Part shown: piece after piece, positions 1 to 64,000 of the stretch
Numbering within the stretch: the stretch's first letter is position 1
Layout: each line of letters opens with the position of its first letter
Origin: Pontibacter sp. G13
GTDB lineage: Bacteria > Bacteroidota > Bacteroidia > J057
Reading direction: 5' to 3'
DNA: 64,000 bases
NCBI RefSeq assembly: GCF_031851795.1
Contig: NZ_CP134696.1
Location: 4,298,501 to 4,362,500, forward strand
The notes under the pieces: generated by a model
Database searches by the model: none
What the model was told of the DNA's origin: nothing
Seen by the model: the letters and a program-made list of their open reading frames with translations, nothing else
Translations under genes and position numbers: made by a program

Positions 1-208
1 CGCATTGACGCATTACAGCTACGCGCTGCATGATGCACTGAAAATGGTGAAATGCCCCAAGGTCGAAGTGCATATTTCCCACATTTTTTCCAGAGAGGCC
101 TTCCGTCACCAATCCGTCATTGCGCCAGCATGCGATGGTATGATCTCCGGTTTGGGCACCGCAGGCTATGATTTGGCTATTCAATGGTTGGCGGCCAAAG
201 GCCAATAG
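1..208 (+). CDS. aroQ: 3-dehydroquinate dehydratase, type II (C-terminal part)
   Basis: Partial gene cut by the left edge; 68 residues remain and the frame is open to base 2. Type II dehydroquinase converts 3-dehydroquinate to 3-dehydroshikimate in the cytoplasmic shikimate pathway and forms a dodecamer of flavodoxin-like subunits. The visible part carries the family's conserved run, an ALTHYSYALHDAL segment followed by VEVHISHIFSREAFRH, which corresponds to the substrate-binding His/Asn and Arg region, and then the C-terminal GLGTAGYDLAI helix. The usual family length is about 140-150 residues, so roughly half is missing. Family assignment is firm. Confidence 0.9.
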   Translation, partial: ALTHYSYALHDALKMVKCPKVEVHISHIFSREAFRHQSVIAPACDGMISGLGTAGYDLAIQWLAAKGQ

Positions 209-268
209 CTAGGCAGCCACGATATTTGTGGAGCTAGTCGGGTCTCCTTGAAGATCCTAATTTGGCTG

Positions 269-490
269 ATTTGGGGGTATCCCGACGTGCTTGGCAGGAA
301 GATCTTCCCAGTGGGATCAGTCGTCGGGTCGCTCCCTTTCGTGCTCCGCTGCCGCTTCGGTCGGTGAGCGGTACGGCGGAATGATCTTGATTGGGAGGTC
401 TACTTGATCTTTTGAACCTGGCAGATTGATCTAGGCTCACCGACTACCCCTTCAGGCAGCTTACCCCCCACGGGCCATCCGCACACAAAA
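269..490 (+). repeat. Dispersed intergenic repeat, copy A
   Basis: The 337-base stretch between aroQ and the 3' end of pdhA holds no convincing gene. It carries a copy of a family seen four times in this window. The copy opens with ATTTGGGGGTATCCCGACGT, continues through GC-rich text with CGGGTCGCTCCCTTTCG and CGCTTCGGTCGGTGAGCGGTA, and ends with GGGCCATCCGCACAC just before the pdhA terminator. Compare copies at 15259, 51473 (minus strand) and 63299. The ends are better conserved than the middle. Function is unknown. Confidence 0.6.
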
Positions 491-522
491 AAAGCGGGGC
501 TATCCACAAAGGTAGCCCCGCT
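487..522 (-). terminator. Rho-independent terminator of pdhA
   Basis: A perfect 10-bp stem (AGCGGGGCTA paired with TAGCCCCGCT) with a 10-base loop. On the minus strand it is followed by seven T residues. It lies 24 bases downstream of the pdhA stop codon, so it most likely ends that transcript. Confidence 0.85.
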
Positions 523-545
523 CGGTATATGGTCTAGTTGGGAGA

Positions 546-1571
546 TTAGTCCATGATGTATGGGTAATCGCCAACATAAACGTCTTCGTACAAAGCGCTC
601 ACATCTGGGTATGGAGACTGCTCAGCGAAGGTTACGGACTCAGCAACAGTTGCCTTGATCTGAGTATCGATCTCCTTCAATTGCTCCTCGGTAGCCATGT
701 CATTCTCCAACAAGTAGAGTTTCAAGCCAACGATTGGGTCACGGTCTTTGAACTCATTGAGTTCGTCGCGTGTACGGTATTTCATTGGGTCGGACATGGA
801 GTGACCGCGGTAGCGGTAGGTCTTCATCTCCATCAGCATAGGACCTTTTCCGGAACGAGCATGCTCCACAGCAGCGGTCATGGCATCGTACACTTCGAAG
901 GTGCTCATGGCGTCTACAGACACTGAAGGCATGTCGTAGGAGAGACCCAATTTGTGCAGCTCAGTCACATTGGAAGTACGCTCTACAGAGGTACCCATTG
1001 CGTAAGCGTTGTTTTCGATCACAAAGATCACAGGAAGTTCCCACAGCATCGCCAAGTTGAAGGCTTCGTGCAGGGCACCTTGACGTGTAGCACCGTCACC
1101 CATCAAGCAGACGGTCACGTTATCACCACCCTTGTATTTGGATCCGAAAGCAATTCCGGCTCCGAGTGGAATCTGGCCACCGACGATCCCGTGTCCACCC
1201 ATGAAGTTGTGCTCCTTGGAGAAGAAGTGCATAGAACCACCTTTTCCTTTGGAACAACCAGTAGCCTTGCCATACAGCTCGGCCATACAGGCGTTGGGGG
1301 TTACCCCGCGTACCAATGCTCCACCGTGATCGCGGTAAGCGGTAATGACATAATCGTCAGGACGGATCGCCCCTTCGATTCCAACAGCAACCGCCTCTTG
1401 ACCGATATACAAGTGGCAGAACCCGCGGAACTTACCCTGCATATACAACTGGCCAGCTTTTTCCTCAAAGCGACGGATCATTAAAGCTTGCTCGTACCAT
1501 TGCATCACCTGCTCTTGGGTATATGCAGCTTTTTTCTTTCGTGTGCGCGACTTCGTTTTCGTGGTAGACAT
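546..1571 (-). CDS. pdhA: Pyruvate dehydrogenase E1 component, alpha subunit
   Basis: E1-alpha of the pyruvate dehydrogenase complex decarboxylates pyruvate with thiamine diphosphate and passes the acetyl group to E2. The 341-residue protein has the thiamine diphosphate motif, GDG at about residues 158-160 closing with NN at 187-188. It also has the ENNAYAMGTSVERTS run and the YRGHSMSDP loop near residue 254 that in mitochondrial homologues carries the phosphorylation site. Length fits separate alpha-subunit proteins. A short Lys/Arg-rich N-terminal extension (residues 4-15) precedes the domain. The beta subunit (pdhB) and E2/E3 are not in the window. The gene stands alone with its own terminator and 295 bases of upstream space. 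A branched-chain oxoacid E1 is possible but less likely. Confidence 0.88.
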   Translation of the reverse strand: MSTTKTKSRTRKKKAAYTQEQVMQWYEQALMIRRFEEKAGQLYMQGKFRGFCHLYIGQEAVAVGIEGAIRPDDYVITAYRDHGGALVRGVTPNACMAELYGKATGCSKGKGGSMHFFSKEHNFMGGHGIVGGQIPLGAGIAFGSKYKGGDNVTVCLMGDGATRQGALHEAFNLAMLWELPVIFVIENNAYAMGTSVERTSNVTELHKLGLSYDMPSVSVDAMSTFEVYDAMTAAVEHARSGKGPMLMEMKTYRYRGHSMSDPMKYRTRDELNEFKDRDPIVGLKLYLLENDMATEEQLKEIDTQIKATVAESVTFAEQSPYPDVSALYEDVYVGDYPYIMD

Positions 1572-1866
1572 AGGAGTAACGAGATTGGCGTACGTTCTAG
1601 AATCTCAGAATTCGAAATTAAACTCAACGTTAAAATTGGAAATTCTTACCTTCAAACACAAATTAAATCGTTTGGGTTTCCGAGGTCTTTCATGAATTTC
1701 TCTGTATCCATTTGTGCCCAATGATAGTGCCAGATACAAGGAATATGGCTGAACTGCCTACAATGCCCACTCACTGGGACAGTTGGACGTTTGGTCGAAA
1801 AAATGGCCGACTGCCTGATTATCAAAGCTGTCCTGTGTTTTTTCATAGGCTCAAATCCTGACCTTC

Positions 1867-2991
1867 TTGCATTTTTCCAACCTACACCTCATCCAATTTC
1901 GAAACTATCCAGAGCTTCAAGTTTCTTTTAGCCCTGACATCAATTGTATCACCGGACCCAACGGTGCAGGGAAGACAAATATCCTCGATGCACTCCATTT
2001 TCTCTCCTTTACCAAAGGATTTCGGAGTAGTCAGGACCAGCAAGCCGTGCAAGAGGGCGGAGATTTCTTCTTGGATCAAGGACAATGGGAGGATGAAAGA
2101 GGCACCTACCAAGTGAGCTGCAACTACGTCAAGCAGAAGGGCAAGAAGATCCTCATCAATCAGAAACCCATCAAGCGCGTCAGTGAGCATATTGGGAGAA
2201 TTCCGCTGGTGGCAGTCCTGCCCGACGATACCGAACTCATCAATGGCCCCTCCCAGTCCCGAAGACGATTTATGGATATGCTCATCTCGCAATATGATGC
2301 GGCGTACCTGCAGCACTTGATGCAATACGACAAGATGATCGCCCAACGCAATGCCCTTCTCAAGCATTTTCAGGAAGTCCGCGCATTCGATCTCGATCAA
2401 TTGGCCCTCTGGGACGAACAACTCATTCCTCATGGGATGGCCATTCTGGAAGGTAGGCAGGAGTTTGTGGATCGGTTCTTGGAAGTATTTGCAGGGTATG
2501 TCAGCAAGATTGTTTCGGACAAGGAAGTGCCTCACATCAGGTACAGGACTCAGCTGGAAGAGAATACCCATGAAGCTTGGTTGGCACTTTGGGATCGGCA
2601 GCGCGAAAAGGATCGTGTCAATGGATACACCACCGCGGGCGTGCATCGGGATGACTTGGTGTTTCAATTAGATGGGCAATCTGTCCGGAACTTTGGATCG
2701 CAGGGGCAACAGAAAACCTTCGTCTTGGCCCTCAAGCTCGGACAGTACAAATTGCTGGAATCTCGCTCAAAAAAATCACCAATTTTGTTATTGGATGATA
2801 TTTTTGACAAATTGGACGAACATCGGCTCTCTAAGATCGCCGAAATATTGGACGAAGATATTCGCGGACAAATTTTTATCACCGATACCTCGCAAAATCG
2901 GTTGCGTGGGGTATTTGATGATGAAAAAAAGCGCCAAGTGCGTTTTTTCGAAGTTGTGGACAATCAGCTACTCGCACTGGAAATCGAATAA
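1867..2991 (+). CDS. recF: DNA replication and repair protein RecF
   Basis: RecF is an ABC-type ATPase that helps load RecA at single-strand gaps. The 374-residue product has Walker A GPNGAGKT at residues 30-37, the RecF pattern GPSQSRRRFMD near 127-137, the AGVHRDDL segment near 257-264, an ABC signature GSQGQQ at 277-282 and Walker B ILLLDD at 306-311. An in-frame TAG at 1846 and no ATG after it make the TTG at 1867 the best start. It gives the usual N-terminus of the family (strand, then FRNY). A small DUF721 gene follows after 18 bases, a frequent RecF neighbour. The protein reads as intact. Confidence 0.93.
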   Translation: MHFSNLHLIQFRNYPELQVSFSPDINCITGPNGAGKTNILDALHFLSFTKGFRSSQDQQAVQEGGDFFLDQGQWEDERGTYQVSCNYVKQKGKKILINQKPIKRVSEHIGRIPLVAVLPDDTELINGPSQSRRRFMDMLISQYDAAYLQHLMQYDKMIAQRNALLKHFQEVRAFDLDQLALWDEQLIPHGMAILEGRQEFVDRFLEVFAGYVSKIVSDKEVPHIRYRTQLEENTHEAWLALWDRQREKDRVNGYTTAGVHRDDLVFQLDGQSVRNFGSQGQQKTFVLALKLGQYKLLESRSKKSPILLLDDIFDKLDEHRLSKIAEILDEDIRGQIFITDTSQNRLRGVFDDEKKRQVRFFEVVDNQLLALEIE

Positions 2992-3009
2992 CTGCCAATC
3001 TTTCCGTTC

Positions 3010-3300
3010 ATGAGCAATAAGCCGTACGTTTCCCTCGGAGAAGCCATCCAGTCCTATCTGGACAAATACAACCTTCGCAACGAAGCTAGAATCCACTTCA
3101 TCATCTCCGAGTGGGATAAGCTGATGGGAGCCCCCATTGCTCAAAACACCGAAAAAATCTGGTTCAAAGACGGCGTATTCTACGTCAAAGTCTCTTCCCC
3201 AGTCTGGAAGCAGGAGCTTCAGATGGCTAGGCTCAAGATTCGTGATATCGTCAATCGCCGCCTCAAGCAGAATCTCGTTCAAGAGGTGCGGATTCTCTAG
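3010..3300 (+). CDS. DUF721 (DciA-like) protein
   Basis: A 96-residue protein of the DUF721 family. Members include DciA, which helps deliver the replicative helicase in bacteria lacking DnaC/DnaI-type loaders. The pattern is seen directly: an N-terminal helix (SLGEAIQSYLDKYNL), a WDKLMGAPIAQNTEKIWFKDGV core resembling the family's W-x-x-x-x-G-x-x-x-A-x-H/N pattern, then the VKVSSPVWKQELQMAR strand-helix typical of the domain. It lacks the long basic extension of larger DciA proteins. It lies 18 bases after recF and is probably co-transcribed. A helicase-loading role is inference from the family only. Confidence 0.75.
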   Translation: MSNKPYVSLGEAIQSYLDKYNLRNEARIHFIISEWDKLMGAPIAQNTEKIWFKDGVFYVKVSSPVWKQELQMARLKIRDIVNRRLKQNLVQEVRIL

Positions 3301-3387
3301 TAGTCACTTCGTTTGAAATTCCCCCGCTAGAACCTATCAGGCCGCAGTCGGTTTTTGGTTGCAATCGAAAGATCAATCGAAACCGTT

Positions 3388-4257
3388 ATGTCTGAATATA
3401 TTTTGGTCACTGGCGCCACCGGACAATTGGGGCGTGAAGTCGTCAGGACCCTCCTCCAAAACCGGGTCGCTGTCAAAGCTGCCACCCGCCGCCCCGAGTC
3501 TTATTCCCATCCCGATGTGGAGCCATTGTTTTTGGACTATAGCCAGCCTACGTCCTTTGTTCCCGCTATTCGAGGTGCTGCCGGCCTCTTCCTGATCTCC
3601 GGCCCTATGGACCCCAAAGTCCACGAAAAACTCCCCCAACTTATCGATACTGCCAAGGTGGAAGGCGTTCAGAAGATTATTTTCGTCTCAGCATGGGGCG
3701 TGGATCAGAACGAGGACAATGTCCTGCGAAAATGCGAGCACTACCTTGAACAGAGTGGGATGAGGTATGTGATTTTCCGTCCCAATTTCTTTATGGACAA
3801 TTTTTCCTCGGGTTTTATCGGAGATATGATCCGAGCCACGGGGAATATTTACTTGCCTGCCGGGACTGGAAAGACCAGCTTTATTTCTTGTAGAGATATT
3901 GCACTAGCAGTGGAAAAGGCGTTTGCGCACCGTGACTGGGACCATCAGGCGATCCCGCTTTCAGGTAAAGAATCGCTGGACCACGATCTGGTGGCGAGGA
4001 TTATTTCCCAAGTGAGCGGGCGGGAAATTCACTATTTCGACCAATCTCCTGAGCAAGTGCTTGCAGCTGGTAAAGAGGCGGGAATGTCTGAGGGAGCGGT
4101 CAGTTACCTCAATGAATTGTATGAAATGGTTCGAAATGGCTGGGTCGCACCGATCTCTGAACATCTGAAGTCCATCATCGGACAGCAACCCGAAAGCTTC
4201 CGAGCCTTTGCAGAACGAAGCCTCGGAAGCTGGATGTTGCCGGGTTCGGCTAATTAG
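3388..4257 (+). CDS. NmrA-like NAD(P)-binding Rossmann protein
   Basis: A 289-residue atypical short-chain dehydrogenase of the NmrA/NAD(P)H-binding group. The dinucleotide-binding motif GATGQLG sits at residues 9-15 directly after the first strand. The segment IIFVSAWGVDQNED and the PNFFMDNF run are typical of NmrA-like quinone oxidoreductases and redox-sensing proteins. No YxxxK catalytic pair of classical reductases is apparent. A longer frame opens at a TTG (3355), but the ATG at 3388 places the Rossmann strand directly at the N-terminus. The 3' end overlaps the tail of convergent pdxJ by 8 bases. Substrate is unknown. Confidence 0.72.
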   Translation: MSEYILVTGATGQLGREVVRTLLQNRVAVKAATRRPESYSHPDVEPLFLDYSQPTSFVPAIRGAAGLFLISGPMDPKVHEKLPQLIDTAKVEGVQKIIFVSAWGVDQNEDNVLRKCEHYLEQSGMRYVIFRPNFFMDNFSSGFIGDMIRATGNIYLPAGTGKTSFISCRDIALAVEKAFAHRDWDHQAIPLSGKESLDHDLVARIISQVSGREIHYFDQSPEQVLAAGKEAGMSEGAVSYLNELYEMVRNGWVAPISEHLKSIIGQQPESFRAFAERSLGSWMLPGSAN

Positions 4258-4972
4258 CAAGGCATTCCTTGTAGCGTTTGATGGTGGTTTCCAGCCCATA
4301 GTATAATGCATCACAAACAAGTGCGTGCCCAATGGAAACCTCAGCCAAGTTTGGAACTTCCTTGGCAAAATGTGCCAGATTGTCCAGATTCAGGTCGTGT
4401 CCGGCATTGACCCCCAACCCTAGTTCATGCGCAAAAGCTGCTGAACGAGCGTATGGAGCTACAGCATCTGGATTTCCGTTGGCATACTCTGTCGCGTAGG
4501 CTTCGGTGTAAAGCTCAATGCGGTCCGTGCCAATCTCCCGGGCTGCCTCGATGTGGTCTAGGTTGGTTTCCACAAAAATCGATGCTCGAACACCAGCAGA
4601 TTGAATCCGCTGGATGATATCGAGAAGGAGATACTTGTTTTTGAGGGTGTCCCAACCAGCGTTGGAGGTAAGGGCTTCCGGTGGATCTGGGACCAATGTG
4701 CACTGCGCGGGTTTGACTTTCTCGATCATCCTGAGGAATTCTTCCGAAGGATAGCCCTCCACATTCAACTCCACCTGCAAGGAATGCTTCAAGGTGTAAA
4801 TATCGGCCTTCTTTGCATGACGCTCATCGGGACGAGGATGTAGGGTGATCCCATCTGCGCCGAACGCGACGGCATCCTGCGCCACCTTTTCCAGATCAGG
4901 GAGGTTTCTACCTCGTGAATTCCGGATGAGGGCGACTTTGTTGAGATTGACAGAGAGTTGAATTTCACTCAT
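4250..4972 (-). CDS. pdxJ: Pyridoxine 5'-phosphate synthase PdxJ
   Basis: PdxJ condenses 1-deoxy-D-xylulose 5-phosphate with 3-amino-2-oxopropyl phosphate to make pyridoxine 5'-phosphate in the DXP-dependent vitamin B6 pathway. The 240-residue TIM barrel shows the family signature: LSVNLNKVALIRNSRG at the N-terminus, the active-site HPRPDERH loop at residues 45-52, LGLGVNAGHDLN around residue 190, and the phosphate-binding VSIGHALVCDALYYGLE near the C-terminus. Length matches the family. It is convergent with the NmrA-like gene. Upstream is a 220-base gap shared with the htrA terminator. Confidence 0.95.
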   Translation of the reverse strand: MSEIQLSVNLNKVALIRNSRGRNLPDLEKVAQDAVAFGADGITLHPRPDERHAKKADIYTLKHSLQVELNVEGYPSEEFLRMIEKVKPAQCTLVPDPPEALTSNAGWDTLKNKYLLLDIIQRIQSAGVRASIFVETNLDHIEAAREIGTDRIELYTEAYATEYANGNPDAVAPYARSAAFAHELGLGVNAGHDLNLDNLAHFAKEVPNLAEVSIGHALVCDALYYGLETTIKRYKECLAN

Positions 4973-5141
4973 GAGGATTCGAGATTGAATCGGATTTTGC
5001 CGAAAAATACACCCTTATACGTCTAATAAAAAGAAAAGAGTCGCTAGGTATGACGATTTGGGCATGCCTGGTGGGAATGGATGGGAAGAATGGATGCTGG
5101 TCCGTTTTGCCCAAAAATCATTCTCATTGTTCCTAACATGC

Positions 5142-5170
5142 AAAAAGCCACCTCCAAAGAGATGGCTTCT
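5142..5170 (-). terminator. Probable terminator of the HtrA-type gene
   Basis: AAGCCACCTC and GAGATGGCTT can pair around a CAAA loop with one internal mismatch. On the minus strand the hairpin is followed by TTTTTG. It lies 23 bases past the protease stop codon. The plus-strand side is also followed by a T-rich run, but no plus-strand gene ends here. Confidence 0.65.
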
Positions 5171-5192
5171 TGATTTTTTGAATGGGTCTTCG

Positions 5193-6704
5193 CTACCAGC
5201 TAAAACTGTAGGAAGCATTCATTCCACGTTCATAGAGACCTTTGATGGTGACATATTCTCCTGAAGTCGCCAATTGGTCTTGCAAGTCTTCCAGGCTTTC
5301 AATCCTTTCACCATTGATGGAGGTGATGACAAACCCAGGGGCAATTTCGTGCTCGGCCATTTGTTCGCCGACCTCCAAGATGACGGCTCCGAAGTTGATG
5401 CCCAATGCTTCCAATTCCTCTTCAGAAGCAGCGCGGAAACGATTGCCTTCGAATTCTACCTCCACGGCTAGTTCTGGATTCACTCGGGAAGATCTAGCAG
5501 TAGCTAATTGCTTGAGCGGTACTTCAAACTGTAATTCATGACTTCCTCGAAACGCCAGAATCGTGACCAGATCACCCGGACGGTAACGACTGACTTGTTC
5601 TTGCAGTTCGGAGGAATTATTCACCTCCCGCCCATTGACGGAGACGATCACATCCCCAATCATCAGCCCAGCTTCTGCGGCGCCCAATGCAGGATCGAGT
5701 CTAGAAACATACGCGCCCTTGAGGGTACTCAGATCATATTGTTTGGCCAATCGAGCATCGACAGGCTGAATGGAAACGCCCAAAAAGCCTCTGCGCACTT
5801 CGCCATAGGTCAGCAAGTCTTCCATGACTTTCCGAGCGATCGAAGCTGGAATCGCAAAAGAATAACCTGCATAGTATCCCGTGCGAGATGCAATGGCAGT
5901 GTTGATCCCAACGAGTTCCCCGTCGATATTGACCAGTGCGCCGCCGCTATTCCCTTTGTTGACAGCTGCATCCGTTTGGATGAAGGATTCGATGGCGTAT
6001 TCGGAGTCATTTCGAAGCAGGTTGATATTTCTTCCTTTGGCACTGACGATCCCCGCAGTAACGGTTGAGGTCAGGTCCATCGGGTTGCCCACTGCGAGTA
6101 CCCATTGGCCTACCTTTACTTGGTCAGAATTCCCAAAAGGCAGGAAAGGCAATTGTTCGCCTTCGATTTTGAGCAGTGCCAAATCCGTACTGATGTCTGT
6201 ACCAATGACTTTGGCGGGAAAAGAGCGATTGTCGAATAAGGTGATCTCGACTTCGTCCGCATCCTGAATGACGTGATTGTTGGTGACAATGTATCCATCT
6301 TCGGAGATCAATACCCCAGATCCGGAAGCCACCCCTTGGGGAACATCCATCATGTCATCATCGAAGAAATCGCGAAAAGGATTGCTGAAAAAATCCGCTT
6401 CGCGACGCTGGGACTTTGCATTGTACTGGGAACGGATGTGAACTACCGCGGGTCTGGCAGATTCGGCTGCAACGACAAAATCAGGGAGTTCGCCGGGAAC
6501 AGCCATTCTCGAGGTCGAGCTGGTGGTTTGAGGTCGGCTTGGGGGATTTTCGTACCGCGAAAAAGTGGCGGGAATCGGCTCCTTGGGTACATAGACGTAT
6601 TCTGGCCCGAAGAAATAGGCATACATACCTGCTCCAACCAGAGACCCTACGAGGATCAGGAGAAACCCAATGCCGAATGAGAGGAAGAGTGTCTTACGAG
6701 ACAT
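5193..6704 (-). CDS. Periplasmic HtrA/DegP-type serine protease with two PDZ domains
   Basis: A 503-residue trypsin-fold protease of envelope quality control. Counting from the ATG at 6704, the catalytic triad is His144 (TNNHVI), Asp174 (STDLALL) and Ser253 (NKGNSGGAL). An N-terminal hydrophobic segment (residues 5-30) acts as a signal anchor, followed by a Pro/Ser-rich linker. Two PDZ domains follow the protease: the first starts near RRGFLGVSIQPVDAR and the second is a shorter, more divergent C-terminal one. A GTG two codons upstream is an alternative start. The substrate and the choice between DegP and DegQ/DegS names cannot be decided from sequence. Genes on the other side are divergent, with a 268-base shared upstream region. 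Confidence 0.92.
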   Translation of the reverse strand: MSRKTLFLSFGIGFLLILVGSLVGAGMYAYFFGPEYVYVPKEPIPATFSRYENPPSRPQTTSSTSRMAVPGELPDFVVAAESARPAVVHIRSQYNAKSQRREADFFSNPFRDFFDDDMMDVPQGVASGSGVLISEDGYIVTNNHVIQDADEVEITLFDNRSFPAKVIGTDISTDLALLKIEGEQLPFLPFGNSDQVKVGQWVLAVGNPMDLTSTVTAGIVSAKGRNINLLRNDSEYAIESFIQTDAAVNKGNSGGALVNIDGELVGINTAIASRTGYYAGYSFAIPASIARKVMEDLLTYGEVRRGFLGVSIQPVDARLAKQYDLSTLKGAYVSRLDPALGAAEAGLMIGDVIVSVNGREVNNSSELQEQVSRYRPGDLVTILAFRGSHELQFEVPLKQLATARSSRVNPELAVEVEFEGNRFRAASEEELEALGINFGAVILEVGEQMAEHEIAPGFVITSINGERIESLEDLQDQLATSGEYVTIKGLYERGMNASYSFSW

Positions 6705-6972
6705 ACACACAAATTATGGCTTACAGGGATATAGACCTATCCCCAAAATTGGGCCGATTTGCCCGTGTTGATTTTGCTATTCAACGAAAATTGGAAGGCC
6801 ATTGATCAAAAAAATACGCATCCGCGCTAAAACCTACAAGCTTATCTCGGCCAATTGCATGACTTTTGGCCTTTTTCTGTTAAATTTTAGGTTCACTGAA
6901 ATGTTTTCCCATTCTGGAAACCCTTTTGCCCAACACGGGTATTTATTCCCATACACCGCATAACCTCAACCC

Positions 6973-8214
6973 ATGAACGAAACACTGGATTTCCAACGCC
7001 TCGATGAACTACATCAACTCCTGCAAGATCGAGAGCTGAGCCTCTTCTCCCGAAGACTGTTGGACCTGATCTCCGATTTTCCCCAGGAGGTGAATTTCCG
7101 TACCGAAGCCATCATGCTTCGCGCCAAGTACAACGAATACGCCTCCCGTGAAGCTTCTCAGCAATCCCCCCTCGATTTCGAAGATATGCTCGAAGCGGGA
7201 AGTGCCCTTCTGGTGCGTTTGGAGGAGTTTCTCCCAGAAATTCCCGATGATGTGTTGATGGCGATGGATTCTAATCTGCCTTTTGATCGTCCCGTGTTTC
7301 ACGGCAAAGGCCTTTCCAAAACCTTCAAGACCCGAAGCCACACATTCCAACTCCCTAAAGCAGATGTTAGGCTCAACCCCGGCGAGATCACCGGAATCGT
7401 GGGGGAAAACGGCAATGGAAAAACGACCCTGATGCGAATCATTGCGGGAAGTTTACAGGCAGATGCAGGAAGTTTAAGCTATTGGGGAAAGGATCATGCA
7501 GATTGGGGATGGTATGAAATCAAACGGAAGCTCGCCTTCATTCCTCAGCATCTGGAACCTTGGACGGGTTTGCTAAAAGATAATCTCCATTTCTCCGCGG
7601 CCATTCACGGGATCAAAGGCGCCGAAAACGAGGATTTGGTAGACTATGCGATTCACCGGCTTGGACTCAGCCAGTACGAGCACTCTACCTGGAAAGAGAT
7701 TTCTTCCGGCTACAAATTGCGCTTTGAACTGGCACGTGCATTGGTTCGTCGCCCTTCCCTCCTGATCATCGATGAGCCACTGGCCAATCTCGATATCAAT
7801 ACCCAGCAGATTTTCCTGCAAGATCTCCGATATATTGCTGATAGCCATTCGCAGCCTGTGAGCATCTTGGTGAGTTCCCAGCACTTGCACGAGATCGAAA
7901 GTATTTCCGACAATCTCCTCTTCATCAAGTCTGGCGAACTACTCTACAACGGACCCACCTCCGAATTCGGCCAGGACCGCACCGAAAACCTCTTTGAGCT
8001 TGAGACTAGCATGGACCGAGCTGAAGTGGAGCAACGACTGGCACATCTCGAAGGCGTGAGCTTCAAATCTGCGGGCTCCAAAATCCTGATTGCTGCACCG
8101 CTGGACATGACCATTCCCCAACTGATGGGCGAACTAGCTCAGCAAAACATCCCCGTCCAGTACTTCCGTGACATTTCCCAATCTACGCTCAAGCTTTTCC
8201 GAGACAACGCATAG
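6973..8214 (+). CDS. ABC transporter ATP-binding protein with extra N-terminal domain
   Basis: A 413-residue protein whose ABC ATPase core starts near residue 108. Walker A GENGNGKT is at 144-151, a degenerate signature SSGY (in place of LSGGQ) at 244-247, Walker B LLIIDEP near 263-269 with catalytic Glu268, and the H-loop His at 304. Before it lies a helical domain of about 95 residues containing IMLRAKYNEY and a charged helix. This loosely resembles the small effector-associated helical domains of Bacteroidota, but I cannot confirm the link. About 85 residues after the core form an alpha/beta accessory region. It is the first gene of a co-directional array of seven paralogous membrane proteins starting 18 bases downstream, so it probably energises them. 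Substrate and transport direction are unknown. A weak promoter match (TAAATTTT, 6881-6888) lies 84 bases upstream of the start codon. Confidence 0.85.
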   Translation: MNETLDFQRLDELHQLLQDRELSLFSRRLLDLISDFPQEVNFRTEAIMLRAKYNEYASREASQQSPLDFEDMLEAGSALLVRLEEFLPEIPDDVLMAMDSNLPFDRPVFHGKGLSKTFKTRSHTFQLPKADVRLNPGEITGIVGENGNGKTTLMRIIAGSLQADAGSLSYWGKDHADWGWYEIKRKLAFIPQHLEPWTGLLKDNLHFSAAIHGIKGAENEDLVDYAIHRLGLSQYEHSTWKEISSGYKLRFELARALVRRPSLLIIDEPLANLDINTQQIFLQDLRYIADSHSQPVSILVSSQHLHEIESISDNLLFIKSGELLYNGPTSEFGQDRTENLFELETSMDRAEVEQRLAHLEGVSFKSAGSKILIAAPLDMTIPQLMGELAQQNIPVQYFRDISQSTLKLFRDNA

Positions 8215-8232
8215 ACGGTAAACGTTAAAGCT

Positions 8233-9054
8233 ATGATTCTTTGGAAAGTATGGGCCCCTTTGCGGAGTTGGTACCATTTCCTTCTCATCTATCACCCACA
8301 GCTTTGGGCCACTCGCGTGTTACATGCAGGGCTTTACTGGTTGATTTCCCTTGTAATGGGAATGCTTGTAGGGATGCAATTTGAGATCTGGGAAGGTGAT
8401 ACTCCTTACTATGTCGTGCCTGCCTTGGTGGCCATTGTCGGATGGATCTTCGCTTGTTATCCCTTTCGAGTGTATGCGCTCATTCGTCAAATAGGCACTC
8501 CGGAAACGATAGGGTTTGGGCCAATCTCAGGTATGGTGATCATGGCATATGTCATTCAAAGCTGGATGCTGATGTACGTCTTTGATCCCGGCCTTTCAGG
8601 TCAGGTAATTGAAATCCTTAGTATTCCCAGCACTGTCGGAATGGTGATTTGGGCGTGCCTACAATTTCTGTGGCGGTCAACATTTTCCAAGATGATGCTA
8701 GGTTGGGGGATCGGGTTAATTTGGACTTTGCTAGCGCTGATGCCCCCAATTGCTTGGGTGTCGCTTCTGGTGCTACACGCGATGTTGGCTTCAAGTCCCT
8801 ACGAACATGGAGGTACTCCCAAAAATGGATTTGCGGATCGCCTGTTTTTAGGAATGATTTGGGTGATGTGGTCTGTGGTTATCGCTCAATTCGCCTTCTT
8901 CTTTGCAGAGGTGATGAAGACTGGAAGAGTTATGCAATTCGAGACCAACATGACGATGGCCATTGCAGGATTTTTGATCGGTGGAGGACTCACTTATCAT
9001 GGGCTAGTGAAAAAGCGCTTGGCTGCATGGTTTCTTCATCCGAATAGGAAATAG
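8233..9054 (+). CDS. Array membrane protein 1 (putative ABC-associated permease)
   Basis: A 273-residue, highly hydrophobic protein with about seven or eight predicted membrane segments. It opens with the motif shared by all array members, here FLLIYHPQLWATRVLHAG (general form LL-x-x-x-P-x-LW-x-x-R-x-H). A hydrophobic pair ending in an aromatic/basic run (CYPFRVYALIR) follows. It begins 18 bases after the ABC ATPase gene. The C-terminus is short and basic (KKRLAAWF). Family membership beyond this window is not recognised. A permease role is inferred only from topology and the ATPase next to it. Confidence 0.75.
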   Translation: MILWKVWAPLRSWYHFLLIYHPQLWATRVLHAGLYWLISLVMGMLVGMQFEIWEGDTPYYVVPALVAIVGWIFACYPFRVYALIRQIGTPETIGFGPISGMVIMAYVIQSWMLMYVFDPGLSGQVIEILSIPSTVGMVIWACLQFLWRSTFSKMMLGWGIGLIWTLLALMPPIAWVSLLVLHAMLASSPYEHGGTPKNGFADRLFLGMIWVMWSVVIAQFAFFFAEVMKTGRVMQFETNMTMAIAGFLIGGGLTYHGLVKKRLAAWFLHPNRK

Positions 9055-9073
9055 TCTATATGAATCGACCGAC

Positions 9074-9175
9074 ATGAAATATCTGAAAAATCTTCCCAGG
9101 TATTCCCTATTTCAAAGGATCGAGCATCATCTCCTGATTCACCACCCGTCTATAAATGGCCCATATTTCCCATGA
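9074..9175 (+). pseudogene. Broken array copy (N-terminal remnant)
   Basis: A 33-codon reading frame between array genes 1 and 2. It encodes MKYLKNLPRYSLFQ followed by HHLLIHHPS, closely matching the first 25 residues of array proteins 2 and 3, then ends at a TGA where they continue LW-x-AR-L-H. In the next frame the text reads MAHISHEQV, which lines up with MARLHVAG of array protein 3. A one-base shift therefore seems to have broken the gene, and the remaining 250 or so codons are missing. It could still be translated as a short peptide, but decay after duplication explains it best. Confidence 0.7.
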
Positions 9176-9204
9176 GCAAGTAATTTTAAGTTCATCTCAT
9201 TCCC

Positions 9205-10068
9205 ATGAAAAACACTTCCCTCCCTGGATACTTGCTATTCCAAAAATGGTCTCAACATCTTCTGACCCATTATCCAACTATTTGGGGCGCTCGACTGCAT
9301 GTTGCGACGGTCGCCTGGGTATTGGGAATGATTGGGTATTTCGTCCTGTTGTTCACTCTAAAGCCGTTGGAATTCATCCCCTTTCATCTGGCCAACGTTC
9401 CGCTTCTCATCGGATTATTGTTCTGGATGATAGATCGAATTCGGTGGCAGGGAAATCTCAATCAGGGAATCAGGTCATCCTTTGTGACTGGGGGTTTACG
9501 ATTGCTTACTCTTCTTGCATTCACGCTTCCGATGGCGCTCGCTTCTGGAGGCTGGGGGATTGAAAATAGGATGTTGCTGACCAATCCATACGCACTTTGC
9601 CTATTGGTTTTTTGGATGTCGATGGAAGCAAATTGGATGTTTTTGAGCTTTGTCGTGTTGTACATGGCTGGAATTTATCTGTTTGCTGATTTTATACTCA
9701 CTGAATCCGGTGAGCGCATGATACCTTTCCCTTTGGCTGAAGTAGATTCTTCATGGACAGGTATTATCCTCCTTTCAGTTCTCATGGCCATGAACTTGAT
9801 TCGTGGTAAACTTTTCCCCTCGAAGAAACAGGACCATGCTCCAGTTTCTGGCAAACGTAGAGGCAACATATTGCTAATGTCAATTTGGTACGGAGCCGCT
9901 TGTGTTGTTTTTGTGTTGGTGGATTTGATCCATTTCTACGCATTTGACCTTCAGCTTCTTTCGTCAGGGCAATTGATCGTGATTTGGACCATTCCATTTT
10001 TGCTAGCCTATCGAGCTACCTTGGAGAGTCCCAAAGATGTAAATTCTGATCCCCAAACCTATCGATAA
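9205..10068 (+). CDS. Array membrane protein 2
   Basis: A 287-residue integral membrane protein with about eight hydrophobic segments. The shared N-terminal motif is HLLTHYPTIWGARLHVATVAW. The second hydrophobic hairpin reads PLLIGLLFWMIDRIRW. Near the C-terminus it has the family's IPFLLAYRA segment. It is most like array protein 3 in both motif regions, suggesting a recent duplication. It follows the broken copy and ends 4 bases before array gene 3. No catalytic or metal-binding motif is seen. Function is unknown; an ABC permease subunit or a membrane sensor are both possible. Confidence 0.75.
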   Translation: MKNTSLPGYLLFQKWSQHLLTHYPTIWGARLHVATVAWVLGMIGYFVLLFTLKPLEFIPFHLANVPLLIGLLFWMIDRIRWQGNLNQGIRSSFVTGGLRLLTLLAFTLPMALASGGWGIENRMLLTNPYALCLLVFWMSMEANWMFLSFVVLYMAGIYLFADFILTESGERMIPFPLAEVDSSWTGIILLSVLMAMNLIRGKLFPSKKQDHAPVSGKRRGNILLMSIWYGAACVVFVLVDLIHFYAFDLQLLSSGQLIVIWTIPFLLAYRATLESPKDVNSDPQTYR

Positions 10069-10072
10069 GACC

Positions 10073-10942
10073 ATGAAATTTTCCTCCACGTTTCCCGGTT
10101 ATTCGCAGTATCGACGGATATCCCATCACTTGCTCATCCATTATCCACAGCTCTGGATGGCTCGACTCCATGTTGCAGGGGTGGCTTGGATTCTGGGAAT
10201 CATCGGCTTTTTCGGCGTAAATATGCTGCTGGATTCCCTGGGAGCCGCCATTGAGGATTGGTCCTATGCTCGAATACCTCCCTTGGCCATTGGATTGATG
10301 TTTTGGTTGTATGATGCCTACCAGTGGCGCGCATACAAATTGGCCAAATTGGGGCATGGACCCCGGAATTGGACCATTGGATTGGTTCATCTTGGGATTA
10401 TTCTGGCTTTCGGAATCCCCATAATCTTGGCCTATCGTCAGGAAGAGGGTATCATGCCAGTGTTCCTTGATCTGGATATTTGGAGCTTGTTTGGGGTGTG
10501 GCTGGCATGGGAATTTGTGAATTTCGGGGTCTTGTTGAAGTGGATCCTAACTATAGGGGTTATAGGCTTTATCGAATTGATCCTGATCGCTCTTACAATA
10601 GTACCTTCCTTTTGGGCTGGTGGAGAAAACGTGTTTTTGTTATTCGCAACCATCAACATTTTGCTCCATTTGGGACTGATCGTGAATGCTTCGAGAATAG
10701 CTGACAAATTGAAGATGGATGCTCCCAAAAGGATTGGGCTGGGCATACTGTGGGTGACTATTGGCATCATTGGGAATCTCTCGATCACAACGGTTTTGGA
10801 AACCCAAATTGCCTTGGGGATACTACCTGAATTTGCCCCATGGCTAAGCCTCCTGTTGTTCCCAGTGCCTTTCGTGTGGATGTATTATGTGATCGGATTC
10901 AAAAAATTGTGCGAATGGCTAGTGGCTCCTAAGAAGAAATAA
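10073..10942 (+). CDS. Array membrane protein 3
   Basis: A 289-residue integral membrane protein starting 4 bases after array gene 2. The shared motif reads HHLLIHYPQLWMARLHVAG, then hydrophobic segments including LAIGLMFWLYDAYQWRAY and the C-terminal FPVPFVWMYYVIGF. A Lys-rich tail (APKKK) follows the last membrane segment. About eight membrane spans are predicted by eye. It is the closest relative of array protein 2 and of the broken copy at 9074. Tight spacing on both sides supports one operon. No known domain is recognised. Confidence 0.75.
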   Translation: MKFSSTFPGYSQYRRISHHLLIHYPQLWMARLHVAGVAWILGIIGFFGVNMLLDSLGAAIEDWSYARIPPLAIGLMFWLYDAYQWRAYKLAKLGHGPRNWTIGLVHLGIILAFGIPIILAYRQEEGIMPVFLDLDIWSLFGVWLAWEFVNFGVLLKWILTIGVIGFIELILIALTIVPSFWAGGENVFLLFATINILLHLGLIVNASRIADKLKMDAPKRIGLGILWVTIGIIGNLSITTVLETQIALGILPEFAPWLSLLLFPVPFVWMYYVIGFKKLCEWLVAPKKK

Positions 10943-10957
10943 ACAACTCCACCTATC

Positions 10958-11815
10958 ATGAAAACCCTCAACCCGATCTCGCTATTCAAGGCATTCTCCC
11001 ACAATTTACTGATTAACTATCCTGTACTCTGGATGCTCAGGCTCCCTACGGCCATCATTGCTTGGGCATTGAGTTTAGTGGCCAAAATTGGACTTTTGAG
11101 GTACGACTTTGAATGGTCGTATTTTTCTGGAATGGTGATAGATCTGTCAGATATTCCCTTTCTTTTAGGGCTGATATTTTGGGGATATGAATCCTTTCGA
11201 TGGCGAATTTTCAGCACATCTCATGGGGCCTTGGTTCCCGTCAACGGCGCATTTGGACTTTATCAATTTTTGATCATTTGGGCATTTATGCTTCCGCTGT
11301 TTTCCATAGATATCTTGGTGGATAGATCCCTAGATGCCTCTGGTGATCATTGGATAGTTTCCATTTGGTTAATGCTCCTGTGGATGACTTGGCAGATGGT
11401 GAATATGCTAACCCTGAAGGATCTACTTCATGGAATATTGGTGTACATGGTTCCAATAGCCGGGGTGTATTCCTTAATCGAATTACTTGAATGGGCTTCG
11501 GACAATTGGTTGATGCAGGTGGGAATTGTGCTAGCCTATATACTTGCATTGGGGGTTTGGGGAAAGAATGCCTTATTTTCTAGGGTGAGCTTTCGGTTAG
11601 GCTGGGGGATGTTCTTGTGGTTATTGCTTCTCGTACTTAGTCTTTTGGGAAGTTTTATTCTGGAACTCTGTTCATTTTTCCTAAATGAGTTCATGTCGCT
11701 TGATCAGCCAATAGATTTTTCAGCCATTCTGTTTCCAATTCCCATGCTATTGATATTTCGATATGCTGGGTTCCGAGTGATGCATTATTTCTTTTGTAAA
11801 CCGAGGACCTCCTGA
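10958..11815 (+). CDS. Array membrane protein 4
   Basis: A 285-residue integral membrane protein that starts 15 bases after array gene 3. The motif is HNLLINYPVLWMLRLPTAI, with Pro where the other members have His. It continues with IPFLLGLIFWGYESFRWRIF and ends FPIPMLLIFRYAGFRVMHYFF. Eight or so membrane segments are apparent. The short inter-span loops leave little outside the membrane. It has no recognisable catalytic motif. Same strand, spacing and architecture as its neighbours point to duplication inside an operon. Confidence 0.75.
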   Translation: MKTLNPISLFKAFSHNLLINYPVLWMLRLPTAIIAWALSLVAKIGLLRYDFEWSYFSGMVIDLSDIPFLLGLIFWGYESFRWRIFSTSHGALVPVNGAFGLYQFLIIWAFMLPLFSIDILVDRSLDASGDHWIVSIWLMLLWMTWQMVNMLTLKDLLHGILVYMVPIAGVYSLIELLEWASDNWLMQVGIVLAYILALGVWGKNALFSRVSFRLGWGMFLWLLLLVLSLLGSFILELCSFFLNEFMSLDQPIDFSAILFPIPMLLIFRYAGFRVMHYFFCKPRTS

Positions 11816-11824
11816 GCATACGCC

Positions 11825-12721
11825 ATGAAGACAGCAGAATTCAACCCTTTATCAGACAAGCTTTGCGCTCAAAGGCTCATTTGCCGCCATCCCTACCTTT
11901 GGGCTTCGGGGATATTTGATGCAGGGTGGCTATGTGTTGGATTGGGGATTGTGAATATGTCGATTCTGTGTTTGGCCGATCAGTATTCCATAGATCTCTT
12001 GCTCAGGCTCGAAATTGCCCTGTGCGTGACAGTTTTGATCTACAGCTGCCGAATCTATCCGAGAAGGTTATCCCGACTGCAAGGAGATGGACTCCTTCTC
12101 AATGATAACCATTCCGCATGGTTGAGGATGGGCGCCATTGTGACTTTTGGGGTAATGACGATTTTATCCATACAAGTTGGGGAAGCGGTTTTCGGTCTTG
12201 AAATTCCGTTTTGGAGTACCCCCATTAAGGGGCCTAATCCAGCATTTGAACTGTTGCAAATCCTTTCCGTTTCAATCGCGATTATCGAAATCCTCAATAT
12301 CTCCAATCTTGCTGGCCTTGTATGGATGATTTTTTTGTTGGTAGCAGCAATTGCACTGAATTGGGGTTTATTTTTAATGCTAGACGGCTTCGTCAGCCAA
12401 CAGGGCGAAGGTTCGGGTATCGCAAATTTCCGTTTGATTCTGATGGCGTTGCAAATTGTCTGCTGGATACTTCTAGCCAAATTTGTTCAAAAAGGCCAGA
12501 GAATTAGACATGCGTTTCCCGGCATATTTTCAGTTCCTACCTTTTTCTCGGGAATAGTATTGTTGTTTGTAATATTTAGGATCATTGATTTATTAGGGGA
12601 GGTTTATGATTTCTGGGGAATTGGAATACCCTCTCTGGTGTATGTCGTTCCCATTCTATTATGGCACAGAGTTACAAGGCCCATCATAATCCAGCACCTC
12701 CAGACCCCTCTACCACTTTAA
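11825..12721 (+). CDS. Array membrane protein 5
   Basis: A 298-residue integral membrane protein starting 9 bases after array gene 4. It belongs to a subgroup with array protein 6: both lack the Arg-x-His end of the N-terminal motif (here RHPYLWASGIFDAGW). Both also have a Tyr-Pro-Arg-Arg loop (YPRRLSRLQGDG) followed by a D/N-N-x-S-A-x-LRMG segment, an IEILNISN/LEILNVSN helix and a C-terminal VPILLWH. About eight membrane spans are predicted by eye. Function is unknown. Confidence 0.75.
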   Translation: MKTAEFNPLSDKLCAQRLICRHPYLWASGIFDAGWLCVGLGIVNMSILCLADQYSIDLLLRLEIALCVTVLIYSCRIYPRRLSRLQGDGLLLNDNHSAWLRMGAIVTFGVMTILSIQVGEAVFGLEIPFWSTPIKGPNPAFELLQILSVSIAIIEILNISNLAGLVWMIFLLVAAIALNWGLFLMLDGFVSQQGEGSGIANFRLILMALQIVCWILLAKFVQKGQRIRHAFPGIFSVPTFFSGIVLLFVIFRIIDLLGEVYDFWGIGIPSLVYVVPILLWHRVTRPIIIQHLQTPLPL

Positions 12722-12733
12722 ACCAGATACTCC

Positions 12734-13639
12734 ATGAATACCTCAAATCCATTTTCCCTTGCTCGCCCATTTCGAGCCCGCAATCAAAAGCAAATTACCC
12801 AGCGTCCCTATCTTTGGGCGGCGGCGGTCCCTGAAGGGGTTTTGCTCTGTCTGGGTTTACTGGTGATCAATGCCGTGATGATCTTCATGACGGATATTTC
12901 TTACTATGACCTGAAGGATTTTATACCCGTGACTATGGGGTTTGCGATCTTGGGATATCTATTCATCAGTTATCCCAGACGACAAGCGCAACTCGACAAA
13001 ATGGGGCTCCACATCGATGACAATCGATCTGCGAGCCTGCGAATGGGCGTGATGATGGGATTCTGCATGATCGCGCTGGTGTCCCTGTTCATGATGGTGA
13101 GTGTTCATCGTCCTGAATATTTCGATTCGAGTTTCAGGACGATGATGAATAGAATTGACGAACCACTGGGTATGGTTCTCGTCATCTTATCAATTTCTAT
13201 CGCGATTCTTGAAATCCTCAATGTCTCCAATTTTGTCTCGTTGATGATTACGGTCGGACTTGTGGTGCTTTCTGCTTGTGTCGCGGGGTTGTCCTTTGCC
13301 TTGGCGGATGTCATTCATCTTGGACTAGGGCGCGCGATAGGGTTTACTATGATCGTAATCGTCCCTTTGAATGTATGGCTGTGGATCGCTTTGGGGCGCG
13401 TGGCCTTTCGGAAGGCTCGATTGAGAGCAGCTTATCCGGGACTGGTATTCATTCCTGCCTTCTTTTCAGGATTGATTTTGTTTGGATTTGGGGCCATGCT
13501 CGTTCAATGGGCAAATGCTCACCCAAAGATTGAGGCCGAGGAAATTGCCCTGCTCATATTCGGAGTCCCCATTCTGGTTTGGCATTTTTTCAGCCGTCCT
13601 CACCTGATCAAAAAACTCCGAGAGCCAGCCAAGGCCTAG
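12734..13639 (+). CDS. Array membrane protein 6
   Basis: A 301-residue integral membrane protein starting 12 bases after array gene 5 and its closest paralogue. Shared marks are RPYLWAAAVPEG near the N-terminus, YPRRQAQLDKMG, DDNRSASLRMG, ISIAILEILNVSN and FGVPILVWHF near the end. The N-terminal tail before the first span is longer and rich in Arg/Gln (RPFRARNQKQ). After this gene the tight spacing ends: 201 bases separate it from array gene 7, with no clear terminator or promoter in between. Confidence 0.75.
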   Translation: MNTSNPFSLARPFRARNQKQITQRPYLWAAAVPEGVLLCLGLLVINAVMIFMTDISYYDLKDFIPVTMGFAILGYLFISYPRRQAQLDKMGLHIDDNRSASLRMGVMMGFCMIALVSLFMMVSVHRPEYFDSSFRTMMNRIDEPLGMVLVILSISIAILEILNVSNFVSLMITVGLVVLSACVAGLSFALADVIHLGLGRAIGFTMIVIVPLNVWLWIALGRVAFRKARLRAAYPGLVFIPAFFSGLILFGFGAMLVQWANAHPKIEAEEIALLIFGVPILVWHFFSRPHLIKKLREPAKA

Positions 13640-13840
13640 TATTATCTCCAATGTCCTCAGATCAGATGATCTTCTTTGACAGACATCTGATACTGTGTTG
13701 AAATAGAACTTATGCAATCCAGAAGGATTTGTTATCTTGAGGGTAATCAATCCCATTTCTGTCTCACCCTTGTATCTTCCTTCAACTGATCCCGTTATGG
13801 GGGAAACCCCTATTTGATACAACATCTCAATTGTACCTCC

Positions 13841-15190
13841 ATGAATCGATTCTTCTCATCCTTCGCGCCTGCCTTCCTGAAGCGTTGGGACAGCGCCCTA
13901 CTCATGAACTACCCCAGACTATGGGCTGCCCGTATCCACATCATTGGACTGGGATTGGCACTCATGGCCATCGGTCTTGTCAAGGTCTATCTCCTGACAC
14001 CGGTCAGTACGCATAGTGTTCCCACGTTGGATGAGCCTCATTATCTGTTGGCGTGGATTCCTGCGGGATTGATTTTGCTGTATTGGGGCTGGGGGGTATA
14101 CCAGTACCGCACAGGTCGACTCAATCTCCAAGGGTTCAAAGTCCAACAATTTGGACACGAACTCATGCAATTGGCAGTAGTGGTACTCTTGGCTTTCTCT
14201 CCGCTCCTGTGGTTCAACATGGTCGGCCAGAAGGTCAATGACCGTCTCAGTAAAGACGATTTGGTACAAGCCGAGAAAGATCTCGAGATGGCCGCCCCCA
14301 TCATGAATCGCATCATGGTCCTAAATGCTTCGCACGAGACTGGGACGCTTGACGACTATGTGGGAGGATTGAACATCCGCTACCACGAATTGGAGGAGTT
14401 GGCTTGGGTTGAGGAGTACATGAAGGAATTTGATGCAGGTAAGAACTCCGGACGCCAACCATTGGGGATGGAAGCGGCACAGGCATTTAATCGATTCATC
14501 CGAAACTTCACAGATTACAAGGCTGATTTCATTCCTGTTTCTAGCCAGACCATCCTCGTCAATGGCTCTGCACCTGTTGCTCATGGGGGCCAACGAAATG
14601 TGCTCCTTGAAGCAGCTGAGAACTTCGAGCGTCTTGAGAACTGGCTCGCCCATGGTGATAATGCCTACTCTACGAGCGTTTACTTTAGCAATAGCTATTC
14701 CTCACATGGATTCAAAGACGATATCTGGCCGGTATTCCTGATTGTTGGATTAATCGGTTGGATGCTGTTCCAAATGCTCATGGTCTCCCATATCCGGGTG
14801 ATCCTGATTGCTGGTGTGTCCGCATTCGTGGTAGTCATCGGCGCGGCCATGGCCTCCAGCCTCGGTAAGTGGGCTTGGCAAGATCGTCATGCAGCCGAAA
14901 GCTTGTATCTGTTCGCCATTACCGCGATCGCTTTGGCGTTGGCATTTTCCAATAAGCGCACTCCCAAGTGGAATACTACCAAGCGCGTGGCCATCACATT
15001 GGTATTGGGCTTTATGCCGCTGTACTTCCTGATTTTGGGTGAATTCACGGATATTGACTTGTTCGCTAGCCAACACTTGGGCAAGGAAGAATACCAGATC
15101 TACGGTGGTGTGGGTACCATGCTCGCACTTTGGTTTGGGGTATTCCGTTGGCAACTACAGGGCATGCAAGTACGTCCTCAGGCAGTTTAG
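13841..15190 (+). CDS. Array membrane protein 7, long form with an extracytoplasmic domain
   Basis: A 449-residue member of the same family, half as long again as its neighbours. The N-terminus carries the shared motif (LLMNYPRLWAARIHIIG), two spans and a loop ending YQYRTGRLNL, then a third span. A hydrophilic stretch of roughly 150 residues follows (from about VNDRLSKDDLV to SSHGFKDDIW), probably outside the cytoplasmic membrane. Five or so more spans end the protein. The in-frame TTG at 13814 was rejected in favour of the ATG at 13841, which gives an N-terminus like those of the other members. The large loop could bind a ligand or partner. A strong terminator follows 21 bases after the stop. 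Confidence 0.75.
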   Translation: MNRFFSSFAPAFLKRWDSALLMNYPRLWAARIHIIGLGLALMAIGLVKVYLLTPVSTHSVPTLDEPHYLLAWIPAGLILLYWGWGVYQYRTGRLNLQGFKVQQFGHELMQLAVVVLLAFSPLLWFNMVGQKVNDRLSKDDLVQAEKDLEMAAPIMNRIMVLNASHETGTLDDYVGGLNIRYHELEELAWVEEYMKEFDAGKNSGRQPLGMEAAQAFNRFIRNFTDYKADFIPVSSQTILVNGSAPVAHGGQRNVLLEAAENFERLENWLAHGDNAYSTSVYFSNSYSSHGFKDDIWPVFLIVGLIGWMLFQMLMVSHIRVILIAGVSAFVVVIGAAMASSLGKWAWQDRHAAESLYLFAITAIALALAFSNKRTPKWNTTKRVAITLVLGFMPLYFLILGEFTDIDLFASQHLGKEEYQIYGGVGTMLALWFGVFRWQLQGMQVRPQAV

Positions 15191-15211
15191 CCATATTGAA
15201 AAATATCCAAA

Positions 15212-15249
15212 GGGCCGTCTCTTGACATGGGAGATGGCTCTTTGCTTTT
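15212..15249 (+). terminator. Terminator of the ABC/membrane-protein array
   Basis: A 10-bp stem with two G-U pairs (GGGCCGTCTC with GAGATGGCTC), a 9-base loop and then TTTGCTTTT. It sits 21 bases after the stop codon of array gene 7. Confidence 0.8.
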
Positions 15250-15258
15250 GGGTTCATG

Positions 15259-15430
15259 ATTTGGGCGTGCCCCAGCGTGCTTGGCCTATGTGACTCCGCT
15301 TGACTGGATTGTCGCTGGGTCAGGCCCTTACAGGCTCGCTGATCGCTCGGTCTCTCCGCGAGCTCCGAGACTTCGGCTACGCCTCACCTTCCAGGCCCTT
15401 CACGCCACACAAGCCAGCCGCACACCAAAA
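15259..15430 (+). repeat. Dispersed intergenic repeat, copy B
   Basis: It begins ATTTGGGCGTGCCCCAGCGT directly after the array terminator and ends GCCAGCCGCACACC. The inner text has GGCTCGCTGATCGCTCGGTC, which closely matches the reverse complement of copy C at 51473. The 315-base stretch between array gene 7 and the Omp85 gene otherwise holds two terminator-like hairpins and no gene. Confidence 0.65.
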
Positions 15431-15468
15431 TCCATCATCTCCCTCGTTTTGCTCCCCCCAAAATCACA

Positions 15469-15490
15469 CCTGCCTTCTGGCGGGTTTTTT
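15469..15490 (+). terminator. Terminator-like hairpin
   Basis: CCTGCC pairs with GGCGGG (one G-U pair) around a TTCT loop and is followed by six T residues. It lies 15 bases upstream of the Omp85 start codon. It may be a second stop for transcripts from the left or a leader attenuator. I cannot tell which. Confidence 0.55.
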
Positions 15491-15505
15491 GTAGGTTCAT
15501 CCCCA

Positions 15506-17278
15506 ATGCGGAAATGCTGGATCTTTTGGCTGCTATGCCTGCTTTCGACGGCTCAATGCATGGCACAGGATACTCTTCCACCTTGGCGATCTCCCAAGGT
15601 GGTGGAAGTGTCCGGCGTTCCCGACAGGCAGCTCTCCAAATCCATCCGGAAATCCTTTTTCCAATCCACTTCTCCCATAGATCGCAGTCGGCAATTTCAG
15701 GATTGGGCAGAGGACATGCGCGGAGAAGGGTATTGGGAATTTTCCTTTGTAGATTCCACTCGGCAGGGCGATTCGGTGCACGTTCATTTCCGATCAGGAC
15801 CCCGGTATGTACTGGACCGATTGGAACTTCCCGGACTCAGTGAAGCTTACCTTAAACGCATCGAACAAGACAAGCTCACCCGCAAAAAAGGAGGGCTCGA
15901 TTGGACAGATCTGGAAAATCGTCTGAACTTCGTCGTCTCTGATCAGCAAGACCGAGGGTATCCATTCGCTCAATTTTCGGGTTTACAGCTAGATTTTGAT
16001 GCAAGGAACGCCGATACGACAGGCGTCTCCGTACGATTTCCGTTTTCCTCGGGGAGCTTGGTGACCATTGACAGCATCCGATTTCAGGGCAGCCATCGTG
16101 AACGGGAATCCTTCATCTACAACCTGATGAACATTCAGCCCGGCGATGTATTCGATCAATCGACCATCGATGCGATTCCGAGAGCATTGAACAATTCCAT
16201 TTATTTCCAAAATGCCCAGCCCGCTACGGTGTATTTCACTCCTTGGGAAACTGCCATCATAGACGTCAAGCTGGAACCCCGCAAAGCTGGAAAGTTTGAT
16301 TTACTCGTGGGATTGTTGCCCCCTTCCACGGATTCCGCCAATTTCGAATTTACCGGAACCTTGGATTTGATGCTGGTGAGTCCATTTAGATTCGGAGAGA
16401 TCTTGGAGATCAAGTATGACAAATTGACTTCATCTTCGCTTCAAGCAGATATCCGGGTGCTGGTTCCATACCTGTTGCGTACTCCCCTCAAATTGGGCGG
16501 AGAGTTCCATTTGCTCAAACAGGAGGAAGATTTCCTCAATGTCGATTTCTCTGGCGAGGTGATCTATCAGTTTACGCCGGACCTGTTGGCGCGATTTGCC
16601 ACCACGGTGTCTACTTCCCGACTGCTCCCTGATGCCTCCAACGATACCACCAATCTCCAACCCGAGCAGTTAGATGCCAATCGGCTCACCTTTTGGGGCG
16701 GAGTGGCATTTGACAATTTGGACTACCGGTGGAATCCCACTCGGGGGTTGAGGATTCGGTTGGATGGCGGGATTGGCTCGAAAACCATCTTCGTCAATCC
16801 CAATCTAAACCCCGAGATCTATGCCGATATCAACCTAGATCAACCTACACAAGAGGTGATGTTTGAGTTTGATGGATTCATTCCGCTTGGCAATCGACAT
16901 GTCCTGCATGGAGCCAATCGCAGCTATGTCCTCAACATGGAGGATTACTTTCGGACAGATCAGCTACAGGTGGGAGGCGCAAGGAGCATTCGAGGATTCA
17001 ATGAGAATGAGTTTTTTACGGATTTGATGCTGTTCTTCTCTGGAGAGTATCGATTTCTGCTGGAGCGCGACTCCTATCTCGTGGGTTTCATCGACTATGC
17101 CTATCTCCGAGATCGCGTGGCAGACGATATCATCAGACCTTTGGGGGTGGGGATCGGCATGAATTATGGCACAAAGGCGGGAATCGTATCCATTTCTTAT
17201 GCCGTAGGACAAACGGCCGACATCCCATTCAATCCTGCCCGCGGAAAAATCCATATTGGATTCCTGAATCAATTTTGA
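15506..17278 (+). CDS. Omp85/BamA-family outer-membrane protein
   Basis: A 590-residue beta-barrel protein of the Omp85 superfamily, which inserts or exports proteins at the outer membrane. A signal peptide is clear (MRKCWIFWLLCLLSTAQCMA, then QDTL). An N-terminal half with POTRA-like alpha/beta repeats follows, including VTIDSIRFQGSHRERESF. The barrel carries the diagnostic loop-6 motif as GGARSIRGFNENEF near residue 494 and ends in a C-terminal Phe (HIGFLNQF), the usual outer-membrane assembly signal. It is shorter than BamA (about 800 residues), so a TamA-like or accessory Omp85 is more likely. The much longer open frame starting at 15281 was rejected because it runs through a repeat and lacks a signal peptide. 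Confidence 0.85.
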   Translation: MRKCWIFWLLCLLSTAQCMAQDTLPPWRSPKVVEVSGVPDRQLSKSIRKSFFQSTSPIDRSRQFQDWAEDMRGEGYWEFSFVDSTRQGDSVHVHFRSGPRYVLDRLELPGLSEAYLKRIEQDKLTRKKGGLDWTDLENRLNFVVSDQQDRGYPFAQFSGLQLDFDARNADTTGVSVRFPFSSGSLVTIDSIRFQGSHRERESFIYNLMNIQPGDVFDQSTIDAIPRALNNSIYFQNAQPATVYFTPWETAIIDVKLEPRKAGKFDLLVGLLPPSTDSANFEFTGTLDLMLVSPFRFGEILEIKYDKLTSSSLQADIRVLVPYLLRTPLKLGGEFHLLKQEEDFLNVDFSGEVIYQFTPDLLARFATTVSTSRLLPDASNDTTNLQPEQLDANRLTFWGGVAFDNLDYRWNPTRGLRIRLDGGIGSKTIFVNPNLNPEIYADINLDQPTQEVMFEFDGFIPLGNRHVLHGANRSYVLNMEDYFRTDQLQVGGARSIRGFNENEFFTDLMLFFSGEYRFLLERDSYLVGFIDYAYLRDRVADDIIRPLGVGIGMNYGTKAGIVSISYAVGQTADIPFNPARGKIHIGFLNQF

Positions 17279-17329
17279 TATTGTGTAATTTGGCTACCCA
17301 GCGAGCGATATTCGCAGCCTGTACCCAAT

Positions 17330-18397
17330 ATGGAACCTCAAAAACTCTACATCCACGCCCGATGTCCACAATGTGGAAGCCAGCTGAAATTTGCCGGGGG
17401 AAAGCGCAAGCTTCAATGTACCAAGTGCAAGTATAGCCGAGATCTTGGTAGAGTAGGGGATCAGGTGCAGGCCAAATCGCTAAAGGCGGGCGTATCAGTC
17501 AAGCACTTTGAAAGAGGACTTGGGCCGGGGTTCAAATCCTATCAATGTGGAGGCTGCAAATCCGTCATTGCCATTCACCATCCAACACCAGAAACTCCAC
17601 CTCCCACTCATTGCCCTTTTTGTGAGGGCACTTCCCTAGAGGAAACCGATCGCCATGAGCAAGTGCTTCAGCCTTATTCCCTGGTCCCGTTTATGCTATC
17701 TCAGGCAACAGCCGCTTCGATCTTGACCAAATGGTTGAAAGCTGGGCCACCGATGTTGCCAAACGAAATTCTGGAGATTACAGGCAAGGAACGTCTCAGG
17801 CCTGTGTTCATGCCATTCTTCATGTTTGATAGCTTGGCTCGGACCACTTGGAAGGGCGAGATGGCCATCAAGTATTTACAGAAAAAGGGAAAAGGAGTAG
17901 AGGAGAAAAAAGCTTGGGAGCCAACCAAAGGGTTCTTGGAGCACTTTTTCGATGATTCATTTGTGCTGGCTACGGCTGGAGGAGGGGGGGAATTCCGCAG
18001 CGTGAGCTCGTATCATTTCCGGAAGTTGGTTCCCTTCGATCCGGGCTATCTAGGAGATGGATTCGTGGAGTGCTATCAGAAAGATGAGCTGAAAGGATTC
18101 GAAGAGGCCGAAAAATTCATGAATGGTCAGATCGAGGGAGCCGTCAGGCGGAGCATCAAGAGTCGTGAGTTGAAAGACCTCAAGGTCACCAATGAGTATA
18201 CTTCGATCTCTTTTCGGCATGTGTTGGTCCCAGTATGGGTGGCATCTTACACCTACCGAGGGCACCGTTTCCAATATTTTGTCAATGGACAGAATGGAAA
18301 AGTGTCAGGAGCCAAACCGATTTCATTTCCCAAGATATTCGCAGTGGTCGGTACCATCACGGTCCTCACCTTGGGGCTCGTTTGGCTCCTGTCTTAA
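17330..18397 (+). CDS. Zinc-ribbon protein with C-terminal membrane anchor
   Basis: A 355-residue protein of unknown function. The N-terminus has a zinc ribbon (CPQCG at about residues 13-17, CTKC near 30-33). A second Cys pair follows further on (CGGC near 73-76 with CPFC near 98-101). The middle, about 200 residues, is soluble alpha/beta with aromatic-rich strands (PVFMPFFMFDSLARTTWKG, LVPVWVASYTY). A single hydrophobic segment closes the protein (IFAVVGTITVLTLGLVWLL), so the body probably faces the cytoplasm. It resembles proteins annotated as TFIIB-type zinc ribbon proteins, often found near membrane-stress genes, but no role is established here. Confidence 0.65.
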   Translation: MEPQKLYIHARCPQCGSQLKFAGGKRKLQCTKCKYSRDLGRVGDQVQAKSLKAGVSVKHFERGLGPGFKSYQCGGCKSVIAIHHPTPETPPPTHCPFCEGTSLEETDRHEQVLQPYSLVPFMLSQATAASILTKWLKAGPPMLPNEILEITGKERLRPVFMPFFMFDSLARTTWKGEMAIKYLQKKGKGVEEKKAWEPTKGFLEHFFDDSFVLATAGGGGEFRSVSSYHFRKLVPFDPGYLGDGFVECYQKDELKGFEEAEKFMNGQIEGAVRRSIKSRELKDLKVTNEYTSISFRHVLVPVWVASYTYRGHRFQYFVNGQNGKVSGAKPISFPKIFAVVGTITVLTLGLVWLLS

Positions 18398-18411
18398 TGC
18401 CCGTTTCAGAC

Positions 18412-19149
18412 TTAGCTGTGCTTTTTGTTGTACTCGGTAATCAGATCGAGGGCACCTTCGTGCTTGTAGATCTCATTTCCGACAACTACCTCATGTACAC
18501 CGATTTCAGCGAGCTTGTCGACATCTTCCCAAGAATCGATCCGGCCGGAAGCGGTGATGATCGCATTGGGATAATCCGCACAGATACGCTTGTAGAATTC
18601 GAAGTCAGGCCCTTTTTCTCGATCCTTGACGTCACTTTCTGCGAAGATGAATCGATGGAAACCAATAGCCATAGCCTGTTTGATCATCTCATCGAGTTTG
18701 CCTTCGGGTTCCTTCTGCGTCCAAGTATGGCTGTAGAGGTCTCCATTCAGCAAGTCGAGGGCGATCATGATTCGGTCATTGGGAACGTGATCCGCAGCAG
18801 CAATCTCTTCGAGGAATGGAATGTTGTCGTACATCGCGGCCCCAATCACAAAGTAGTCGACTCCCGCATACTGGAGACTTTTGAGCAGGTCCAAGTTATT
18901 GATCCCACCGCCGAGCTCCACACGTGAAACCGCGGTGTTGGCGAGCGAGCCGATCAAGGCCGTGTTGTTCTGTTTGTGATGCAGAGAAGCATCAATGTCG
19001 ACTAGGTGAATCCGCTTGATTTTTTGCTGGTTGAGGTCCTTGATGATGTCGTATGGATCTTGGTCAAGGAACTCGGTGTTTTGGTGGTCACCGGGTCTGT
19101 AAGCAGCAGCTTTGCCGTCTTTGATATACAGGGCAGGAATTATCTGCAT
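18412..19149 (-). CDS. HisA-like TIM-barrel protein lacking a catalytic Asp
   Basis: A 245-residue (beta/alpha)8 protein related to HisA, the isomerase acting on ProFAR in histidine synthesis. Both phosphate-binding half-barrel signatures are visible: VELGGGINN near 77-85 and ASGRIDSW followed by VVVGNEIY near 200-228. The second catalytic Asp is present (Asp132, IALDLLNG). The first, Asp8 in the usual PAIDL strand, is Tyr here (PALYI, Tyr8). The gene is not near other his genes. It may be a paralogue with another substrate or a non-catalytic protein. The ATG at 19149 starts the first barrel strand, so the longer frame to 19236 was not used. It is convergent with the zinc-ribbon gene. Confidence 0.78.
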   Translation of the reverse strand: MQIIPALYIKDGKAAAYRPGDHQNTEFLDQDPYDIIKDLNQQKIKRIHLVDIDASLHHKQNNTALIGSLANTAVSRVELGGGINNLDLLKSLQYAGVDYFVIGAAMYDNIPFLEEIAAADHVPNDRIMIALDLLNGDLYSHTWTQKEPEGKLDEMIKQAMAIGFHRFIFAESDVKDREKGPDFEFYKRICADYPNAIITASGRIDSWEDVDKLAEIGVHEVVVGNEIYKHEGALDLITEYNKKHS

Positions 19150-19379
19150 GTCTGATGTTGAATAGGATCGTTGGAGGAATTGAAACAGGCAAGAACTTGG
19201 CGGAAAGGCTGAAATCAAGCCTACCGAACTTGCCAAATTCGCGGTAGTTTCGATAGCGTTTCAATTAACGATGATTGCTGCAAAAAACCAATGCAGGAGA
19301 AACAACGGACCATTCAACCGCTCAAATCATGATTTTGGCCATTCAGGACTGAGATAGCCATGTATTTCAGTGTAGGGGA

Positions 19380-19387
19380 TATTTTTG
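19380..19387 (+). promoter_or_regulatory. Candidate -7 element (TATTTTTG)
   Basis: An exact match to the Bacteroidota -7 consensus TAnnTTTG, 35 bases upstream of the coiled-coil gene. No clear -33 element is visible at the expected distance. Confidence 0.4.
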
Positions 19388-19422
19388 CCCACGCGAACTG
19401 ACCCACTACAAGGATTACCGAA

Positions 19423-20028
19423 ATGTCCTCCGAGAATATCCAATCTATGCAGGCGGAAATTGCTCGACTCCGTCAAGAGAATGAAACACTCCGCGCAGAA
19501 TCTTCAGCATCGGCCGAACGACTGGTACATGCTGGTCCCAATCCCTATCTGCTTCCGAGCACCCCGCTCATGGAAGCCCTGCGCGAAAAACGTGATGAAC
19601 TCCAAGTCAATAATGATCAGATTGAATCTGTCCTCGAATCCTACCAGAACCTTCAAAGGTCCTTGGATGCCTTGATTCCGGCATTGGAAATTCAAATCGA
19701 AGGCTGGGGCAGAGAGATCCATCAGCTCCATCAGACCATCGCCGAGACGGAAACAACCTGCGCCGAAGTCGTAAGCCATCTTGAGGCGAAGCTACATCAG
19801 ACCCAAGAAGATTTGTTGCAAAAAGATCGGCAAGTGGAGTCTCAGGCCTCGATCATGTACATGATGAGAGCAGATTCCACACGATTGGAAGAGGAAATTC
19901 ACAAATTGGGGGTTCAGCTTCGACAGAAGGAGCAGGAGATCCAATTGCTCACCGCACAGCTCCCTGCGTTGGAGGTCATTTCCACCACTGAAAATCCCTA
20001 CACCAATTTGAGTATTCTGGGAGATTGA
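19423..20028 (+). CDS. Coiled-coil protein of unknown function
   Basis: A 201-residue hydrophilic protein dominated by coiled coil. Heptad-like Leu/Ile repeats run from residues 5-30 (IARLRQENETLRAE) and 45-190, rich in Gln and Glu. A short Pro/Gly break (HAGPNPYLLPSTPLME) separates the two coils. There is no signal peptide or membrane segment, so it is probably cytoplasmic. The gene stops one base before the end of the convergent thioredoxin/LysM gene. No family is recognised. Confidence 0.6.
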   Translation: MSSENIQSMQAEIARLRQENETLRAESSASAERLVHAGPNPYLLPSTPLMEALREKRDELQVNNDQIESVLESYQNLQRSLDALIPALEIQIEGWGREIHQLHQTIAETETTCAEVVSHLEAKLHQTQEDLLQKDRQVESQASIMYMMRADSTRLEEEIHKLGVQLRQKEQEIQLLTAQLPALEVISTTENPYTNLSILGD

Positions 20029-20769
20029 TTATTGGACCACAGGGATGACAATACGGTCTCCCAACTTGATGACGCTGGAATTGAGCCCGTTTCGTTCCAT
20101 GATAGCATCAATCGTAACCCCATATTTCTTGAATAGCTTGAAGAGCGTATCGCCTTCTGTGACTACATGGACGATTTCTCCTTCTTCAGTGGTATTGGGT
20201 TCACCTTGGGGCCCACCACGGACAGGAAGATTCTCTTCATCCACGGGGGGGATATCTGTAATGAGAGGCTTTTCGATATTGGGTAGTTGCCCAGCCACTA
20301 CATCCAGATCCTCGGCTAAGAGATAGGTGTCCTCTAGACGAGCGATGGCAGCATCAGGAGAAATCAGATAGAGCGCAGGAAGACTATTATGCTTGAAAGC
20401 CTTGGTGCGGAGAAATTCGTAATCGCTTCGATCCGTGACGATTAGCTGCTCCCAGTCCATTTGTGCAATCATGAGGTTTTTGTCGATGTACTCACGATCA
20501 GTATCGACTGAGACACTGATGAAGCGAATAGGCTTTTGACGGTACCTTTCACGGAGTGGCTTGAGCTCATCAATCATATCCCACGAGTCCGAATTGGTGT
20601 AAGACCAAAAATGAATGACCCATGCATGCCGGTCATCCTCTGAGAAGGATTGACACTGCTTGATAAATTCTGTGAAGGTAAGGCTCGTGTCAGGCGTGTA
20701 GACAATCTGGGCCTGGGACGGCAATGCCCAATAAGCCATCGTGAGGAGAAGAACAAGAAAGCGTTTCAT
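20029..20769 (-). CDS. Secreted thioredoxin-fold protein with C-terminal LysM
   Basis: A 246-residue exported protein. A signal peptide (MKRFLVLLLTMAYWALPSQA) is followed by a TlpA/AhpC-like thioredoxin fold (about residues 25-160: AWVIHFWSYTNSDSW, PIRFISVSVDTDREY, SLPALYLISPD). The usual Cys-x-x-Cys active site is replaced by Ser-Tyr-Thr-Asn-Ser-Asp, so thiol redox chemistry is not expected. A Pro/Glu-rich linker leads to a C-terminal LysM domain (VVTEGDTLFKLFKKYGVTIDAIM), which binds peptidoglycan. The cis-Pro of the fold is kept (SLPALY). It probably acts at the periplasmic wall layer. The next gene upstream on the same strand is 15 bases away and likely co-transcribed. Confidence 0.72.
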   Translation of the reverse strand: MKRFLVLLLTMAYWALPSQAQIVYTPDTSLTFTEFIKQCQSFSEDDRHAWVIHFWSYTNSDSWDMIDELKPLRERYRQKPIRFISVSVDTDREYIDKNLMIAQMDWEQLIVTDRSDYEFLRTKAFKHNSLPALYLISPDAAIARLEDTYLLAEDLDVVAGQLPNIEKPLITDIPPVDEENLPVRGGPQGEPNTTEEGEIVHVVTEGDTLFKLFKKYGVTIDAIMERNGLNSSVIKLGDRIVIPVVQ

Positions 20770-20784
20770 GTCAATGAGGTCTGG

Positions 20785-21366
20785 TTAAGGATTGAGCAAC
20801 ATGTTGATGCGCTGATCTACCATCGAACACAATTGCTGGGGCTTGAGCTTGCGCCAAGAAAGTTCATCTAAAGGTTCACTCCAAAAAATATAGGGAGTGA
20901 TCCCATAATTGTCCATTTCCTCCTTGACATGGTCCCGTAGTCTCAGGGCACAAACCCAACCACCATCCAATTCTTCGGCTAGTGCTTCGTAATAATCATC
21001 GGATTCGAAGTACCCGTGGAAAACATTCTCGCAGATCAAAATGAAATGCTGAATGCCCGCATCAATTAGGTAGGTGAGGCAGTTTTCGCACAGAAGCTTG
21101 AAGTCATTTTCAAACAGGTCGTTCCACTCTCCGAACAATTCGATGATCGCGTAGCCTTGTTCGTATTCAGCGTACAAGATTTTGATTAGCAGGCTTTCGG
21201 AGCCAAATTGATCCCAAAGCGGATGTGCAGGAATGTTGTTGATCGACCGATCATAATAGAACTGATTGTGTTCTACCTCGTGAAAGGGAGAATGGGGATC
21301 ACGCTCGTGGCTATAAATGTTCAGCCAACCGTAGAAAGGTTCTATATGTCTCAGTTCGTTTGGCAA
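20785..21366 (-). CDS. Conserved hypothetical protein
   Basis: A 193-residue acidic soluble protein with many aromatic residues (HNQFYYDRSINNIP, DDYYEALAEELDGGWV). No signal peptide or membrane span. No ATG is available near the start, so the TTG at 21366 is taken. The sequence looks like a mixed alpha/beta single domain. It sits 15 bases upstream of the thioredoxin/LysM gene on the same strand and probably shares its transcript. I recall similar uncharacterised proteins in Bacteroidota but no function. Confidence 0.6.
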   Translation of the reverse strand: MPNELRHIEPFYGWLNIYSHERDPHSPFHEVEHNQFYYDRSINNIPAHPLWDQFGSESLLIKILYAEYEQGYAIIELFGEWNDLFENDFKLLCENCLTYLIDAGIQHFILICENVFHGYFESDDYYEALAEELDGGWVCALRLRDHVKEEMDNYGITPYIFWSEPLDELSWRKLKPQQLCSMVDQRINMLLNP

Positions 21367-21444
21367 CTAAGTCCGGTAGTTTGGAATAATTGTGTAAATT
21401 GGTCCAGCCGCTAGGCCAAGCAATGCCTAAATGTAAGCAAATCA

Positions 21445-21503
21445 CCCCAATTCTTGGGGATGTCTTTACTTCGCGACGTGGATCTTTGGGGAGCCTTCCC
21501 CAA
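21445..21503 (+). promoter_or_regulatory. Two compact hairpins in the leader of the 21553 gene
   Basis: The first hairpin pairs CCCCAA with TTGGGG around a 3-base loop (21445-21459). The second pairs TTGGGGA with TCCCCAA around GCCT (21486-21503). Neither is followed by a T run. They lie 50-110 bases upstream of the start codon, where a longer frame would otherwise be read. They could act in leader control or simply be stable structure. Confidence 0.35.
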
Positions 21504-21552
21504 CACGAGGGACTGTCAACCTTATATCTACCGCTCCGTAAATGCTAGGGCA

Positions 21553-22488
21553 ATGGAAATCAGGTATATAACGGTAATCGCATATCTCATCGCCCTCATG
21601 GGAGAGATGTCTGCCCAATCGCATGTTCGGGTAGACACCATTCCTTCAGTCACTGGGGCAGGGCATTTGTACCTCAGTCTTGAGGTCCCTCTTGGGGAAA
21701 TGCACATCAAATCTTCAGGCGTCTGTGGCCTCAATGTCGGGCGGTTTGCTTCGCATGACTCCATGCTGGCACCTTTCTATGAAACGCAGTTGGACACGTT
21801 CGGCAACCTCGTTTGTCACATGTCCCTCGTCAAAAATCAATTGATTCCCCGAGATCCTACTGCTCGGACAGCTGTCTCCAACTCCCATCGATTTCGTGAG
21901 CAGCTCTATGATATGGAATCATATACTTCCACCGAAATCCCCCAAACAGAATTCCTCCCTGACCCTGAACTCTCTACCGACCTATACCTCAACCTAGGGA
22001 TGGGAGCCGCAAGATTGGACTTTTCCGATCTTAACCTGCACAATGCATCGGTCAATTCTGCCTTCTCTGACATCGTGATCCTGTACGATCGCCCCAACAA
22101 GCAGCGGATGGAACAACTGGAAGTTCGGACTGCAAAAGGGGATGTGATGGTCAAAAATGTGGAATTGGCTAGAGCGGATCTCGTGACGATCCAGAACAAT
22201 TGGGGAGACACACAGGTGGTGCTTGGCGATCGTGGGAATGGAAAATCTACCATCTACCTCAAGACGGGAATGGGATCCACCACTTTGATTGTGAAGAAGG
22301 ATCAGCCCGTTCAGATTGTGCTGCGAGCAGGCATTTTTACCTCCCTCAATATTTCGGATCGATTCAAAAGAAGCCCCAATTCTAGGGGGATTTTGGTCAA
22401 TGCTGCATTCGAAGCAGATCCCGCCAATGCTACAAAGGTCATCTGCCAGAACGATTTCGGCGATATTACCATCATAGAGACCGATTGA
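21553..22488 (+). CDS. Exported beta-rich (toast-rack-like) protein
   Basis: A 311-residue exported protein. The ATG at 21553 begins a plausible signal peptide (MEIRYITVIAYLIALMGEMSA, then QSHV). The upstream codons to 21454 run across hairpins and are unlikely to be translated. The C-terminal half has repeating short strands with a Gly-Asp turn pattern (LNLGMGAARLDFSDL, AKGDVMVKNVELARADLV, NWGDTQVVLG, TGMGSTTLIV), like the right-handed toast-rack repeats of LiaF/DUF4097-type proteins. The last residues (NDFGDITI) repeat the pattern. The NatA/NatB-type ABC exporter follows 60 bases later on the same strand, so a link to membrane stress is possible but unproven. Confidence 0.6.
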   Translation: MEIRYITVIAYLIALMGEMSAQSHVRVDTIPSVTGAGHLYLSLEVPLGEMHIKSSGVCGLNVGRFASHDSMLAPFYETQLDTFGNLVCHMSLVKNQLIPRDPTARTAVSNSHRFREQLYDMESYTSTEIPQTEFLPDPELSTDLYLNLGMGAARLDFSDLNLHNASVNSAFSDIVILYDRPNKQRMEQLEVRTAKGDVMVKNVELARADLVTIQNNWGDTQVVLGDRGNGKSTIYLKTGMGSTTLIVKKDQPVQIVLRAGIFTSLNISDRFKRSPNSRGILVNAAFEADPANATKVICQNDFGDITIIETD

Positions 22489-22548
22489 TCCGAAACTTTT
22501 TCCATCCTGTGTCGTGGTCAAAGGTCTATCACGGAAATTTACCAACAC

Positions 22549-23514
22549 ATGACTGACGCCCTCCTGACCCTCAAAGACGTGACTAAGTCCTTTGATGGTC
22601 ATTATGCCGTAGATGGGATCTCCATGGAGATCCCCCGAGGCAAAATCTTCGGATTGCTAGGCCCAAATGGGGCCGGGAAAACCACCCTCATCCGGATGAT
22701 CACCCGCATCATTATGCCTGATGAAGGCCAGATTACCTTCGATGGTGAAGCACTCAAAGATCATCACGCAAACCGCATTGGATACATGCCCGAAGAACGT
22801 GGGCTTTATCCCAAGATGAAGGTTCTCGATCAGATCCAATACCTGTTGACATTGAAGGGGATGTCTCCCAAAGATGCCAAAAAAGCGGGTTTGATTTGGC
22901 TGAACCGATTGGGCCTGGCAGAATGGGCCGGTCACCAAATTGCCGATCTCTCCAAAGGAATGAAGCAGAAAGTGCAGTTCATTTCCACCGTAGCACATGA
23001 GCCAGATCTCCTCATATTGGATGAACCATTTTCAGGGCTTGATCCCGTGAATGCGCAATTGATCGAGCAGCAAATCCTCAATTTGGTCGCGGATGGTACA
23101 ACCATCATTTTCTCTACCCACCGAATGGAGCAAGTGGAGGAATTGTGCCAATATATTGGCTTGGTGAATCAGGGTAAGCTCGTCCTCCAATCCGAGATTA
23201 ATTCCCTCAGAAAGCAATTTCGGAACAACACCTTCAGCCTAGAATATGAGGGGGAAGCGGAGGCGTTGAATGCGGTATCAGGTGCTCAGTTTGAATTGGA
23301 ACCCGGTAAATCTATCGCCACCATTCGCCTTGAAGAAGGAGTGGGGTACAAGTCTATCCTTGGCCAATTGATCGACCTGCCCATCGAGATACTAAAATTC
23401 GAGCAACACAGCCCGAAGCTTCAGGATATCTTCATCCAGTCCGTAGGCGCTATCAGTCACGCAAAACGCGAGTCTACGCAAGCCGCTACCACCCCTACCT
23501 CTCTCAATTCCTGA
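22549..23514 (+). CDS. ABC transporter ATP-binding protein (NatA-like)
   Basis: A 321-residue ABC-2 type ATPase. Walker A GPNGAGKT is at 38-45, signature LSKGM at 134-138, Walker B LLILDEP at 154-160 with Glu159, and the H-loop lies in FSTHRMEQVEELC. The C-terminal 90 residues form the accessory domain usual in NatA-like exporters (DUF4162 type). The permease gene begins 22 bases later, and together they should form a two-gene exporter. Substrate is unknown. NatAB relatives export Na+ or small hydrophobic compounds, which is family knowledge only. Confidence 0.88.
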   Translation: MTDALLTLKDVTKSFDGHYAVDGISMEIPRGKIFGLLGPNGAGKTTLIRMITRIIMPDEGQITFDGEALKDHHANRIGYMPEERGLYPKMKVLDQIQYLLTLKGMSPKDAKKAGLIWLNRLGLAEWAGHQIADLSKGMKQKVQFISTVAHEPDLLILDEPFSGLDPVNAQLIEQQILNLVADGTTIIFSTHRMEQVEELCQYIGLVNQGKLVLQSEINSLRKQFRNNTFSLEYEGEAEALNAVSGAQFELEPGKSIATIRLEEGVGYKSILGQLIDLPIEILKFEQHSPKLQDIFIQSVGAISHAKRESTQAATTPTSLNS

Positions 23515-23536
23515 TCCCACCCCTAAACCCCTACTC

Positions 23537-24832
23537 ATGCAAATCATTTGGACAATCTTCAAGCGTGAATACCTCAACCTCGTTATGAAGAAAACTTTCC
23601 TCATTTCTATGTTCGCAGTCCCGCTCGGGATGATTGCGATCATGGCCATATCTGCAGCCAGTGCGATGTGGGTGGAGGAAGAACACTACAAGGTCTATGT
23701 GCCCACAGGCGATTTTGGTCCCATTACCGAGTCCCTGAAATCTTCTGATTTCTTCGAATTTGTTCCTACAGATCTCTCCGAGGAGGCATTGAAGGACTCT
23801 GTCAAGGCGCAAGGCAATGCGATCTTGGTGACGCTATCTCGCACCATCATTTCCGGAAAAAAGCAAGGACACGCCAATCTCTATTCCTCCAAAAACCTCA
23901 GCACGCAGGTCGAGGTGGGTTTGAAGAATAAATTGAGATCGGCAGTTAGAAACTACAAGGAACAAGAAGCGGGTATCACGGAAGCTCAATTGGAGGCCAT
24001 GTCCTTCGATCTGGATGTGCAATCTCACAAACTTACGGATGAGGGCGAAAAAGCAACCAGTGCTATACTTGCCATGATTATTGGAGGTGGAGTCAGCGTA
24101 GTGATGTATATGCTGATTGCCATTTATGGGAGTGTTCTCATGCAGGGAATTGTCGAGGAAAAGTCCAATCGGATCGTGGAGGTGATTGTTTCCTCGGTGA
24201 AGCCATTCAAACTGCTAATGGGGAAAGTGCTTGGAATTGGAGCGGTGGGATTGACCCAATTCTTCGGCTGGGCCATTTTGGCCATGCTTGGAATGGTGGG
24301 GGTGCAGCTTCTTTTTGGATTGCCTGATGCTTCAGTGACCCCTCAGCCGGGAATGGATTCTGCTATGGTGGAAAACGAAGTGGAGAACGTGATTCAGATG
24401 ATCTACACCTTTGATTGGTCTGTCTTGTGGTTCCTGCCTATCTATTTTATCGGTGGATTCTTGATCTTCGGTTCTCTTTTGGCGGCTGCTGGTTCTGCGG
24501 TAGACAACATCCAGGATGCGACTCAATTTACCCTTCCTATCACGATGTTCATGGTCGTTCCGATGATGTTGATGAACAATCTCTTGCAGAACCCCAATGG
24601 TACGCTGGCCAAGACAATGTCCATGGTGCCGTTTTTCTCACCTGTTGCGATGCCCATGCGAATGTCTATGGTGGCTCTGCCGTGGTATGAGATTCTGCTA
24701 TCCATCTTGCTCCTGATTGGCGGGTTTTTGGGATGTATCTGGGTTGCGGGGAGAATTTACCGGACAGGGATTTTGATGTATGGCAAAAAGCCGTCTTTCA
24801 AGGAAATCATCCGTTGGGTGGGTCGAGCATAG
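23537..24832 (+). CDS. ABC-2 family permease (NatB-like)
   Basis: A 431-residue permease partner of the preceding ATPase. It starts MQIIWTIFKREYLNLVMKKTFLISM, the usual NatB-type opening: an amphipathic helix with KREY then a basic KK before the first span. An extracytoplasmic region of about 150 residues lies between the first and second spans. Five further spans follow, the family's VEEKSNRIVEVIVSSVKP coupling segment near the second. The final cytoplasmic tail is short. The distance to the ATPase gene is 22 bases. A terminator follows 35 bases after the stop. Confidence 0.85.
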   Translation: MQIIWTIFKREYLNLVMKKTFLISMFAVPLGMIAIMAISAASAMWVEEEHYKVYVPTGDFGPITESLKSSDFFEFVPTDLSEEALKDSVKAQGNAILVTLSRTIISGKKQGHANLYSSKNLSTQVEVGLKNKLRSAVRNYKEQEAGITEAQLEAMSFDLDVQSHKLTDEGEKATSAILAMIIGGGVSVVMYMLIAIYGSVLMQGIVEEKSNRIVEVIVSSVKPFKLLMGKVLGIGAVGLTQFFGWAILAMLGMVGVQLLFGLPDASVTPQPGMDSAMVENEVENVIQMIYTFDWSVLWFLPIYFIGGFLIFGSLLAAAGSAVDNIQDATQFTLPITMFMVVPMMLMNNLLQNPNGTLAKTMSMVPFFSPVAMPMRMSMVALPWYEILLSILLLIGGFLGCIWVAGRIYRTGILMYGKKPSFKEIIRWVGRA

Positions 24833-24867
24833 GTCTTTCACTCCCTTGACAGCTTCTATGATATTTG

Positions 24868-24899
24868 GGCTTTCTCTCGCTGAGGGAAAGCCTTTCTTT
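24868..24899 (+). terminator. Terminator of the NatA/NatB-like operon
   Basis: GGCTTTC pairs with GAAAGCC, with partial pairing inside the loop, followed by TTTCTTT. It lies 35 bases past the permease stop codon. Confidence 0.75.
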
Positions 24900-25105
24900 A
24901 TGCTAAAGTCGTCATCATGCGCGATGCTAGTCAATGCTGCGTGATCCGAACATTTTCTCTGGCGTGATATGACAATCGTTGAAAATTATTGCCAAAGGTC
25001 TGCCCTTCGAGTACCGAATCGCAAAGGTGCTATGAATGAATTTGACTATATTGCCGTATTGTTTTCGGGCAAAATCACCGTACTTTTCTTTAGCACTACA
25101 AGTTT

Positions 25106-26110
25106 ATGGCTGCAAATAGGGATTGGAAAAATCAGCTTACCCAAATTCTGGATCGACTCAACAAATTGGAGGAAAAGTACTCCGGATTGGGTCAGGACAT
25201 GTTGTCTTATCTGGATGGTCTGTATTACTCCAACGGACTGAATTACTGGGATTACATTCACTTGGATAGCCTTTTGGGACTCCAAAACCCTCGTACTCCT
25301 TTCCCTGATGAGGTGATCTTTATTACCTACCACCAGATCACCGAATTGCAGTTCATGTTGGTCAAACGCGAAATTGCCAACCTCACTACTGAGCGTGGCG
25401 AAGACTCTGAATACCTGAGCTTGGAGTCTTGGCAAAAGCGAATCGGGCGTATCGTGAATTACTTCCGCCATTTGGCCAATTCCTTTGATATCATGGGGAG
25501 CGGTATGGACAAGGGAGACTTCAACAAATTCCGCAAAGCGTTGCTACCTGCCAGTGGATTCCAATCTGTACAATTCCGCGAAATCGAGATTCTTTGTACC
25601 AAGCTTGGACAATTGACTCGAGGGGTGGCCGTCGATCCTGAGATGCCTTTGGAGGAAGTGTACAATCACATCTATTGGAAGCAAGGGGGAATCGATCTCG
25701 AATCAGGCAAGAAAACCATCACGCTTGAGGCTTTCGAGGAAAAATATGATGACCATTTGTTGAATCTCATCCAGAAATCCAAGGACAAAAACTTGTGGGA
25801 ATTATACCTCAATTCTAGCGAAGAAATCCAATCCGACGAAAATTTGAAGGAATTATTGAGGGAAATGGATCAGGCGGTGAATGTATTTTGGAAGCTCGGA
25901 CATTTGGCATCTGCGGCCAAACATCTTGTTTCCGGAGAAAATGCAGTAGACGCCACTGGAGGCACAAACTGGCGTACTTTCCTCCCTCCTCGCTACCAAA
26001 AAATCCAATTTTTCCCCGGTCTGTGGAATGAAACTGAAATTGACGAATGGGGAAAAGCAGCTGTGGTAAAACGATTCAATGAAATTGTTACTCAGAATTG
26101 GATGAAATAA
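25106..26110 (+). CDS. kynA: Tryptophan 2,3-dioxygenase
   Basis: A haem enzyme that opens the indole ring of L-tryptophan to N-formylkynurenine, the first step of the kynurenine pathway. The 334-residue protein has the family's DYIHLDSLLGLQ segment, the substrate-site FITYHQITELQFMLVKRE (about residues 73-90), RKALLPASGFQSVQFREIEIL (about 144-164) and near the C-terminus ATGGTNWRTFLPP, matching the TGG/S substrate-carboxylate loop. The length is near the bacterial average of about 280-340. No other kynurenine genes are adjacent, so the downstream pathway lies elsewhere or is partial. A 167-base gap separates it from the TPR gene. Confidence 0.88.
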   Translation: MAANRDWKNQLTQILDRLNKLEEKYSGLGQDMLSYLDGLYYSNGLNYWDYIHLDSLLGLQNPRTPFPDEVIFITYHQITELQFMLVKREIANLTTERGEDSEYLSLESWQKRIGRIVNYFRHLANSFDIMGSGMDKGDFNKFRKALLPASGFQSVQFREIEILCTKLGQLTRGVAVDPEMPLEEVYNHIYWKQGGIDLESGKKTITLEAFEEKYDDHLLNLIQKSKDKNLWELYLNSSEEIQSDENLKELLREMDQAVNVFWKLGHLASAAKHLVSGENAVDATGGTNWRTFLPPRYQKIQFFPGLWNETEIDEWGKAAVVKRFNEIVTQNWMK

Positions 26111-26205
26111 ATGGATGTAGGAATATCGTATGAATCGGCATTCTTTTCTAAGAAACTACCCAGAAAACGGCTAAGAATCAAGTTTTCATGTTAGGCCAGT
26201 TCTCT

Positions 26206-26213
26206 TATATTTG
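26206..26213 (+). promoter_or_regulatory. Promoter candidate for the TPR gene
   Basis: TATATTTG is an exact match to TAnnTTTG. A TTTTC run about 20 bases upstream could serve as the -33 region. It is 64 bases before the start codon of the TPR gene. Confidence 0.5.
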
Positions 26214-26277
26214 TTTTGCTTGGGGTAAGAAATTACACACTTTTTGCCAATTACCACGCTGCAAACGGGGCTGACTT

Positions 26278-27693
26278 ATGCAAGAACATTACGATCATCA
26301 GGGATTCGAAGATGATGGGGTTCAGCAGAGAGCACGGGCGTTCGAGCGGAGACTCGCGCAGCAGGAGCAATTTTTCATGGACCTTGCACAGGTAGACGAG
26401 TTGTATAACTTCTACATGTTCGAAGGTGACCTTGAAAAAGCATACCAGCTGTTGTCGTTCGCGCTGCATACCTATCCATTCAATGGAGAGCTGTATCACA
26501 AGCTGACTTTGCTGCATCTCGAAATGGGTAACATGGTCAAGGCGGTGGAATGTATCGATGCTGCGTTGAGGGCCGAACCCAATCATGCCGATTACCTCTA
26601 TCTCAAGGTGGAGTTGGTTGCCAAACTGGACCGATATGAGGAAGCTATTTCTCTATTGGAGAACATGTTCCATCACGCTGAAAACCACGAAGAGGTCTTC
26701 ATGCACATGGGAAATGTCGCACAGGTATGTGGCAAACCAGAGGAAAGCGAGCGTTTTTACCGCCAAGCACTGATTCTTCGTCCCAATTTCGAAGAAGCTG
26801 TGTACGAACTGGCTTGTTTCCTCGAATCTGAAGACAAGTTTGAAGAGGCGATTAAGTCCTACGAAGACTATTTGGATGTACATCCTTTCGCTGCATTCAT
26901 CTGGTTGAACCTTGGGATTCTGTACACCAAACTCGGGAACTACGAGCGTGCGCTCACTGCGTTTGATTACGCGGTTGTGATCGAGGATCAAATGGTAGAG
27001 GCCTGGATCAAGAAAGGTGAGGTTCTGATGGAGCAACAGAGGTTCGAGGAGGCCCTGAGAGCTTTCTTCGAAGCTGATGCTGCATTCGCTTCCTTCCCAG
27101 ATCCTCGCACGGAATATCTCATGGGCGAATGCTACGAGCAATTGGCATTGTACCACGAAGCTTATCGCCATTATCGTAAAGCGGCTGATTTTGATCCTGA
27201 GTACCTTGATGCCTGGATGGGAGTTGGCTATTGCCTCGAAAAAAGAGAGAAATTCCTAGAAGCCATTCACTATTACCAAAAGGCTTATCGACTGGATGAC
27301 GAGAATCCAGACGTGTGCTTGTCCATGGCGATTTGTGAATACAAGCTCGGCAACCCTGGGGCTTCCTATGCTTATCTGGAAAAGGCCCTTGCCCTCAATG
27401 CTTCAGATATTTCCATCTGGCAGGATTGGGCGATGTTGCTTCGGCAATACACCAATTTCCAGGGAGCAGTCACCTATTTGGAAGAAGGTATCAAGCAAAA
27501 TACCAAGGCTTGGGAACTTTACTACCAATGTGCGGCTTACTGCTATGAAGTAGGAATGAAGGAAAAGGGGCGTATGTATTTGGAAAATGCGTTGTTGCTC
27601 AACTTCGATGGGCATTACTCGCTGTTCCATATCGATGAGTCCCTTCGCCAAGAGCCAGAGGTCATGGAATTAATTCGTCAATATGCATCATGA
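26278..27693 (+). CDS. Tetratricopeptide-repeat protein
   Basis: A 471-residue protein made almost entirely of TPR units of 34 residues. About twelve can be counted from residue 40 to the end. Typical repeat signatures are seen in AFIWLNLGILYTKLGNYERALTAFDYAV and LDAWMGVGYCLEKREKFLEAI, with the usual W/L-G-Y-A-F-P spacing. No signal peptide or membrane span, so it is probably a cytoplasmic scaffold binding protein partners. The N-terminal 40 residues are charged and helical (QQRARAFERRLAQQEQFF). It is a single gene with its own promoter candidate. Partners cannot be named from sequence. Confidence 0.8.
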   Translation: MQEHYDHQGFEDDGVQQRARAFERRLAQQEQFFMDLAQVDELYNFYMFEGDLEKAYQLLSFALHTYPFNGELYHKLTLLHLEMGNMVKAVECIDAALRAEPNHADYLYLKVELVAKLDRYEEAISLLENMFHHAENHEEVFMHMGNVAQVCGKPEESERFYRQALILRPNFEEAVYELACFLESEDKFEEAIKSYEDYLDVHPFAAFIWLNLGILYTKLGNYERALTAFDYAVVIEDQMVEAWIKKGEVLMEQQRFEEALRAFFEADAAFASFPDPRTEYLMGECYEQLALYHEAYRHYRKAADFDPEYLDAWMGVGYCLEKREKFLEAIHYYQKAYRLDDENPDVCLSMAICEYKLGNPGASYAYLEKALALNASDISIWQDWAMLLRQYTNFQGAVTYLEEGIKQNTKAWELYYQCAAYCYEVGMKEKGRMYLENALLLNFDGHYSLFHIDESLRQEPEVMELIRQYAS

Positions 27694-27892
27694 GATGCAG
27701 CATATTCCTCTCCAATTCCATCTGTTATTCAAGCCTAATTTGTAGGGGAATATCAGGAATCGGTCCCACATAACTTATAGAACCTTCCCCGTATCTACCT
27801 TGGCTACTCAGCTTGAGGTGTTTGCGTGGAAGGTTTGCTGTTTTATTCCCCTTTCAATTAGAAAGTCTTTCCGTCTATCAATCTCATTCTTT

Positions 27893-30016
27893 ATGCCTCG
27901 TATCGCCCTTAGTTTCTGGTTGTGTTGGATCGTTTTGCTTTGCTCGTCCCATTTGGTGGCGCAACAAACCCATGATCATGAGAAATGTGGAACTGTGCAT
28001 GCATGGGAAATGGATAATGCCCAGCACCCCAATATGGAATCTAGGGAAGATTTCGAGCGGTGGCTGCAACAGCAAATGGCTGCCGGTAGATCGTCCGATA
28101 CCTTGATAACTATTCCGGTGATTGTCCATGTGATCCACCAAGGGGAAAATGTGGGAGCGGGAACTAACCTCTCGCAGTCCCAAATCATGTCTCAGTTTGA
28201 GGTATTGAATGAGGATTTTCGGAGGAAATGGAATTCTCCGGGACACAATACACATCCTGATGGTGCAGATATCAAAATAGAGTTTTGTCCTGCTGTTGTG
28301 GATACTCAAGGCAATCTATTGGCTGAGCCCGGCATTCATCGGGTAAGTCGCACGGATTTGGGTATTGGACCATCTCCTTATGGAGTGTCTTTTTCCAAAT
28401 CTGGGATTTTGCCGCAAACCATCTGGAATCCAGATAACTACATGAATATCTGGACCATCGAGTTGGACAACGATTTTCTGGGCTTTGCGCAATTGCCTAA
28501 TTCCTCTGGACTCTCGGGGGTGCCGACCTTCAATGGTGGCGCTTCAACAGATGGGGTCATTATTACTCCCACAGCCTTCGGTCGAATCGGAAATGTCCTT
28601 CCTCCTTACAATCAAGGTCGGACGACCACACACGAAGTAGGGCACTGGCTGGGGCTCTTGCACACATGGGGTGACGGAAACTGCTCGGTAGATGATTTTT
28701 GTGACGACACGCCTACTACAGGAGGAGCCAATTATGGCTGCCCAACTGGAGTCCAGTCTTGCGGATCAACTGACATGATCGAGAACTACATGGAGTACAC
28801 CGATGATGTCTGCATGAATGTCTATACCAACTGCCAGAAGACCCGAATGAGAACCGTCATTCAAAATGCTCCACGCAGAGCTTCATTATTGAACTCTATG
28901 GTATGCCAGAATGTACTGGCACCGCCAGTAGCCAATTTTACAGCAGATCAAACCACGGTTTGCGAAGGAGGAACCATTCAATTTTCAGATCTGTCACAGA
29001 ACAATGCCTCCAGTTGGAGTTGGTCGTTCCCCGGAGGAAGTCCCAGTACATCGTCCGCTCAGAATCCAGCTGTTACCTATCCGAATCCAGGTACCTACAA
29101 TGTGCAATTGATCGTGACCAATGGAAATGGCTCAGATACGATGCTGCAAACTTCATGGGTGGAAATCCTCGCTGGTGGGGGAGTGGCCTTTTTTGAGGAA
29201 ACCTTCGAAGGAGAATTTGATGACTGGTCGTTGTCCAATCCAGACTTGCAGAAGACATGGCAAACTGCCACTGTTGGGGGTAACAGCCCCGGCAACCAAG
29301 CGGCATTCGTCAATTTGTATTTCTATCCAGATGTGGGCCAGAGAGATGGCTTGATCTCGCCCATTATTGACCTAACAAACCAGCAGAGCACCGTCCTAGA
29401 GTTCGAATATGCCTATCGCCAATTCGCGGCATCCGGGCAGGACTCTTTGATTGTCTATGCTTCTACGAATGGAGGCGCAACTTATCCGACTCGTCTGTTT
29501 GCGAAAGCTGAAAATGGGTCAGGTAACTTCGCTACGGGGCCGATTTTCAGTCAAGACTTCTTCCCTGCGAGTGCCTCAGACTGGTGTACAAACTCTGGGG
29601 CATCTTGGGCAAATTGTACCTTGATCGATCTCTCTGCATTTGATGGACAGCCTAACTTTCGGTTGAAGTTCGAGACCTACAACGATTATGGCAACAACAT
29701 CTTCATCGACAACATTCGCCTAAAGGGAGATTGTCCTGACAGCAATCCGACTGACTTGGTTACAGATTTAGGGGCTGGTTTGGTGGTATACCCCAACCCG
29801 GCAACGGACATGATCCACCTCAGATGGGAGGAAGCGCTCAGTGAATCTGTGACTGTGAGTGTTTGGGATATGGTAGGCCGCGTAAGAACGATTCCGGTCC
29901 ATCTGGGAGCCGGAAAAGCAGCCCTAGATTTGCCACTATCTCTTTCTACAGGGATTTATTGGGTTCGAATCAATGCTTCTGAGGGCAGCTACGCTAAAAT
30001 GATTCAAGTTCGATAA
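27893..30016 (+). CDS. Secreted pappalysin-type metalloprotease with PKD and T9SS sorting domains
   Basis: A 707-residue exported zinc protease. The ATG at 27893 gives a clear signal peptide (IALSFWLCWIVLLCSSHLVAQ). The catalytic zinc motif HEVGHWLGLLH is at residues 247-257 (family M43, with the third His at 257). The following WGDGNC and CDDTP segments and the Met-turn NYMEYTDD fit pappalysins. A PKD domain follows (VCEGGTIQFSDLSQ, WSWSFPGGSP), then a jelly-roll-like region. The last 80 residues (GLVVYPNPATDMIHLRW to KMIQVR) are the type A sorting domain that sends proteins through the type IX secretion system. It likely degrades extracellular protein. The preceding TTG-started frame (27800) adds no useful sequence. 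Confidence 0.9.
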   Translation: MPRIALSFWLCWIVLLCSSHLVAQQTHDHEKCGTVHAWEMDNAQHPNMESREDFERWLQQQMAAGRSSDTLITIPVIVHVIHQGENVGAGTNLSQSQIMSQFEVLNEDFRRKWNSPGHNTHPDGADIKIEFCPAVVDTQGNLLAEPGIHRVSRTDLGIGPSPYGVSFSKSGILPQTIWNPDNYMNIWTIELDNDFLGFAQLPNSSGLSGVPTFNGGASTDGVIITPTAFGRIGNVLPPYNQGRTTTHEVGHWLGLLHTWGDGNCSVDDFCDDTPTTGGANYGCPTGVQSCGSTDMIENYMEYTDDVCMNVYTNCQKTRMRTVIQNAPRRASLLNSMVCQNVLAPPVANFTADQTTVCEGGTIQFSDLSQNNASSWSWSFPGGSPSTSSAQNPAVTYPNPGTYNVQLIVTNGNGSDTMLQTSWVEILAGGGVAFFEETFEGEFDDWSLSNPDLQKTWQTATVGGNSPGNQAAFVNLYFYPDVGQRDGLISPIIDLTNQQSTVLEFEYAYRQFAASGQDSLIVYASTNGGATYPTRLFAKAENGSGNFATGPIFSQDFFPASASDWCTNSGASWANCTLIDLSAFDGQPNFRLKFETYNDYGNNIFIDNIRLKGDCPDSNPTDLVTDLGAGLVVYPNPATDMIHLRWEEALSESVTVSVWDMVGRVRTIPVHLGAGKAALDLPLSLSTGIYWVRINASEGSYAKMIQVR

Positions 30017-30024
30017 GGTGCACG

Positions 30025-30351
30025 CTACATGTGTTCTTGCTCAACAGCGACTGCGGTTCCGAATACGAGGATCTCACTGGCACCTTGGGCGATGGCAGAT
30101 GTGGTGAATCTCACGTTGAGGATAGCATTGGCCCCTAGCTTTTCTGCTTCCTCGACCATTTGGTCTAGGGCTTGGTCCCGAGCGTCCATGAGGAGTTCGG
30201 TATATTCGGAGATTTCACCTCCGGCGATCATTTTGAATCCGGCAATGATATCTCTGCCGATGAATCGAGCACGGGTGGTGTTACCTTTCACCAAGCCATA
30301 AACTTGCTTGACGCGGTATCCCGGAAGATTTGGGGTGTTGACTACGAGCAT
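30025..30351 (-). CDS. YbjQ family protein (UPF0145)
   Basis: A 108-residue protein of the YbjQ/UPF0145 family, forming pentameric beta/alpha structures with proposed metal binding. The pattern is complete: strand VNTPNLPGYRVKQVYGLV, the GRDIIAGFKMIAGGEISEYTELL segment, a helix QALDQMVEEAEKLGANAILNVRF and the closing EILVFGTAVAVE. Length matches the family. It lies 10 bases downstream of the dgkA-type gene on the same strand and is convergent with the metalloprotease gene. Physiological role is unknown. Confidence 0.85.
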   Translation of the reverse strand: MLVVNTPNLPGYRVKQVYGLVKGNTTRARFIGRDIIAGFKMIAGGEISEYTELLMDARDQALDQMVEEAEKLGANAILNVRFTTSAIAQGASEILVFGTAVAVEQEHM

Positions 30352-30361
30352 GAGAAAGTGG

Positions 30362-30736
30362 TTAGGAGATAAGTTGGATCAGCTTGGGGAGGAAGATAAT
30401 TCCCCATGCGATGCCGCAGAAGATAACTCCGAGCAATACAGCTCCAGCAGCCACATCTTTGGCGTTTTTGGCTAGTGGGTGAGTCTCTGAAGTGATCAGG
30501 TCCACGGTAAATTCAATGGCGGAGTTTATCGCTTCAAGTGTCACCACCATTCCCATGCATACCACCATGACGCACCATTCCCAGGCAGCAAGTCCCAACC
30601 AGAGACCAAGGGCGGTGATGGCCACGATAGCGAGTGCATGGATTTTGGCGTGGGGAGTGGATAGGAAGAACGTGGCGATACCTTTGAAGGCATGACCAAA
30701 ACTTCTAATCCGTGCCTTTATGTAGGTGATGGGCAT
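30362..30736 (-). CDS. Diacylglycerol/undecaprenol kinase, DgkA family
   Basis: A 124-residue small membrane kinase. Family members phosphorylate undecaprenol (Gram-positive type) or diacylglycerol (proteobacterial type). Three hydrophobic helices are present. The catalytic pattern EAINSAIEFTVDLIT with downstream HPLAKNAKDVAAGAVLL carries the Glu and Asn-x-x-Lys-Asp residues used for Mg-ATP binding. The ATG at 30736 gives a standard N-terminus (IKARIRSFGHAFKGI); 22 extra codons upstream are possible but atypical. Undecaprenol kinase is more likely given the sequence type. YbjQ follows after 10 bases. Confidence 0.85.
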   Translation of the reverse strand: MPITYIKARIRSFGHAFKGIATFFLSTPHAKIHALAIVAITALGLWLGLAAWEWCVMVVCMGMVVTLEAINSAIEFTVDLITSETHPLAKNAKDVAAGAVLLGVIFCGIAWGIIFLPKLIQLIS

Positions 30737-30797
30737 GAATGAACTCAATGATTTTATTCCCCTAAAGAAGGGAAAATTCATCACCAAAGGCAATGAA

Positions 30798-30835
30798 ACC
30801 AAAAAGCGGAACTTCGATTAAGAGGCTCCGCTTTT
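30798..30835 (-). terminator. Terminator of the 30856 gene
   Basis: AAAAGCGGA pairs with TCCGCTTTT (9 bp). On the minus strand the hairpin ends in TTTTTGGTTT. It lies between the EF-hand-like gene and dgkA on the same strand. Confidence 0.8.
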
Positions 30836-30855
30836 GAATGATAAGATGAATGTAT

Positions 30856-31557
30856 CTACCAGATGATCGAACTGGTAGGAATGAAAGCAATATCATAGGC
30901 CTGCTGAAGCAGGGGATGTTTTTTGAGGAAATGCTTGTGATCGGCTCTCCAGCTCAAAAGATGTGGCAATTGCTCCACTGCTCTTCGGTTTTGATAGAGA
31001 GATTTGGCCCCTTTGGGATTGGCGGCCATCCAGCGTAGATTTTCATGAAGCGCAATCAATACTTCAGGATGAGCTTCGCACCAGCTACTGTCCTCATAAA
31101 GGCTTTTGGCAACCTCGGCCCGTGAATACATCCAAGTAAGGTTTGCAAAAAGGGTGGAAACCAATGAAGGCTGCTGTTTGAGCGTTTCTATTGATGCGTT
31201 TCTAAGATTGGCGTGTTGCTTGCTCAATTCTTTCAATTGTGCGAGGTCACGTTGGTAGCGATACATCGTTTCTGGGCTGGACTTTTCGAGGATCTCACGG
31301 AAGCTCAGAGAGCCATCGTGATTCCGATCCGCAATGGAAAAGTGGCGATCTTCGAGGAAATAGCAAAACTCGTTGGGGAAGGCAGATAGTTCAGACATCT
31401 GCAGAAGGGCATCATCATTGAGATCAGCCATGATGAATCGCTGCTCTTGATACCACTTATTGACCAAGCTGAGTTGAGAATTGGATTGGCCGAAACAGGA
31501 AGTGCTGATCAAGCAAGCGAGAACGATGGTCGAGGTGACGTAAGTTTGTAACCGCAT
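30856..31557 (-). CDS. Exported protein with two EF-hand-like loops
   Basis: A 233-residue exported protein. The ATG at 31557 starts a signal peptide (MRLQTYVTSTIVLACLISTS, then CFGQ). Two calcium-loop patterns lie close together: DLNDDALLQMSE and DRNHDGSLSFRE, the second matching the EF-hand consensus well (D-x-N/D-x-D-G-x-L/I). The helical remainder has several Trp-rich motifs (LTWMYSRAEVAKSLYED; ENLRWMAANPKGAKSLYQN) that repeat one another, an internal duplication. The C-terminus is not hydrophobic. Calcium binding in the periplasm is an inference. A longer frame to 31623 was not used. Confidence 0.6.
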   Translation of the reverse strand: MRLQTYVTSTIVLACLISTSCFGQSNSQLSLVNKWYQEQRFIMADLNDDALLQMSELSAFPNEFCYFLEDRHFSIADRNHDGSLSFREILEKSSPETMYRYQRDLAQLKELSKQHANLRNASIETLKQQPSLVSTLFANLTWMYSRAEVAKSLYEDSSWCEAHPEVLIALHENLRWMAANPKGAKSLYQNRRAVEQLPHLLSWRADHKHFLKKHPLLQQAYDIAFIPTSSIIW

Positions 31558-31731
31558 GGAGTATGCTATCGGGTGGATACGTAACATCAAAAAGGTATCG
31601 TATTCGACGCGCAAAATAGGCAAGTAATGGTGATTCGTCCTTCAGGGAAGCATCGAATGTAAGGATTCAGTTGCAATACATGAAAAAAACGTGCCATCGT
31701 TGGACCAATCGCGCAACCTTCAGAAAAATTC

Positions 31732-31762
31732 AAAAAAAATGGACGACTCAAAGAGCCGTCCA
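31732..31762 (-). terminator. Terminator of the 31802 gene
   Basis: TGGACG pairs with CGTCCA and the inside CTC pairs with GAG around AAA, followed on the minus strand by eight T residues. It lies 40 bases after the stop codon. Confidence 0.85.
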
Positions 31763-31801
31763 AATGAAATATTCAAGTAAGAAATACTGTTTAATTGATC
31801 C

Positions 31802-32134
31802 CTAAATGGGTTGTGTTGATGTAATCACATAGTCCTGTAGCCTAGAAGGATTTTGGGACCAAATAATTTTGCCTGTATCGCAAATCTGCTGAATGCCAGC
31901 TTCGATTTCGGCTACCATTTCCAGATGCTGGGTTTCCTGCATCTTGGGATGGTCCTCAAGTTGATCCTCGAATTCCTCACATTTATGGGCCAGTGCGACA
32001 ATAAAGCTTGCATTGATCCCATTTTTTGTGAATTCGGCCAAATCCCTCGCGGCGCAAGTCATCTTCTCGTTGCACAAGAAGATCAACTCTCGTGCGCTCA
32101 TTCGAGAGAACAGAGGCTTTTCATGTGACTTCAT
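31802..32134 (-). CDS. Small helical protein of unknown function
   Basis: A 110-residue charged, helical protein with no signal peptide. The ATG at 32134 gives MKSHEKPLFSRMSARELIFL; the longer open frame to 32218 runs through a hairpin and is unlikely. It has two Cys residues (FLCNEKMTCAARD) and a helix of alternating acidic residues (HKCEEFEDQLEDHPKMQET). It resembles small uncharacterised proteins of Bacteroidota with a Met-Ser start. It stands alone with its own terminator. Confidence 0.5.
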   Translation of the reverse strand: MKSHEKPLFSRMSARELIFLCNEKMTCAARDLAEFTKNGINASFIVALAHKCEEFEDQLEDHPKMQETQHLEMVAEIEAGIQQICDTGKIIWSQNPSRLQDYVITSTQPI

Positions 32135-32178
32135 AAGCACAAAAATTTGGTTGTTTGAGACCGTGTATAGCGAAAGAG

Positions 32179-32212
32179 AAAAGCTCCATCTCGGTGAAGA
32201 GAAATGGAGCTT
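32179..32212 (-). terminator. Orphan hairpin upstream of the 31802 gene
   Basis: AAAGCTCCAT pairs with ATGGAGCTTT (10 bp) around a 14-base loop. On the minus strand TTTTCTCTTT follows. It lies 45 bases upstream of the small helical gene and has no minus-strand gene before it. It may act as an attenuator or end an unannotated transcript. The 352-base stretch 32135-32486 holds no gene that I can support. Confidence 0.45.
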
Positions 32213-32486
32213 TAGCATGATTCTTGATGATAGTATTCAAGCCGTTCACTCCATTTTAGGAAGCGGATAGACAGGGGTCTATTTGCAATGAAGAGAGGTT
32301 TAGAAATGTCGTGAGCTGTTAGCATTCCCAAATGCGTTCTATACAAGTTTAACGAATTTCAGCCAAAAAGGCAATGCCGCGAATCGAATTCTTACACGAC
32401 CCAAAGGGCCTTTCGTCCTGCTAATTTCTGCCGTTGGTTTGCTCGTCAACGAACGGTGATTGTTACGAGAAGTAAACATTTGTGTT

Positions 32487-33554
32487 GTGAAAAAATCCTT
32501 TCTTGTAATCATTCTCTTGGCTCTGATCTCCCAAATGGGCTTTGGGCAAGTACAAATCTTTGCCCACCAAGATCGGAGTACCATGGTCTGTGTCTGGCCC
32601 AAGGTCGGCCTCCGAGACCAGCCCGGTAAATCGGGAAACTATCTAGCCGGCATCCATTATGGAGAGCAGGTCCAAAAACTCGGGGAAGAGGCTTACCTCC
32701 CATCCGAAAAACGAACGTACCAAAAGGTGAAGTTGGCTGATGGAAACGTTGGTTGGGTTCATGAATACCTATTTGTCACCAATGGGATTCCGGTCGTGAT
32801 CCTAGAACCAGCAAGATTGTATCAGCGACCCAATTCGCCCTCTACTGCTACTCAGCTCCAATTCGAAGCTGGAGATATCGTGGTGATGGAAACCATGGCG
32901 GGAGATTGGCTGAGTCTCGTCGGGCCTGAGAAAAAGAAATCAGGTTGGATTCAAGGGCAAGGAAATGTCACCGACAATTCCTCGGATGTCGAAATGGCTA
33001 CCTTGATGAAGCACTATCTGAGAGAAAAGAATCCCGAAAAACGAGAAATCAGAGTCAATATGCTCCTCGCTGAGATGGAACGACTGAATTCTCCCCTCGT
33101 TTTTCTTTATCGCAACCGCACGCCTCGTGGTCCAGCTTCCAATCCGCCCCAAAAGCGCCTGATAGCCTCCAGCGATAGACAAGTGCCGAGTACACAGCAA
33201 CAGCAAAGGATGAGAGGCAGAAGCGCAGATCCTCAGCCACATTATCGCAATAGATCCGTGAATACTCCTCCAAGTACCGCTAATTCGGTCGTTTGGGTGG
33301 AAGAAGATGTGATTTGGGATGTATGGCAACCCTTCCAAAGGCAGGATGCCTTCCGCGTAGCACATAAGCACCTTCCCGTTGGTACCAAGATTCGTCTCCA
33401 TTTTCCGGATACCCAAGGGTATGTGGAGTTGATCGTGGATGCCAAACTGCCTTCGGATGCTCCCCACGACTTAGGGCTTACAAATGATTGTATTCAGATG
33501 GTATTCGGGAATATGATCTGGGATTATGCAAAAATCTCCTTTCGGAATCGTTAG
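32487..33554 (+). CDS. Exported SH3-like and beta-barrel protein, copy 1
   Basis: A 355-residue exported protein. The GTG at 32487 starts a signal peptide (VKKSFLVIILLALISQMGFGQ). Two SH3b-like domains follow (about 25-105 and 105-165), each with a Trp-rich strand (NVGWVHEYLFV, KSGWIQGQG). A flexible Arg/Ser/Pro/Gln-rich linker leads to a C-terminal domain (about 275-355: AHKHLPVGTKIRLHF, YVELIVDAKL, LGLTNDCIQMVFG) that resembles the double-psi beta-barrel of RlpA-type proteins. The next gene codes for a paralogue with the same architecture. A role at the cell wall is inferred from the domains. Confidence 0.65.
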   Translation: MKKSFLVIILLALISQMGFGQVQIFAHQDRSTMVCVWPKVGLRDQPGKSGNYLAGIHYGEQVQKLGEEAYLPSEKRTYQKVKLADGNVGWVHEYLFVTNGIPVVILEPARLYQRPNSPSTATQLQFEAGDIVVMETMAGDWLSLVGPEKKKSGWIQGQGNVTDNSSDVEMATLMKHYLREKNPEKREIRVNMLLAEMERLNSPLVFLYRNRTPRGPASNPPQKRLIASSDRQVPSTQQQQRMRGRSADPQPHYRNRSVNTPPSTANSVVWVEEDVIWDVWQPFQRQDAFRVAHKHLPVGTKIRLHFPDTQGYVELIVDAKLPSDAPHDLGLTNDCIQMVFGNMIWDYAKISFRNR

Positions 33555-33673
33555 TCATCGGGAATGATTTGATGTGCCTGATGATTGTATTTCATCTAGA
33601 TAGGTCGTAAAATTGGTTCTCTCCTTGGAATAATCGCCTTATATTCAGTTTTGGATAAGATTGATTGATCTGT

Positions 33674-34912
33674 ATGACAAATATTCGCCGCTTCTTCGTG
33701 AGTTTCTTGAGCCTTTTGGCAGTGATGGTCGCTTGGTGTTCTCCGATATTGGCACAAGGCCCCATAGATGAAGATATTCAGTACGGACAGCTAAAATCCC
33801 ATGAATTGGGAGAATCTGTATGCGCGTTCTCCTCAGTCAAATTGTACAACCAACCCAATGAGGGAGGTCAGGTAATCGAGGAGATCCGATTCATGCAGCT
33901 ACTCAAGAACTATGGGGATTATGCCTACAATCGCTCCGAGCGTAGAGAATATTTGCACGTGTTGACTAGTCAAGGAAATGAAGGCTGGATCAATGAGCGA
34001 TTTGTTGTCGTTCGAGGCGCTCCAGTGGTTTTGCTTAAGGAGTCCAGAATATTTGAAAAGCCTAATGCTCCCTCCAGTGGTACCGGTACATCTTTTTATG
34101 CTGGAACGATGTTGATCCTTAGTGATTTCAACGAACGATGGGTCAAACTCACCAGCAAGGGTAAAGAACGCGTCGGTTGGGTGGAAGCCTTCGATGATAT
34201 CGCTGTTGAACCGCTGGATATTGAGGTGGCTGGCCTTTATGAAAAAGCCATGGCCTTGACCGATCGATATGATCGTAAGCGTTCGCTGAATGAAATCAAA
34301 AAGCAGCGAGAATACCGGATCTCACCAGTATATGACCTCGTGGAAGCGGAAATCGAAAATATCCGTAATCAGGAGAGCTTGGTACAGCATACCCCCGGCA
34401 ATGACATTCCTCAAAATAATGGCCCTGTGGAACCTGTCTACTTTCCCAATGGAGAGGATGATGTGTATGCAGGGCAAGAGGATGATGTCTACACCGAAGA
34501 TTTGCCAGCAGTCGATTGGACTGAGACTACCGATAACGCAGTAGGCGATGTCAGAGGTGGAGAAAACTTGAAAGTGAGGCTGCCGTCCTCTCAAATTGTT
34601 GAGAAAGAGGTTTTTGACTTCGAGACGGGACAGATTACTTATCGGATTATTGAGACTGGTACAATTCAGCCTGTAGAGGCAAAGAAGCCCAAAACGCAAT
34701 ATTACGCTTACCACAAGACTTTGCCGATTGGTTCCAAGATTTTGCTGGAAATTCCCGGTGGAAGAGGATTCTTGCCATTGGAGGTGATCGCTCGATTGAA
34801 ATCCGACAACCCTCATTGCGTGGGATTGAATGGCCAAGTCATTCGGGAAATCTTCGGAGAAATTGCCGCAAAGGACGTGGCTAGTGTGACTATTACCTAC
34901 CAGCGCCCATAG
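33674..34912 (+). CDS. Exported SH3-like and beta-barrel protein, copy 2
   Basis: A 412-residue exported protein in tandem with its paralogue. A signal peptide (FFVSFLSLLAVMVAWCSPILAQ) starts at the ATG 33674. The SH3b-like region carries QGNEGWINERFVV and RVGWVEAFDD, parallel to GWVHEY and SGWIQG of copy 1. The Glu/Asp-rich linker differs from the basic linker of copy 1. The C-terminal barrel-like domain is aligned with copy 1 (YHKTLPIGSKILLEI, LGLTND replaced by VGLNGQ). The pair arose by duplication, and different linker charge suggests different partners. A strong terminator follows. Confidence 0.65.
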   Translation: MTNIRRFFVSFLSLLAVMVAWCSPILAQGPIDEDIQYGQLKSHELGESVCAFSSVKLYNQPNEGGQVIEEIRFMQLLKNYGDYAYNRSERREYLHVLTSQGNEGWINERFVVVRGAPVVLLKESRIFEKPNAPSSGTGTSFYAGTMLILSDFNERWVKLTSKGKERVGWVEAFDDIAVEPLDIEVAGLYEKAMALTDRYDRKRSLNEIKKQREYRISPVYDLVEAEIENIRNQESLVQHTPGNDIPQNNGPVEPVYFPNGEDDVYAGQEDDVYTEDLPAVDWTETTDNAVGDVRGGENLKVRLPSSQIVEKEVFDFETGQITYRIIETGTIQPVEAKKPKTQYYAYHKTLPIGSKILLEIPGGRGFLPLEVIARLKSDNPHCVGLNGQVIREIFGEIAAKDVASVTITYQRP

Positions 34913-34937
34913 CGGACTGTATAGTTGCAAAAGATAA

Positions 34938-34964
34938 ACAGGCTGCCCAATCGGGCAGCCTGTT
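34938..34964. terminator. Terminator after the SH3-like pair
   Basis: AACAGGCTGCCC pairs with GGGCAGCCTGTT around AATC (12 bp). It lies 25 bases past the copy 2 stop codon. T runs on either side are weak, so direction is not certain. It also precedes the 3' end of the convergent gene. Confidence 0.75.
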
Positions 34965-35030
34965 CGCTTTGGTAAAGCGTTTTTCGAGATCTCGCTATTC
35001 AGGTCCAGAAGCTCTCGAAAAGCAGACATA

Positions 35031-35858
35031 TTAGGGAAATTCAACCGCTAGTTGCGTAGTCGGAATAGAGTCGAAGGTTACCGCGTTGATCGACATTTGG
35101 TGGAGGTTATCCGCCTGTTCGCGTTTCTGTTTGACAGGAATTTTGGATGGGAGCAAGATGCCTCCATAGGTCTCATAATCCTCAAAGAAGGCGCATCCTT
35201 TAGCCGATTTCATGATCTCACGGATCGTGTATTCGATGAGGGTGATGCGATGTGTCTCTTGATCGATCCAAAGGACATATTGATCAATGTCCTTTTGGGG
35301 AGAGAGACTCTTCCAGGAAACGAGCACGAGGTCTTGAGGCCTACCATTCCATTCGTCAGTCCCCGCATAAGCCATTTGGTCTGCCTCTGTAATTCTCGCA
35401 GGTAGCTCTAAAAAATACTGGTAGGTGGGAACCCAAAACTTGATAGTGCTATTTTCCTCGAAATTGAGATTTCCTTCCTTGTCTTCCTCGTAGGTTCGAT
35501 TTTGAGTGTAGCCCCACGTTTTACCTTGCCATTTACCGGAAACGAAGGACGCTTTTCCGGTAAATTCTCCGGGGGTGTAAGTCAGAATGACATCTGCTCG
35601 GTTGTTGGGGAAAGGATTGGCAATGGACCCTATCAGCCCGTAGAATTCGTCTTGGAAGGCGACAGAGTATGTCTGGAATTTGTTCCAATGCTCCACTCCA
35701 TGCGCGATTTGCATCTCGCTCAAGATCTGGCGCGCGCGTTCGGAGGTGTTGGACTGGGTTTTGACATAATCGTTTCGGATATCGGAGATCGAACAACTGC
35801 TCATCAAAACCAAAATTCCAAGTGCGATTGCTGGGAGGATTTTGCGGAAAACGTTCAT
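35031..35858 (-). CDS. Putative lipoprotein of unknown function
   Basis: A 275-residue probable lipoprotein. The ATG at 35858 starts a signal sequence (FRKILPAIALGILVLMSSC) with Cys at about residue 19, the likely lipidation site. The mature part is rich in aromatic residues in alternating beta-strand patterns (WNKFQTYSVAFQDEFYGLIG, GKWQGKTWGYTQNRTYEED, QYVLWIDQETHRITLIEYT). Such patterns fit a lipoprotein carrier-like or antiparallel beta half-barrel fold, but no family is certain. The gene is convergent with the SH3-like pair. Confidence 0.6.
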   Translation of the reverse strand: MNVFRKILPAIALGILVLMSSCSISDIRNDYVKTQSNTSERARQILSEMQIAHGVEHWNKFQTYSVAFQDEFYGLIGSIANPFPNNRADVILTYTPGEFTGKASFVSGKWQGKTWGYTQNRTYEEDKEGNLNFEENSTIKFWVPTYQYFLELPARITEADQMAYAGTDEWNGRPQDLVLVSWKSLSPQKDIDQYVLWIDQETHRITLIEYTIREIMKSAKGCAFFEDYETYGGILLPSKIPVKQKREQADNLHQMSINAVTFDSIPTTQLAVEFP

Positions 35859-35942
35859 AGGTTGAATGTGTGGATTCAACCTCTAGATAATGAACGCCTA
35901 GCAGGGAGGGTGTCGGTTGGATGACCTCGTATCAAACAGAAA

Positions 35943-35971
35943 CGCCGGACTTGTGAATGACAAGTCCGGCG
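35943..35971 (-). terminator. Terminator of the cupin gene
   Basis: CGCCGGACTTGT pairs with ACAAGTCCGGCG around GAATG (12 bp). T-rich text lies on both sides, so it may work in both directions. It is 20 bases after the cupin stop codon. Confidence 0.8.
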
Positions 35972-35991
35972 ATATTTTTCGAGCAAAGAGA

Positions 35992-36522
35992 TTACATTCT
36001 GGTCAAGACATGAATCAAGCGCTGATGCTGAGGGAATTGTTGGATCAGCTCGTCTTGCTTGGCCAATTGGAAGTCCTGAAAGTCAAATCCAGGAGCAACC
36101 GTGCAACCCACTAGAGCGAATCCCAGTGGATCATTCACACGTGCGCCAAACCAGTGGCCAGCAGGGACCCAGTGAAAGAGGGATTCCTGAAGGTCTGGAT
36201 TCTTGCCGAGCAAAAAGTCCTGTCGTTGGCCTTCGGGAGAAATGGTGTAGATCGTAAGGCCGGAGGTGCCAGCGTAGAAATGCCATCCCTCGTCGCTTTG
36301 GATCTTGTGCAAGGCGGAAAAGGTATCTCCTGTCAATAGGAAATAAATCGCCGTGGCTGCAGATCTGGACTCGGTGAATCTTTCGGGAAGTCCGGTAGGC
36401 TGAATCTTGTCTTCGGAGCGATAGATCTCCGAATAGAAACCGCCTTCAGGATGCGCTTGAAGATTGAGTTTGTCAATCCAATAGGCAGCCTCAGACTGCG
36501 TGTGAGGTTGAATTACGTTCAC
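35992..36522 (-). CDS. Cupin protein, DUF985 (cupin_5) family
   Basis: A 176-residue cupin. The family signature LQAHPEGGFYSEIYRS lies near residues 23-38. AIYFLLTGDTFSALHKIQSDEGWHFYAG carries the cupin His and Glu residues that would bind a metal or sugar. The later VPAGHWFGARVND and VAPGFDFQDFQLA segments complete the second cupin strand pair. The GTG at 36522 fits the usual start. A TTG at 36546 would overlap the upstream lysE gene by 20 bases. Function unknown; some relatives bind sugar nucleotides. The gene lies 4 bases after lysE. Confidence 0.78.
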   Translation of the reverse strand: MNVIQPHTQSEAAYWIDKLNLQAHPEGGFYSEIYRSEDKIQPTGLPERFTESRSAATAIYFLLTGDTFSALHKIQSDEGWHFYAGTSGLTIYTISPEGQRQDFLLGKNPDLQESLFHWVPAGHWFGARVNDPLGFALVGCTVAPGFDFQDFQLAKQDELIQQFPQHQRLIHVLTRM

Positions 36523-36526
36523 GAGC

Positions 36527-37207
36527 TTAGAGGTGAAAGAAGTCAATGGCAGAGGTCAGTGGCTGGAAATCCGGCCATACCGTTTTGGAGAAGGTGTGCA
36601 TCCCAAATGCAATCAGGGCAACCCCAATTCCACGGTATGTGAGTGACAGCCATTGTGGCTTCATCAGACCTTTGATCCGATTAGCGAAAATGGCTTTGAG
36701 GGAGTCGGTGGTGATGACGCCCAAGAGCGTTCCCAGCAAAAAGACCATTCGGCCAGATTCGAGGGAATATTTCGTGGTGGCTGTAGCGATGATGGCGACC
36801 CAGACCCCAAAAACTGCGGGGTTCAGGAAATTGATCAAAAAGCCTTGTGTAAAAAAGCTAAAAAGCTTGGGCTGACGTGATGGTTGGTTTTTGTTGGTTT
36901 CTACTGAATCTGAAGCAGATCCGGAAAGGGTGCCTCGGGTGAAGCAATACTTGACTCCCATGCCAAGTAGCAGTAGCGCTCCTCCGATGCCGATCAGATA
37001 CTTGTAATCTGGGTTGGCGAAGAATGCACTGACTCCCAATCCGTAGAGCAAAAACACACACACTACATCACTACTGAACACCCCCAAGGCAACAGACAGT
37101 CCAGATTTCAATCCGTGCTGTAAGGTACTTTTTAGGAGGGTGAAAAAGACTGGCCCAATAAAAATGATCATAGCCAATCCTAACGTATAGCCTTCAATGA
37201 ATGCCAT
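36527..37207 (-). CDS. LysE/RhtB-family amino-acid exporter
   Basis: A 226-residue integral membrane protein with six predicted helices. It opens with the family's GYTLGLAMIIFIGPVFFTLLKSTLQHGLKSG, in which the G-P-x-F pattern and the KSG loop are typical. The segments LSVALGVFSSDVVCVF and PAVFGVWVAIIA also match the LysE family. Such proteins export amino acids or homoserine-type molecules with proton motive force. The substrate cannot be predicted. The cupin gene follows after 4 bases. The 237 bases upstream hold no gene. Confidence 0.82.
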   Translation of the reverse strand: MAFIEGYTLGLAMIIFIGPVFFTLLKSTLQHGLKSGLSVALGVFSSDVVCVFLLYGLGVSAFFANPDYKYLIGIGGALLLLGMGVKYCFTRGTLSGSASDSVETNKNQPSRQPKLFSFFTQGFLINFLNPAVFGVWVAIIATATTKYSLESGRMVFLLGTLLGVITTDSLKAIFANRIKGLMKPQWLSLTYRGIGVALIAFGMHTFSKTVWPDFQPLTSAIDFFHL

Positions 37208-37444
37208 GGTAGTTCGGAAATTGAATAGAGACCCGCAGCAGCCAATTGGCTACGATTCAAATCTCCAGACGCCCAAATAAAAGGATTGCCAAAATGACGA
37301 TCAAGTAGAATATCAAGGATTCATGATTTTGCGTGCAAAATCTTGATTTTATCTAGTCAAGACACAATTTTCATTCCGATTGGCAATAGCATTCATTTTG
37401 GGCTTTGAGGTATTCCGAAACGAAGATGGCTAAATTATTGAATA

Positions 37445-38470
37445 TTAATTATTTGTATGAAGCTCTTTTTCTTGGAGGTAGGTTTTTACCCGCAATGTTA
37501 CGTTGGTCCGAATGTCTTCCCAAAAGAGGTTATAATCCCCAATATGATAATTTTTCCACGGCACACCTTTTAATGGATTACTTATCCACAATATCCCATC
37601 TTGGGTCTCAGAAGTCAGATGTTGGGGCTTTACCTTCTCAAAACCAGCAGTCAAAAAGCCTTTGTGCATAGATTTTGGGGTCTCGGTTCCGTCGTTTGAT
37701 TTCCAACTGACTGGGTTCGTCACTACTGATCCGCGATAAAAACTTTCGAAGTTTTTGGGAAAATGATTCTCCCTAAAAGTACACCACCCTAAAACACAGC
37801 CGATTTCGTCCGGAGATTGGCCCACTGGAATGTTGGCAAACGTATCCGCCGGAAAAGGCCAACCCACTAGATAGGCTGCAACTAGTTGAGACTGCAAGTC
37901 CGTACCGTCGAAGAATTCCTTCACAAGCCGAATCCCATGAACGGTACCTTGACTATGGCTTGCAATGACAATGGGCCGGTCTTTGTTGAAGTTGGCCAGA
38001 TAATATTCGAAGGCTGCCTTAACGTCTTGATAAGCGAGATCCAATGCCTGGTACTCGGATGGGCGATCATCGGTATAAAATCCTCCCAGGGTCATTTGCC
38101 GATACCTTGGCGCATACACTTTGCAACTGCCGTTGAAGGCGCTGGCTTGATGCTTGATGGGGCGACTATCTGTAGTTGCATTCAACTCATTGTCCGCCAA
38201 ATTGGCGTTCCAAGCAAGATGGCTGGCAAATGTGGTCGGGTGGATAAAAAATACATCTGCCTGTGCCTCCTGCTGTTGATTCTGGTAATCGGGATTGGGA
38301 GTTTGGTCGGCAAAATCATCCAAGGCCGGATGGGCGGCCCATTGCTGGAGATTGGCGTATTCTGGCGCTGGACTGACTGGGTATTCCGCAAAAGGCTCTT
38401 TGGGAGATTTGTGTTCGGAGCAGCTGAATACCGAACAGGCTAGGAGTAAGGCGAGGGTCCAGAGTTTCAT
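37445..38470 (-). CDS. DUF3089 alpha/beta-hydrolase-like lipoprotein
   Basis: A 341-residue exported protein. The signal (MKLWTLALLLACSVFSC) ends with Cys in a lipobox-like context (VFSC), so it is likely a lipoprotein. The body matches the DUF3089 family: ADVFFIHPTTFA near the N-terminus, YAPRYRQMTLGGFY, a nucleophile elbow ASHSQGTVH (Ser in G-x-S-x-G-like context, here HSQG), and a C-terminal HIGDYNLFWEDIRTN. The elbow suggests esterase or lipase activity. The ATG at 38470 was chosen over the longer frame to 38530. Substrate is unknown. Confidence 0.75.
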   Translation of the reverse strand: MKLWTLALLLACSVFSCSEHKSPKEPFAEYPVSPAPEYANLQQWAAHPALDDFADQTPNPDYQNQQQEAQADVFFIHPTTFASHLAWNANLADNELNATTDSRPIKHQASAFNGSCKVYAPRYRQMTLGGFYTDDRPSEYQALDLAYQDVKAAFEYYLANFNKDRPIVIASHSQGTVHGIRLVKEFFDGTDLQSQLVAAYLVGWPFPADTFANIPVGQSPDEIGCVLGWCTFRENHFPKNFESFYRGSVVTNPVSWKSNDGTETPKSMHKGFLTAGFEKVKPQHLTSETQDGILWISNPLKGVPWKNYHIGDYNLFWEDIRTNVTLRVKTYLQEKELHTNN

Positions 38471-38642
38471 AGGATATAGTTTGGATCGGGAACCGCAAAC
38501 TAAGCTATTAGATATTGGAACCCAATTCATAGGCTTTCGCTGTTGCTGAATGGGGTAAACGGGTTTCTCGGGGATGAAAAGAATTTATTATCTTATATAG
38601 CGCAAATTGTCAAATGCATGTCCACGCTCAATTCAGGTATCT

Positions 38643-39227
38643 ATGAAGTTGTCAGCGGATTCGGTCAGTGCAAGCCCCAAAGGGTGGATCCAATCAGTGT
38701 TGGAAAATTTTGATGCTTTTCTTCAAGATCACGCCAATTGCGAGCGCCATTCCTCCCAAATGGCCATGGAACTGGTTGGGAAATATCCAGAGAAGACCGA
38801 CATTGTTCCAGCCTTGATCGAAACGGCCATAGAGGAGCTCGAGCATTTCCAGCGGGTGTATTGCATCATGGAGAAACGAGGACTGAGTCTGCTCCCTCAA
38901 GATGGCCCCGGTGCGTACCTTTCTGAATTGTATAGTCACTGCCGTCCAGAGCGAGATGCCCGATTTGTAGACGAATTGTTGCTGGCCTCCATTCTCGAGT
39001 GCCGTGGCGCTGAGCGATTCAGGACTATTCACCAACACCTTCCAGCTGGCAAACTCAAAGAGTTTTATCAGCAACTTGCTGCCTCTGAGTCCAAGCATGC
39101 TCATCTTTACGTGAAAATGTCCGCCCAATACCTGCCCCAAACAGAAGTCCAGTCGAGACTCCACCAATTGATTCAGCAAGAGGCGGCCATTATGGATTCT
39201 ATGGAGGTGCGACCAGCGCTTCATTGA
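38643..39227 (+). CDS. miaE: tRNA hydroxylase MiaE
   Basis: A 194-residue four-helix-bundle di-iron hydroxylase. MiaE hydroxylates the isopentenyl group of ms2i6A at position 37 of tRNAs. The di-iron ligands are visible: Glu in ANCERHSSQMA, the E-x-x-H pair in IEELEHFQRV, Glu in ECRGAERF and the E-x-x-H in ASESKHAHLY. The length is close to the family's usual 200 residues. The ATG at 38643 begins a plausible N-terminus; a frame open to 38607 was rejected. A minus-strand terminator for the neighbouring gene lies just beyond its stop. Confidence 0.88.
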   Translation: MKLSADSVSASPKGWIQSVLENFDAFLQDHANCERHSSQMAMELVGKYPEKTDIVPALIETAIEELEHFQRVYCIMEKRGLSLLPQDGPGAYLSELYSHCRPERDARFVDELLLASILECRGAERFRTIHQHLPAGKLKEFYQQLAASESKHAHLYVKMSAQYLPQTEVQSRLHQLIQQEAAIMDSMEVRPALH

Positions 39228-39239
39228 ATAGTTCATACC

Positions 39240-39265
39240 AAAAAAACGGGCCATTCAGACCCGTT
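39240..39265 (-). terminator. Terminator of the 39335 gene
   Basis: AACGGG pairs with CCCGTT around a 9-base loop. On the minus strand seven T residues follow. It lies 70 bases past the stop codon of the gene on the right. Confidence 0.75.
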
Positions 39266-39334
39266 CCCTCTCCTTAATACCAAATCAACCTAAATTCTTG
39301 GAGTGCCAGTAAATATGGGCACCCTTGTATGTTG

Positions 39335-40492
39335 TTATGGGGCTGTGTAGCCGTGCGAATCCATGTATTGGTCGACCTTGGTCTTTTCGGAGTTTGTCAA
39401 TTGTCGGTAGATATCTGCGAAATATGGCTGGTCGATGAAATAGATGAGGATATCAGGATCACCGATGTTTACATTATTTCCTCTGAGCATGGTGAGCATC
39501 ATCGGAATCCAAGACCGCTGATGATATAGTGGTTCTACCTTTTGGGAGGTGGAAGAACTTCCCTGAACAGGCGTCGCTGATCCTCCAGCTCCTTGAGCGC
39601 GTGCAGGAACTCCTTGCTGTGCCAATCGCCCATCCAGCGAGATTCCTGTCATTCGGTCAGACTCGGCACGCATGACCAAGTGGACGGACTCGGAAAACAA
39701 CCGCTGCACAAATACCTTGAAGGCGGTCACATTCTGCGTAAAGGTCTCTCCTGTTGCGTAGGGAATATCTTCCTCTACATCTTCCACGAATACCGTACCG
39801 CCTGAGGACAAGTAATAGCCACGCAGGATTTTATCATCCAGTCTGATTCTGAGTTTTGATCTTTTCTTTCCACTCCTTCTGGCCCCGGATTTTCCATAAT
39901 TGGGGTCCAGCCAATCAGAGTGAAACTCTACGCATTGCTCCTCATGGTTGTATTTGCCAAAGTTGACCAATACATACCGGATGTAGAGCTTGTCGAAACC
40001 CTCAAGGTTTTTCTTGGTCATCCGCTCGTTGACGAAATCCACCAAGAAGGGGTCGGTATTCCGATCTCCCATGAGAGCTACTTGATCGAAAACCTCCGTG
40101 AGTTTGGCTTCCATAGCCGCAGCAGCGACCGAGGTTTCGGATTCTCCTTTGTTGAGGTGATAGATCCCCGAGGGAGTTTTCAAGAGGCAGTTTTGTTGGT
40201 AGAATGCCAAGCTGCCAAGTGGACCAAAGGAAACGGAGAGTGTCCGGAACTTTGGCGTGTACTTTCCTTTCAATTCGGTGTACATCGCCAGTTTGAGCAA
40301 TTTGTCTGTGCTCAAGGGGTAGGCGTATACATTGTCTACAATCAGTTCTTCGAGGGAATTGTATACCGGGGCTTCCGTGTCTGGATCGTCTTGAGAGCGG
40401 GTGGAGCCTTGGCCCTTTACCGTACCACTCAAGACTAGGAACAAGAGGCAAAAGAGACAAGAGACGTAGCGAGAGAAGGTAAAGTAAATCAT
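39335..40492 (-). CDS. Exported protein of unknown function
   Basis: A 385-residue exported protein. A signal peptide is seen (SRYVSCLFCLLFLVLSGTVKGQ). The N-terminal half contains many aromatic/hydrophobic strands. A basic segment (SGARRSGKKRSKLRIR) lies in the middle, and the C-terminal 90 residues start with a low-complexity linker (QGAGGSATPVQGSSSTSQ). It ends DQYMDSHGYTAP. No family recognised. The tail reads as a hydrophobic two-helix unit (WIPMMLTMLRG, IYFIDQPYFADIYRQLT), so the C-terminus may bind a membrane or partner. It stands alone with a terminator. Confidence 0.55.
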   Translation of the reverse strand: MIYFTFSRYVSCLFCLLFLVLSGTVKGQGSTRSQDDPDTEAPVYNSLEELIVDNVYAYPLSTDKLLKLAMYTELKGKYTPKFRTLSVSFGPLGSLAFYQQNCLLKTPSGIYHLNKGESETSVAAAAMEAKLTEVFDQVALMGDRNTDPFLVDFVNERMTKKNLEGFDKLYIRYVLVNFGKYNHEEQCVEFHSDWLDPNYGKSGARRSGKKRSKLRIRLDDKILRGYYLSSGGTVFVEDVEEDIPYATGETFTQNVTAFKVFVQRLFSESVHLVMRAESDRMTGISLDGRLAQQGVPARAQGAGGSATPVQGSSSTSQKVEPLYHQRSWIPMMLTMLRGNNVNIGDPDILIYFIDQPYFADIYRQLTNSEKTKVDQYMDSHGYTAP

Positions 40493-40720
40493 CAGAATAG
40501 TAGAGCTGTCGGCATTTCATGGAGATGAATCACCGGATTCGAGAGAAAGGCAGTAGGCTTGTTTGTAGGATTTGCACCCCTGTTGGGTGTGAGTCGTGTT
40601 TGAAGACCTTGTGCATATTTAACAGGGAGGCGAACTTAATGTTCTGAAAAACTGTATTTTGTCGTTTTCGTAGTACTGTCTTCATTCCAAAAAAGGGTTT
40701 CCATCCCACCGGAAATTGAT

Positions 40721-40728
40721 TAATTTTG
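40721..40728 (+). promoter_or_regulatory. Promoter candidate for adk
   Basis: TAATTTTG is an exact match to the Bacteroidota -7 consensus TAnnTTTG, 58 bases upstream of the adk start codon. No strong -33 element is seen. Confidence 0.45.
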
Positions 40729-40786
40729 CGCTTTGCCAAATGCTCAGGCACACTCAACTGCTTGATCCATAAATTTGAATATCGCT

Positions 40787-41353
40787 ATGCTTAACATTGT
40801 ATTGTTTGGCCCTCCCGGAGCCGGAAAAGGAACACAGTCTCAGCGAGTAATCGACACGTTCGGTTTGGTACACCTTTCTACAGGTGATATGTTGAGGGCA
40901 GAAATGGCGTCCGGTTCAGAGTTGGGCGAGCAAGTAAAGGGCATTATTGCAGCAGGTCAGCTGGTCAGCGATGAGATCGTCATTGCCTTGATCGCCAAAA
41001 GACTGGATGCGGATGCCAAAGGATTCATTTTTGATGGATTCCCAAGGACCGTAGCCCAAGCAGAAGCGCTTGACAATTTGTTGGCTGAAAAAAACACAGC
41101 GATTTCCTGTATGGTTGCCTTGGAGGTTCCCGAAGAAGAACTGGTAACCCGTCTCGTTAAACGCGGCATTGATAGCGGTCGTAGCGATGACAATGAGGAG
41201 ACCATTCGCAAGCGGATTACCGAATACAATTCCAAGACGCTCCCAGTTGCTGAATACTATGCCAAGCAAGACAAGCTCAACAAGATTGAGGGAGTCGGTT
41301 CCATCGAGGATATTGCTGGACGTGTAGCTGGTGTTTTGAACCAGTACGCATAG
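40787..41353 (+). CDS. adk: Adenylate kinase
   Basis: Adk interconverts ATP plus AMP and two ADP. The 188-residue protein has the P-loop GPPGAGKGT at residues 8-16, the AMP-binding STGDMLRAE and GFIFDGFPRTVAQAEAL segments, and a short LID (RGIDSGRSDDNEETIRKRI), the short type without a zinc-binding insert. The ATG at 40787 places the P-loop strand at residue 4; the TTG at 40775 adds four residues only. obgE follows after a 74-base gap, giving an adk-obgE pair. Confidence 0.95.
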   Translation: MLNIVLFGPPGAGKGTQSQRVIDTFGLVHLSTGDMLRAEMASGSELGEQVKGIIAAGQLVSDEIVIALIAKRLDADAKGFIFDGFPRTVAQAEALDNLLAEKNTAISCMVALEVPEEELVTRLVKRGIDSGRSDDNEETIRKRITEYNSKTLPVAEYYAKQDKLNKIEGVGSIEDIAGRVAGVLNQYA

Positions 41354-41427
41354 CAGATAGTATTGCTTCAGGGCCTACAGCGGGCTCGTTTTATGCCCTG
41401 ATGCAGCGGGGAAAAGGAAGTTTGAGG

Positions 41428-42420
41428 ATGCAGAATCAATTTGTCGATTACGTACGAATATACTTCACCAGTGGAAAAGGCGGCAATGGCGTCATCTCCT
41501 GGAGGAAGGAAGCCATGGTGCCCAAAGGGGGACCTGATGGCGGGGATGGAGGAAAAGGTGGAAGCATTATCCTACAAGGCAATACCCAACTCTGGACTTT
41601 GCTGGACCTGAAATACCGAAAGGTGATCAAGGCCGAACATGGACAGAATGGGGGAGGCGCTCGGAAAACAGGAAAAAGCGGGACAGATGAAATTCTGCAC
41701 GTTCCTCTGGGTACTATTGCCAAAAATGCGGAAACCGGAGAGGTCCTCGGTGAAGTGGTTGAAGACGGCCAGCAATTGGTTCTGCTTCAAGGTGGTCATG
41801 GTGGGAAGGGAAACTGGAATTTCAAGTCTCCTACCAATCAGGCTCCCGAATATGCAACACCCGGAGGGGAGGCCAAGGAATTGACCGCCGTTCTGGAGCT
41901 CAAGGTCCTTGCTGACGTCGGATTGGTCGGATTTCCAAATGCGGGAAAATCGACCTTGCTGTCAGTAGTAAGTGCCGCCAAACCCAAAATTGGGGATTAT
42001 CCGTTTACCACGTTGGTCCCCAATTTAGGGATTGTCCGATATCGAGATCACAAATCATTTGTGATGGCTGATATCCCCGGAATTATCGAAAATGCCCATC
42101 AGGGAAAAGGACTTGGTACCAAGTTTTTGCGACACATCGAGCGCAATGCAGTACTCTTGTTCATGGTCCCTGTGGATTCAGATAATATTATGGAGGAATA
42201 CAAGGTGCTTCAAAAAGAAGTTTCCCTGTACAATCAAGACCTCAAGCACAAGCCTCAAATGTTGGCCCTGACCAAATCGGACATGGTCGACGAAGAATTG
42301 AAGGCCGAAATTCTCTCCGAATTGGAGGAATTGGATGTGCCAATCGTGTTCATTTCCTCAGTCGCTCAATTAGGATTGCAGGAATTAAAAGATCACCTTT
42401 GGAAATTGCTCAACGAATGA
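41428..42420 (+). CDS. obgE: GTPase Obg
   Basis: Obg is an essential GTPase linked to large ribosomal subunit assembly and stress response. The N-terminal Obg domain is glycine-rich (GGPDGGDGGKGGSI at about 36-49, GGARKTGKSG). The GTPase core has G1 GFPNAGKST, G3 DIPG and G4 TKSD. The protein ends soon after the G domain (330 residues), so the OCT domain is absent or very short. The ATG at 41428 gives the usual FVDYVRIYFTSGKGG start; nine extra upstream codons are unlikely. The Lys/Pro repeat gene follows after 4 bases. Confidence 0.92.
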   Translation: MQNQFVDYVRIYFTSGKGGNGVISWRKEAMVPKGGPDGGDGGKGGSIILQGNTQLWTLLDLKYRKVIKAEHGQNGGGARKTGKSGTDEILHVPLGTIAKNAETGEVLGEVVEDGQQLVLLQGGHGGKGNWNFKSPTNQAPEYATPGGEAKELTAVLELKVLADVGLVGFPNAGKSTLLSVVSAAKPKIGDYPFTTLVPNLGIVRYRDHKSFVMADIPGIIENAHQGKGLGTKFLRHIERNAVLLFMVPVDSDNIMEEYKVLQKEVSLYNQDLKHKPQMLALTKSDMVDEELKAEILSELEELDVPIVFISSVAQLGLQELKDHLWKLLNE

Positions 42421-42424
42421 TGGT

Positions 42425-43339
42425 ATGACTTTCAAGGAGTTTCTCACCGGTAAGCGCATAGATCCGGCGGCTTTTCAAAAAAACCGTCCAGCTGAATGGG
42501 AGAAACTTGAACAGTTGTTCCTGGCCATTGGGCCTCAATCGTTTGATCAACAGAAAAAATTTTGGTTTAATCCACTCAGACTTCGTTTTAAGCTGGATGC
42601 TCCATTTGAAAAAGAAAAGCCCTCGACCAAGGCATCCAGACCTACTCCCAAATCTGTATCGACTTCCGCAAAGACCAAGGCAGCTCCCATCAAGCTTGCC
42701 CCGGGCAAAAAGCCTTTGCTGAAAAAGGTGGAGACAGATGGAGCAGACAAGCCAACTCCGGAAAAGCCTCCTATGAAATTGGCACCGGGCGCTAGACCGA
42801 TGCTCAAGAAGGAAGGGAATGAGGGGAAGAAGGAAGCGAAAAAGGCTCCCATCAAATTGGCACCGGGAGCCAAGCCGGTTTTGAACAAAACCGCCAATAC
42901 GGATTCGGGAAAGTCAGTAGCCAAAAAGGCACCTATCAAGCTGGCACCAGGAGCGAAACCTATTTTGAAAAAAACAGGTAGTGACAACTCAGCTAAATCT
43001 GAGGTCAAGAAAGCTCCCATCAAGTTGGCTTCAGGAGCAAAGACAGTTTTGAAAAAAGCGGATAGCAACGCTTCGGATAAACCATTGGCAAAAAAGGCTC
43101 CCATCAAGTTGGCACCGGGAGTCAAGCCAATCATGAAAAAGGCGAATCCCGAAAAGGGTGAAAAGCCAGAAGCGAAAAAGGCGCCGATAAAATTAAATTC
43201 TGGTGTTCCTTTGAAAAGAAAATCCACAGCCCAACCCCCGAGTCAGACTTCGTCCTCAAAAACTTCAAACGAGGTGAAGAAAACCGAGGAGCAACCCTCC
43301 GAGGAATCCAAGAGGATCGAGGAAAGAAGTGAAGATTGA
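42425..43339 (+). CDS. Lys/Pro-rich repeat protein downstream of obgE
   Basis: A 304-residue protein. Residues 1-60 look folded (FKEFLTGKRIDPAAF, WEKLEQLFLAIGPQSF, KFWFNPLRLRFKLD). The rest is disordered and strongly basic: seven copies of a unit like KKAPIKLAPGAKPVLKK at spacings of about 25-28 residues, separated by short charged linkers. The C-terminus is Ser/Glu-rich. It starts 4 bases after obgE and is probably translationally coupled to it. The basic repeats could bind RNA or ribosome, or pack with acidic partners, but this is inference. No family recognised. Confidence 0.65.
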   Translation: MTFKEFLTGKRIDPAAFQKNRPAEWEKLEQLFLAIGPQSFDQQKKFWFNPLRLRFKLDAPFEKEKPSTKASRPTPKSVSTSAKTKAAPIKLAPGKKPLLKKVETDGADKPTPEKPPMKLAPGARPMLKKEGNEGKKEAKKAPIKLAPGAKPVLNKTANTDSGKSVAKKAPIKLAPGAKPILKKTGSDNSAKSEVKKAPIKLASGAKTVLKKADSNASDKPLAKKAPIKLAPGVKPIMKKANPEKGEKPEAKKAPIKLNSGVPLKRKSTAQPPSQTSSSKTSNEVKKTEEQPSEESKRIEERSED

Positions 43340-43366
43340 AGCTGCCGGGGTTATCCTAAGGATCTT

Positions 43367-44620
43367 ATGCGAAAAATTGAATATCAGCGATTTGAGCTGA
43401 AAAATGGCTTGCGTGTCATCATTCATGAAGACGCCTCCATACCCAAGGCTGCGGTCAATCTCATCTATCGGGTTGGTTCCAAAGATGAGGCACCCCATCT
43501 GACGGGTTTTGCGCATTTGTTTGAGCACCTCATGTTTCGAGGAAGCAAGCATATTCCCAGTTTTGACCGGCCTCTAGAAGAAGTCGGTGGGCAAAACAAT
43601 GCCTCTACTTCAGCGGATGTAACGCATTACTATATCAATCTTCCCGCCAATCAATTGGAGACAGCTTTCTGGCTGGAATCCGATCGAATGCTGGAATTGG
43701 CCTTTTCGGAAGAAGGGCTGGAGAAAGAAAAATCTGTAGTCATTGAGGAATATAAGCAGCGCTACCTCAACCAACCTTATGGGGATGCTTACCTCAAAAT
43801 TCGGGAAATGGCCTATCAGGTCCATCCTTACCAATGGAATCCCATCGGAAAGGACATGTCCCACATCGAGCAAGCTACCTTGCAGGACGTCAAGGACTTC
43901 TTCTATGGTTTTTATGCACCCAATAATGCGACCTTGGTCGTTGCAGGTGATGTCAAAACCAGCAAGGTGCTCAAACAGGTAGAAAAATGGTTCGGAGACA
44001 TTCCGAGCCGAACTCTCAAGAAGCATGTCCTCCCGGTAGAGCCCAAGCAGACGGAAGCACGTGAGGCTACGGTCTATGGCGATGTCCCATTTCCTGCAGT
44101 CTACAAGATGTACCACATGCCTGCTCATGGAGAACGAGGATATTATGTCGCTGATTTGCTGGCCGATATCTTGGCTTATGGCAAGAGTGCGATCCTCCCT
44201 CAATACATGGTGCGCGAAAAGAAGGTCAGCCCCAACGCAAGTGCTTTCACTTGGGGACTGCATGATCCCGGCGTGATGTCCGTGGATGGCCGCTTGGCCA
44301 AAGGAATCTCTGTAGCTCAGTACGAGAAAACCCTAGCCGAGGCCTTCGACCAAATCTTTGATCTCACTCCACAGGACCTTGAGCGCATCAAAGGAAAGCT
44401 CGCTGCTGTGTTTGTGATGAATCAAATGACGGTAGGGTCCACCGCCAATCGTTTGGCCCATGCCGATGTGTTGGGGAATCCGGGGCTGATCAATGAAACC
44501 CCTGAGATCTACCAATCCATATCGTTGAAGGAAGTGAAGGCTGCCGCTGAGCAGATCCTTGCTCCTACCAATTGCTCCACCTTGTATTACCTCCCCAAGT
44601 CAGATTCCGCGAGTTCATGA
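43367..44620 (+). CDS. M16 zinc peptidase, catalytic subunit
   Basis: A 417-residue inverzincin-type peptidase of family M16. The inverted zinc motif HLFEH is at residues 50-54 (His50, Glu53, His54), and the distal Glu ligand lies in VVIEEYKQR near residue 127. Two M16 domains are visible: a metal-binding N-terminal half and a second half with the MYHMPAHGERGYYV segment. The second half-enzyme gene overlaps its stop by 4 bases (ATGA), so they should form a stoichiometric heterodimer like other bacterial M16 pairs. It lies 27 bases after the Lys/Pro repeat gene. No signal peptide is seen. Confidence 0.88.
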   Translation: MRKIEYQRFELKNGLRVIIHEDASIPKAAVNLIYRVGSKDEAPHLTGFAHLFEHLMFRGSKHIPSFDRPLEEVGGQNNASTSADVTHYYINLPANQLETAFWLESDRMLELAFSEEGLEKEKSVVIEEYKQRYLNQPYGDAYLKIREMAYQVHPYQWNPIGKDMSHIEQATLQDVKDFFYGFYAPNNATLVVAGDVKTSKVLKQVEKWFGDIPSRTLKKHVLPVEPKQTEAREATVYGDVPFPAVYKMYHMPAHGERGYYVADLLADILAYGKSAILPQYMVREKKVSPNASAFTWGLHDPGVMSVDGRLAKGISVAQYEKTLAEAFDQIFDLTPQDLERIKGKLAAVFVMNQMTVGSTANRLAHADVLGNPGLINETPEIYQSISLKEVKAAAEQILAPTNCSTLYYLPKSDSASS

Positions 44621-45921
44621 GTCAGTTTATGATTGATAGATCCGTTCGTCCAACATCACAGCCCTTCAGGGTATCCAATCTCCCGCCATTCGAATCTCGG
44701 AAGCTGGACAATGGAATCCCTGTGTACCTCATGCAATTCGGGCAGTCCGATGTCGTGGATGTTCAGGCCATCATCGGTTCAGGCAAATCCCATCAGAACA
44801 AGACGGGCCAAGCCTCTTGGATGATGAAGAGCCTGTTGGAGGGAACTACCAGTTGGAGTAGTCTACAGATTGCCCAGCAGCTGGATGGATTGGGAGCATG
44901 GCTCAACCCTTCTACCAGCGAGGATTCCATGACGCTGAAATTGGCGACAACCACCACCAATTTCTCCAAGGTCCTGCCAATCTTCAAAGAAGTCCTGCTC
45001 AGTCCTACTTTCCCCCGAAAGGAATTTCAGGATATGCAAAAACGGGCCATAGATCGGCAGCGAGTTTCCGAGCAGAAAACTTCCACACAGGCCAGCAGGC
45101 ATTTTGGCAAGTTGCTTTTTGGAGATGGACACCCTTATGGTTCCTATATGGGAACTGACGAATTGAAGGCCCTCTCGCTCGAAGATCTAAGGACTTTCCA
45201 TCGCAATCATGTCTATCCCGGCAACATTAAGCTTGCGGTGGTAGGGAAATTTGATTCTAAGGCGATCATGAAGATGCTCAATACCCAATTTGGTGGTTTG
45301 AGCATTCAGGCGTATCCGAAACTGGAGGAAGTTGGCCATTTGGATGAATTCGCAGCGAATCTCGGTAGACATTCCTTTAAGCTGGGGAATCTCCAGTCTT
45401 CCATTCAAGTAGGTCATTTGGGGATGAAAAGGACCCATGATGACTATTATCCCATGCAGGTCGTCAACACCGTTTTAGGAGGGTACTATGGCAGTCGTCT
45501 GATGAAATCCATCCGGGAGGAAAAAGGCTATACCTATGGCATTTATTCTGGCTGGATGGGACTCAAGCAAGGTGGTGCCTTGTTGGTTTCCACAGATGTA
45601 GCCAATGAATATGTGGGGGATACCTTGAACCTGATCAAGATAGAGCTCGATCGTCTCCGCAATGATCTCATGGACGAATCCGAATTGGGCTTAGTCAAGA
45701 ACTACCTTTTGGGACAAAGCATCAACAAGCGAGAGACTCCTTTCCAATTAGGTGATCTGCTCATGTTCTCCCTTGTTCACGACATTTCTTTCGGTGAAAT
45801 GGACCGGAAATATGAGGTGATTCAAAATATGACCCCACAGTTGGTACTCGATATGGCTCAGAAACACCTGAAGCCCGACCAGCTCCTCGAAGTAATTGTG
45901 GGAAACTGGGAGAGTGCTTGA
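44617..45921 (+). CDS. M16 peptidase, non-catalytic partner subunit
   Basis: A 434-residue M16-like protein that follows the catalytic subunit with an ATGA overlap. It lacks the H-x-x-E-H zinc motif: the matching position reads SWMMKSLLEG. The late Arg/Tyr pair used for substrate positioning in such partners is likely in the segment RLMKSIREEKGYTYGIYSGW near residue 300. Length and fold match the partner. The two subunits probably form a chamber for small peptides. The start at ATG 44617 fits the overlap; the longer frame to 44572 was not used. Confidence 0.86.
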   Translation: MSQFMIDRSVRPTSQPFRVSNLPPFESRKLDNGIPVYLMQFGQSDVVDVQAIIGSGKSHQNKTGQASWMMKSLLEGTTSWSSLQIAQQLDGLGAWLNPSTSEDSMTLKLATTTTNFSKVLPIFKEVLLSPTFPRKEFQDMQKRAIDRQRVSEQKTSTQASRHFGKLLFGDGHPYGSYMGTDELKALSLEDLRTFHRNHVYPGNIKLAVVGKFDSKAIMKMLNTQFGGLSIQAYPKLEEVGHLDEFAANLGRHSFKLGNLQSSIQVGHLGMKRTHDDYYPMQVVNTVLGGYYGSRLMKSIREEKGYTYGIYSGWMGLKQGGALLVSTDVANEYVGDTLNLIKIELDRLRNDLMDESELGLVKNYLLGQSINKRETPFQLGDLLMFSLVHDISFGEMDRKYEVIQNMTPQLVLDMAQKHLKPDQLLEVIVGNWESA

Positions 45922-45963
45922 GTATACCTGCAATCCCCTTTTTCACAGAACCAACACTTGCAA

Positions 45964-45995
45964 ATTGCCCCATAGAAACTTTTCTTTGGGGCAAT
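45964..45995. other. Palindromic hairpin between the M16 pair and the phosphatase
   Basis: ATTGCCCC pairs with GGGGCAAT, and the inner AGAAA can also pair with TTTCT. No T run follows, so it is a weak terminator at best. It could also be a binding site. Confidence 0.4.
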
Positions 45996-46033
45996 GTCCG
46001 TAAAGGGCCCCCGGAATTGTTTGGCTGAATGAT

Positions 46034-46909
46034 TTGATAAGTGCCGTGGAAAGAGCCTCGATTTCTCCTACCCTAAGCTATTATGTCCCCCACCGTCCTG
46101 TGGGTAAAAGATGGGTCGTCACCGATATTCATGGTTGCTATAAGACCATGTACAGACTCCTACACCAAATTCTCAAAATCTCAAAAGACGATCAGCTCTT
46201 CATGCTCGGGGACTTTGTCAGCAAAGGTCCCAGTAGTGCCAAAGTGCTAGATCACATCATGGATTTGCAAGCTCAAGGCTACGAGGTCTATCCGATCCGT
46301 GGCAATCATGAGCAGAAGATTTTGGACAAATGGGCTTGGTGGCAAGGTGAACCCGAATCTTTGCGCGGGCCTTTTGCGGGTACCATCAAGGCGCCTGATT
46401 TGGTCGATGCGAATGGCCAACTTCCCCAGAAATACATCGATTTTCTTGAAAGCTTGCCCTACTTCATCGAAACGGATGATGTATGGATGGTACATGCGGG
46501 CTTCGATTTTCACGCGGAAGATCCTTTCCGAGATACGGATGCCATGATGGTCATTCGGGGATATGAGGTGGATCACGCCTACACGAAAGGCAAACCTATC
46601 ATTCACGGACACACCCCTACCTTATTCGCAAGTATTCAGCGCCAGTTGAAGGAGTTTGATCGAGGAGGGGCCATCAGCTTGGACAATGGATGTGTCCTCT
46701 ATCATCCAAAGGAAGGGACTTGGCGGTCCAAAACGATGGGCAGACTCCTCGCCTTGGATCTTGACACGCGCCAGTTGTATTTGCAGCGGAACATTGATTA
46801 TGTGCCCAAGCCGATGCCTGCTCATTCCCCGCTAGCCAAAATCCCGAGTTGGGTCAGAACGCTTCCTGTTCCGGTCTTTCAGCGATTGATCCACAGAATC
46901 GTAGGATGA
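46034..46909 (+). CDS. Metallophosphatase, Ser/Thr phosphatase type
   Basis: A 291-residue calcineurin-like phosphatase. The metal site motifs are in order: DIHGCY (D-x-H) at about residues 32-37, GDFVSKGP near 59-66, RGNHE near 88-92 and the later His in IHGHTP. PrpE/PrpA-type Ser/Thr protein phosphatases and ApaH-like hydrolases share this layout. The start is uncertain: TTG at 46034 fits the reading frame, with a GTG four codons downstream as an alternative. The C-terminal 40 residues are basic. Substrate is unknown. Confidence 0.78.
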   Translation: MISAVERASISPTLSYYVPHRPVGKRWVVTDIHGCYKTMYRLLHQILKISKDDQLFMLGDFVSKGPSSAKVLDHIMDLQAQGYEVYPIRGNHEQKILDKWAWWQGEPESLRGPFAGTIKAPDLVDANGQLPQKYIDFLESLPYFIETDDVWMVHAGFDFHAEDPFRDTDAMMVIRGYEVDHAYTKGKPIIHGHTPTLFASIQRQLKEFDRGGAISLDNGCVLYHPKEGTWRSKTMGRLLALDLDTRQLYLQRNIDYVPKPMPAHSPLAKIPSWVRTLPVPVFQRLIHRIVG

Positions 46910-46990
46910 ACGTGATTCACGTGGGCAGAAATTTGGCTTTGCTGAAATCTTCTCCTAAACTTGTCGACAACCTCGATAAGCAATCATCCA

Positions 46991-48385
46991 ATGGGAGAAT
47001 TTCTCTTGCTGTCCAATCCTGTTGCTCATTATGTCCCCACATGGGTCATTGTTCTTCACGGTGCCATCCTTGCCTTAATGATTCTTGCGTTGGCCCTGGA
47101 AGAAAAAATCCACGCCAACAAATCTGTGATCACGGGAATCGCCGCCATGATTGCCTTGATCGTGGGAGAATTGACGGGAGTTCTGAGCCTATTTGACGGA
47201 GGGCATGGGCACGTTCCATTTTATGTGGAATTCATTGATTGGGGAGTGATCGCTATCATTTTGGGATCGAGCCTTTTTGTGGAGGTGACTACCCAAAGCG
47301 GCATTTTCTCATGGCTGGCCATCAAATTGACCAAATACACCCAGGGCGATCCTTTCAAGCTTCTCGTCGCTTACTCATGGATGACGGTGGTGTTTTCTGC
47401 CTTCCTCAACAATGTGACTGCGATGATCATTGTCGGCTCGCTCACGACGGTTTCGCTCGAAAAATTGAATCGACGGGATCTATTGCTGGGCTTTTTGCTG
47501 GCTGAAGGATTGCTTACGAATATCGGCGGCCTCCTGACCTTGATTTCTTCGGTACCCAATATCATTCTGGGAAATGCAGCGGGCATCAGCTTCATCGAGT
47601 TTACCTACATCTCTGCGCCTTATGTAGTCATTGCCACGCTGTGTACCATTTACTTGGCTAGTTGGCGATTTGGGATCAAAGGCCTCAAAACTGAGACTGA
47701 AAAATCTGAATCCAAAAAGCGAATCGCAGCCTTTGATGAACGCGACGGAATCGAGTCCCAATCCTTCTTTGTGCTGTCTTGGGTGGTCTTCATCGGATTT
47801 ATCCTAGCATTGGCAACCACCGATGTGATTCCCTACATCAAGGAATTGGGGATTGGGTTTGTAGCCATGGCATTTGGCGTATCGATGCTCCTGCGAGTCA
47901 AAAACGATGTGCAGAAGGTCTACGTCAAAACCGACTGGGATCTCCTGTTCTTCTTCGCATTCCTTTTCGTGGTGATTGGAGTGATGGAGCACGCTGCTGT
48001 ACTTGAACAAATCGGTGGACTGGTCGCAGGCCTCATGAATATCGGCGAAACGACCGGTCCGTTGGCATTGCTATGGGCGAGTGGTTTTGCAAGTTCCGTG
48101 ACGGACAACATTCCCCTAGCAGCAATGCTCGCCAAGACACTTCAGCCCCTTTCTCAAGGACCGAATTTTGCCTCCAATATCTGGTGGGCGACGATCTATG
48201 GCTGTAATCTGGGGGGCAATATCACCCCAATCGGTTCCGCTTCCACAGTGGTCGCTGTAACGATCATTGCCCGAAACAAGCTCTCACTTGGTTTCGTGGG
48301 ATTTGTCAAGCAAGCCCTGCCTTTTGCGATTGTGCACCTGATTTTGGCGAGTGTGTATGTTTGGCTATTGGGAATCCTATTGTAG
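46991..48385 (+). CDS. nhaD: Na+/H+ antiporter NhaD
   Basis: A 464-residue membrane antiporter of the ion transporter superfamily (NhaD/ArsB type), using the proton gradient to export Na+ or Li+. About 11-12 spans are visible. The N-terminus (EFLLLSNPVAHYVPTWVIVLHGAILALMILALA) and the pore segments with Asn and Ser residues (FSAFLNNVTAMIIVGSL and SSVTDNIPLAAM) fit the family. The start at ATG 46991 begins a typical first span; the longer frame from TTG 46961 was not used. It is convergent with the YhhN gene, five bases apart. Confidence 0.85.
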   Translation: MGEFLLLSNPVAHYVPTWVIVLHGAILALMILALALEEKIHANKSVITGIAAMIALIVGELTGVLSLFDGGHGHVPFYVEFIDWGVIAIILGSSLFVEVTTQSGIFSWLAIKLTKYTQGDPFKLLVAYSWMTVVFSAFLNNVTAMIIVGSLTTVSLEKLNRRDLLLGFLLAEGLLTNIGGLLTLISSVPNIILGNAAGISFIEFTYISAPYVVIATLCTIYLASWRFGIKGLKTETEKSESKKRIAAFDERDGIESQSFFVLSWVVFIGFILALATTDVIPYIKELGIGFVAMAFGVSMLLRVKNDVQKVYVKTDWDLLFFFAFLFVVIGVMEHAAVLEQIGGLVAGLMNIGETTGPLALLWASGFASSVTDNIPLAAMLAKTLQPLSQGPNFASNIWWATIYGCNLGGNITPIGSASTVVAVTIIARNKLSLGFVGFVKQALPFAIVHLILASVYVWLLGILL

Positions 48386-48390
48386 GATGA

Positions 48391-49146
48391 CTAAAACCCC
48401 ATTTTCTCCTCGCTGGGATCAAATGAAGCTTCATAGTTGAAATGCTTGAGCATCCCGATAACAATCAAATATTGGGCGGCCATGTACGTGGACATAATCC
48501 ATAGACTGGCGTAGGGAATTGTCAATTCTCCTCCGAATCTGCTCAAGGCGATCAGGCTGTCACTCAACATGAATAGCATCGCTCCCAAAAAGACCATTGC
48601 AAAGCTCTGGCTCAATACGCGTTTCCACCGATTCAATGCACTGAGCGCCATCAGCATGATGACGAGCGCATAGACGACGATGGGTCCAAATAGCATGTCC
48701 GCCCCATCTTTGACAGCCCAGAGAAGCCCCGCAGCATACAGGACGAATGGGATCAATACCCACGGTTTTCGGCGTGTGAGACGCTTGGGTGCATGCGCAT
48801 CCGTGGGTTGGTTAAAGGCTAGGGTGTAAGCTACCTGAGCGATCAGAAAAGATCCGAGGCCCACCAGAAAGGAAAGGCTTGAAGCTCCCATCAGGAAAAC
48901 ATCCCCCAACCACGAAAATCCGATCGCAAACAAGATGGCGACGGAGAATAGGTTCAACTTTCGCTGACTCTGGCTCACAAAATAGACCCCAAGCGAGATC
49001 ATGATGAGCGGCTTCACGCAATAGTGGAGGAGCGGAATTCGCTCAAATACCACGTTGGAAATCAGCTCCAATACAGCGATAACGGCATATACGCGAGTAA
49101 ACCGCAACAAGGATTTGTTCGATCCGATCCATTCTGGCGCATTCAT
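48391..49146 (-). CDS. YhhN-family membrane protein (lysoplasmalogenase-like)
   Basis: A 251-residue integral membrane protein of the YhhN/TMEM86 family. Eukaryotic members hydrolyse lysoplasmalogens. It has eight predicted spans, with the conserved polar patterns SWLGDVFLM and GAMLFMLSDSLIAL, where two Asp residues mark the putative active site. The ATG at 49146 (MNAPEWIGSNKSLL) is the best start; 28 further codons upstream are mostly hydrophobic but less typical. The bacterial role is not established. Confidence 0.78.
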   Translation of the reverse strand: MNAPEWIGSNKSLLRFTRVYAVIAVLELISNVVFERIPLLHYCVKPLIMISLGVYFVSQSQRKLNLFSVAILFAIGFSWLGDVFLMGASSLSFLVGLGSFLIAQVAYTLAFNQPTDAHAPKRLTRRKPWVLIPFVLYAAGLLWAVKDGADMLFGPIVVYALVIMLMALSALNRWKRVLSQSFAMVFLGAMLFMLSDSLIALSRFGGELTIPYASLWIMSTYMAAQYLIVIGMLKHFNYEASFDPSEEKMGF

Positions 49147-49279
49147 ACGCAAGGAAGTTTGGTAGAAACGTTGATTGGAGTTGAGGATCAAAGCAAACAA
49201 AAAAACTTCAATGATGCACATTTGTATCATTTTGTCTATTTTATGTTAATCCCCGATTAATAACATTACTCGCGATCCT

Positions 49280-51403
49280 ATGAAATTTTACCAAGCTGAT
49301 GCCATCCGGAACGTCGTTCTGGTCGGCAGCTCTAAATCAGGCAAGACCACCCTCGCGGAATGTATGATGTTCGAAGGTGGCGTTATTTCCCGAATGGGAA
49401 CTGTAGAGGCCGGAAATACGGTGTCGGACTATCACGAGATCGAGCAAGCACGAAAGACCTCCGTATTTTCATCGGTGCTGCACACTGAATGGCGAGGGAC
49501 CAAGATCAACCTGATCGATACCCCCGGCTTGGATGATTTCATCGGTGAGCTCATCGGAGCACTTCGGGTGTCGGATACTGCTTTGTTGACGCTCAATGCT
49601 CACTATGGCGTTGAGGTCGGTACCGAAATCGCGTGGAGGTACCTCAAGAAATTCAAAAAGCCCACCATTTTCGTCGTCAATCAGATGGATCATCCACAGG
49701 CGGATTTCAACCAAACCGTAGAATCTGCCCGGCAACAATTTGGCAATGGAGTAGTGGTCATGCAATATCCCTACAACTCAGGAGAGGGATTTGACTCGAT
49801 CATCGATTTGTTGAAAATGGTCATGTATAAATTCCCGATTGAGGGGGGCAAGCCTGAGAAGTTGCCCATCCCCGAGGAGGAATTGGAACGTGCCAAAGAA
49901 CTTCACAATACCCTGGTGGAGGCGGCCGCAGAGCACGATGATTCGCTGATGGAGCACTACTTTGAACAAGGTGAATTGGACGAGGACGAGATGCGGAAAG
50001 GACTTCGGCTTGGGATGCTGAACCGGTCCTTATTTCCCGTGTTTTGCGTGTCCGCCAAAAATAATATGGGTAGCGGTCGTTTGATGGGATTTTTGGGGAA
50101 TGTGGCTCCTTGCGCGGGTGATATGGCTCCTGAGCACACTACCAATGGGGGAGAAATCAAGATTGACGATTCCGATACCACCTTGTTTGTATTCAAGGCC
50201 ACCAACGAAAAACATGCAGGCTCCATGAGCTACTTCAAGGTTTGTTCGGGTGAAGTGGAAGCTGGTATGGAGTTGCACAATACTTCTGCCGGAACCAAGG
50301 GAAAGCTCAATCAGCTTTTTGGCATTGACGGAAAAAACCGCCATGCCGTCAACAAACTCGCAGCCGGAGACATTGGCGCTACAGTGAAATTCAAGGATAC
50401 GCATGTCAACCACACCTTGAGATCCGCTCATGACTCCAAGGAATTGGTACCGATCGAATTTCCCGAGCCCAAAATTCGTACAGCCATCATCTCTACCAAA
50501 CAAGGAGATGATGAGAAATTAGCGCAGGCACTCCACAAGATCATGGATAGTGATCCGACTGTGATCATGGAATACGCCAAGGAGCTCAAGCAGACGTTGC
50601 TACATGCCCAAGGAGAGTTGCATCTTCAGACGATCAAGTGGACGTTGGAGCATGTCTATGGCGTGGAGGTAGAATTCCAAGATCCCAAAATCGCCTATCG
50701 CGAATCTATCCAATCTAGTGCGGATGCCTCTTACAAGCACAAAAAGCAAAGTGGTGGGGCAGGGCAATTTGCGGAGGTTTCCATCAAGATTCAGCCGTAT
50801 TCGGCTATGATGGAGCATCCTAGTGATGTGCGGGTGCGCCACGAAGATCTTCATGAATTACCCTGGGGAGGGACTTTGGCCATGTATAACTGTATCGTGG
50901 GCGGGGTCATCGACAACCGATTTATGCCGGCCATTTTGAAAGGAGTGATGGAGGTGATGGAACATGGGCCACTTACAGGATCGTGCTGTCGTGATGTGGC
51001 GGTATATGTGGTGGATGGAAAAATGCATGCAGTGGATTCCAACGAGATTTCCTTCAAGATTGCCGGTTCTCATGCATTCAAGGATGCGTTCATGCTGGCC
51101 AAACCCAAATTGATGGAGCCGATCTACCGGCTAGAGGTGCTAGTACCTGAGGCTCACATGGGCGATGTCATGACGGATTTGCAGGGCCGAAGAGCGGTCG
51201 TAGAAGGATTTGAGGCAGAAGGCGTATACCAACGGATCACTGCAAGAGTGCCTTTGGCTGAGTTGGGGAAATATGCCTCAACCTTGCGGGCCTTGTCTCA
51301 AGGCCGCGCGACCCATTCCCGGAAATTCCTGCAATACGATCAGGTGCCTGGAGATGTGCAGAATAAATTAATTGCCAAGCAACAAGCCAAGGCTACCGCC
51401 TAG
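49280..51403 (+). CDS. EF-G-like GTPase paralogue lacking the switch II His
   Basis: A 707-residue protein with the domain order of elongation factor G: a GTPase domain, a beta-barrel domain, then the alpha/beta domains III-V (EYAKELKQTLLHAQGELHLQTI, PIYRLEVLVPEAHMGDVMTDLQGRR). G1 is GSSKSGKT at 16-23 in place of the usual H-V-D-H/A-G-K-T. Switch I carries ARKTSV rather than RGITI. Switch II reads DTPGLDDF with Leu84 where canonical EF-G has the catalytic His. G4 is NQMD (134-137). This matches the divergent EF-G type 2 group, whose members bind the ribosome but hydrolyse GTP in a different way or poorly. The true fusA must lie elsewhere. Function is unknown. Confidence 0.82.
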   Translation: MKFYQADAIRNVVLVGSSKSGKTTLAECMMFEGGVISRMGTVEAGNTVSDYHEIEQARKTSVFSSVLHTEWRGTKINLIDTPGLDDFIGELIGALRVSDTALLTLNAHYGVEVGTEIAWRYLKKFKKPTIFVVNQMDHPQADFNQTVESARQQFGNGVVVMQYPYNSGEGFDSIIDLLKMVMYKFPIEGGKPEKLPIPEEELERAKELHNTLVEAAAEHDDSLMEHYFEQGELDEDEMRKGLRLGMLNRSLFPVFCVSAKNNMGSGRLMGFLGNVAPCAGDMAPEHTTNGGEIKIDDSDTTLFVFKATNEKHAGSMSYFKVCSGEVEAGMELHNTSAGTKGKLNQLFGIDGKNRHAVNKLAAGDIGATVKFKDTHVNHTLRSAHDSKELVPIEFPEPKIRTAIISTKQGDDEKLAQALHKIMDSDPTVIMEYAKELKQTLLHAQGELHLQTIKWTLEHVYGVEVEFQDPKIAYRESIQSSADASYKHKKQSGGAGQFAEVSIKIQPYSAMMEHPSDVRVRHEDLHELPWGGTLAMYNCIVGGVIDNRFMPAILKGVMEVMEHGPLTGSCCRDVAVYVVDGKMHAVDSNEISFKIAGSHAFKDAFMLAKPKLMEPIYRLEVLVPEAHMGDVMTDLQGRRAVVEGFEAEGVYQRITARVPLAELGKYASTLRALSQGRATHSRKFLQYDQVPGDVQNKLIAKQQAKATA

Positions 51404-51427
51404 TCAAACGATTGTTTTTCCATTTTG

Positions 51428-51453
51428 GAGGCTGTCTACGGGCAGCCTCTTTT
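51428..51453 (+). terminator. Terminator of the EF-G-like gene
   Basis: GAGGCTG pairs with CAGCCTC around an 8-base loop and is followed by TTTT. It lies 24 bases after the stop codon. Confidence 0.8.
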
Positions 51454-51472
51454 CATTTGGGGGAATGATATG

Positions 51473-51692
51473 CTAGGTGTGGTTGGCAGGTGTGGCGTGA
51501 GGTGCCTGTAGGGTTCAGTCGGTGGGGTCGCCTTGTCTCCGAAAGGTCGAACTTCCCAAGCTTCTTTGCATGTAGTTGGATGGCGATGTTCTCCACCGAC
51601 CGAGCGTTCCAGCGAGCCCGAAAGGGACCGACCTCGCGACCAAATTGCCAAGCAGGAACAAACCTCTCAGCACGCGAGGGCACGCCCAAATA
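51473..51692 (-). repeat. Dispersed intergenic repeat, copy C
   Basis: Read on the minus strand it starts ATTTGGGCGTGCCCTCGCGT, contains GGCTCGCTGGAACGCTCGGTCGG and ends ACGCCACACCTGCCAACCACAC, so it is in reverse orientation to copies A, B and D. The 368 bases between the EF-G-like gene and arcA hold only this repeat and the terminators on either side. Confidence 0.65.
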
Positions 51693-51721
51693 CAAGGGAA
51701 ACCACCTGCCAAGCATGAACG

Positions 51722-51758
51722 AAAAATGGGCCTAAACCCCGATCTGGTTTAGGCCCAT
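51722..51758 (-). terminator. Terminator of arcA
   Basis: ATGGGCCTAAACC pairs with GGTTTAGGCCCAT around a 7-base loop (13 bp). On the minus strand TTTTTC follows. It lies 13 bases after the arcA stop codon. Confidence 0.88.
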
Positions 51759-51771
51759 ATACCTGATGGAA

Positions 51772-53235
51772 TTATTCCTCTCGTAGCAATGGCATGGTGA
51801 GGCAGTGTGGGCCACCATCATCCGTTCGGAGCTCGTTGGACGACATCAATTCCAAATGCCAGTTATCCGGGCTTTGGGTAGCCATAGTCTTGGAAATCGC
51901 CTGTGCCGTGATCGGGTTCCGATGGTAGGCAACCGCGCGGAAGGGAGCCGTCGTGAAGATGTTACCAGCCATGTTGTGCTGGTCAAACAAGGCCACGCGC
52001 AGATGCTCAAATGGTGTTGGATAGTTGTCAGGCGACCCACCGATCCAAGAGATATTGTTCATGTCGAGAATGCCGTCTTCCACCATTTGCTCCAAGAAGT
52101 ACTTGGCAGGCTTGGGGAGACGCTCTATACGTCCGACTTGCTTGATGTGGTCGCGATCGTAGACTTCCACCTTGCCTGCATGCTCGAAGTGGCGCTCGGA
52201 AGGAATACGGCTCAAGTCTGTCTGGTGGACGCCCATCGTACGACGGAGCCATTTGACGAACTGCTGAAGCACGCGTTTGGAGCTGTAGCCATGAAGCGAA
52301 TCCTCTGGCGCGCCGAAAATGTAGGGCATACACACCGCAGATTTGGGCCCGAACATATTGAAGACCGTGTCCAAGTGGATGAATCCGCGGAGATCAGGCA
52401 CATTGACGAGGTAGATGCGTCGAATTTTTCCCTCGGTATCCTTTTCGATAATCCGCTCCACCATCAGTTCGAAGGCCGCTCTGGTGGTGCGGTTGGAATA
52501 GAGGAAGTCGTGCATCCCGACGCCGATCGCCAACGTGTCCTCGGAGGTGACCAAGATGTTGCCGCCCTCCATGAGGAAATGTTTGTGCAATCCGCTCCAG
52601 GTGGAGTCTTCCTCCAGTTCACGCAGGAAGCCCACCATGTCCAAGAAGATGGAGTCCTCATCGAACATCGGGTGATACTTGAAGAGCGTCCGTACCAAGG
52701 TGGGTTCTGGGCGTCTTCTGCTAGAAGCCATGGAGTTGATGATCACGCCACACTGGGTGGTTGCGGAACTATCGCGCATCCACATCATCTCGCGTTTGGG
52801 AGGGATGATCACACCGGGAAGCCTGCCATTGTTGAGCGTGAGGTTTCGAGGATAGCCTTCGATCAAGTCCTTGACGAGAGATTCCGCTGGGTAGCGGTCG
52901 AGTTTATACCCTCTTGCCTGCAAGTGGTCGATGTAGGTATCGGCCTGACGGTGGAGGGTGTCCTGCAAGATTTTGTGTCTCCTCCGATAGTCTGTGTCTT
53001 CGAAAACCTCCGTCAGCAGAGTCGTCAATTCGAGGACGTTCTCGGCGCCGATCTCATTGGAGATAAAGGAGGTGAGGTCCTTGTGGTCTTTTTGCAACTC
53101 GGTGTAGACACGAGGGTTGGGGCCCATGAGGTCGTGATCTCCTTCCCAAGGGATCAGTTGCTGGTGTTCTTTTCCGGGAGTGTGGACCAACACCTTTTTC
53201 AAAGGGTTGTACTCGGATTTTATGGTAGGTTTCAT
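51772..53235 (-). CDS. arcA: Arginine deiminase
   Basis: Arginine deiminase converts arginine to citrulline and ammonia. The 487-residue protein has the guanidino-group enzyme motifs: MRDSS at 153-157, EGGN at 223-226, the HLDTVF element at 287-292 (His287, Asp289) and a Cys nucleophile at 478 in GGPHCLTMP. Family members are nearer 410 residues, so there are about 75 extra residues here, mostly in the first third. The ctlX gene lies 66 bases upstream on the same strand, so they are probably co-transcribed. Citrulline produced here could be used by CtlX or by argG in the neighbouring biosynthetic operon. Confidence 0.85.
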   Translation of the reverse strand: MKPTIKSEYNPLKKVLVHTPGKEHQQLIPWEGDHDLMGPNPRVYTELQKDHKDLTSFISNEIGAENVLELTTLLTEVFEDTDYRRRHKILQDTLHRQADTYIDHLQARGYKLDRYPAESLVKDLIEGYPRNLTLNNGRLPGVIIPPKREMMWMRDSSATTQCGVIINSMASSRRRPEPTLVRTLFKYHPMFDEDSIFLDMVGFLRELEEDSTWSGLHKHFLMEGGNILVTSEDTLAIGVGMHDFLYSNRTTRAAFELMVERIIEKDTEGKIRRIYLVNVPDLRGFIHLDTVFNMFGPKSAVCMPYIFGAPEDSLHGYSSKRVLQQFVKWLRRTMGVHQTDLSRIPSERHFEHAGKVEVYDRDHIKQVGRIERLPKPAKYFLEQMVEDGILDMNNISWIGGSPDNYPTPFEHLRVALFDQHNMAGNIFTTAPFRAVAYHRNPITAQAISKTMATQSPDNWHLELMSSNELRTDDGGPHCLTMPLLREE

Positions 53236-53301
53236 GCAGTAAAGAGTTCTCGAAGGTGAAACGGAGTGCCGCGAAAATGGACACCAATTGTTAACGGAGG
53301 A

Positions 53302-54261
53302 TTAGCTACTGGGGGATTGTGGCAGGAAAACTTCAGCCATCATGCATCGAACGCTTCCTCCGCCTTGGGTTTCGATAACATCTAGCGGTACGACCAGTGG
53401 TTCAGCGGATTGGCTGATTTGGGCTTTTTGCTCGGTCGTCAAGGAATCATACGCTCGTTGGGACATCACCCAGTACGGCTTTCCTTCGCCATTTTGGACC
53501 TCCAGCATATTACCGGCAAATTGATTGACCTGCTCCCGGGAAATCGCCAGAATGTCATGACCAGTTCGCGCCAATGATTTCTGCAGCATGTCCTTGTCAT
53601 CAGGATTTTCCACGGAGTCTAGGCAAAGTACAGCGAGGTTTCGGCCAAGTGCCATCAGTACATTGGTGTGGTAGATATCCTGACCTTGTCCGTCTGTAGC
53701 AGTAAACAATACGCCGGTATAGCCTGCCATGGAACAGAATATCTCAAACGCCTCTTCGTGGGTTCGCGGGGAACGATTGGCGTACGCGATTCGGTTTTTC
53801 CGATCGAGGATCATGGATCCAGTTCCCTCCAGAAACAGGCCATCCTCCTCCAAGTCAGCCAAGGAAAGGTGATGAGGAGCTGAATATTTGCTGGCCATTT
53901 CGTCGACGATCTCAGGGCGACGTTCCTTGCGGCGATTTTCGGCAAACATAGGATACTGGAGGATGGTCCCATCGGCGTGAAAGGAGATCCAGTTGTTTGG
54001 GAAAATCGAGTCTGGGGTAAATGGCTCAGGAGTATCTTCTATTACGGAGACTTCGACGCCAGCATCTCGAAGGATCGAGACGGCTCGATCAAACTCTGCC
54101 AAGGCCATGGATTGAATCTCCTCGGGAGTGTGTGTCTTGTCTTCGTGCTGGAATGCATTGTTGGTAGCGGTTTCGGCATTGTAGCCAAACCGTATGGGCC
54201 GCACCATCATGAGGTGGTGGGTGGTTTGCTGGGAAGAAATCGAGGGCTTCAAGGGCTCCAT
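53302..54261 (-). CDS. ctlX: CtlX-type citrulline-utilising hydrolase
   Basis: A 319-residue protein of the guanidino-group modifying superfamily, in the group named CtlX (citrulline ureidase in Francisella). Key elements are seen: PDSIFPNNWISFHADGT near 83-99, LEGTGSMILDR near 144-154, YHTNVLMALG near 195-204 and the Cys nucleophile at 306 in GGGSVRCMMAEVFLP. Reaction in Francisella: citrulline to ornithine. The specific substrate here is inferred from family and from arcA downstream. The two together would convert arginine to ornithine. Confidence 0.78.
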   Translation of the reverse strand: MEPLKPSISSQQTTHHLMMVRPIRFGYNAETATNNAFQHEDKTHTPEEIQSMALAEFDRAVSILRDAGVEVSVIEDTPEPFTPDSIFPNNWISFHADGTILQYPMFAENRRKERRPEIVDEMASKYSAPHHLSLADLEEDGLFLEGTGSMILDRKNRIAYANRSPRTHEEAFEIFCSMAGYTGVLFTATDGQGQDIYHTNVLMALGRNLAVLCLDSVENPDDKDMLQKSLARTGHDILAISREQVNQFAGNMLEVQNGEGKPYWVMSQRAYDSLTTEQKAQISQSAEPLVVPLDVIETQGGGSVRCMMAEVFLPQSPSS

Positions 54262-54497
54262 ATCAATTGGTGGATTGGGGGCTTCAGTTTTGCATCCAAC
54301 AACCTCCTTTCAAAAATGAAAGATACATGTTGGGGCTTAACCTAAAATCTTCAACAATCGGGCATTCAAGTGCATGGATGGACGATTGCCAATCTACAAA
54401 TATGTGATTTTTCCCAAAGGCCTCAAAGTGTTCTGAGCTATCTCAAAATTCTCCAGATGAGATTTGAATTATGGCCTTTTTCCCGGAAATTCTCTAC

Positions 54498-55115
54498 ATG
54501 AATCAACCCTATCGAAATATTGTATTTGACTTGGGCGGGGTACTCATCCATTGGGCCCCCGAGCTGCTCTACCGCAAAATCTTTGATGATCCTACAGAGA
54601 TGCGATGGTTTCTGGAGGAGATTGTTCCTTACTCCTGGAATGTCCTCCAAGACGCGGGGCGTAGCCTAGCGGAAGCTACCGAGGAGCGAGTCCGGCTTTT
54701 CCCTGAATGGGAACCGCAGATTCGGGCGTATTATGGCAGATGGTCCGAAATGCTTGGCGGTGCCAATGAGGAAACTGTGAAATTGCTGAAGGAATTGGTA
54801 GATGCGCCTCACTTGGATGTGTTTGCGCTCACAAACTGGTCGGCTGAGACCTTTCCCATTGCCCAGGAGCAGTTCGGCTTTCTTGGATGGTTCAAGGATA
54901 CGGTCGTTTCTGGAGAAGTAAACATGAAGAAACCCGATCCTAAAATTTACCAATTGATGTTGAATCAGTTTAAAATTGATCCAAATGAAACGGTCTTTCT
55001 CGATGATTCTATGCCGAATGTCAAAGGCGCTGAGGCAGTTGGAATTAAGGCTTTGCACTTTGAAAGTGCCGAAAAGCTGGCTACAGACCTGCGAGAATTG
55101 GGCATTTCTTGGTAA
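54498..55115 (+). CDS. HAD-superfamily hydrolase
   Basis: A 205-residue haloacid dehalogenase-type hydrolase. Motif I is FDLGGVL (nucleophile Asp at about residue 10, but the acid Asp is replaced by Gly as in several bacterial members), motif II is LTNWS, motif III is the Lys in MKKPDPKIY, and motif IV is FLDDS. The cap is small helical. The ATG at 54498 starts the motif I strand; a frame open to 54471 was not used. It lies divergent from ctlX. Substrate is unknown, perhaps a phosphorylated metabolite. Confidence 0.82.
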   Translation: MNQPYRNIVFDLGGVLIHWAPELLYRKIFDDPTEMRWFLEEIVPYSWNVLQDAGRSLAEATEERVRLFPEWEPQIRAYYGRWSEMLGGANEETVKLLKELVDAPHLDVFALTNWSAETFPIAQEQFGFLGWFKDTVVSGEVNMKKPDPKIYQLMLNQFKIDPNETVFLDDSMPNVKGAEAVGIKALHFESAEKLATDLRELGISW

Positions 55116-55542
55116 TCCTGAAGAATTTTTGAATTCGCAATTTGCTTTCTCCCTCCGTTATAATTGCACCGAAGAGAAACAAATAAGGAGACTCCTCAAC
55201 TGAGAAGCCTCCTTCCATACTGCATGAAGAGAAACAAATGCTAGTCCAGGCAGACTAAAAGAACTTTTTTAGTGAAACTGGCTCAGCATGAAATGTGTTC
55301 TATTTTCGGTACTCGGACAGATCGGTCTATGTGGAATGTGGCACCATTCTATGGATCGAAACTGTCCGTTTTCCAGTTTGATAAATTAGGAATAAATTCC
55401 AAGATTCTCAACCGATGAAAGGGGCAAGATCAGTTTGTCGCCTTTTGATCTAGTAGATTCTTGAGCTCTTTGCGCAACAAACCTACCTGTATGCCTTGAG
55501 GGACATTTTAAGGCAATGAAACTTTTTGTCGGTTTTTGGGAG
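55116..55542. other. Intergenic stretch between the HAD gene and argF'
   Basis: 427 bases with no gene that I can support. It holds an imperfect hairpin (AAGGAG with CTCCTT, 55185-55214) and a 14-base direct repeat GAAGAGAAACAAAT at 55171-55184 and 55226-55239. The hairpin could end transcripts from either side. Most of the stretch is AT-rich. Confidence 0.5.
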
Positions 55543-56493
55543 TTATCCAATATTCTGCAAGATTTCCACCAATACTGCCTGCATCCCGACGACTCGATTT
55601 CCTGCCTGCTCAATCGTGATATTCTGGGCAGAATCCATCACCTCATCTGCCACCACGACATTTCTTCGCACCGGTAGACAATGCATGAACTTTGCCTGCC
55701 GGGTCAATGCCATCTTCTCGGCAGTTACCATCCATTCCTCATCAGCACGCAAAATCTGGCCATATTCGGAATATGAGGACCAGTTCTTGGCGTAAATGAA
55801 ATCTGCTTGCTCGAAAGCCGCTCGTTGATCATGGGTGACGGTCGCCGATCCCACAAAATCAGCGTGGAGTTCATACCCTTCTGGGTGGGTAATCACGAAG
55901 TCGACATCTAGCGGATTCATCCATTCTGCGAACGAATTCGCCACTGCCTGAGGAAGCGCTCTCGGATGTGGTGCCCAAGTCAATACCACTTTGGGGCGAT
56001 GATCGGGCCAATGAGATTGAATGGTGAACACATCCGTCAGAGATTGGAGCGGATGTCTTGTCGCAGATTCCAGGCTCACCACTGGTACCCCTGAATATTT
56101 CTTGAACGCCGTCAATACCTGTTCTGCGTAATCCGCATCACGATCCGTCAAGCTCGGAAAACTCCGGACCCCCAAGATGTCGCAATAGCTTCCCATGACT
56201 GCGGCTGCATCCTTGATGTGCTCTGCCTTGCCTTGGTTCATGATCGCTCCATCCTGAAATTCAAGCTGCCATCCGTCGGTAGAAACATTCATCACAATCA
56301 CCTCCATCCCCAGATTTCGGGCAGCCTTCTGAGAACTTAATCTCGTCCGAAGGCTGGAATTGAAAAAGATCAACCCGAGTGTCTTGTGTCTGCCAAGTGT
56401 ATCCAGCGAAAATGGAGATTGGGCAACGGTTTTGGCTGTTTCCAGCAGATGGGGCAGATCCGGTACATCTGCCAGTTCGGTGAAGTGATGCAT
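55543..56493 (-). CDS. argF': N-succinylornithine carbamoyltransferase
   Basis: A transcarbamylase that uses N-succinyl-L-ornithine rather than ornithine in Bacteroidota arginine synthesis. The 316-residue protein has the carbamoyl-phosphate loop FFNSSLRT at residues 43-50, the long loop WQLEFQDGAIMNQGKAEHIKDAA, EQADFIYAKNWSSYSEYG and the late HCLPVRRN motif. The ATG at 56493 fits the family's start (MHHFTELADV) and lies 28 bases after the argD stop. Acetylornithine specificity cannot be excluded by sequence alone, but the phylum points to the succinyl form. Confidence 0.86.
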   Translation of the reverse strand: MHHFTELADVPDLPHLLETAKTVAQSPFSLDTLGRHKTLGLIFFNSSLRTRLSSQKAARNLGMEVIVMNVSTDGWQLEFQDGAIMNQGKAEHIKDAAAVMGSYCDILGVRSFPSLTDRDADYAEQVLTAFKKYSGVPVVSLESATRHPLQSLTDVFTIQSHWPDHRPKVVLTWAPHPRALPQAVANSFAEWMNPLDVDFVITHPEGYELHADFVGSATVTHDQRAAFEQADFIYAKNWSSYSEYGQILRADEEWMVTAEKMALTRQAKFMHCLPVRRNVVVADEVMDSAQNITIEQAGNRVVGMQAVLVEILQNIG

Positions 56494-56521
56494 GTCAATG
56501 GATATCGTTTCTAAAAAATGG

Positions 56522-57670
56522 TTACGCAACGGTTTTGGGGGATTGTGTCAGGACGTTTTCCAGCGCCTGAAGGAATTGCTTGAGCTCTTCCTTCTCAACT
56601 CCCAAGGAAGGGAGCAGACGCAGAACATGCGGATCGCTGGCACTTCCCGTGAAAATGCCGTACTCGGAAAGTAGAGCCTTCCGGACTTCCTTGGCTGGTC
56701 GATCCAATTCCATCCCGATCATGAGTCCCTTGCCTGTGATGGATTTGATACCCGGAATTTGTTCCAATTTAGGCACGAGGTATTGGCCCATTTTGGAGGC
56801 ATTTTTCATCAGATTCTCTTCCTTGAGGACATCGAGAACTGCAATTCCTGCTGCACAGGCTAGGTGATTACCCCCGAATGTCGTTCCCAACATCCCATGC
56901 CAAGGTTCAAACTGAGGTCCGATCAATACCCCTCCAATCGGGAACCCATTCCCCATGCCTTTGGCAACCGTGATCAGATCGGCTTCGATTCCTGCATGTT
57001 GGTGAGCAAAGAATTTCCCCGTACGGCCATACCCAGACTGGATCTCATCCAAAATCAGGACCGTTCCGTGTTCCGTGCAAAGTCGGCGCGCTTTCCGCAG
57101 GAAGGATTCGGATGGAACCTTGATCCCTGCAACGCCTTGAATCCCTTCAACTACAAATGCAGCATAGGTACCTTTGCTCAGTTCTGCCTCCAATGCATCC
57201 AGATCATTGAATGGAATGGTGGTCATCTGATCGGTGGCATTCACCGGAGCTTGAATCTTGGGATTGTCGGTGATGGCGACTGCGGCTGAGGTTCGGCCGT
57301 GAAAAGCCTTACTCAGGGCGAGTACTTGCGACCGTTTGGTATGGAAGGAGGCCAATTTCAAGGCATTCTCAATGGCTTCCGCACCTGAGTTACACAGGAA
57401 GAGCTGGTGGTCCTTGTAGCCGGATAGCTCTCCGAGTTTCTTCGCCAATTCTACCTGAAGGGAGTTTTTGACGGAGTTGGAGTAAAAGCCCAACTTGTTG
57501 AGCTGGAGACTCAAGGCTCGCACGTATGCTGGATGGCTATGTCCGATGGAGATGACCGCGTGTCCGCCGTAGAGATCCAGATAGATATTGCCCTGCTTGT
57601 CCCAGAGATAGCTTCCCTGAGCTCGGACGGGCTCTACATCGAAGAGGGGATAGACGTCAAATAGATTCAT
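56522..57670 (-). CDS. argD: Acylornithine aminotransferase ArgD
   Basis: A class III PLP aminotransferase that makes N-acyl-ornithine from N-acylglutamate semialdehyde. The 382-residue protein has NSGAEA at 94-99, the Asp of LDEIQSG near 208 and the PLP Lys237 in DLITVAKGMGNGFPIGG. It lies 51 bases after argC and 28 bases before argF' in the operon. The acyl group is probably succinyl in this phylum, matching argF'. Confidence 0.92.
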   Translation of the reverse strand: MNLFDVYPLFDVEPVRAQGSYLWDKQGNIYLDLYGGHAVISIGHSHPAYVRALSLQLNKLGFYSNSVKNSLQVELAKKLGELSGYKDHQLFLCNSGAEAIENALKLASFHTKRSQVLALSKAFHGRTSAAVAITDNPKIQAPVNATDQMTTIPFNDLDALEAELSKGTYAAFVVEGIQGVAGIKVPSESFLRKARRLCTEHGTVLILDEIQSGYGRTGKFFAHQHAGIEADLITVAKGMGNGFPIGGVLIGPQFEPWHGMLGTTFGGNHLACAAGIAVLDVLKEENLMKNASKMGQYLVPKLEQIPGIKSITGKGLMIGMELDRPAKEVRKALLSEYGIFTGSASDPHVLRLLPSLGVEKEELKQFLQALENVLTQSPKTVA

Positions 57671-57721
57671 TGGAGGGATTGTTGATGGGGTGATGATAGC
57701 ATGCTGCGAATAAGGAGCCCC

Positions 57722-58690
57722 TTAGAATGCCATTGCTTTCAGATGAAGGCCGAGTGTTTCTGGTAGTCCGAACATCAAGTTCATATTTTGCACCGCCTGA
57801 CCAGACGCTCCCTTGAGGAGATTGTCGATCATGCTCAAGATGAGTAGTTTATCACCGTGCTTTTCCACGTGTACCAATCCCTTGTTGGTATTCACGACCT
57901 GCTTGAGATGTGGATTCTCGGCGGTGACGTGGGTGAATGGATGGTCTGCGTAGAAATCTTCATACAGTTGCACGGCATCCTCTTCTGAGAGATCAGATTT
58001 CAGGTACAGGCTCGCGTAGATTCCTCGTGCGAAATCTCCCCGCATCGGCAGGAAATTCACAGAATGCTCAAACCCTGCTTGAAGCTGGGTCAAGCTCTGG
58101 ACAATTTCGCCCAAATGCTGGTGCGAAAATGCCTTGTACACCGACAGGTTATTATTTCGCCAGCTGAAGTGCGTGGTCGCCATGGGTTTTTGACCAGCGC
58201 CCGTCGATCCGGTAATGGCATGGACATGCACTTCATCATTCAATTTGCCCGCAGCAGCCAATGGAAGTAATCCCAACTGGATGCAGGTGGCGAAGCAGCC
58301 GGGATTGGCCAAGAATTGCGTTTTGCGAATCTCCTCCCGATTGAGCTCGGGAAGCCCGTAAACAAACGCATTGCCGGGCTCCTTCAGACGAAAGTCTCGG
58401 CTCAGATCGATCACCTTGAGCGATGCGGGAAGATCATGTGCTTCCAAAAAGGGCTTGGTCTTTCCATGACCTGCACAGACAAACAATACATCGATCTCCG
58501 TGTCCACCTCATCGGTGAAGTGCAGATCTGTTTCCCCCACCAAATCCGTATGAACGGCAGAGATCGGATTGCCAGCATTCGAAGTGCTATGAACAAATCG
58601 AATGTTGGCCTCAGGATGATGAATGAGTAGACGCAGGAGCTCTCCAGCGGTGTAGCCTGCACCTCCCACAATACCTATTTGGATGCTCAT
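57722..58690 (-). CDS. argC: N-acyl-gamma-glutamyl-phosphate reductase ArgC
   Basis: Reduces N-acylglutamyl phosphate to the semialdehyde with NADPH. The 322-residue protein starts with the Rossmann motif IGIVGGAGYTAGELLRLL (residues 5-22). The catalytic Cys132 is in ANPGCFAT, and HPEANIRFVHSTSNAG follows the first motif. The start at ATG 58690 overlaps the argG stop by 4 bases (ATGA), giving translational coupling. The frame open to 58780 was rejected for that reason. Confidence 0.93.
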   Translation of the reverse strand: MSIQIGIVGGAGYTAGELLRLLIHHPEANIRFVHSTSNAGNPISAVHTDLVGETDLHFTDEVDTEIDVLFVCAGHGKTKPFLEAHDLPASLKVIDLSRDFRLKEPGNAFVYGLPELNREEIRKTQFLANPGCFATCIQLGLLPLAAAGKLNDEVHVHAITGSTGAGQKPMATTHFSWRNNNLSVYKAFSHQHLGEIVQSLTQLQAGFEHSVNFLPMRGDFARGIYASLYLKSDLSEEDAVQLYEDFYADHPFTHVTAENPHLKQVVNTNKGLVHVEKHGDKLLILSMIDNLLKGASGQAVQNMNLMFGLPETLGLHLKAMAF

Positions 58691-59889
58691 GCCTCTGATT
58701 TTTCTGAATGTACTTGATGGAAAATTTTGCTGGAATTGGCGAGGATCTTGGTGAATCCCTTGACATCCTCTCCGCTCCACGCACGATTCATTTCGCCGTA
58801 GGTGCCAAACTTGGCAGACATCAGGTCAAACTCTGATTGGATACCGAGCGCTTGGAATTGGTAGGGGGTCAATTGAACCTGTACCGTTCCGGTGACATTC
58901 GCCTGCGTACTCCCAAGGAATCCTTCGATGTCACGCATCACGGGTTCTAGGTATTGTCCCTCGTGAAGGAGCATGCCGTACCAGTTGGCCAATTGCTCTT
59001 TCCAGTACAGTTGCCATTTGGTCAGGACATGCTTCTCAAGGAGGTGATGCGCCTTGATGATGATCAGAGGTGCTGCTGCCTCAAATCCCACTCGGCCTTT
59101 GATACCGATGATGGTGTCGCCCACATGGATATCCCGTCCTACGCCATAAGGTCCAGCCAATTCTTCCAGTGCTTGGATGGCTTGAACGGGAGATTCGAAG
59201 GTCTGATCATTGATCCCGACCAATTCACCCTGCTCAAATTTCAGCTCCACAATTTCCGAACCGCTCTTGGTGACTTGGGTAGGGTAGGCAGACTCGGGGA
59301 GATAATCCCAAGAGTTCAGCGTCTCCTTTCCTCCAACAGAAGTTCCCCAAAGTCCCTTGTTGATGGAGTACTGGGCCTTTTCCCAGGAGTATTCCACACC
59401 CTGAGCCTGAAGGTATTCGATCTCTGCCTCGCGGGATAATTGCAAATCACGAATGGGCGTGATGATCTCCGTATCTGGCGCCAGAATGTCAAACACCAAG
59501 TCAAAACGCACTTGGTCATTTCCGGCTCCGGTACTGCCGTGTGCAATGGCGCTGGCTCCGATTTCCACTGCGTAATTGGCGATGGCGACTGCCTGGAAAA
59601 CGCGCTCTGCACTCACGGAAAGCGGATATGAGTTATTCTTCAGGATGTTGCCGAAGATGAGGTACTTCACGCATTGCTCATAGTAATGCTGTACTTCGTC
59701 GAGGACTTTGAAGCTGGCAGCGCCAAGCTCCTTTGCTCGCTGGCCGATATGTTCAAGTTCTTCAGCAGAGAAGCCACCTGTGTTGACGATGGCGGCATGG
59801 ACTTCCATTCCGCGCTCGATGGTCAGGTGTTTGACGCAAAAGGAGGTATCAAGGCCTCCGCTGAATGCCAGTACTACTTTGGGGTTCAT
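58687..59889 (-). CDS. argG: Argininosuccinate synthase ArgG
   Basis: Joins citrulline and aspartate with ATP. The 400-residue protein carries the ATP-pyrophosphatase P-loop SGGLDTS at 10-16, HGSTGAGNDQVRF and the TSVGGKETLNSWDYLP segment. It is the second gene of the operon, 121 bases after the GNAT gene, and overlaps argC by 4 bases. Its citrulline could also come from the neighbouring arcA. argH is not in the window. Confidence 0.95.
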   Translation of the reverse strand: MNPKVVLAFSGGLDTSFCVKHLTIERGMEVHAAIVNTGGFSAEELEHIGQRAKELGAASFKVLDEVQHYYEQCVKYLIFGNILKNNSYPLSVSAERVFQAVAIANYAVEIGASAIAHGSTGAGNDQVRFDLVFDILAPDTEIITPIRDLQLSREAEIEYLQAQGVEYSWEKAQYSINKGLWGTSVGGKETLNSWDYLPESAYPTQVTKSGSEIVELKFEQGELVGINDQTFESPVQAIQALEELAGPYGVGRDIHVGDTIIGIKGRVGFEAAAPLIIIKAHHLLEKHVLTKWQLYWKEQLANWYGMLLHEGQYLEPVMRDIEGFLGSTQANVTGTVQVQLTPYQFQALGIQSEFDLMSAKFGTYGEMNRAWSGEDVKGFTKILANSSKIFHQVHSEKSEA

Positions 59890-60010
59890 GAGTATCTATT
59901 CAGAAAGTGATTCAGTCAAAAAAATGGGTACAAAATCGTTGGGACGAAATGCTGTCAGCATTTCAGTCTAACATGTCTCGGGCTTGGACTCGGGCAAAGG
60001 AGGATAGCGA

Positions 60011-60688
60011 TTAGGATCGGGGCTTCATGAAGTTTTCCCGGATTCGCTGAATGAGTTTGTTGGCATCTCGCCTTCGGAGATGTTGCTTGTATCGCTCCCA
60101 GCGAGATTTGAGCTCGGTGGCTTTTTCGTCAAAAGGAGCTTGTTCGGGAATGGCGGATGTTTTCGCGGGGTCAAACATCATGCCCGTGCACAGACACAGG
60201 CGTTGCTCATTTCGCTGGAGAATATCGAAGTTGGGGCAGCTTTGGCATCCTTTCCAGAATACCTCGTCCGTGGTCAATTCCGAAAAAGTCACAGGCTTGT
60301 AACCAAGTTCGGAGTTGATCTTCATCACTGCCAGGCTCGTCGTGATTCCAAACAGTTTGGAGTCCGGGTATTTTTGGCGAGAGAGTTCAAAGGCGGCCTT
60401 CTTGATCTTTTTGGCCAATCCGCAATGGCGGTAGTTCGGGGATACGATCAGTCCGGAGTTTGCCACATATCGTCCGTGGTCCCACGTTTCGATGTAGCAA
60501 AAACCCGCCACGTTGATTCCTTCTAGGGCAATGATCGCCTTCCCTTCCTCCATTTTGTTGCGTACATACTCGGCTTCGCGTTTGGCGATACCGGTTCCGC
60601 GCGCCTTTGCGGCCTCCTCGATCATATCACAGATGGCTTGGGCATAGGGATAATGTTCCTGCCCGGCCACAAGGACCTGAAAATTCAT
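60011..60688 (-). CDS. GNAT acetyltransferase with a four-Cys cluster, head of the arg operon
   Basis: A 225-residue acyl-CoA N-acyltransferase. The acyl-CoA loop is RHCGLAKKI at 87-95 (Q/R-x-x-G-x-A pattern). It has the strand ANSGLIVSPNY of the GNAT core. After the core is a Cys cluster Cys148, Cys151, Cys165 and Cys167, a likely zinc site, then a basic tail. In Bacteroidota a GNAT gene often heads the arg operon in place of argA, so it is the best candidate for the N-acyl (succinyl or acetyl) transfer to glutamate. The ATG at 60688 gives the standard start. A specific substrate cannot be shown. Confidence 0.72.
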   Translation of the reverse strand: MNFQVLVAGQEHYPYAQAICDMIEEAAKARGTGIAKREAEYVRNKMEEGKAIIALEGINVAGFCYIETWDHGRYVANSGLIVSPNYRHCGLAKKIKKAAFELSRQKYPDSKLFGITTSLAVMKINSELGYKPVTFSELTTDEVFWKGCQSCPNFDILQRNEQRLCLCTGMMFDPAKTSAIPEQAPFDEKATELKSRWERYKQHLRRRDANKLIQRIRENFMKPRS

Positions 60689-60927
60689 ATCAGTATGTGA
60701 ATAATCGTTCAATGTTGTTTAATTGCCAGATTGGGGGGATGCTCCAAGGCTACGCAGCCAATGTGAAGCTAATGTTTCGGATAGATCAATGATGATATCC
60801 GTAGGGGCGGATGTATGTAGGGTATGACTAGGCCAAGGAGGCCCTTCTACCAAATCTGTGGAGGACTGGCAGGGACGTAGGGATACGTCGGGGGTGATAT
60901 GTGCGGTTCAAATTTTCCACAACGCCA

Positions 60928-60935
60928 CAAATATA
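60928..60935 (-). promoter_or_regulatory. Promoter candidate for the arg operon
   Basis: On the minus strand TATATTTG matches TAnnTTTG exactly. It is 240 bases upstream of the GNAT start. The 312 bases between the GNAT gene and dtd (60689-61000) hold no gene. A long leader for the arg operon would be consistent with control in the leader, but no attenuator is clear. Confidence 0.35.
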
Positions 60936-61000
60936 GCCAGTAGATTGATAGAATCTCGGCTAGGTAAAATTATTTTTGAAAAAATTGTAAAAGTATATCC

Positions 61001-61456
61001 ATGCGCGTGATTCTTCAACGAGTGGCCCATGCCCAAGTGGTGGTGGAAGGAAATACCATCGGGAAAATCGACCAAGGCATGCTGGTGCTGCTCGGAGTGA
61101 CCCATGAGGACCAACAAGCAGATATCGATTGGCTGGTCAAAAAATTGATGCAGCTTCGGGTCTTCAATGATCCGGATGGAAAAATGAATCTTTCCATCCA
61201 AGATGTCGAAGGTGATTTCCTCGTGATCTCCCAATTCACGCTTTTTGCCAACAGCAAGAAGGGCAATCGTCCCTCCTACACGCGATCTGCACCACCAGAT
61301 ATCTCCATACCCATGTATGAGCAATTTGTTCAAACCCTTCGTTCGCAATTTGCGGGCAAGGTCGAAACGGGACAATTCGGAGCAGAAATGAAGGTTTCGC
61401 TCCTCAACGACGGACCTGTCACCATCATCCTCGATTCCAAGCACCGCGACTTTTGA
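61001..61456 (+). CDS. dtd: D-aminoacyl-tRNA deacylase
   Basis: Dtd removes D-amino acids and glycine wrongly attached to tRNA. The 151-residue protein is full length, with the SQFTLFANSKKGNRPSYTRSA segment at 77-97 (catalytic Thr/Ser region) and the Gly-cis-Pro motif in NDGPVTI near 136-142. The glycosyltransferase gene starts at a TTG inside its stop codon, so the two are translationally linked. Confidence 0.94.
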   Translation: MRVILQRVAHAQVVVEGNTIGKIDQGMLVLLGVTHEDQQADIDWLVKKLMQLRVFNDPDGKMNLSIQDVEGDFLVISQFTLFANSKKGNRPSYTRSAPPDISIPMYEQFVQTLRSQFAGKVETGQFGAEMKVSLLNDGPVTIILDSKHRDF

Positions 61457-62775
61457 TCCGCTCCCTCGACATATCATTTCAGCGCTGGGGAACCTGGATC
61501 TTGCTCGGTCTGGGACTGCTGGTCCGAATAGCTTATGCGATTTGGGCGCAGGACTTGATCTGGGAAGGAGATGCGGGTGATTATGTGCAAGAGGCCGAAT
61601 CAGTCCTACGTGGGACCAATTTCCAGCTCTATTGGCCACCGGGACTTCCGCATCTGCTGGCGCTGGGAATGGCGATTTTCGGAGGAAATCCATCTGGAGC
61701 AATTCTCTCCATGCTGGCGATGTACATGCTCCTGCATGTGAGCTTGAATCGGGTCTTGGATGGCCAAGCTCCTGCCTTCCTGAAGTGGACCATTTTGGCA
61801 ATCCTCGCCTTTCAGCCGAGTTGGATTCATCATTCGGTAGCTCCCTTGACGCAGCTTCCAGTGGCACTGTGTCTGGTGGTCGTTTGGAAGTCTTGGAGGG
61901 GTATTTGCAAAATGCGATCAGGGCTTTGGCGCCCTTGGATGTGGGCGGGAATTGCACTTGGGATGGCTGCATTGATCCGTCCAGCTTGCCTGGCGCTCAT
62001 TCCGATTTGGCTGTTTGGTACGTTGGGCTGGATGATTGCCCAGCGCAATGTCCATTGGAAGCTTTGGGCATTTTCCCTATTGATTGCCTTTACATTGATA
62101 GGTACTTGGGAACTCAGGGCCCATGCCTTGTCTGGACGTTGGGTACTGATCAATGATGCCAACGCATACAATCTCTTCATCGGCAACCATGCAGAAACGC
62201 CCCCCTATCGCACTTGGTGGCTTGGTTCCCACGATGAAAGGTCCAATCCACAATTTGCGAATTACTACTCCGAGCGAGATTCGATTGAAGCACTCCCTGC
62301 CGATATGCAAGCACAAGCCTGGTCGGAGGCCGCTTGGAAACACATACGATCGGACTGGTGGAGATTTGGCATTCGGACGGCTAGCAGACTCCGAACCTTT
62401 TGGGGGTTTGATACCTACGTAGCTGGGCAATGGATGAGCCGAGCTTCCATCTTAGGAGTAATCATCTTATTGGGGGATGCCATCTGCTATATCTGCGCGA
62501 TGTGCTGGGCGATGGGCGAGGCGGCGGATCGGTCATCATGGACGGTGGCCCGTTTGGGATTGCTGGGATTGATTGCGGTGTATGCAGCGCCGTACGCCTT
62601 GGCATTTTCGCACCCGACCTACCATTTGGCGCTCATGCCGCTCATCTGGATTTGGGGAGCAAGGATGCCGGATTCGTGGGGAAAAATGTGGAAGAATCCG
62701 TGGGTGATACTAGCTTGGGGATTGTTTCTGGCCATACAGCTGGAATGGGCCCGGGATCTCCTCCTGCGCCCCTGA
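61453..62775 (+). CDS. GT-C membrane glycosyltransferase (family 39-like)
   Basis: A 440-residue protein with about 12 hydrophobic segments. The start is the TTG at 61453, overlapping the dtd stop. A GT-C-like acidic motif follows the first span (IWEGDAGDYVQEAESVLRG), in which Asp residues act at the membrane surface. A second acidic motif (NDANAYNLFIGNHAE) lies after the sixth span. GT-C enzymes use lipid-linked sugars such as undecaprenyl or dolichyl phosphates. Acceptor is unknown. A divergent MazG-like gene is not linked; it follows after 20 bases on the same strand. Confidence 0.7.
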   Translation: MIRSLDISFQRWGTWILLGLGLLVRIAYAIWAQDLIWEGDAGDYVQEAESVLRGTNFQLYWPPGLPHLLALGMAIFGGNPSGAILSMLAMYMLLHVSLNRVLDGQAPAFLKWTILAILAFQPSWIHHSVAPLTQLPVALCLVVVWKSWRGICKMRSGLWRPWMWAGIALGMAALIRPACLALIPIWLFGTLGWMIAQRNVHWKLWAFSLLIAFTLIGTWELRAHALSGRWVLINDANAYNLFIGNHAETPPYRTWWLGSHDERSNPQFANYYSERDSIEALPADMQAQAWSEAAWKHIRSDWWRFGIRTASRLRTFWGFDTYVAGQWMSRASILGVIILLGDAICYICAMCWAMGEAADRSSWTVARLGLLGLIAVYAAPYALAFSHPTYHLALMPLIWIWGARMPDSWGKMWKNPWVILAWGLFLAIQLEWARDLLLRP

Positions 62776-62795
62776 ATTTGACAACGCTTAGCAAG

Positions 62796-63122
62796 ATGAC
62801 TATACAAGAAGCTCAACAGACCGTCGACAAGTGGATCAAGGAGATCGGCGTCAGATATTTTTCCGAACTCACCAATACCGCTATGCTCATGGAGGAAGTG
62901 GGCGAGGTGGCGCGTATCATGGCCCGCCAGTATGGTGAGCAATCCTTCAAGAAGTCAGATGAAGCGGTGAACCTCGCGGACGAGATGGCGGATGTCCTCT
63001 TTGTCTTGATTTGTCTCGCCAATCAGACGGGTATCGATCTGGAGGATGCGTTGCGCAAGAATCTGGACAAAAAGACCAAGCGCGATGCCACCCGCCACCA
63101 GGAAAACGAAAAATTGAAATAG
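62796..63122 (+). CDS. MazG-like nucleotide pyrophosphohydrolase
   Basis: A 108-residue all-alpha NTP pyrophosphatase. The metal-binding E-E-x-x-E pattern is in AMLMEEVGEVARIM and the E-x-x-D pair is in LADEMADVLFVL. The ATG at 62796 gives the common MTIQEAQQTVDKWIKEIG start. The much longer frame from 62430 lies antisense-like inside the glycosyltransferase gene in another frame and was rejected. It probably hydrolyses NTPs or dNTPs, cleaning up damaged nucleotides. Confidence 0.84.
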   Translation: MTIQEAQQTVDKWIKEIGVRYFSELTNTAMLMEEVGEVARIMARQYGEQSFKKSDEAVNLADEMADVLFVLICLANQTGIDLEDALRKNLDKKTKRDATRHQENEKLK

Positions 63123-63256
63123 TCTCCCAGTGGTTTTCCACACGTTAGGAACGGGGAATTGTCGCGGGTTTCGCCAGACCTCCTTTTGCGAATCGCCGCC
63201 GTTATGTAGATGATTATGAACCCAATTCCTACACTTAGAGACGTGTAAAGAACGAG

Positions 63257-63289
63257 GGACCCAAGCCTTTCTGGATGGGTCCTTTTTTT
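63257..63289 (+). terminator. Terminator downstream of the MazG-like gene
   Basis: GGACCCA pairs with TGGGTCC around a 12-base loop and is followed by seven T residues. It lies 134 bases after the MazG stop codon. Confidence 0.8.
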
Positions 63290-63298
63290 ATTTGGGGG

Positions 63299-63531
63299 AT
63301 TTGGGGGGTGCCGCGGCGAGCTTGGGATTAGGTTCCCGCTTGGGCAGAGGATCGCCGCGTCGGGCTGTTCATGGGGTCGCTTTGCTCCGTCCTCGGAAGG
63401 TTGACGGGGTTTGAACTGCGGCTTCTCCAAAGCTAGGATTCGGCTTGACTGCAGATCGCGCTGGCTCGGACTGCTCGTGAACTCGCACCATTACCATCCC
63501 TCACCCCGCACCCAGCCATCCGCACGTCAAA
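63299..63531 (+). repeat. Dispersed intergenic repeat, copy D
   Basis: It begins ATTTGGGGGGTGCCGCGGCG directly after a terminator and ends CCCAGCCATCCGCACGTCAAAA. Both ends match copies A, B and C; the middle differs more. The 545 bases between the MazG-like gene and the VanZ-like gene hold only this repeat and the terminator, followed by AT-rich text before the next start. Confidence 0.6.
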
Positions 63532-63667
63532 AGCTCTGGGGGCTCTCACAATCCAAGCACGTGACCTGTGTTCCCGCCCATCGTCTGATGTGTGCTATTT
63601 ATCCAGAATGCGTAGGAGAGTTTTGGTTTTTATTAAGTACTTTGTATTGCAAAGTTAATTTTCAACC

Positions 63668-64000
63668 ATGCTAAGGATCATCACATTCCTCTTCACACTT
63701 TTGATCATCGCCATTGCGGTGACCGCCAGCGGGAATTTCTGGCCGGAACTATTCCAGTTATCCCATGCCATCCCAATGGGGGACAAGGTGATACATTTCC
63801 TCTTTTTGGGTACACTTTCCCTGTTGTTGAACCTCAATTTCGGGGTACCTACCTTCCGGTTCGCGAATCGCGATTGGATGAAGATCACGTGGATATTGAT
63901 CGGGATCATGTTTTTGGAGGAGTGCAGCCAGATGTATTTCCCACACAGGAGCTTCTCGCTGGGGGATATGACGGCCAATACATTGGGGATTTGGCTATTT
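63668..64000 (+). CDS. VanZ-like membrane protein (N-terminal part)
   Basis: Partial gene running off the right edge; 111 residues are visible from the ATG at 63668. VanZ-like proteins are small membrane proteins of about 110-150 residues. The pattern is seen: a first span (FLFTLLIIAIAVTASG), GDKVIHFLFLGTLSLLL, an LEECSQMYFPHRSFSLGDM segment (E-x-x-Q, R-x-x-S-x-x-D pattern) and the start of the last span. Function is unknown; the family is named after a teicoplanin-resistance gene but most members have other roles. Confidence 0.75.
   Translation, partial: MLRIITFLFTLLIIAIAVTASGNFWPELFQLSHAIPMGDKVIHFLFLGTLSLLLNLNFGVPTFRFANRDWMKITWILIGIMFLEECSQMYFPHRSFSLGDMTANTLGIWLF

Follow-up and report, generated by a model that had tools for sequence, protein, structure and literature searches.

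A high-copy intergenic repeat family of Pontibacter sp. G13 with a covarying three-way-junction fold and arms that may be exchanged between copies

The 64,000-nucleotide stretch of Pontibacter sp. G13 DNA analyzed here as a whole, called the window below, harbors four members of an intergenic repeat family, designated A to D. All four were found by a covariance model (R1) within a few bases of the ends given in an earlier note on this DNA, which confirms the four-copy family described there. R1 was trained on 34 copies, with the four window copies among them. Copy A occupies positions 269..486 of the forward strand (218 nt, ATTTGGGGGT ... GCCATCCGCAC) and scores 130.1 bits with an E-value of 4.8e-39, as a training copy. 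An ORF ends at 208, 60 bp before this copy, and a convergent ORF on the reverse strand (546-1571) lies 59 bp beyond it. Copy B (15259..15425, forward strand, 167 nt, 144.6 bits) is of a short subtype and follows the end of a forward ORF (13814-15190) at a distance of 68 bp. Copy C is on the reverse strand (51475..51691, 130.6 bits), 80 bp behind a gene end. Its convergent neighbors carry, according to Pfam, elongation factor G domains (49280-51403, forward) and an arginine deiminase family assignment (51772-53235, reverse). Copy D (63299..63527, forward strand, 136.9 bits) is located 176 bp behind an ORF with a Pfam MazG domain (62430-63122, forward) and is directly preceded by a hairpin and T-run at about 63256-63289 that reads as terminator-like. 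The location just behind a gene end or terminator, as noted earlier, thus holds for the four copies. The element showed no coding capacity.

The expectation that four copies in 64 kb imply many in the genome was borne out. The exact 5′ pattern ATTTGGGSGTN{2,8}SSCGNGCNN gave 103 matches in the 7.67-Mb genome versus 1 for the reversed pattern, and the covariance model gave 199 matches at E ≤ 0.1 within 1.34 Mb of sequence from the same genome. The density of matches in the 1.34 Mb is biased upward because most stretches were picked around pattern hits. Extrapolation from four copies per 64 kb leads to an estimate of roughly 500 copies per genome, and about 500 also results from those matches that played no part in selecting the stretches. 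At least 150 candidates from this genome were scored, and all 150 match the covariance model. Both the chromosome-sized contig C1 and contig C3 carry copies. Their lengths cluster near 167, 189 and 215-230 nt, with two cut-off copies excluded, and just 8 of the 199 matches score below 70 bits in a model search that misses badly decayed copies. Later analyses used 196 matches, the three weakest being left out. Other abundant 16-mers in the stretches from this genome were GATTTATTCAGAATCT (35), GTCATTCTGAAAAATC (29), TGTCGCGCCTACAGCG (27) and a GTGTGG simple repeat, which possibly represent further repeat families.

The fold of each copy is a three-way junction: stem P1 joins both ends, and P2 and P3 form the arms. 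P1 consists of GGGSGTG paired with YACSCC at the element ends, so the conserved ends reported earlier appear on alignment as the two strands of one stem. The P2 hairpin adjoins P1, and P3 bears a long variable arm. In copy A the alignment and consensus fold place the P1 strands at 274..279 (GGGGTA) and 462..467 (TACCCC), the P2 strands at 281..287 (CCCGACG) and 322..328 (CGTCGGG), and the P3 strands at 331..343 and 448..460, all on the forward strand. The GC-rich middles are indeed variable, as the earlier note had it, but they are paired, structured arms rather than free sequence.

Support for this fold came from covariation. In a structure-free alignment of 34 copies (A2), 14 of the 21 pairs of the consensus fold showed double-sided changes; summed over the table, 130 cells were double-sided versus 2 one-sided. 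In alignment A4, the best 150 of the 199 matches fitted to the model, 98.1% of 3142 pair cells were paired versus 40-52% when the partner was slid by 1-3 columns. In these 150 copies 580 cells had changed on both sides versus 7 on one side, which provides the covarying base pairs that had been proposed as a check. Single-sequence folding gave an energy that was not below that of shuffled sequences in two of three copies tested. At gathering scores Rfam gave no matches in the window, and a permissive Rfam search of four loci returned mir-617 alone, far under its gathering score and on the opposite strand of one copy.

Structures that act at the RNA level normally tolerate G.U pairs. In the own-genome alignment G.T pairs occupied 7 of 3142 cells and A.C pairs 25 of 3142; in the phylum-wide alignment A6 (best 150 of 194 matches) the counts were 3 and 5 of 1932 cells. 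As a control, the acceptor stems of 15 tRNAs from the Pontibacter genome contained 5 G.T pairs in 105 cells. Covariation with G.U intermediates, the mark of structured RNA, is thus lacking at 7/3142 and 3/1932. Since RNA structures would normally tolerate G.U, we read the near-absence of G.T as selection acting on DNA. As far as sequence comparison can tell, this points to folded DNA, or both strands equally, rather than RNA as the level of selection. The scarcity of G.T could partly come from repair of imperfect palindromes in which one arm is copied from the other.

The placement of copies relative to genes was determined for the window and 60 longer stretches, which together hold 159 copies; our own rough gene calls allowed 143 of these to be classified. 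The remaining 16 consist of 11 without a called neighbor and five that overlap a called ORF, among them copy B, within which an ORF start is called. Of the 143 classified copies, 134 adjoin one or more gene 3′ ends: 71 lie between convergent and 63 between tandem genes, with the other nine in divergent gaps. For gaps of at least 150 bp (n = 394, including gaps lengthened by copies), the numbers were 85 convergent, 218 tandem and 91 divergent. Within tandem gaps 29 copies were co-oriented versus 34 anti-oriented, and a strict rule by which copies are co-oriented with the upstream gene and lie behind its terminator is not supported by these counts. Among the 100 copies faced by the gene end on their 5′ side, 43 had a terminator-like hairpin at most 110 nt ahead of them, and among the 105 faced by the gene end on their 3′ side, 29 were followed by one; the control value was 154 of 682 gene ends without a nearby copy. 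Counted over all classified copies, such hairpins occurred within 110 nt on the 5′ side of 44 and on the 3′ side of 30 of the 143, with 15 in at most 600 draws for a gene-internal control. The placement counts indicate a preference for gene ends and an avoidance of promoters, with no strict orientation rule.

The element has defined edges, [A]TTTGGG on the 5′ side and CCGCAC on the 3′ side, beyond which only weak preferences were seen (151 of 196 copies; the edge logos and the test for target-site duplication used copies that begin exactly with TTTG[GA]G[CG]G, which left out 45). Near-identical copies occupy unrelated but nearby sites, and their shared sequence has a sharp 5′ edge and a looser 3′ edge. 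In 11 pairs with at least 91.5% identity outside stretch L065 the match begins no more than 3 nt upstream and no more than 1 nt downstream of the element's first base. On the 3′ side, the eight pairs not cut by a stretch end match to -1, 0-2, 4, 6, 8, 13, 150-155 and 193-203 nt past the element. Unclean 5′ edges were found in two pairs of 88% identity, whose matches reach 9 and 26 nt into the upstream flank, and in two L065 pairs that match about 280 and 345 nt upstream within a segmental duplication. With L065 copies and copies shorter than 150 nt excluded, at least 90% identity was reached by 8 of 503 pairs within 60 kb versus 1 of 17075 pairs farther apart. Near-identity at unrelated sites fits transposition as much as conversion. 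The L065 region (6500-19000) is an array of direct repeats, 300 bp and 48 bp long, and carries eight element matches, some truncated. An integron-like array was considered here and rejected, as the region looks like a segmental duplication with copies carried along.

Neighboring copies are mostly arranged tail-to-tail. This orientation was found for 23 of 27 neighbors less than 400 bp apart in the Pontibacter genome (L065 copies excluded) and for 44 of 46 neighbors less than 600 bp apart in the metagenome-assembled genome (MAG) SKYG108 (24 loci, 117 elements), where 23 of the 46 gaps measure 338-346 bp. In 10 aligned SKYG108 dyads the conservation spans from one outer TTTGGG end to the other. 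Furthermore, the ends of two tail-to-tail pairs in L071, 11 kb apart, look as if one pair were an inverted copy of the other. Another short palindromic repeat, of the GGATTTCGG...AATCCGGCTC type and with steps of about 44 bp, is packed between the members of several inward pairs (L071 6719-8447 and 18387-19325; by eye also in L010, L061, L072 and L084). Between inward pairs 0.4-3.5 kb apart, L065 excluded, the two longest ORFs were read by eye over their first 50 residues, and no transposase was recognized.

Target-site duplications, whose search had been proposed as a further check, did not occur above the shuffled level in 149 single copies and 27 dyads. In L061 a copy lies beside a 114-bp tandem array, the other end of which has a similar flank without the element. 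This is a candidate empty site but not a clean one, as a rearrangement of the tandem array is involved. The array (14847-16381) consists of 6.5 and 4.7 units and is interrupted by the element.

The arms of the junction behave as separate modules. Among 150 copies, linkage between alignment columns of different modules had a mean Z of about 0-1, against 3.3-8.4 within modules; P3a and P3b, which are parts of one arm, gave 3.5. The maximum Z for single column pairs was 8.1 for P1-tail, 5.0 for P1-P3a and 4.1 for P3a-tail. The modules thus assort nearly independently among copies. Two genomes of one genus, G179 and G339, in which the model finds 18 and 12 copies, allowed orthologous sites to be compared, and this single genome pair with nine loci constitutes the evidence for arm exchange. 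Aligned through the 5′-side flank, 9 of the 12 G339 elements have an ortholog in G179. In these pairs the core and a neighboring gene are retained while P2 or P3 is often unrelated. With the P2/P3 split redone for copies with a TCGTTCC arm, the orthologous arm was the closer one in 10 of 18 P2 and 9 of 18 P3 comparisons, and a paralogous arm was closer in the other 8 and 9, respectively. One hairpin type occurs in 5 of the 12 G339 elements and in none of the 18 from G179.

At individual loci the changes are often confined to one arm. P2 was replaced and P3 kept in C28:378105/C1:700018 and C25:196688/C21:174448. In C11:22125/C1:211751, C25:46401/C21:45337, C30:6984/C2:86873 and C38:14797/C25:124379, P2 was largely kept and the P3 hairpin replaced. 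Both arms were kept in C25:206951/C21:179704, and C26:194620/C24:127130 has compensating changes in a long P3 palindrome. The 300 bp after the element had diverged in six of the nine pairs (identity 0.52-0.62) and the 300 bp before it in one (0.57). A G179 copy beside a conserved gene is common to G339 and G255. At the same junction, 9 of 12 homologous loci had no model match, one of the nine having a copy about 0.8 kb away. Neither the tail-to-tail dyads nor the differing arms at orthologous sites had been foreseen in the earlier note.

The distribution of the element is patchy. A model tuned to the Pontibacter genome matched 7 of 40 genomes, its own included; among 12 other genomes of the same family it gave 32 matches in G009, one in G007 and none in ten. 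The phylum-wide model A5 detected the element in at least 41 of 296 sampled genomes (own included) and at least 20 of 140 genera, which are lower bounds due to strict filters. Among the matches listed in a named-contig scan the core is found in Bacteroidia and Chitinophagales MAGs, Schleiferia, Thermaurantimonas, Leeuwenhoekiella and Chryseobacterium, and also in one uncultured Treponema MAG of the Spirochaetota (L130 1527-1649 and 5345-5476; L197 7707-7846). Judged from sequence matches, relatives of the element occur across the phylum Bacteroidota; the Treponema copies could reflect horizontal spread or mis-binning. Phage carriage was rejected as a candidate, two viral contigs matching the 5′ pattern.

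Among Y1 transposases and reverse transcriptases, no general partner enzyme emerged from the genomes that carry copies. Of 25 such genomes tested, each with at least one model or pattern match, 15 contained at least one Y1_Tnp match, the Pontibacter genome having two. The other ten, among which some assemblies are incomplete, gave none: G014, G020, G029, G035, G239, G255, G327 and the genomes of L124 (SKYG108), L130 and L156. SKYG108 is the densest genome sampled for copies. At 13 Y1 loci examined, an element lay within about 1.5 kb at the G034 locus (L113) only, so a RAYT or Y1 transposase is not supported as general partner. In L113 the element is found about 190 bp upstream of the matched Y1 domain (2037-2151 and 1411-1863), and this IS200-like transposase bears its own hairpins. 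A RAYT-like Y1 gene of the Pontibacter genome (L120 1061-2110, NHIH...YIHQNP) is flanked by GC-rich hairpins of another kind; its two flanks contained no 16-mer with at least three occurrences in the 1.34 Mb sampled. RVT_1 matches were present in 11 of 21 copy-bearing genomes and absent from SKYG108 and the Treponema MAGs, some assemblies again being incomplete. With 10 of the 21 lacking RVT_1, a reverse transcriptase (retroelement or group II intron derivative) is not supported as general partner either. Guide-like pairing of the element with its insertion site gave no signal, the best mutual information between flank and element (0.175) falling inside the range of 20 shuffled maxima (0.143-0.192). 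By eye, a possible match between element and insertion site can be seen for copy A.

Among known repeats, the element resembles the REP/BIME/REPIN group, with which it shares extragenic, high-copy, non-coding palindromes at the DNA level, often with inverted doublets as the unit, and a presumed single-strand dispersal. REP sequences are, by the accounts in PMC3116915, PMC2817692 and PMC6006769, single hairpins of 20-40 bp, mostly with a GTAG-type foot, whereas the element is a three-way junction of about 66-290 nt that has no such foot: the training copies are 164-288 nt long with TTTGGG at the 5′ end and CCGCAC at the 3′ end. Inverted doublets are over-represented as in REPINs (23/27 and 44/46 tail-to-tail), but a cognate, repeat-flanked RAYT gene does not regularly accompany the element (10/25 genomes without Y1_Tnp; 1/13 Y1 loci with an element). 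The Bacteroidetes subclass 2.6 transposases are described in PMC6006769 as accompanied by 'atypical secondary structures'. The gene of the Pontibacter genome that resembles this subclass has hairpins of another kind beside it; the family may overlap with subclass 2.6 structures in other genomes, which were compared by description. CGTC-tagged palindromic repeats have been reported from five phyla including Bacteroidetes and Spirochaetes (PMC3733652), and as described there they are small single palindromes, unlike a junction with P1 closing both ends. Hairpins of the GTCATTGCGA kind inside some arms (L136, L151, L175 and L102) may be CGTC-tagged repeats. The P3 arm also holds another repeat, of the GTCATTGCGAACGAAGTGAAGCAATCTC type, in L136, L151 and L175 (SKW94) and L102 (G035), as if repeats land in arms.

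Pneumococcal BOX elements are built from the modules boxA, boxB and boxC in series, whereas the present element exchanges two junction arms and its family spans a phylum. The two are alike in being modular, mosaic, intergenic, structured and non-coding, as far as BOX is described in PMC3049150. Since it resembles REP/BIME/REPIN and BOX and departs from REP in size, foot and partner, we class the family with the bacterial interspersed mosaic repeats. It is non-autonomous and non-coding like MITEs, for example the IS982-derived MITE of Cardinium, also a member of the Bacteroidetes, as presented in PMC9769881, and its dyads have inverted ends. Unlike in MITEs, target-site duplication was not detected, inspection of ORFs by eye recognized no parent IS, simple terminal inverted repeats are lacking from single copies, and the internal structure covaries. 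Integron attC sites and IS200/IS605 ends work as folded single-stranded DNA, a likeness that the element would share. It differs from them in the 10 of 25 copy-bearing genomes without a Y1 match and in showing no guide-target covariation. Searches of the literature by sequence string and keyword, with most subscription papers and preprints outside their scope, gave no description of the family. A table in PMC12306157 names two Flavobacterium species, and overlap with the repeats of that paper is possible.

We consider the chances about even that the repeats are a mosaic, non-autonomous family of foldback DNA whose copies exchange arms by short-tract copying. For their movement we infer a mechanism in which the element folds on becoming single-stranded, most likely at replication, and the growing strand would switch at the junction to another nearby copy. 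It would copy an arm there, or the whole element with part of the 3′ flank, and then return. Such copying could spread arms, homogenize them within a genome, and occasionally seed or rearrange sites; copies would persist at gene 3′ ends because insertions are least harmful there. A DNA-processing enzyme may take part. A bolder form of this reading, which we regard as rather doubtful, is that the repeats form a phylum-wide class of selfish DNA without a transposase of its own: a self-folding three-way junction with interchangeable arms that would exploit template switching at replication forks, with spread and homogenization by copying between folded sites.

The alternatives share part of this evidence. 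The earlier note had suggested non-autonomous mobile elements or a structured RNA family, and mobility agrees with the near-identical copies at unrelated sites, the sharp left edge, the patchy distribution and the lack of coding capacity. The sharp TTTGGG edge of such copies, the dyads with inverted outer ends and the patchy occurrence would equally suit a classical non-autonomous element, with single copies or dyads moved in trans by a DDE or HUH transposase that recognizes the folded ends, comparable to REPINs and RAYT. The G034 copy near a Y1 domain and the Y1_Tnp matches in 15 of 25 genomes, two of them in Pontibacter, also speak for it. We nevertheless think a transposase of this kind somewhat unlikely in view of the ten genomes without Y1_Tnp, the single element-bearing locus among 13, the undetected target-site duplication and the different hairpins carried by the RAYT-like gene of this genome. 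The suggestion of structured RNA stood as regards structure, given the covariation, and was weakened as regards RNA, given the near-absence of G.U/G.T and of Rfam matches. A family of RNAs acting in 3′ untranslated regions or as small RNAs would have explained the compact, covarying multi-helix structure and the position behind gene ends, where terminator-like hairpins precede 43/100 copies compared with 154/682 control ends. The arms that are often unrelated between orthologs and the mixed orientation in tandem gaps (29 versus 34) add to the case against it and make it improbable.

A chromosomal service site selected at each position, like BIMEs between convergent genes, was weighed as well; it would act as a target of gyrase or nucleoid proteins, a backup terminator or an insulator. 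Convergent gaps hold 71 of 143 copies yet make up only 85 of 394 gaps of at least 150 bp, divergent gaps hold only nine copies, few matches (8/199) fall below 70 bits in a search that misses badly decayed copies, and the site is conserved between two species for 9 of 12 copies. Avoidance of promoters also accounts for the placement, however, and the site is shown to be dispensable by the lack of matches in 10 of 12 other genomes from the family of Pontibacter sp. G13, searched with the Pontibacter-tuned model, and of a copy at the same junction in 9 of 12 homologous loci. We give this explanation little chance.

If the mosaic foldback reading is right, a common non-coding feature of Bacteroidota genomes would be a family of DNA structures that is absent from Rfam and did not turn up in the literature searched, and annotators would be warned not to take such copies for small RNAs. 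The near-absence of G.T pairs could serve as a simple criterion for telling structures kept as DNA from those kept as RNA in other repeat families. The copies would furthermore form a natural record of arm-by-arm exchange, by which template switching during bacterial replication would become measurable through ordinary genome comparison.
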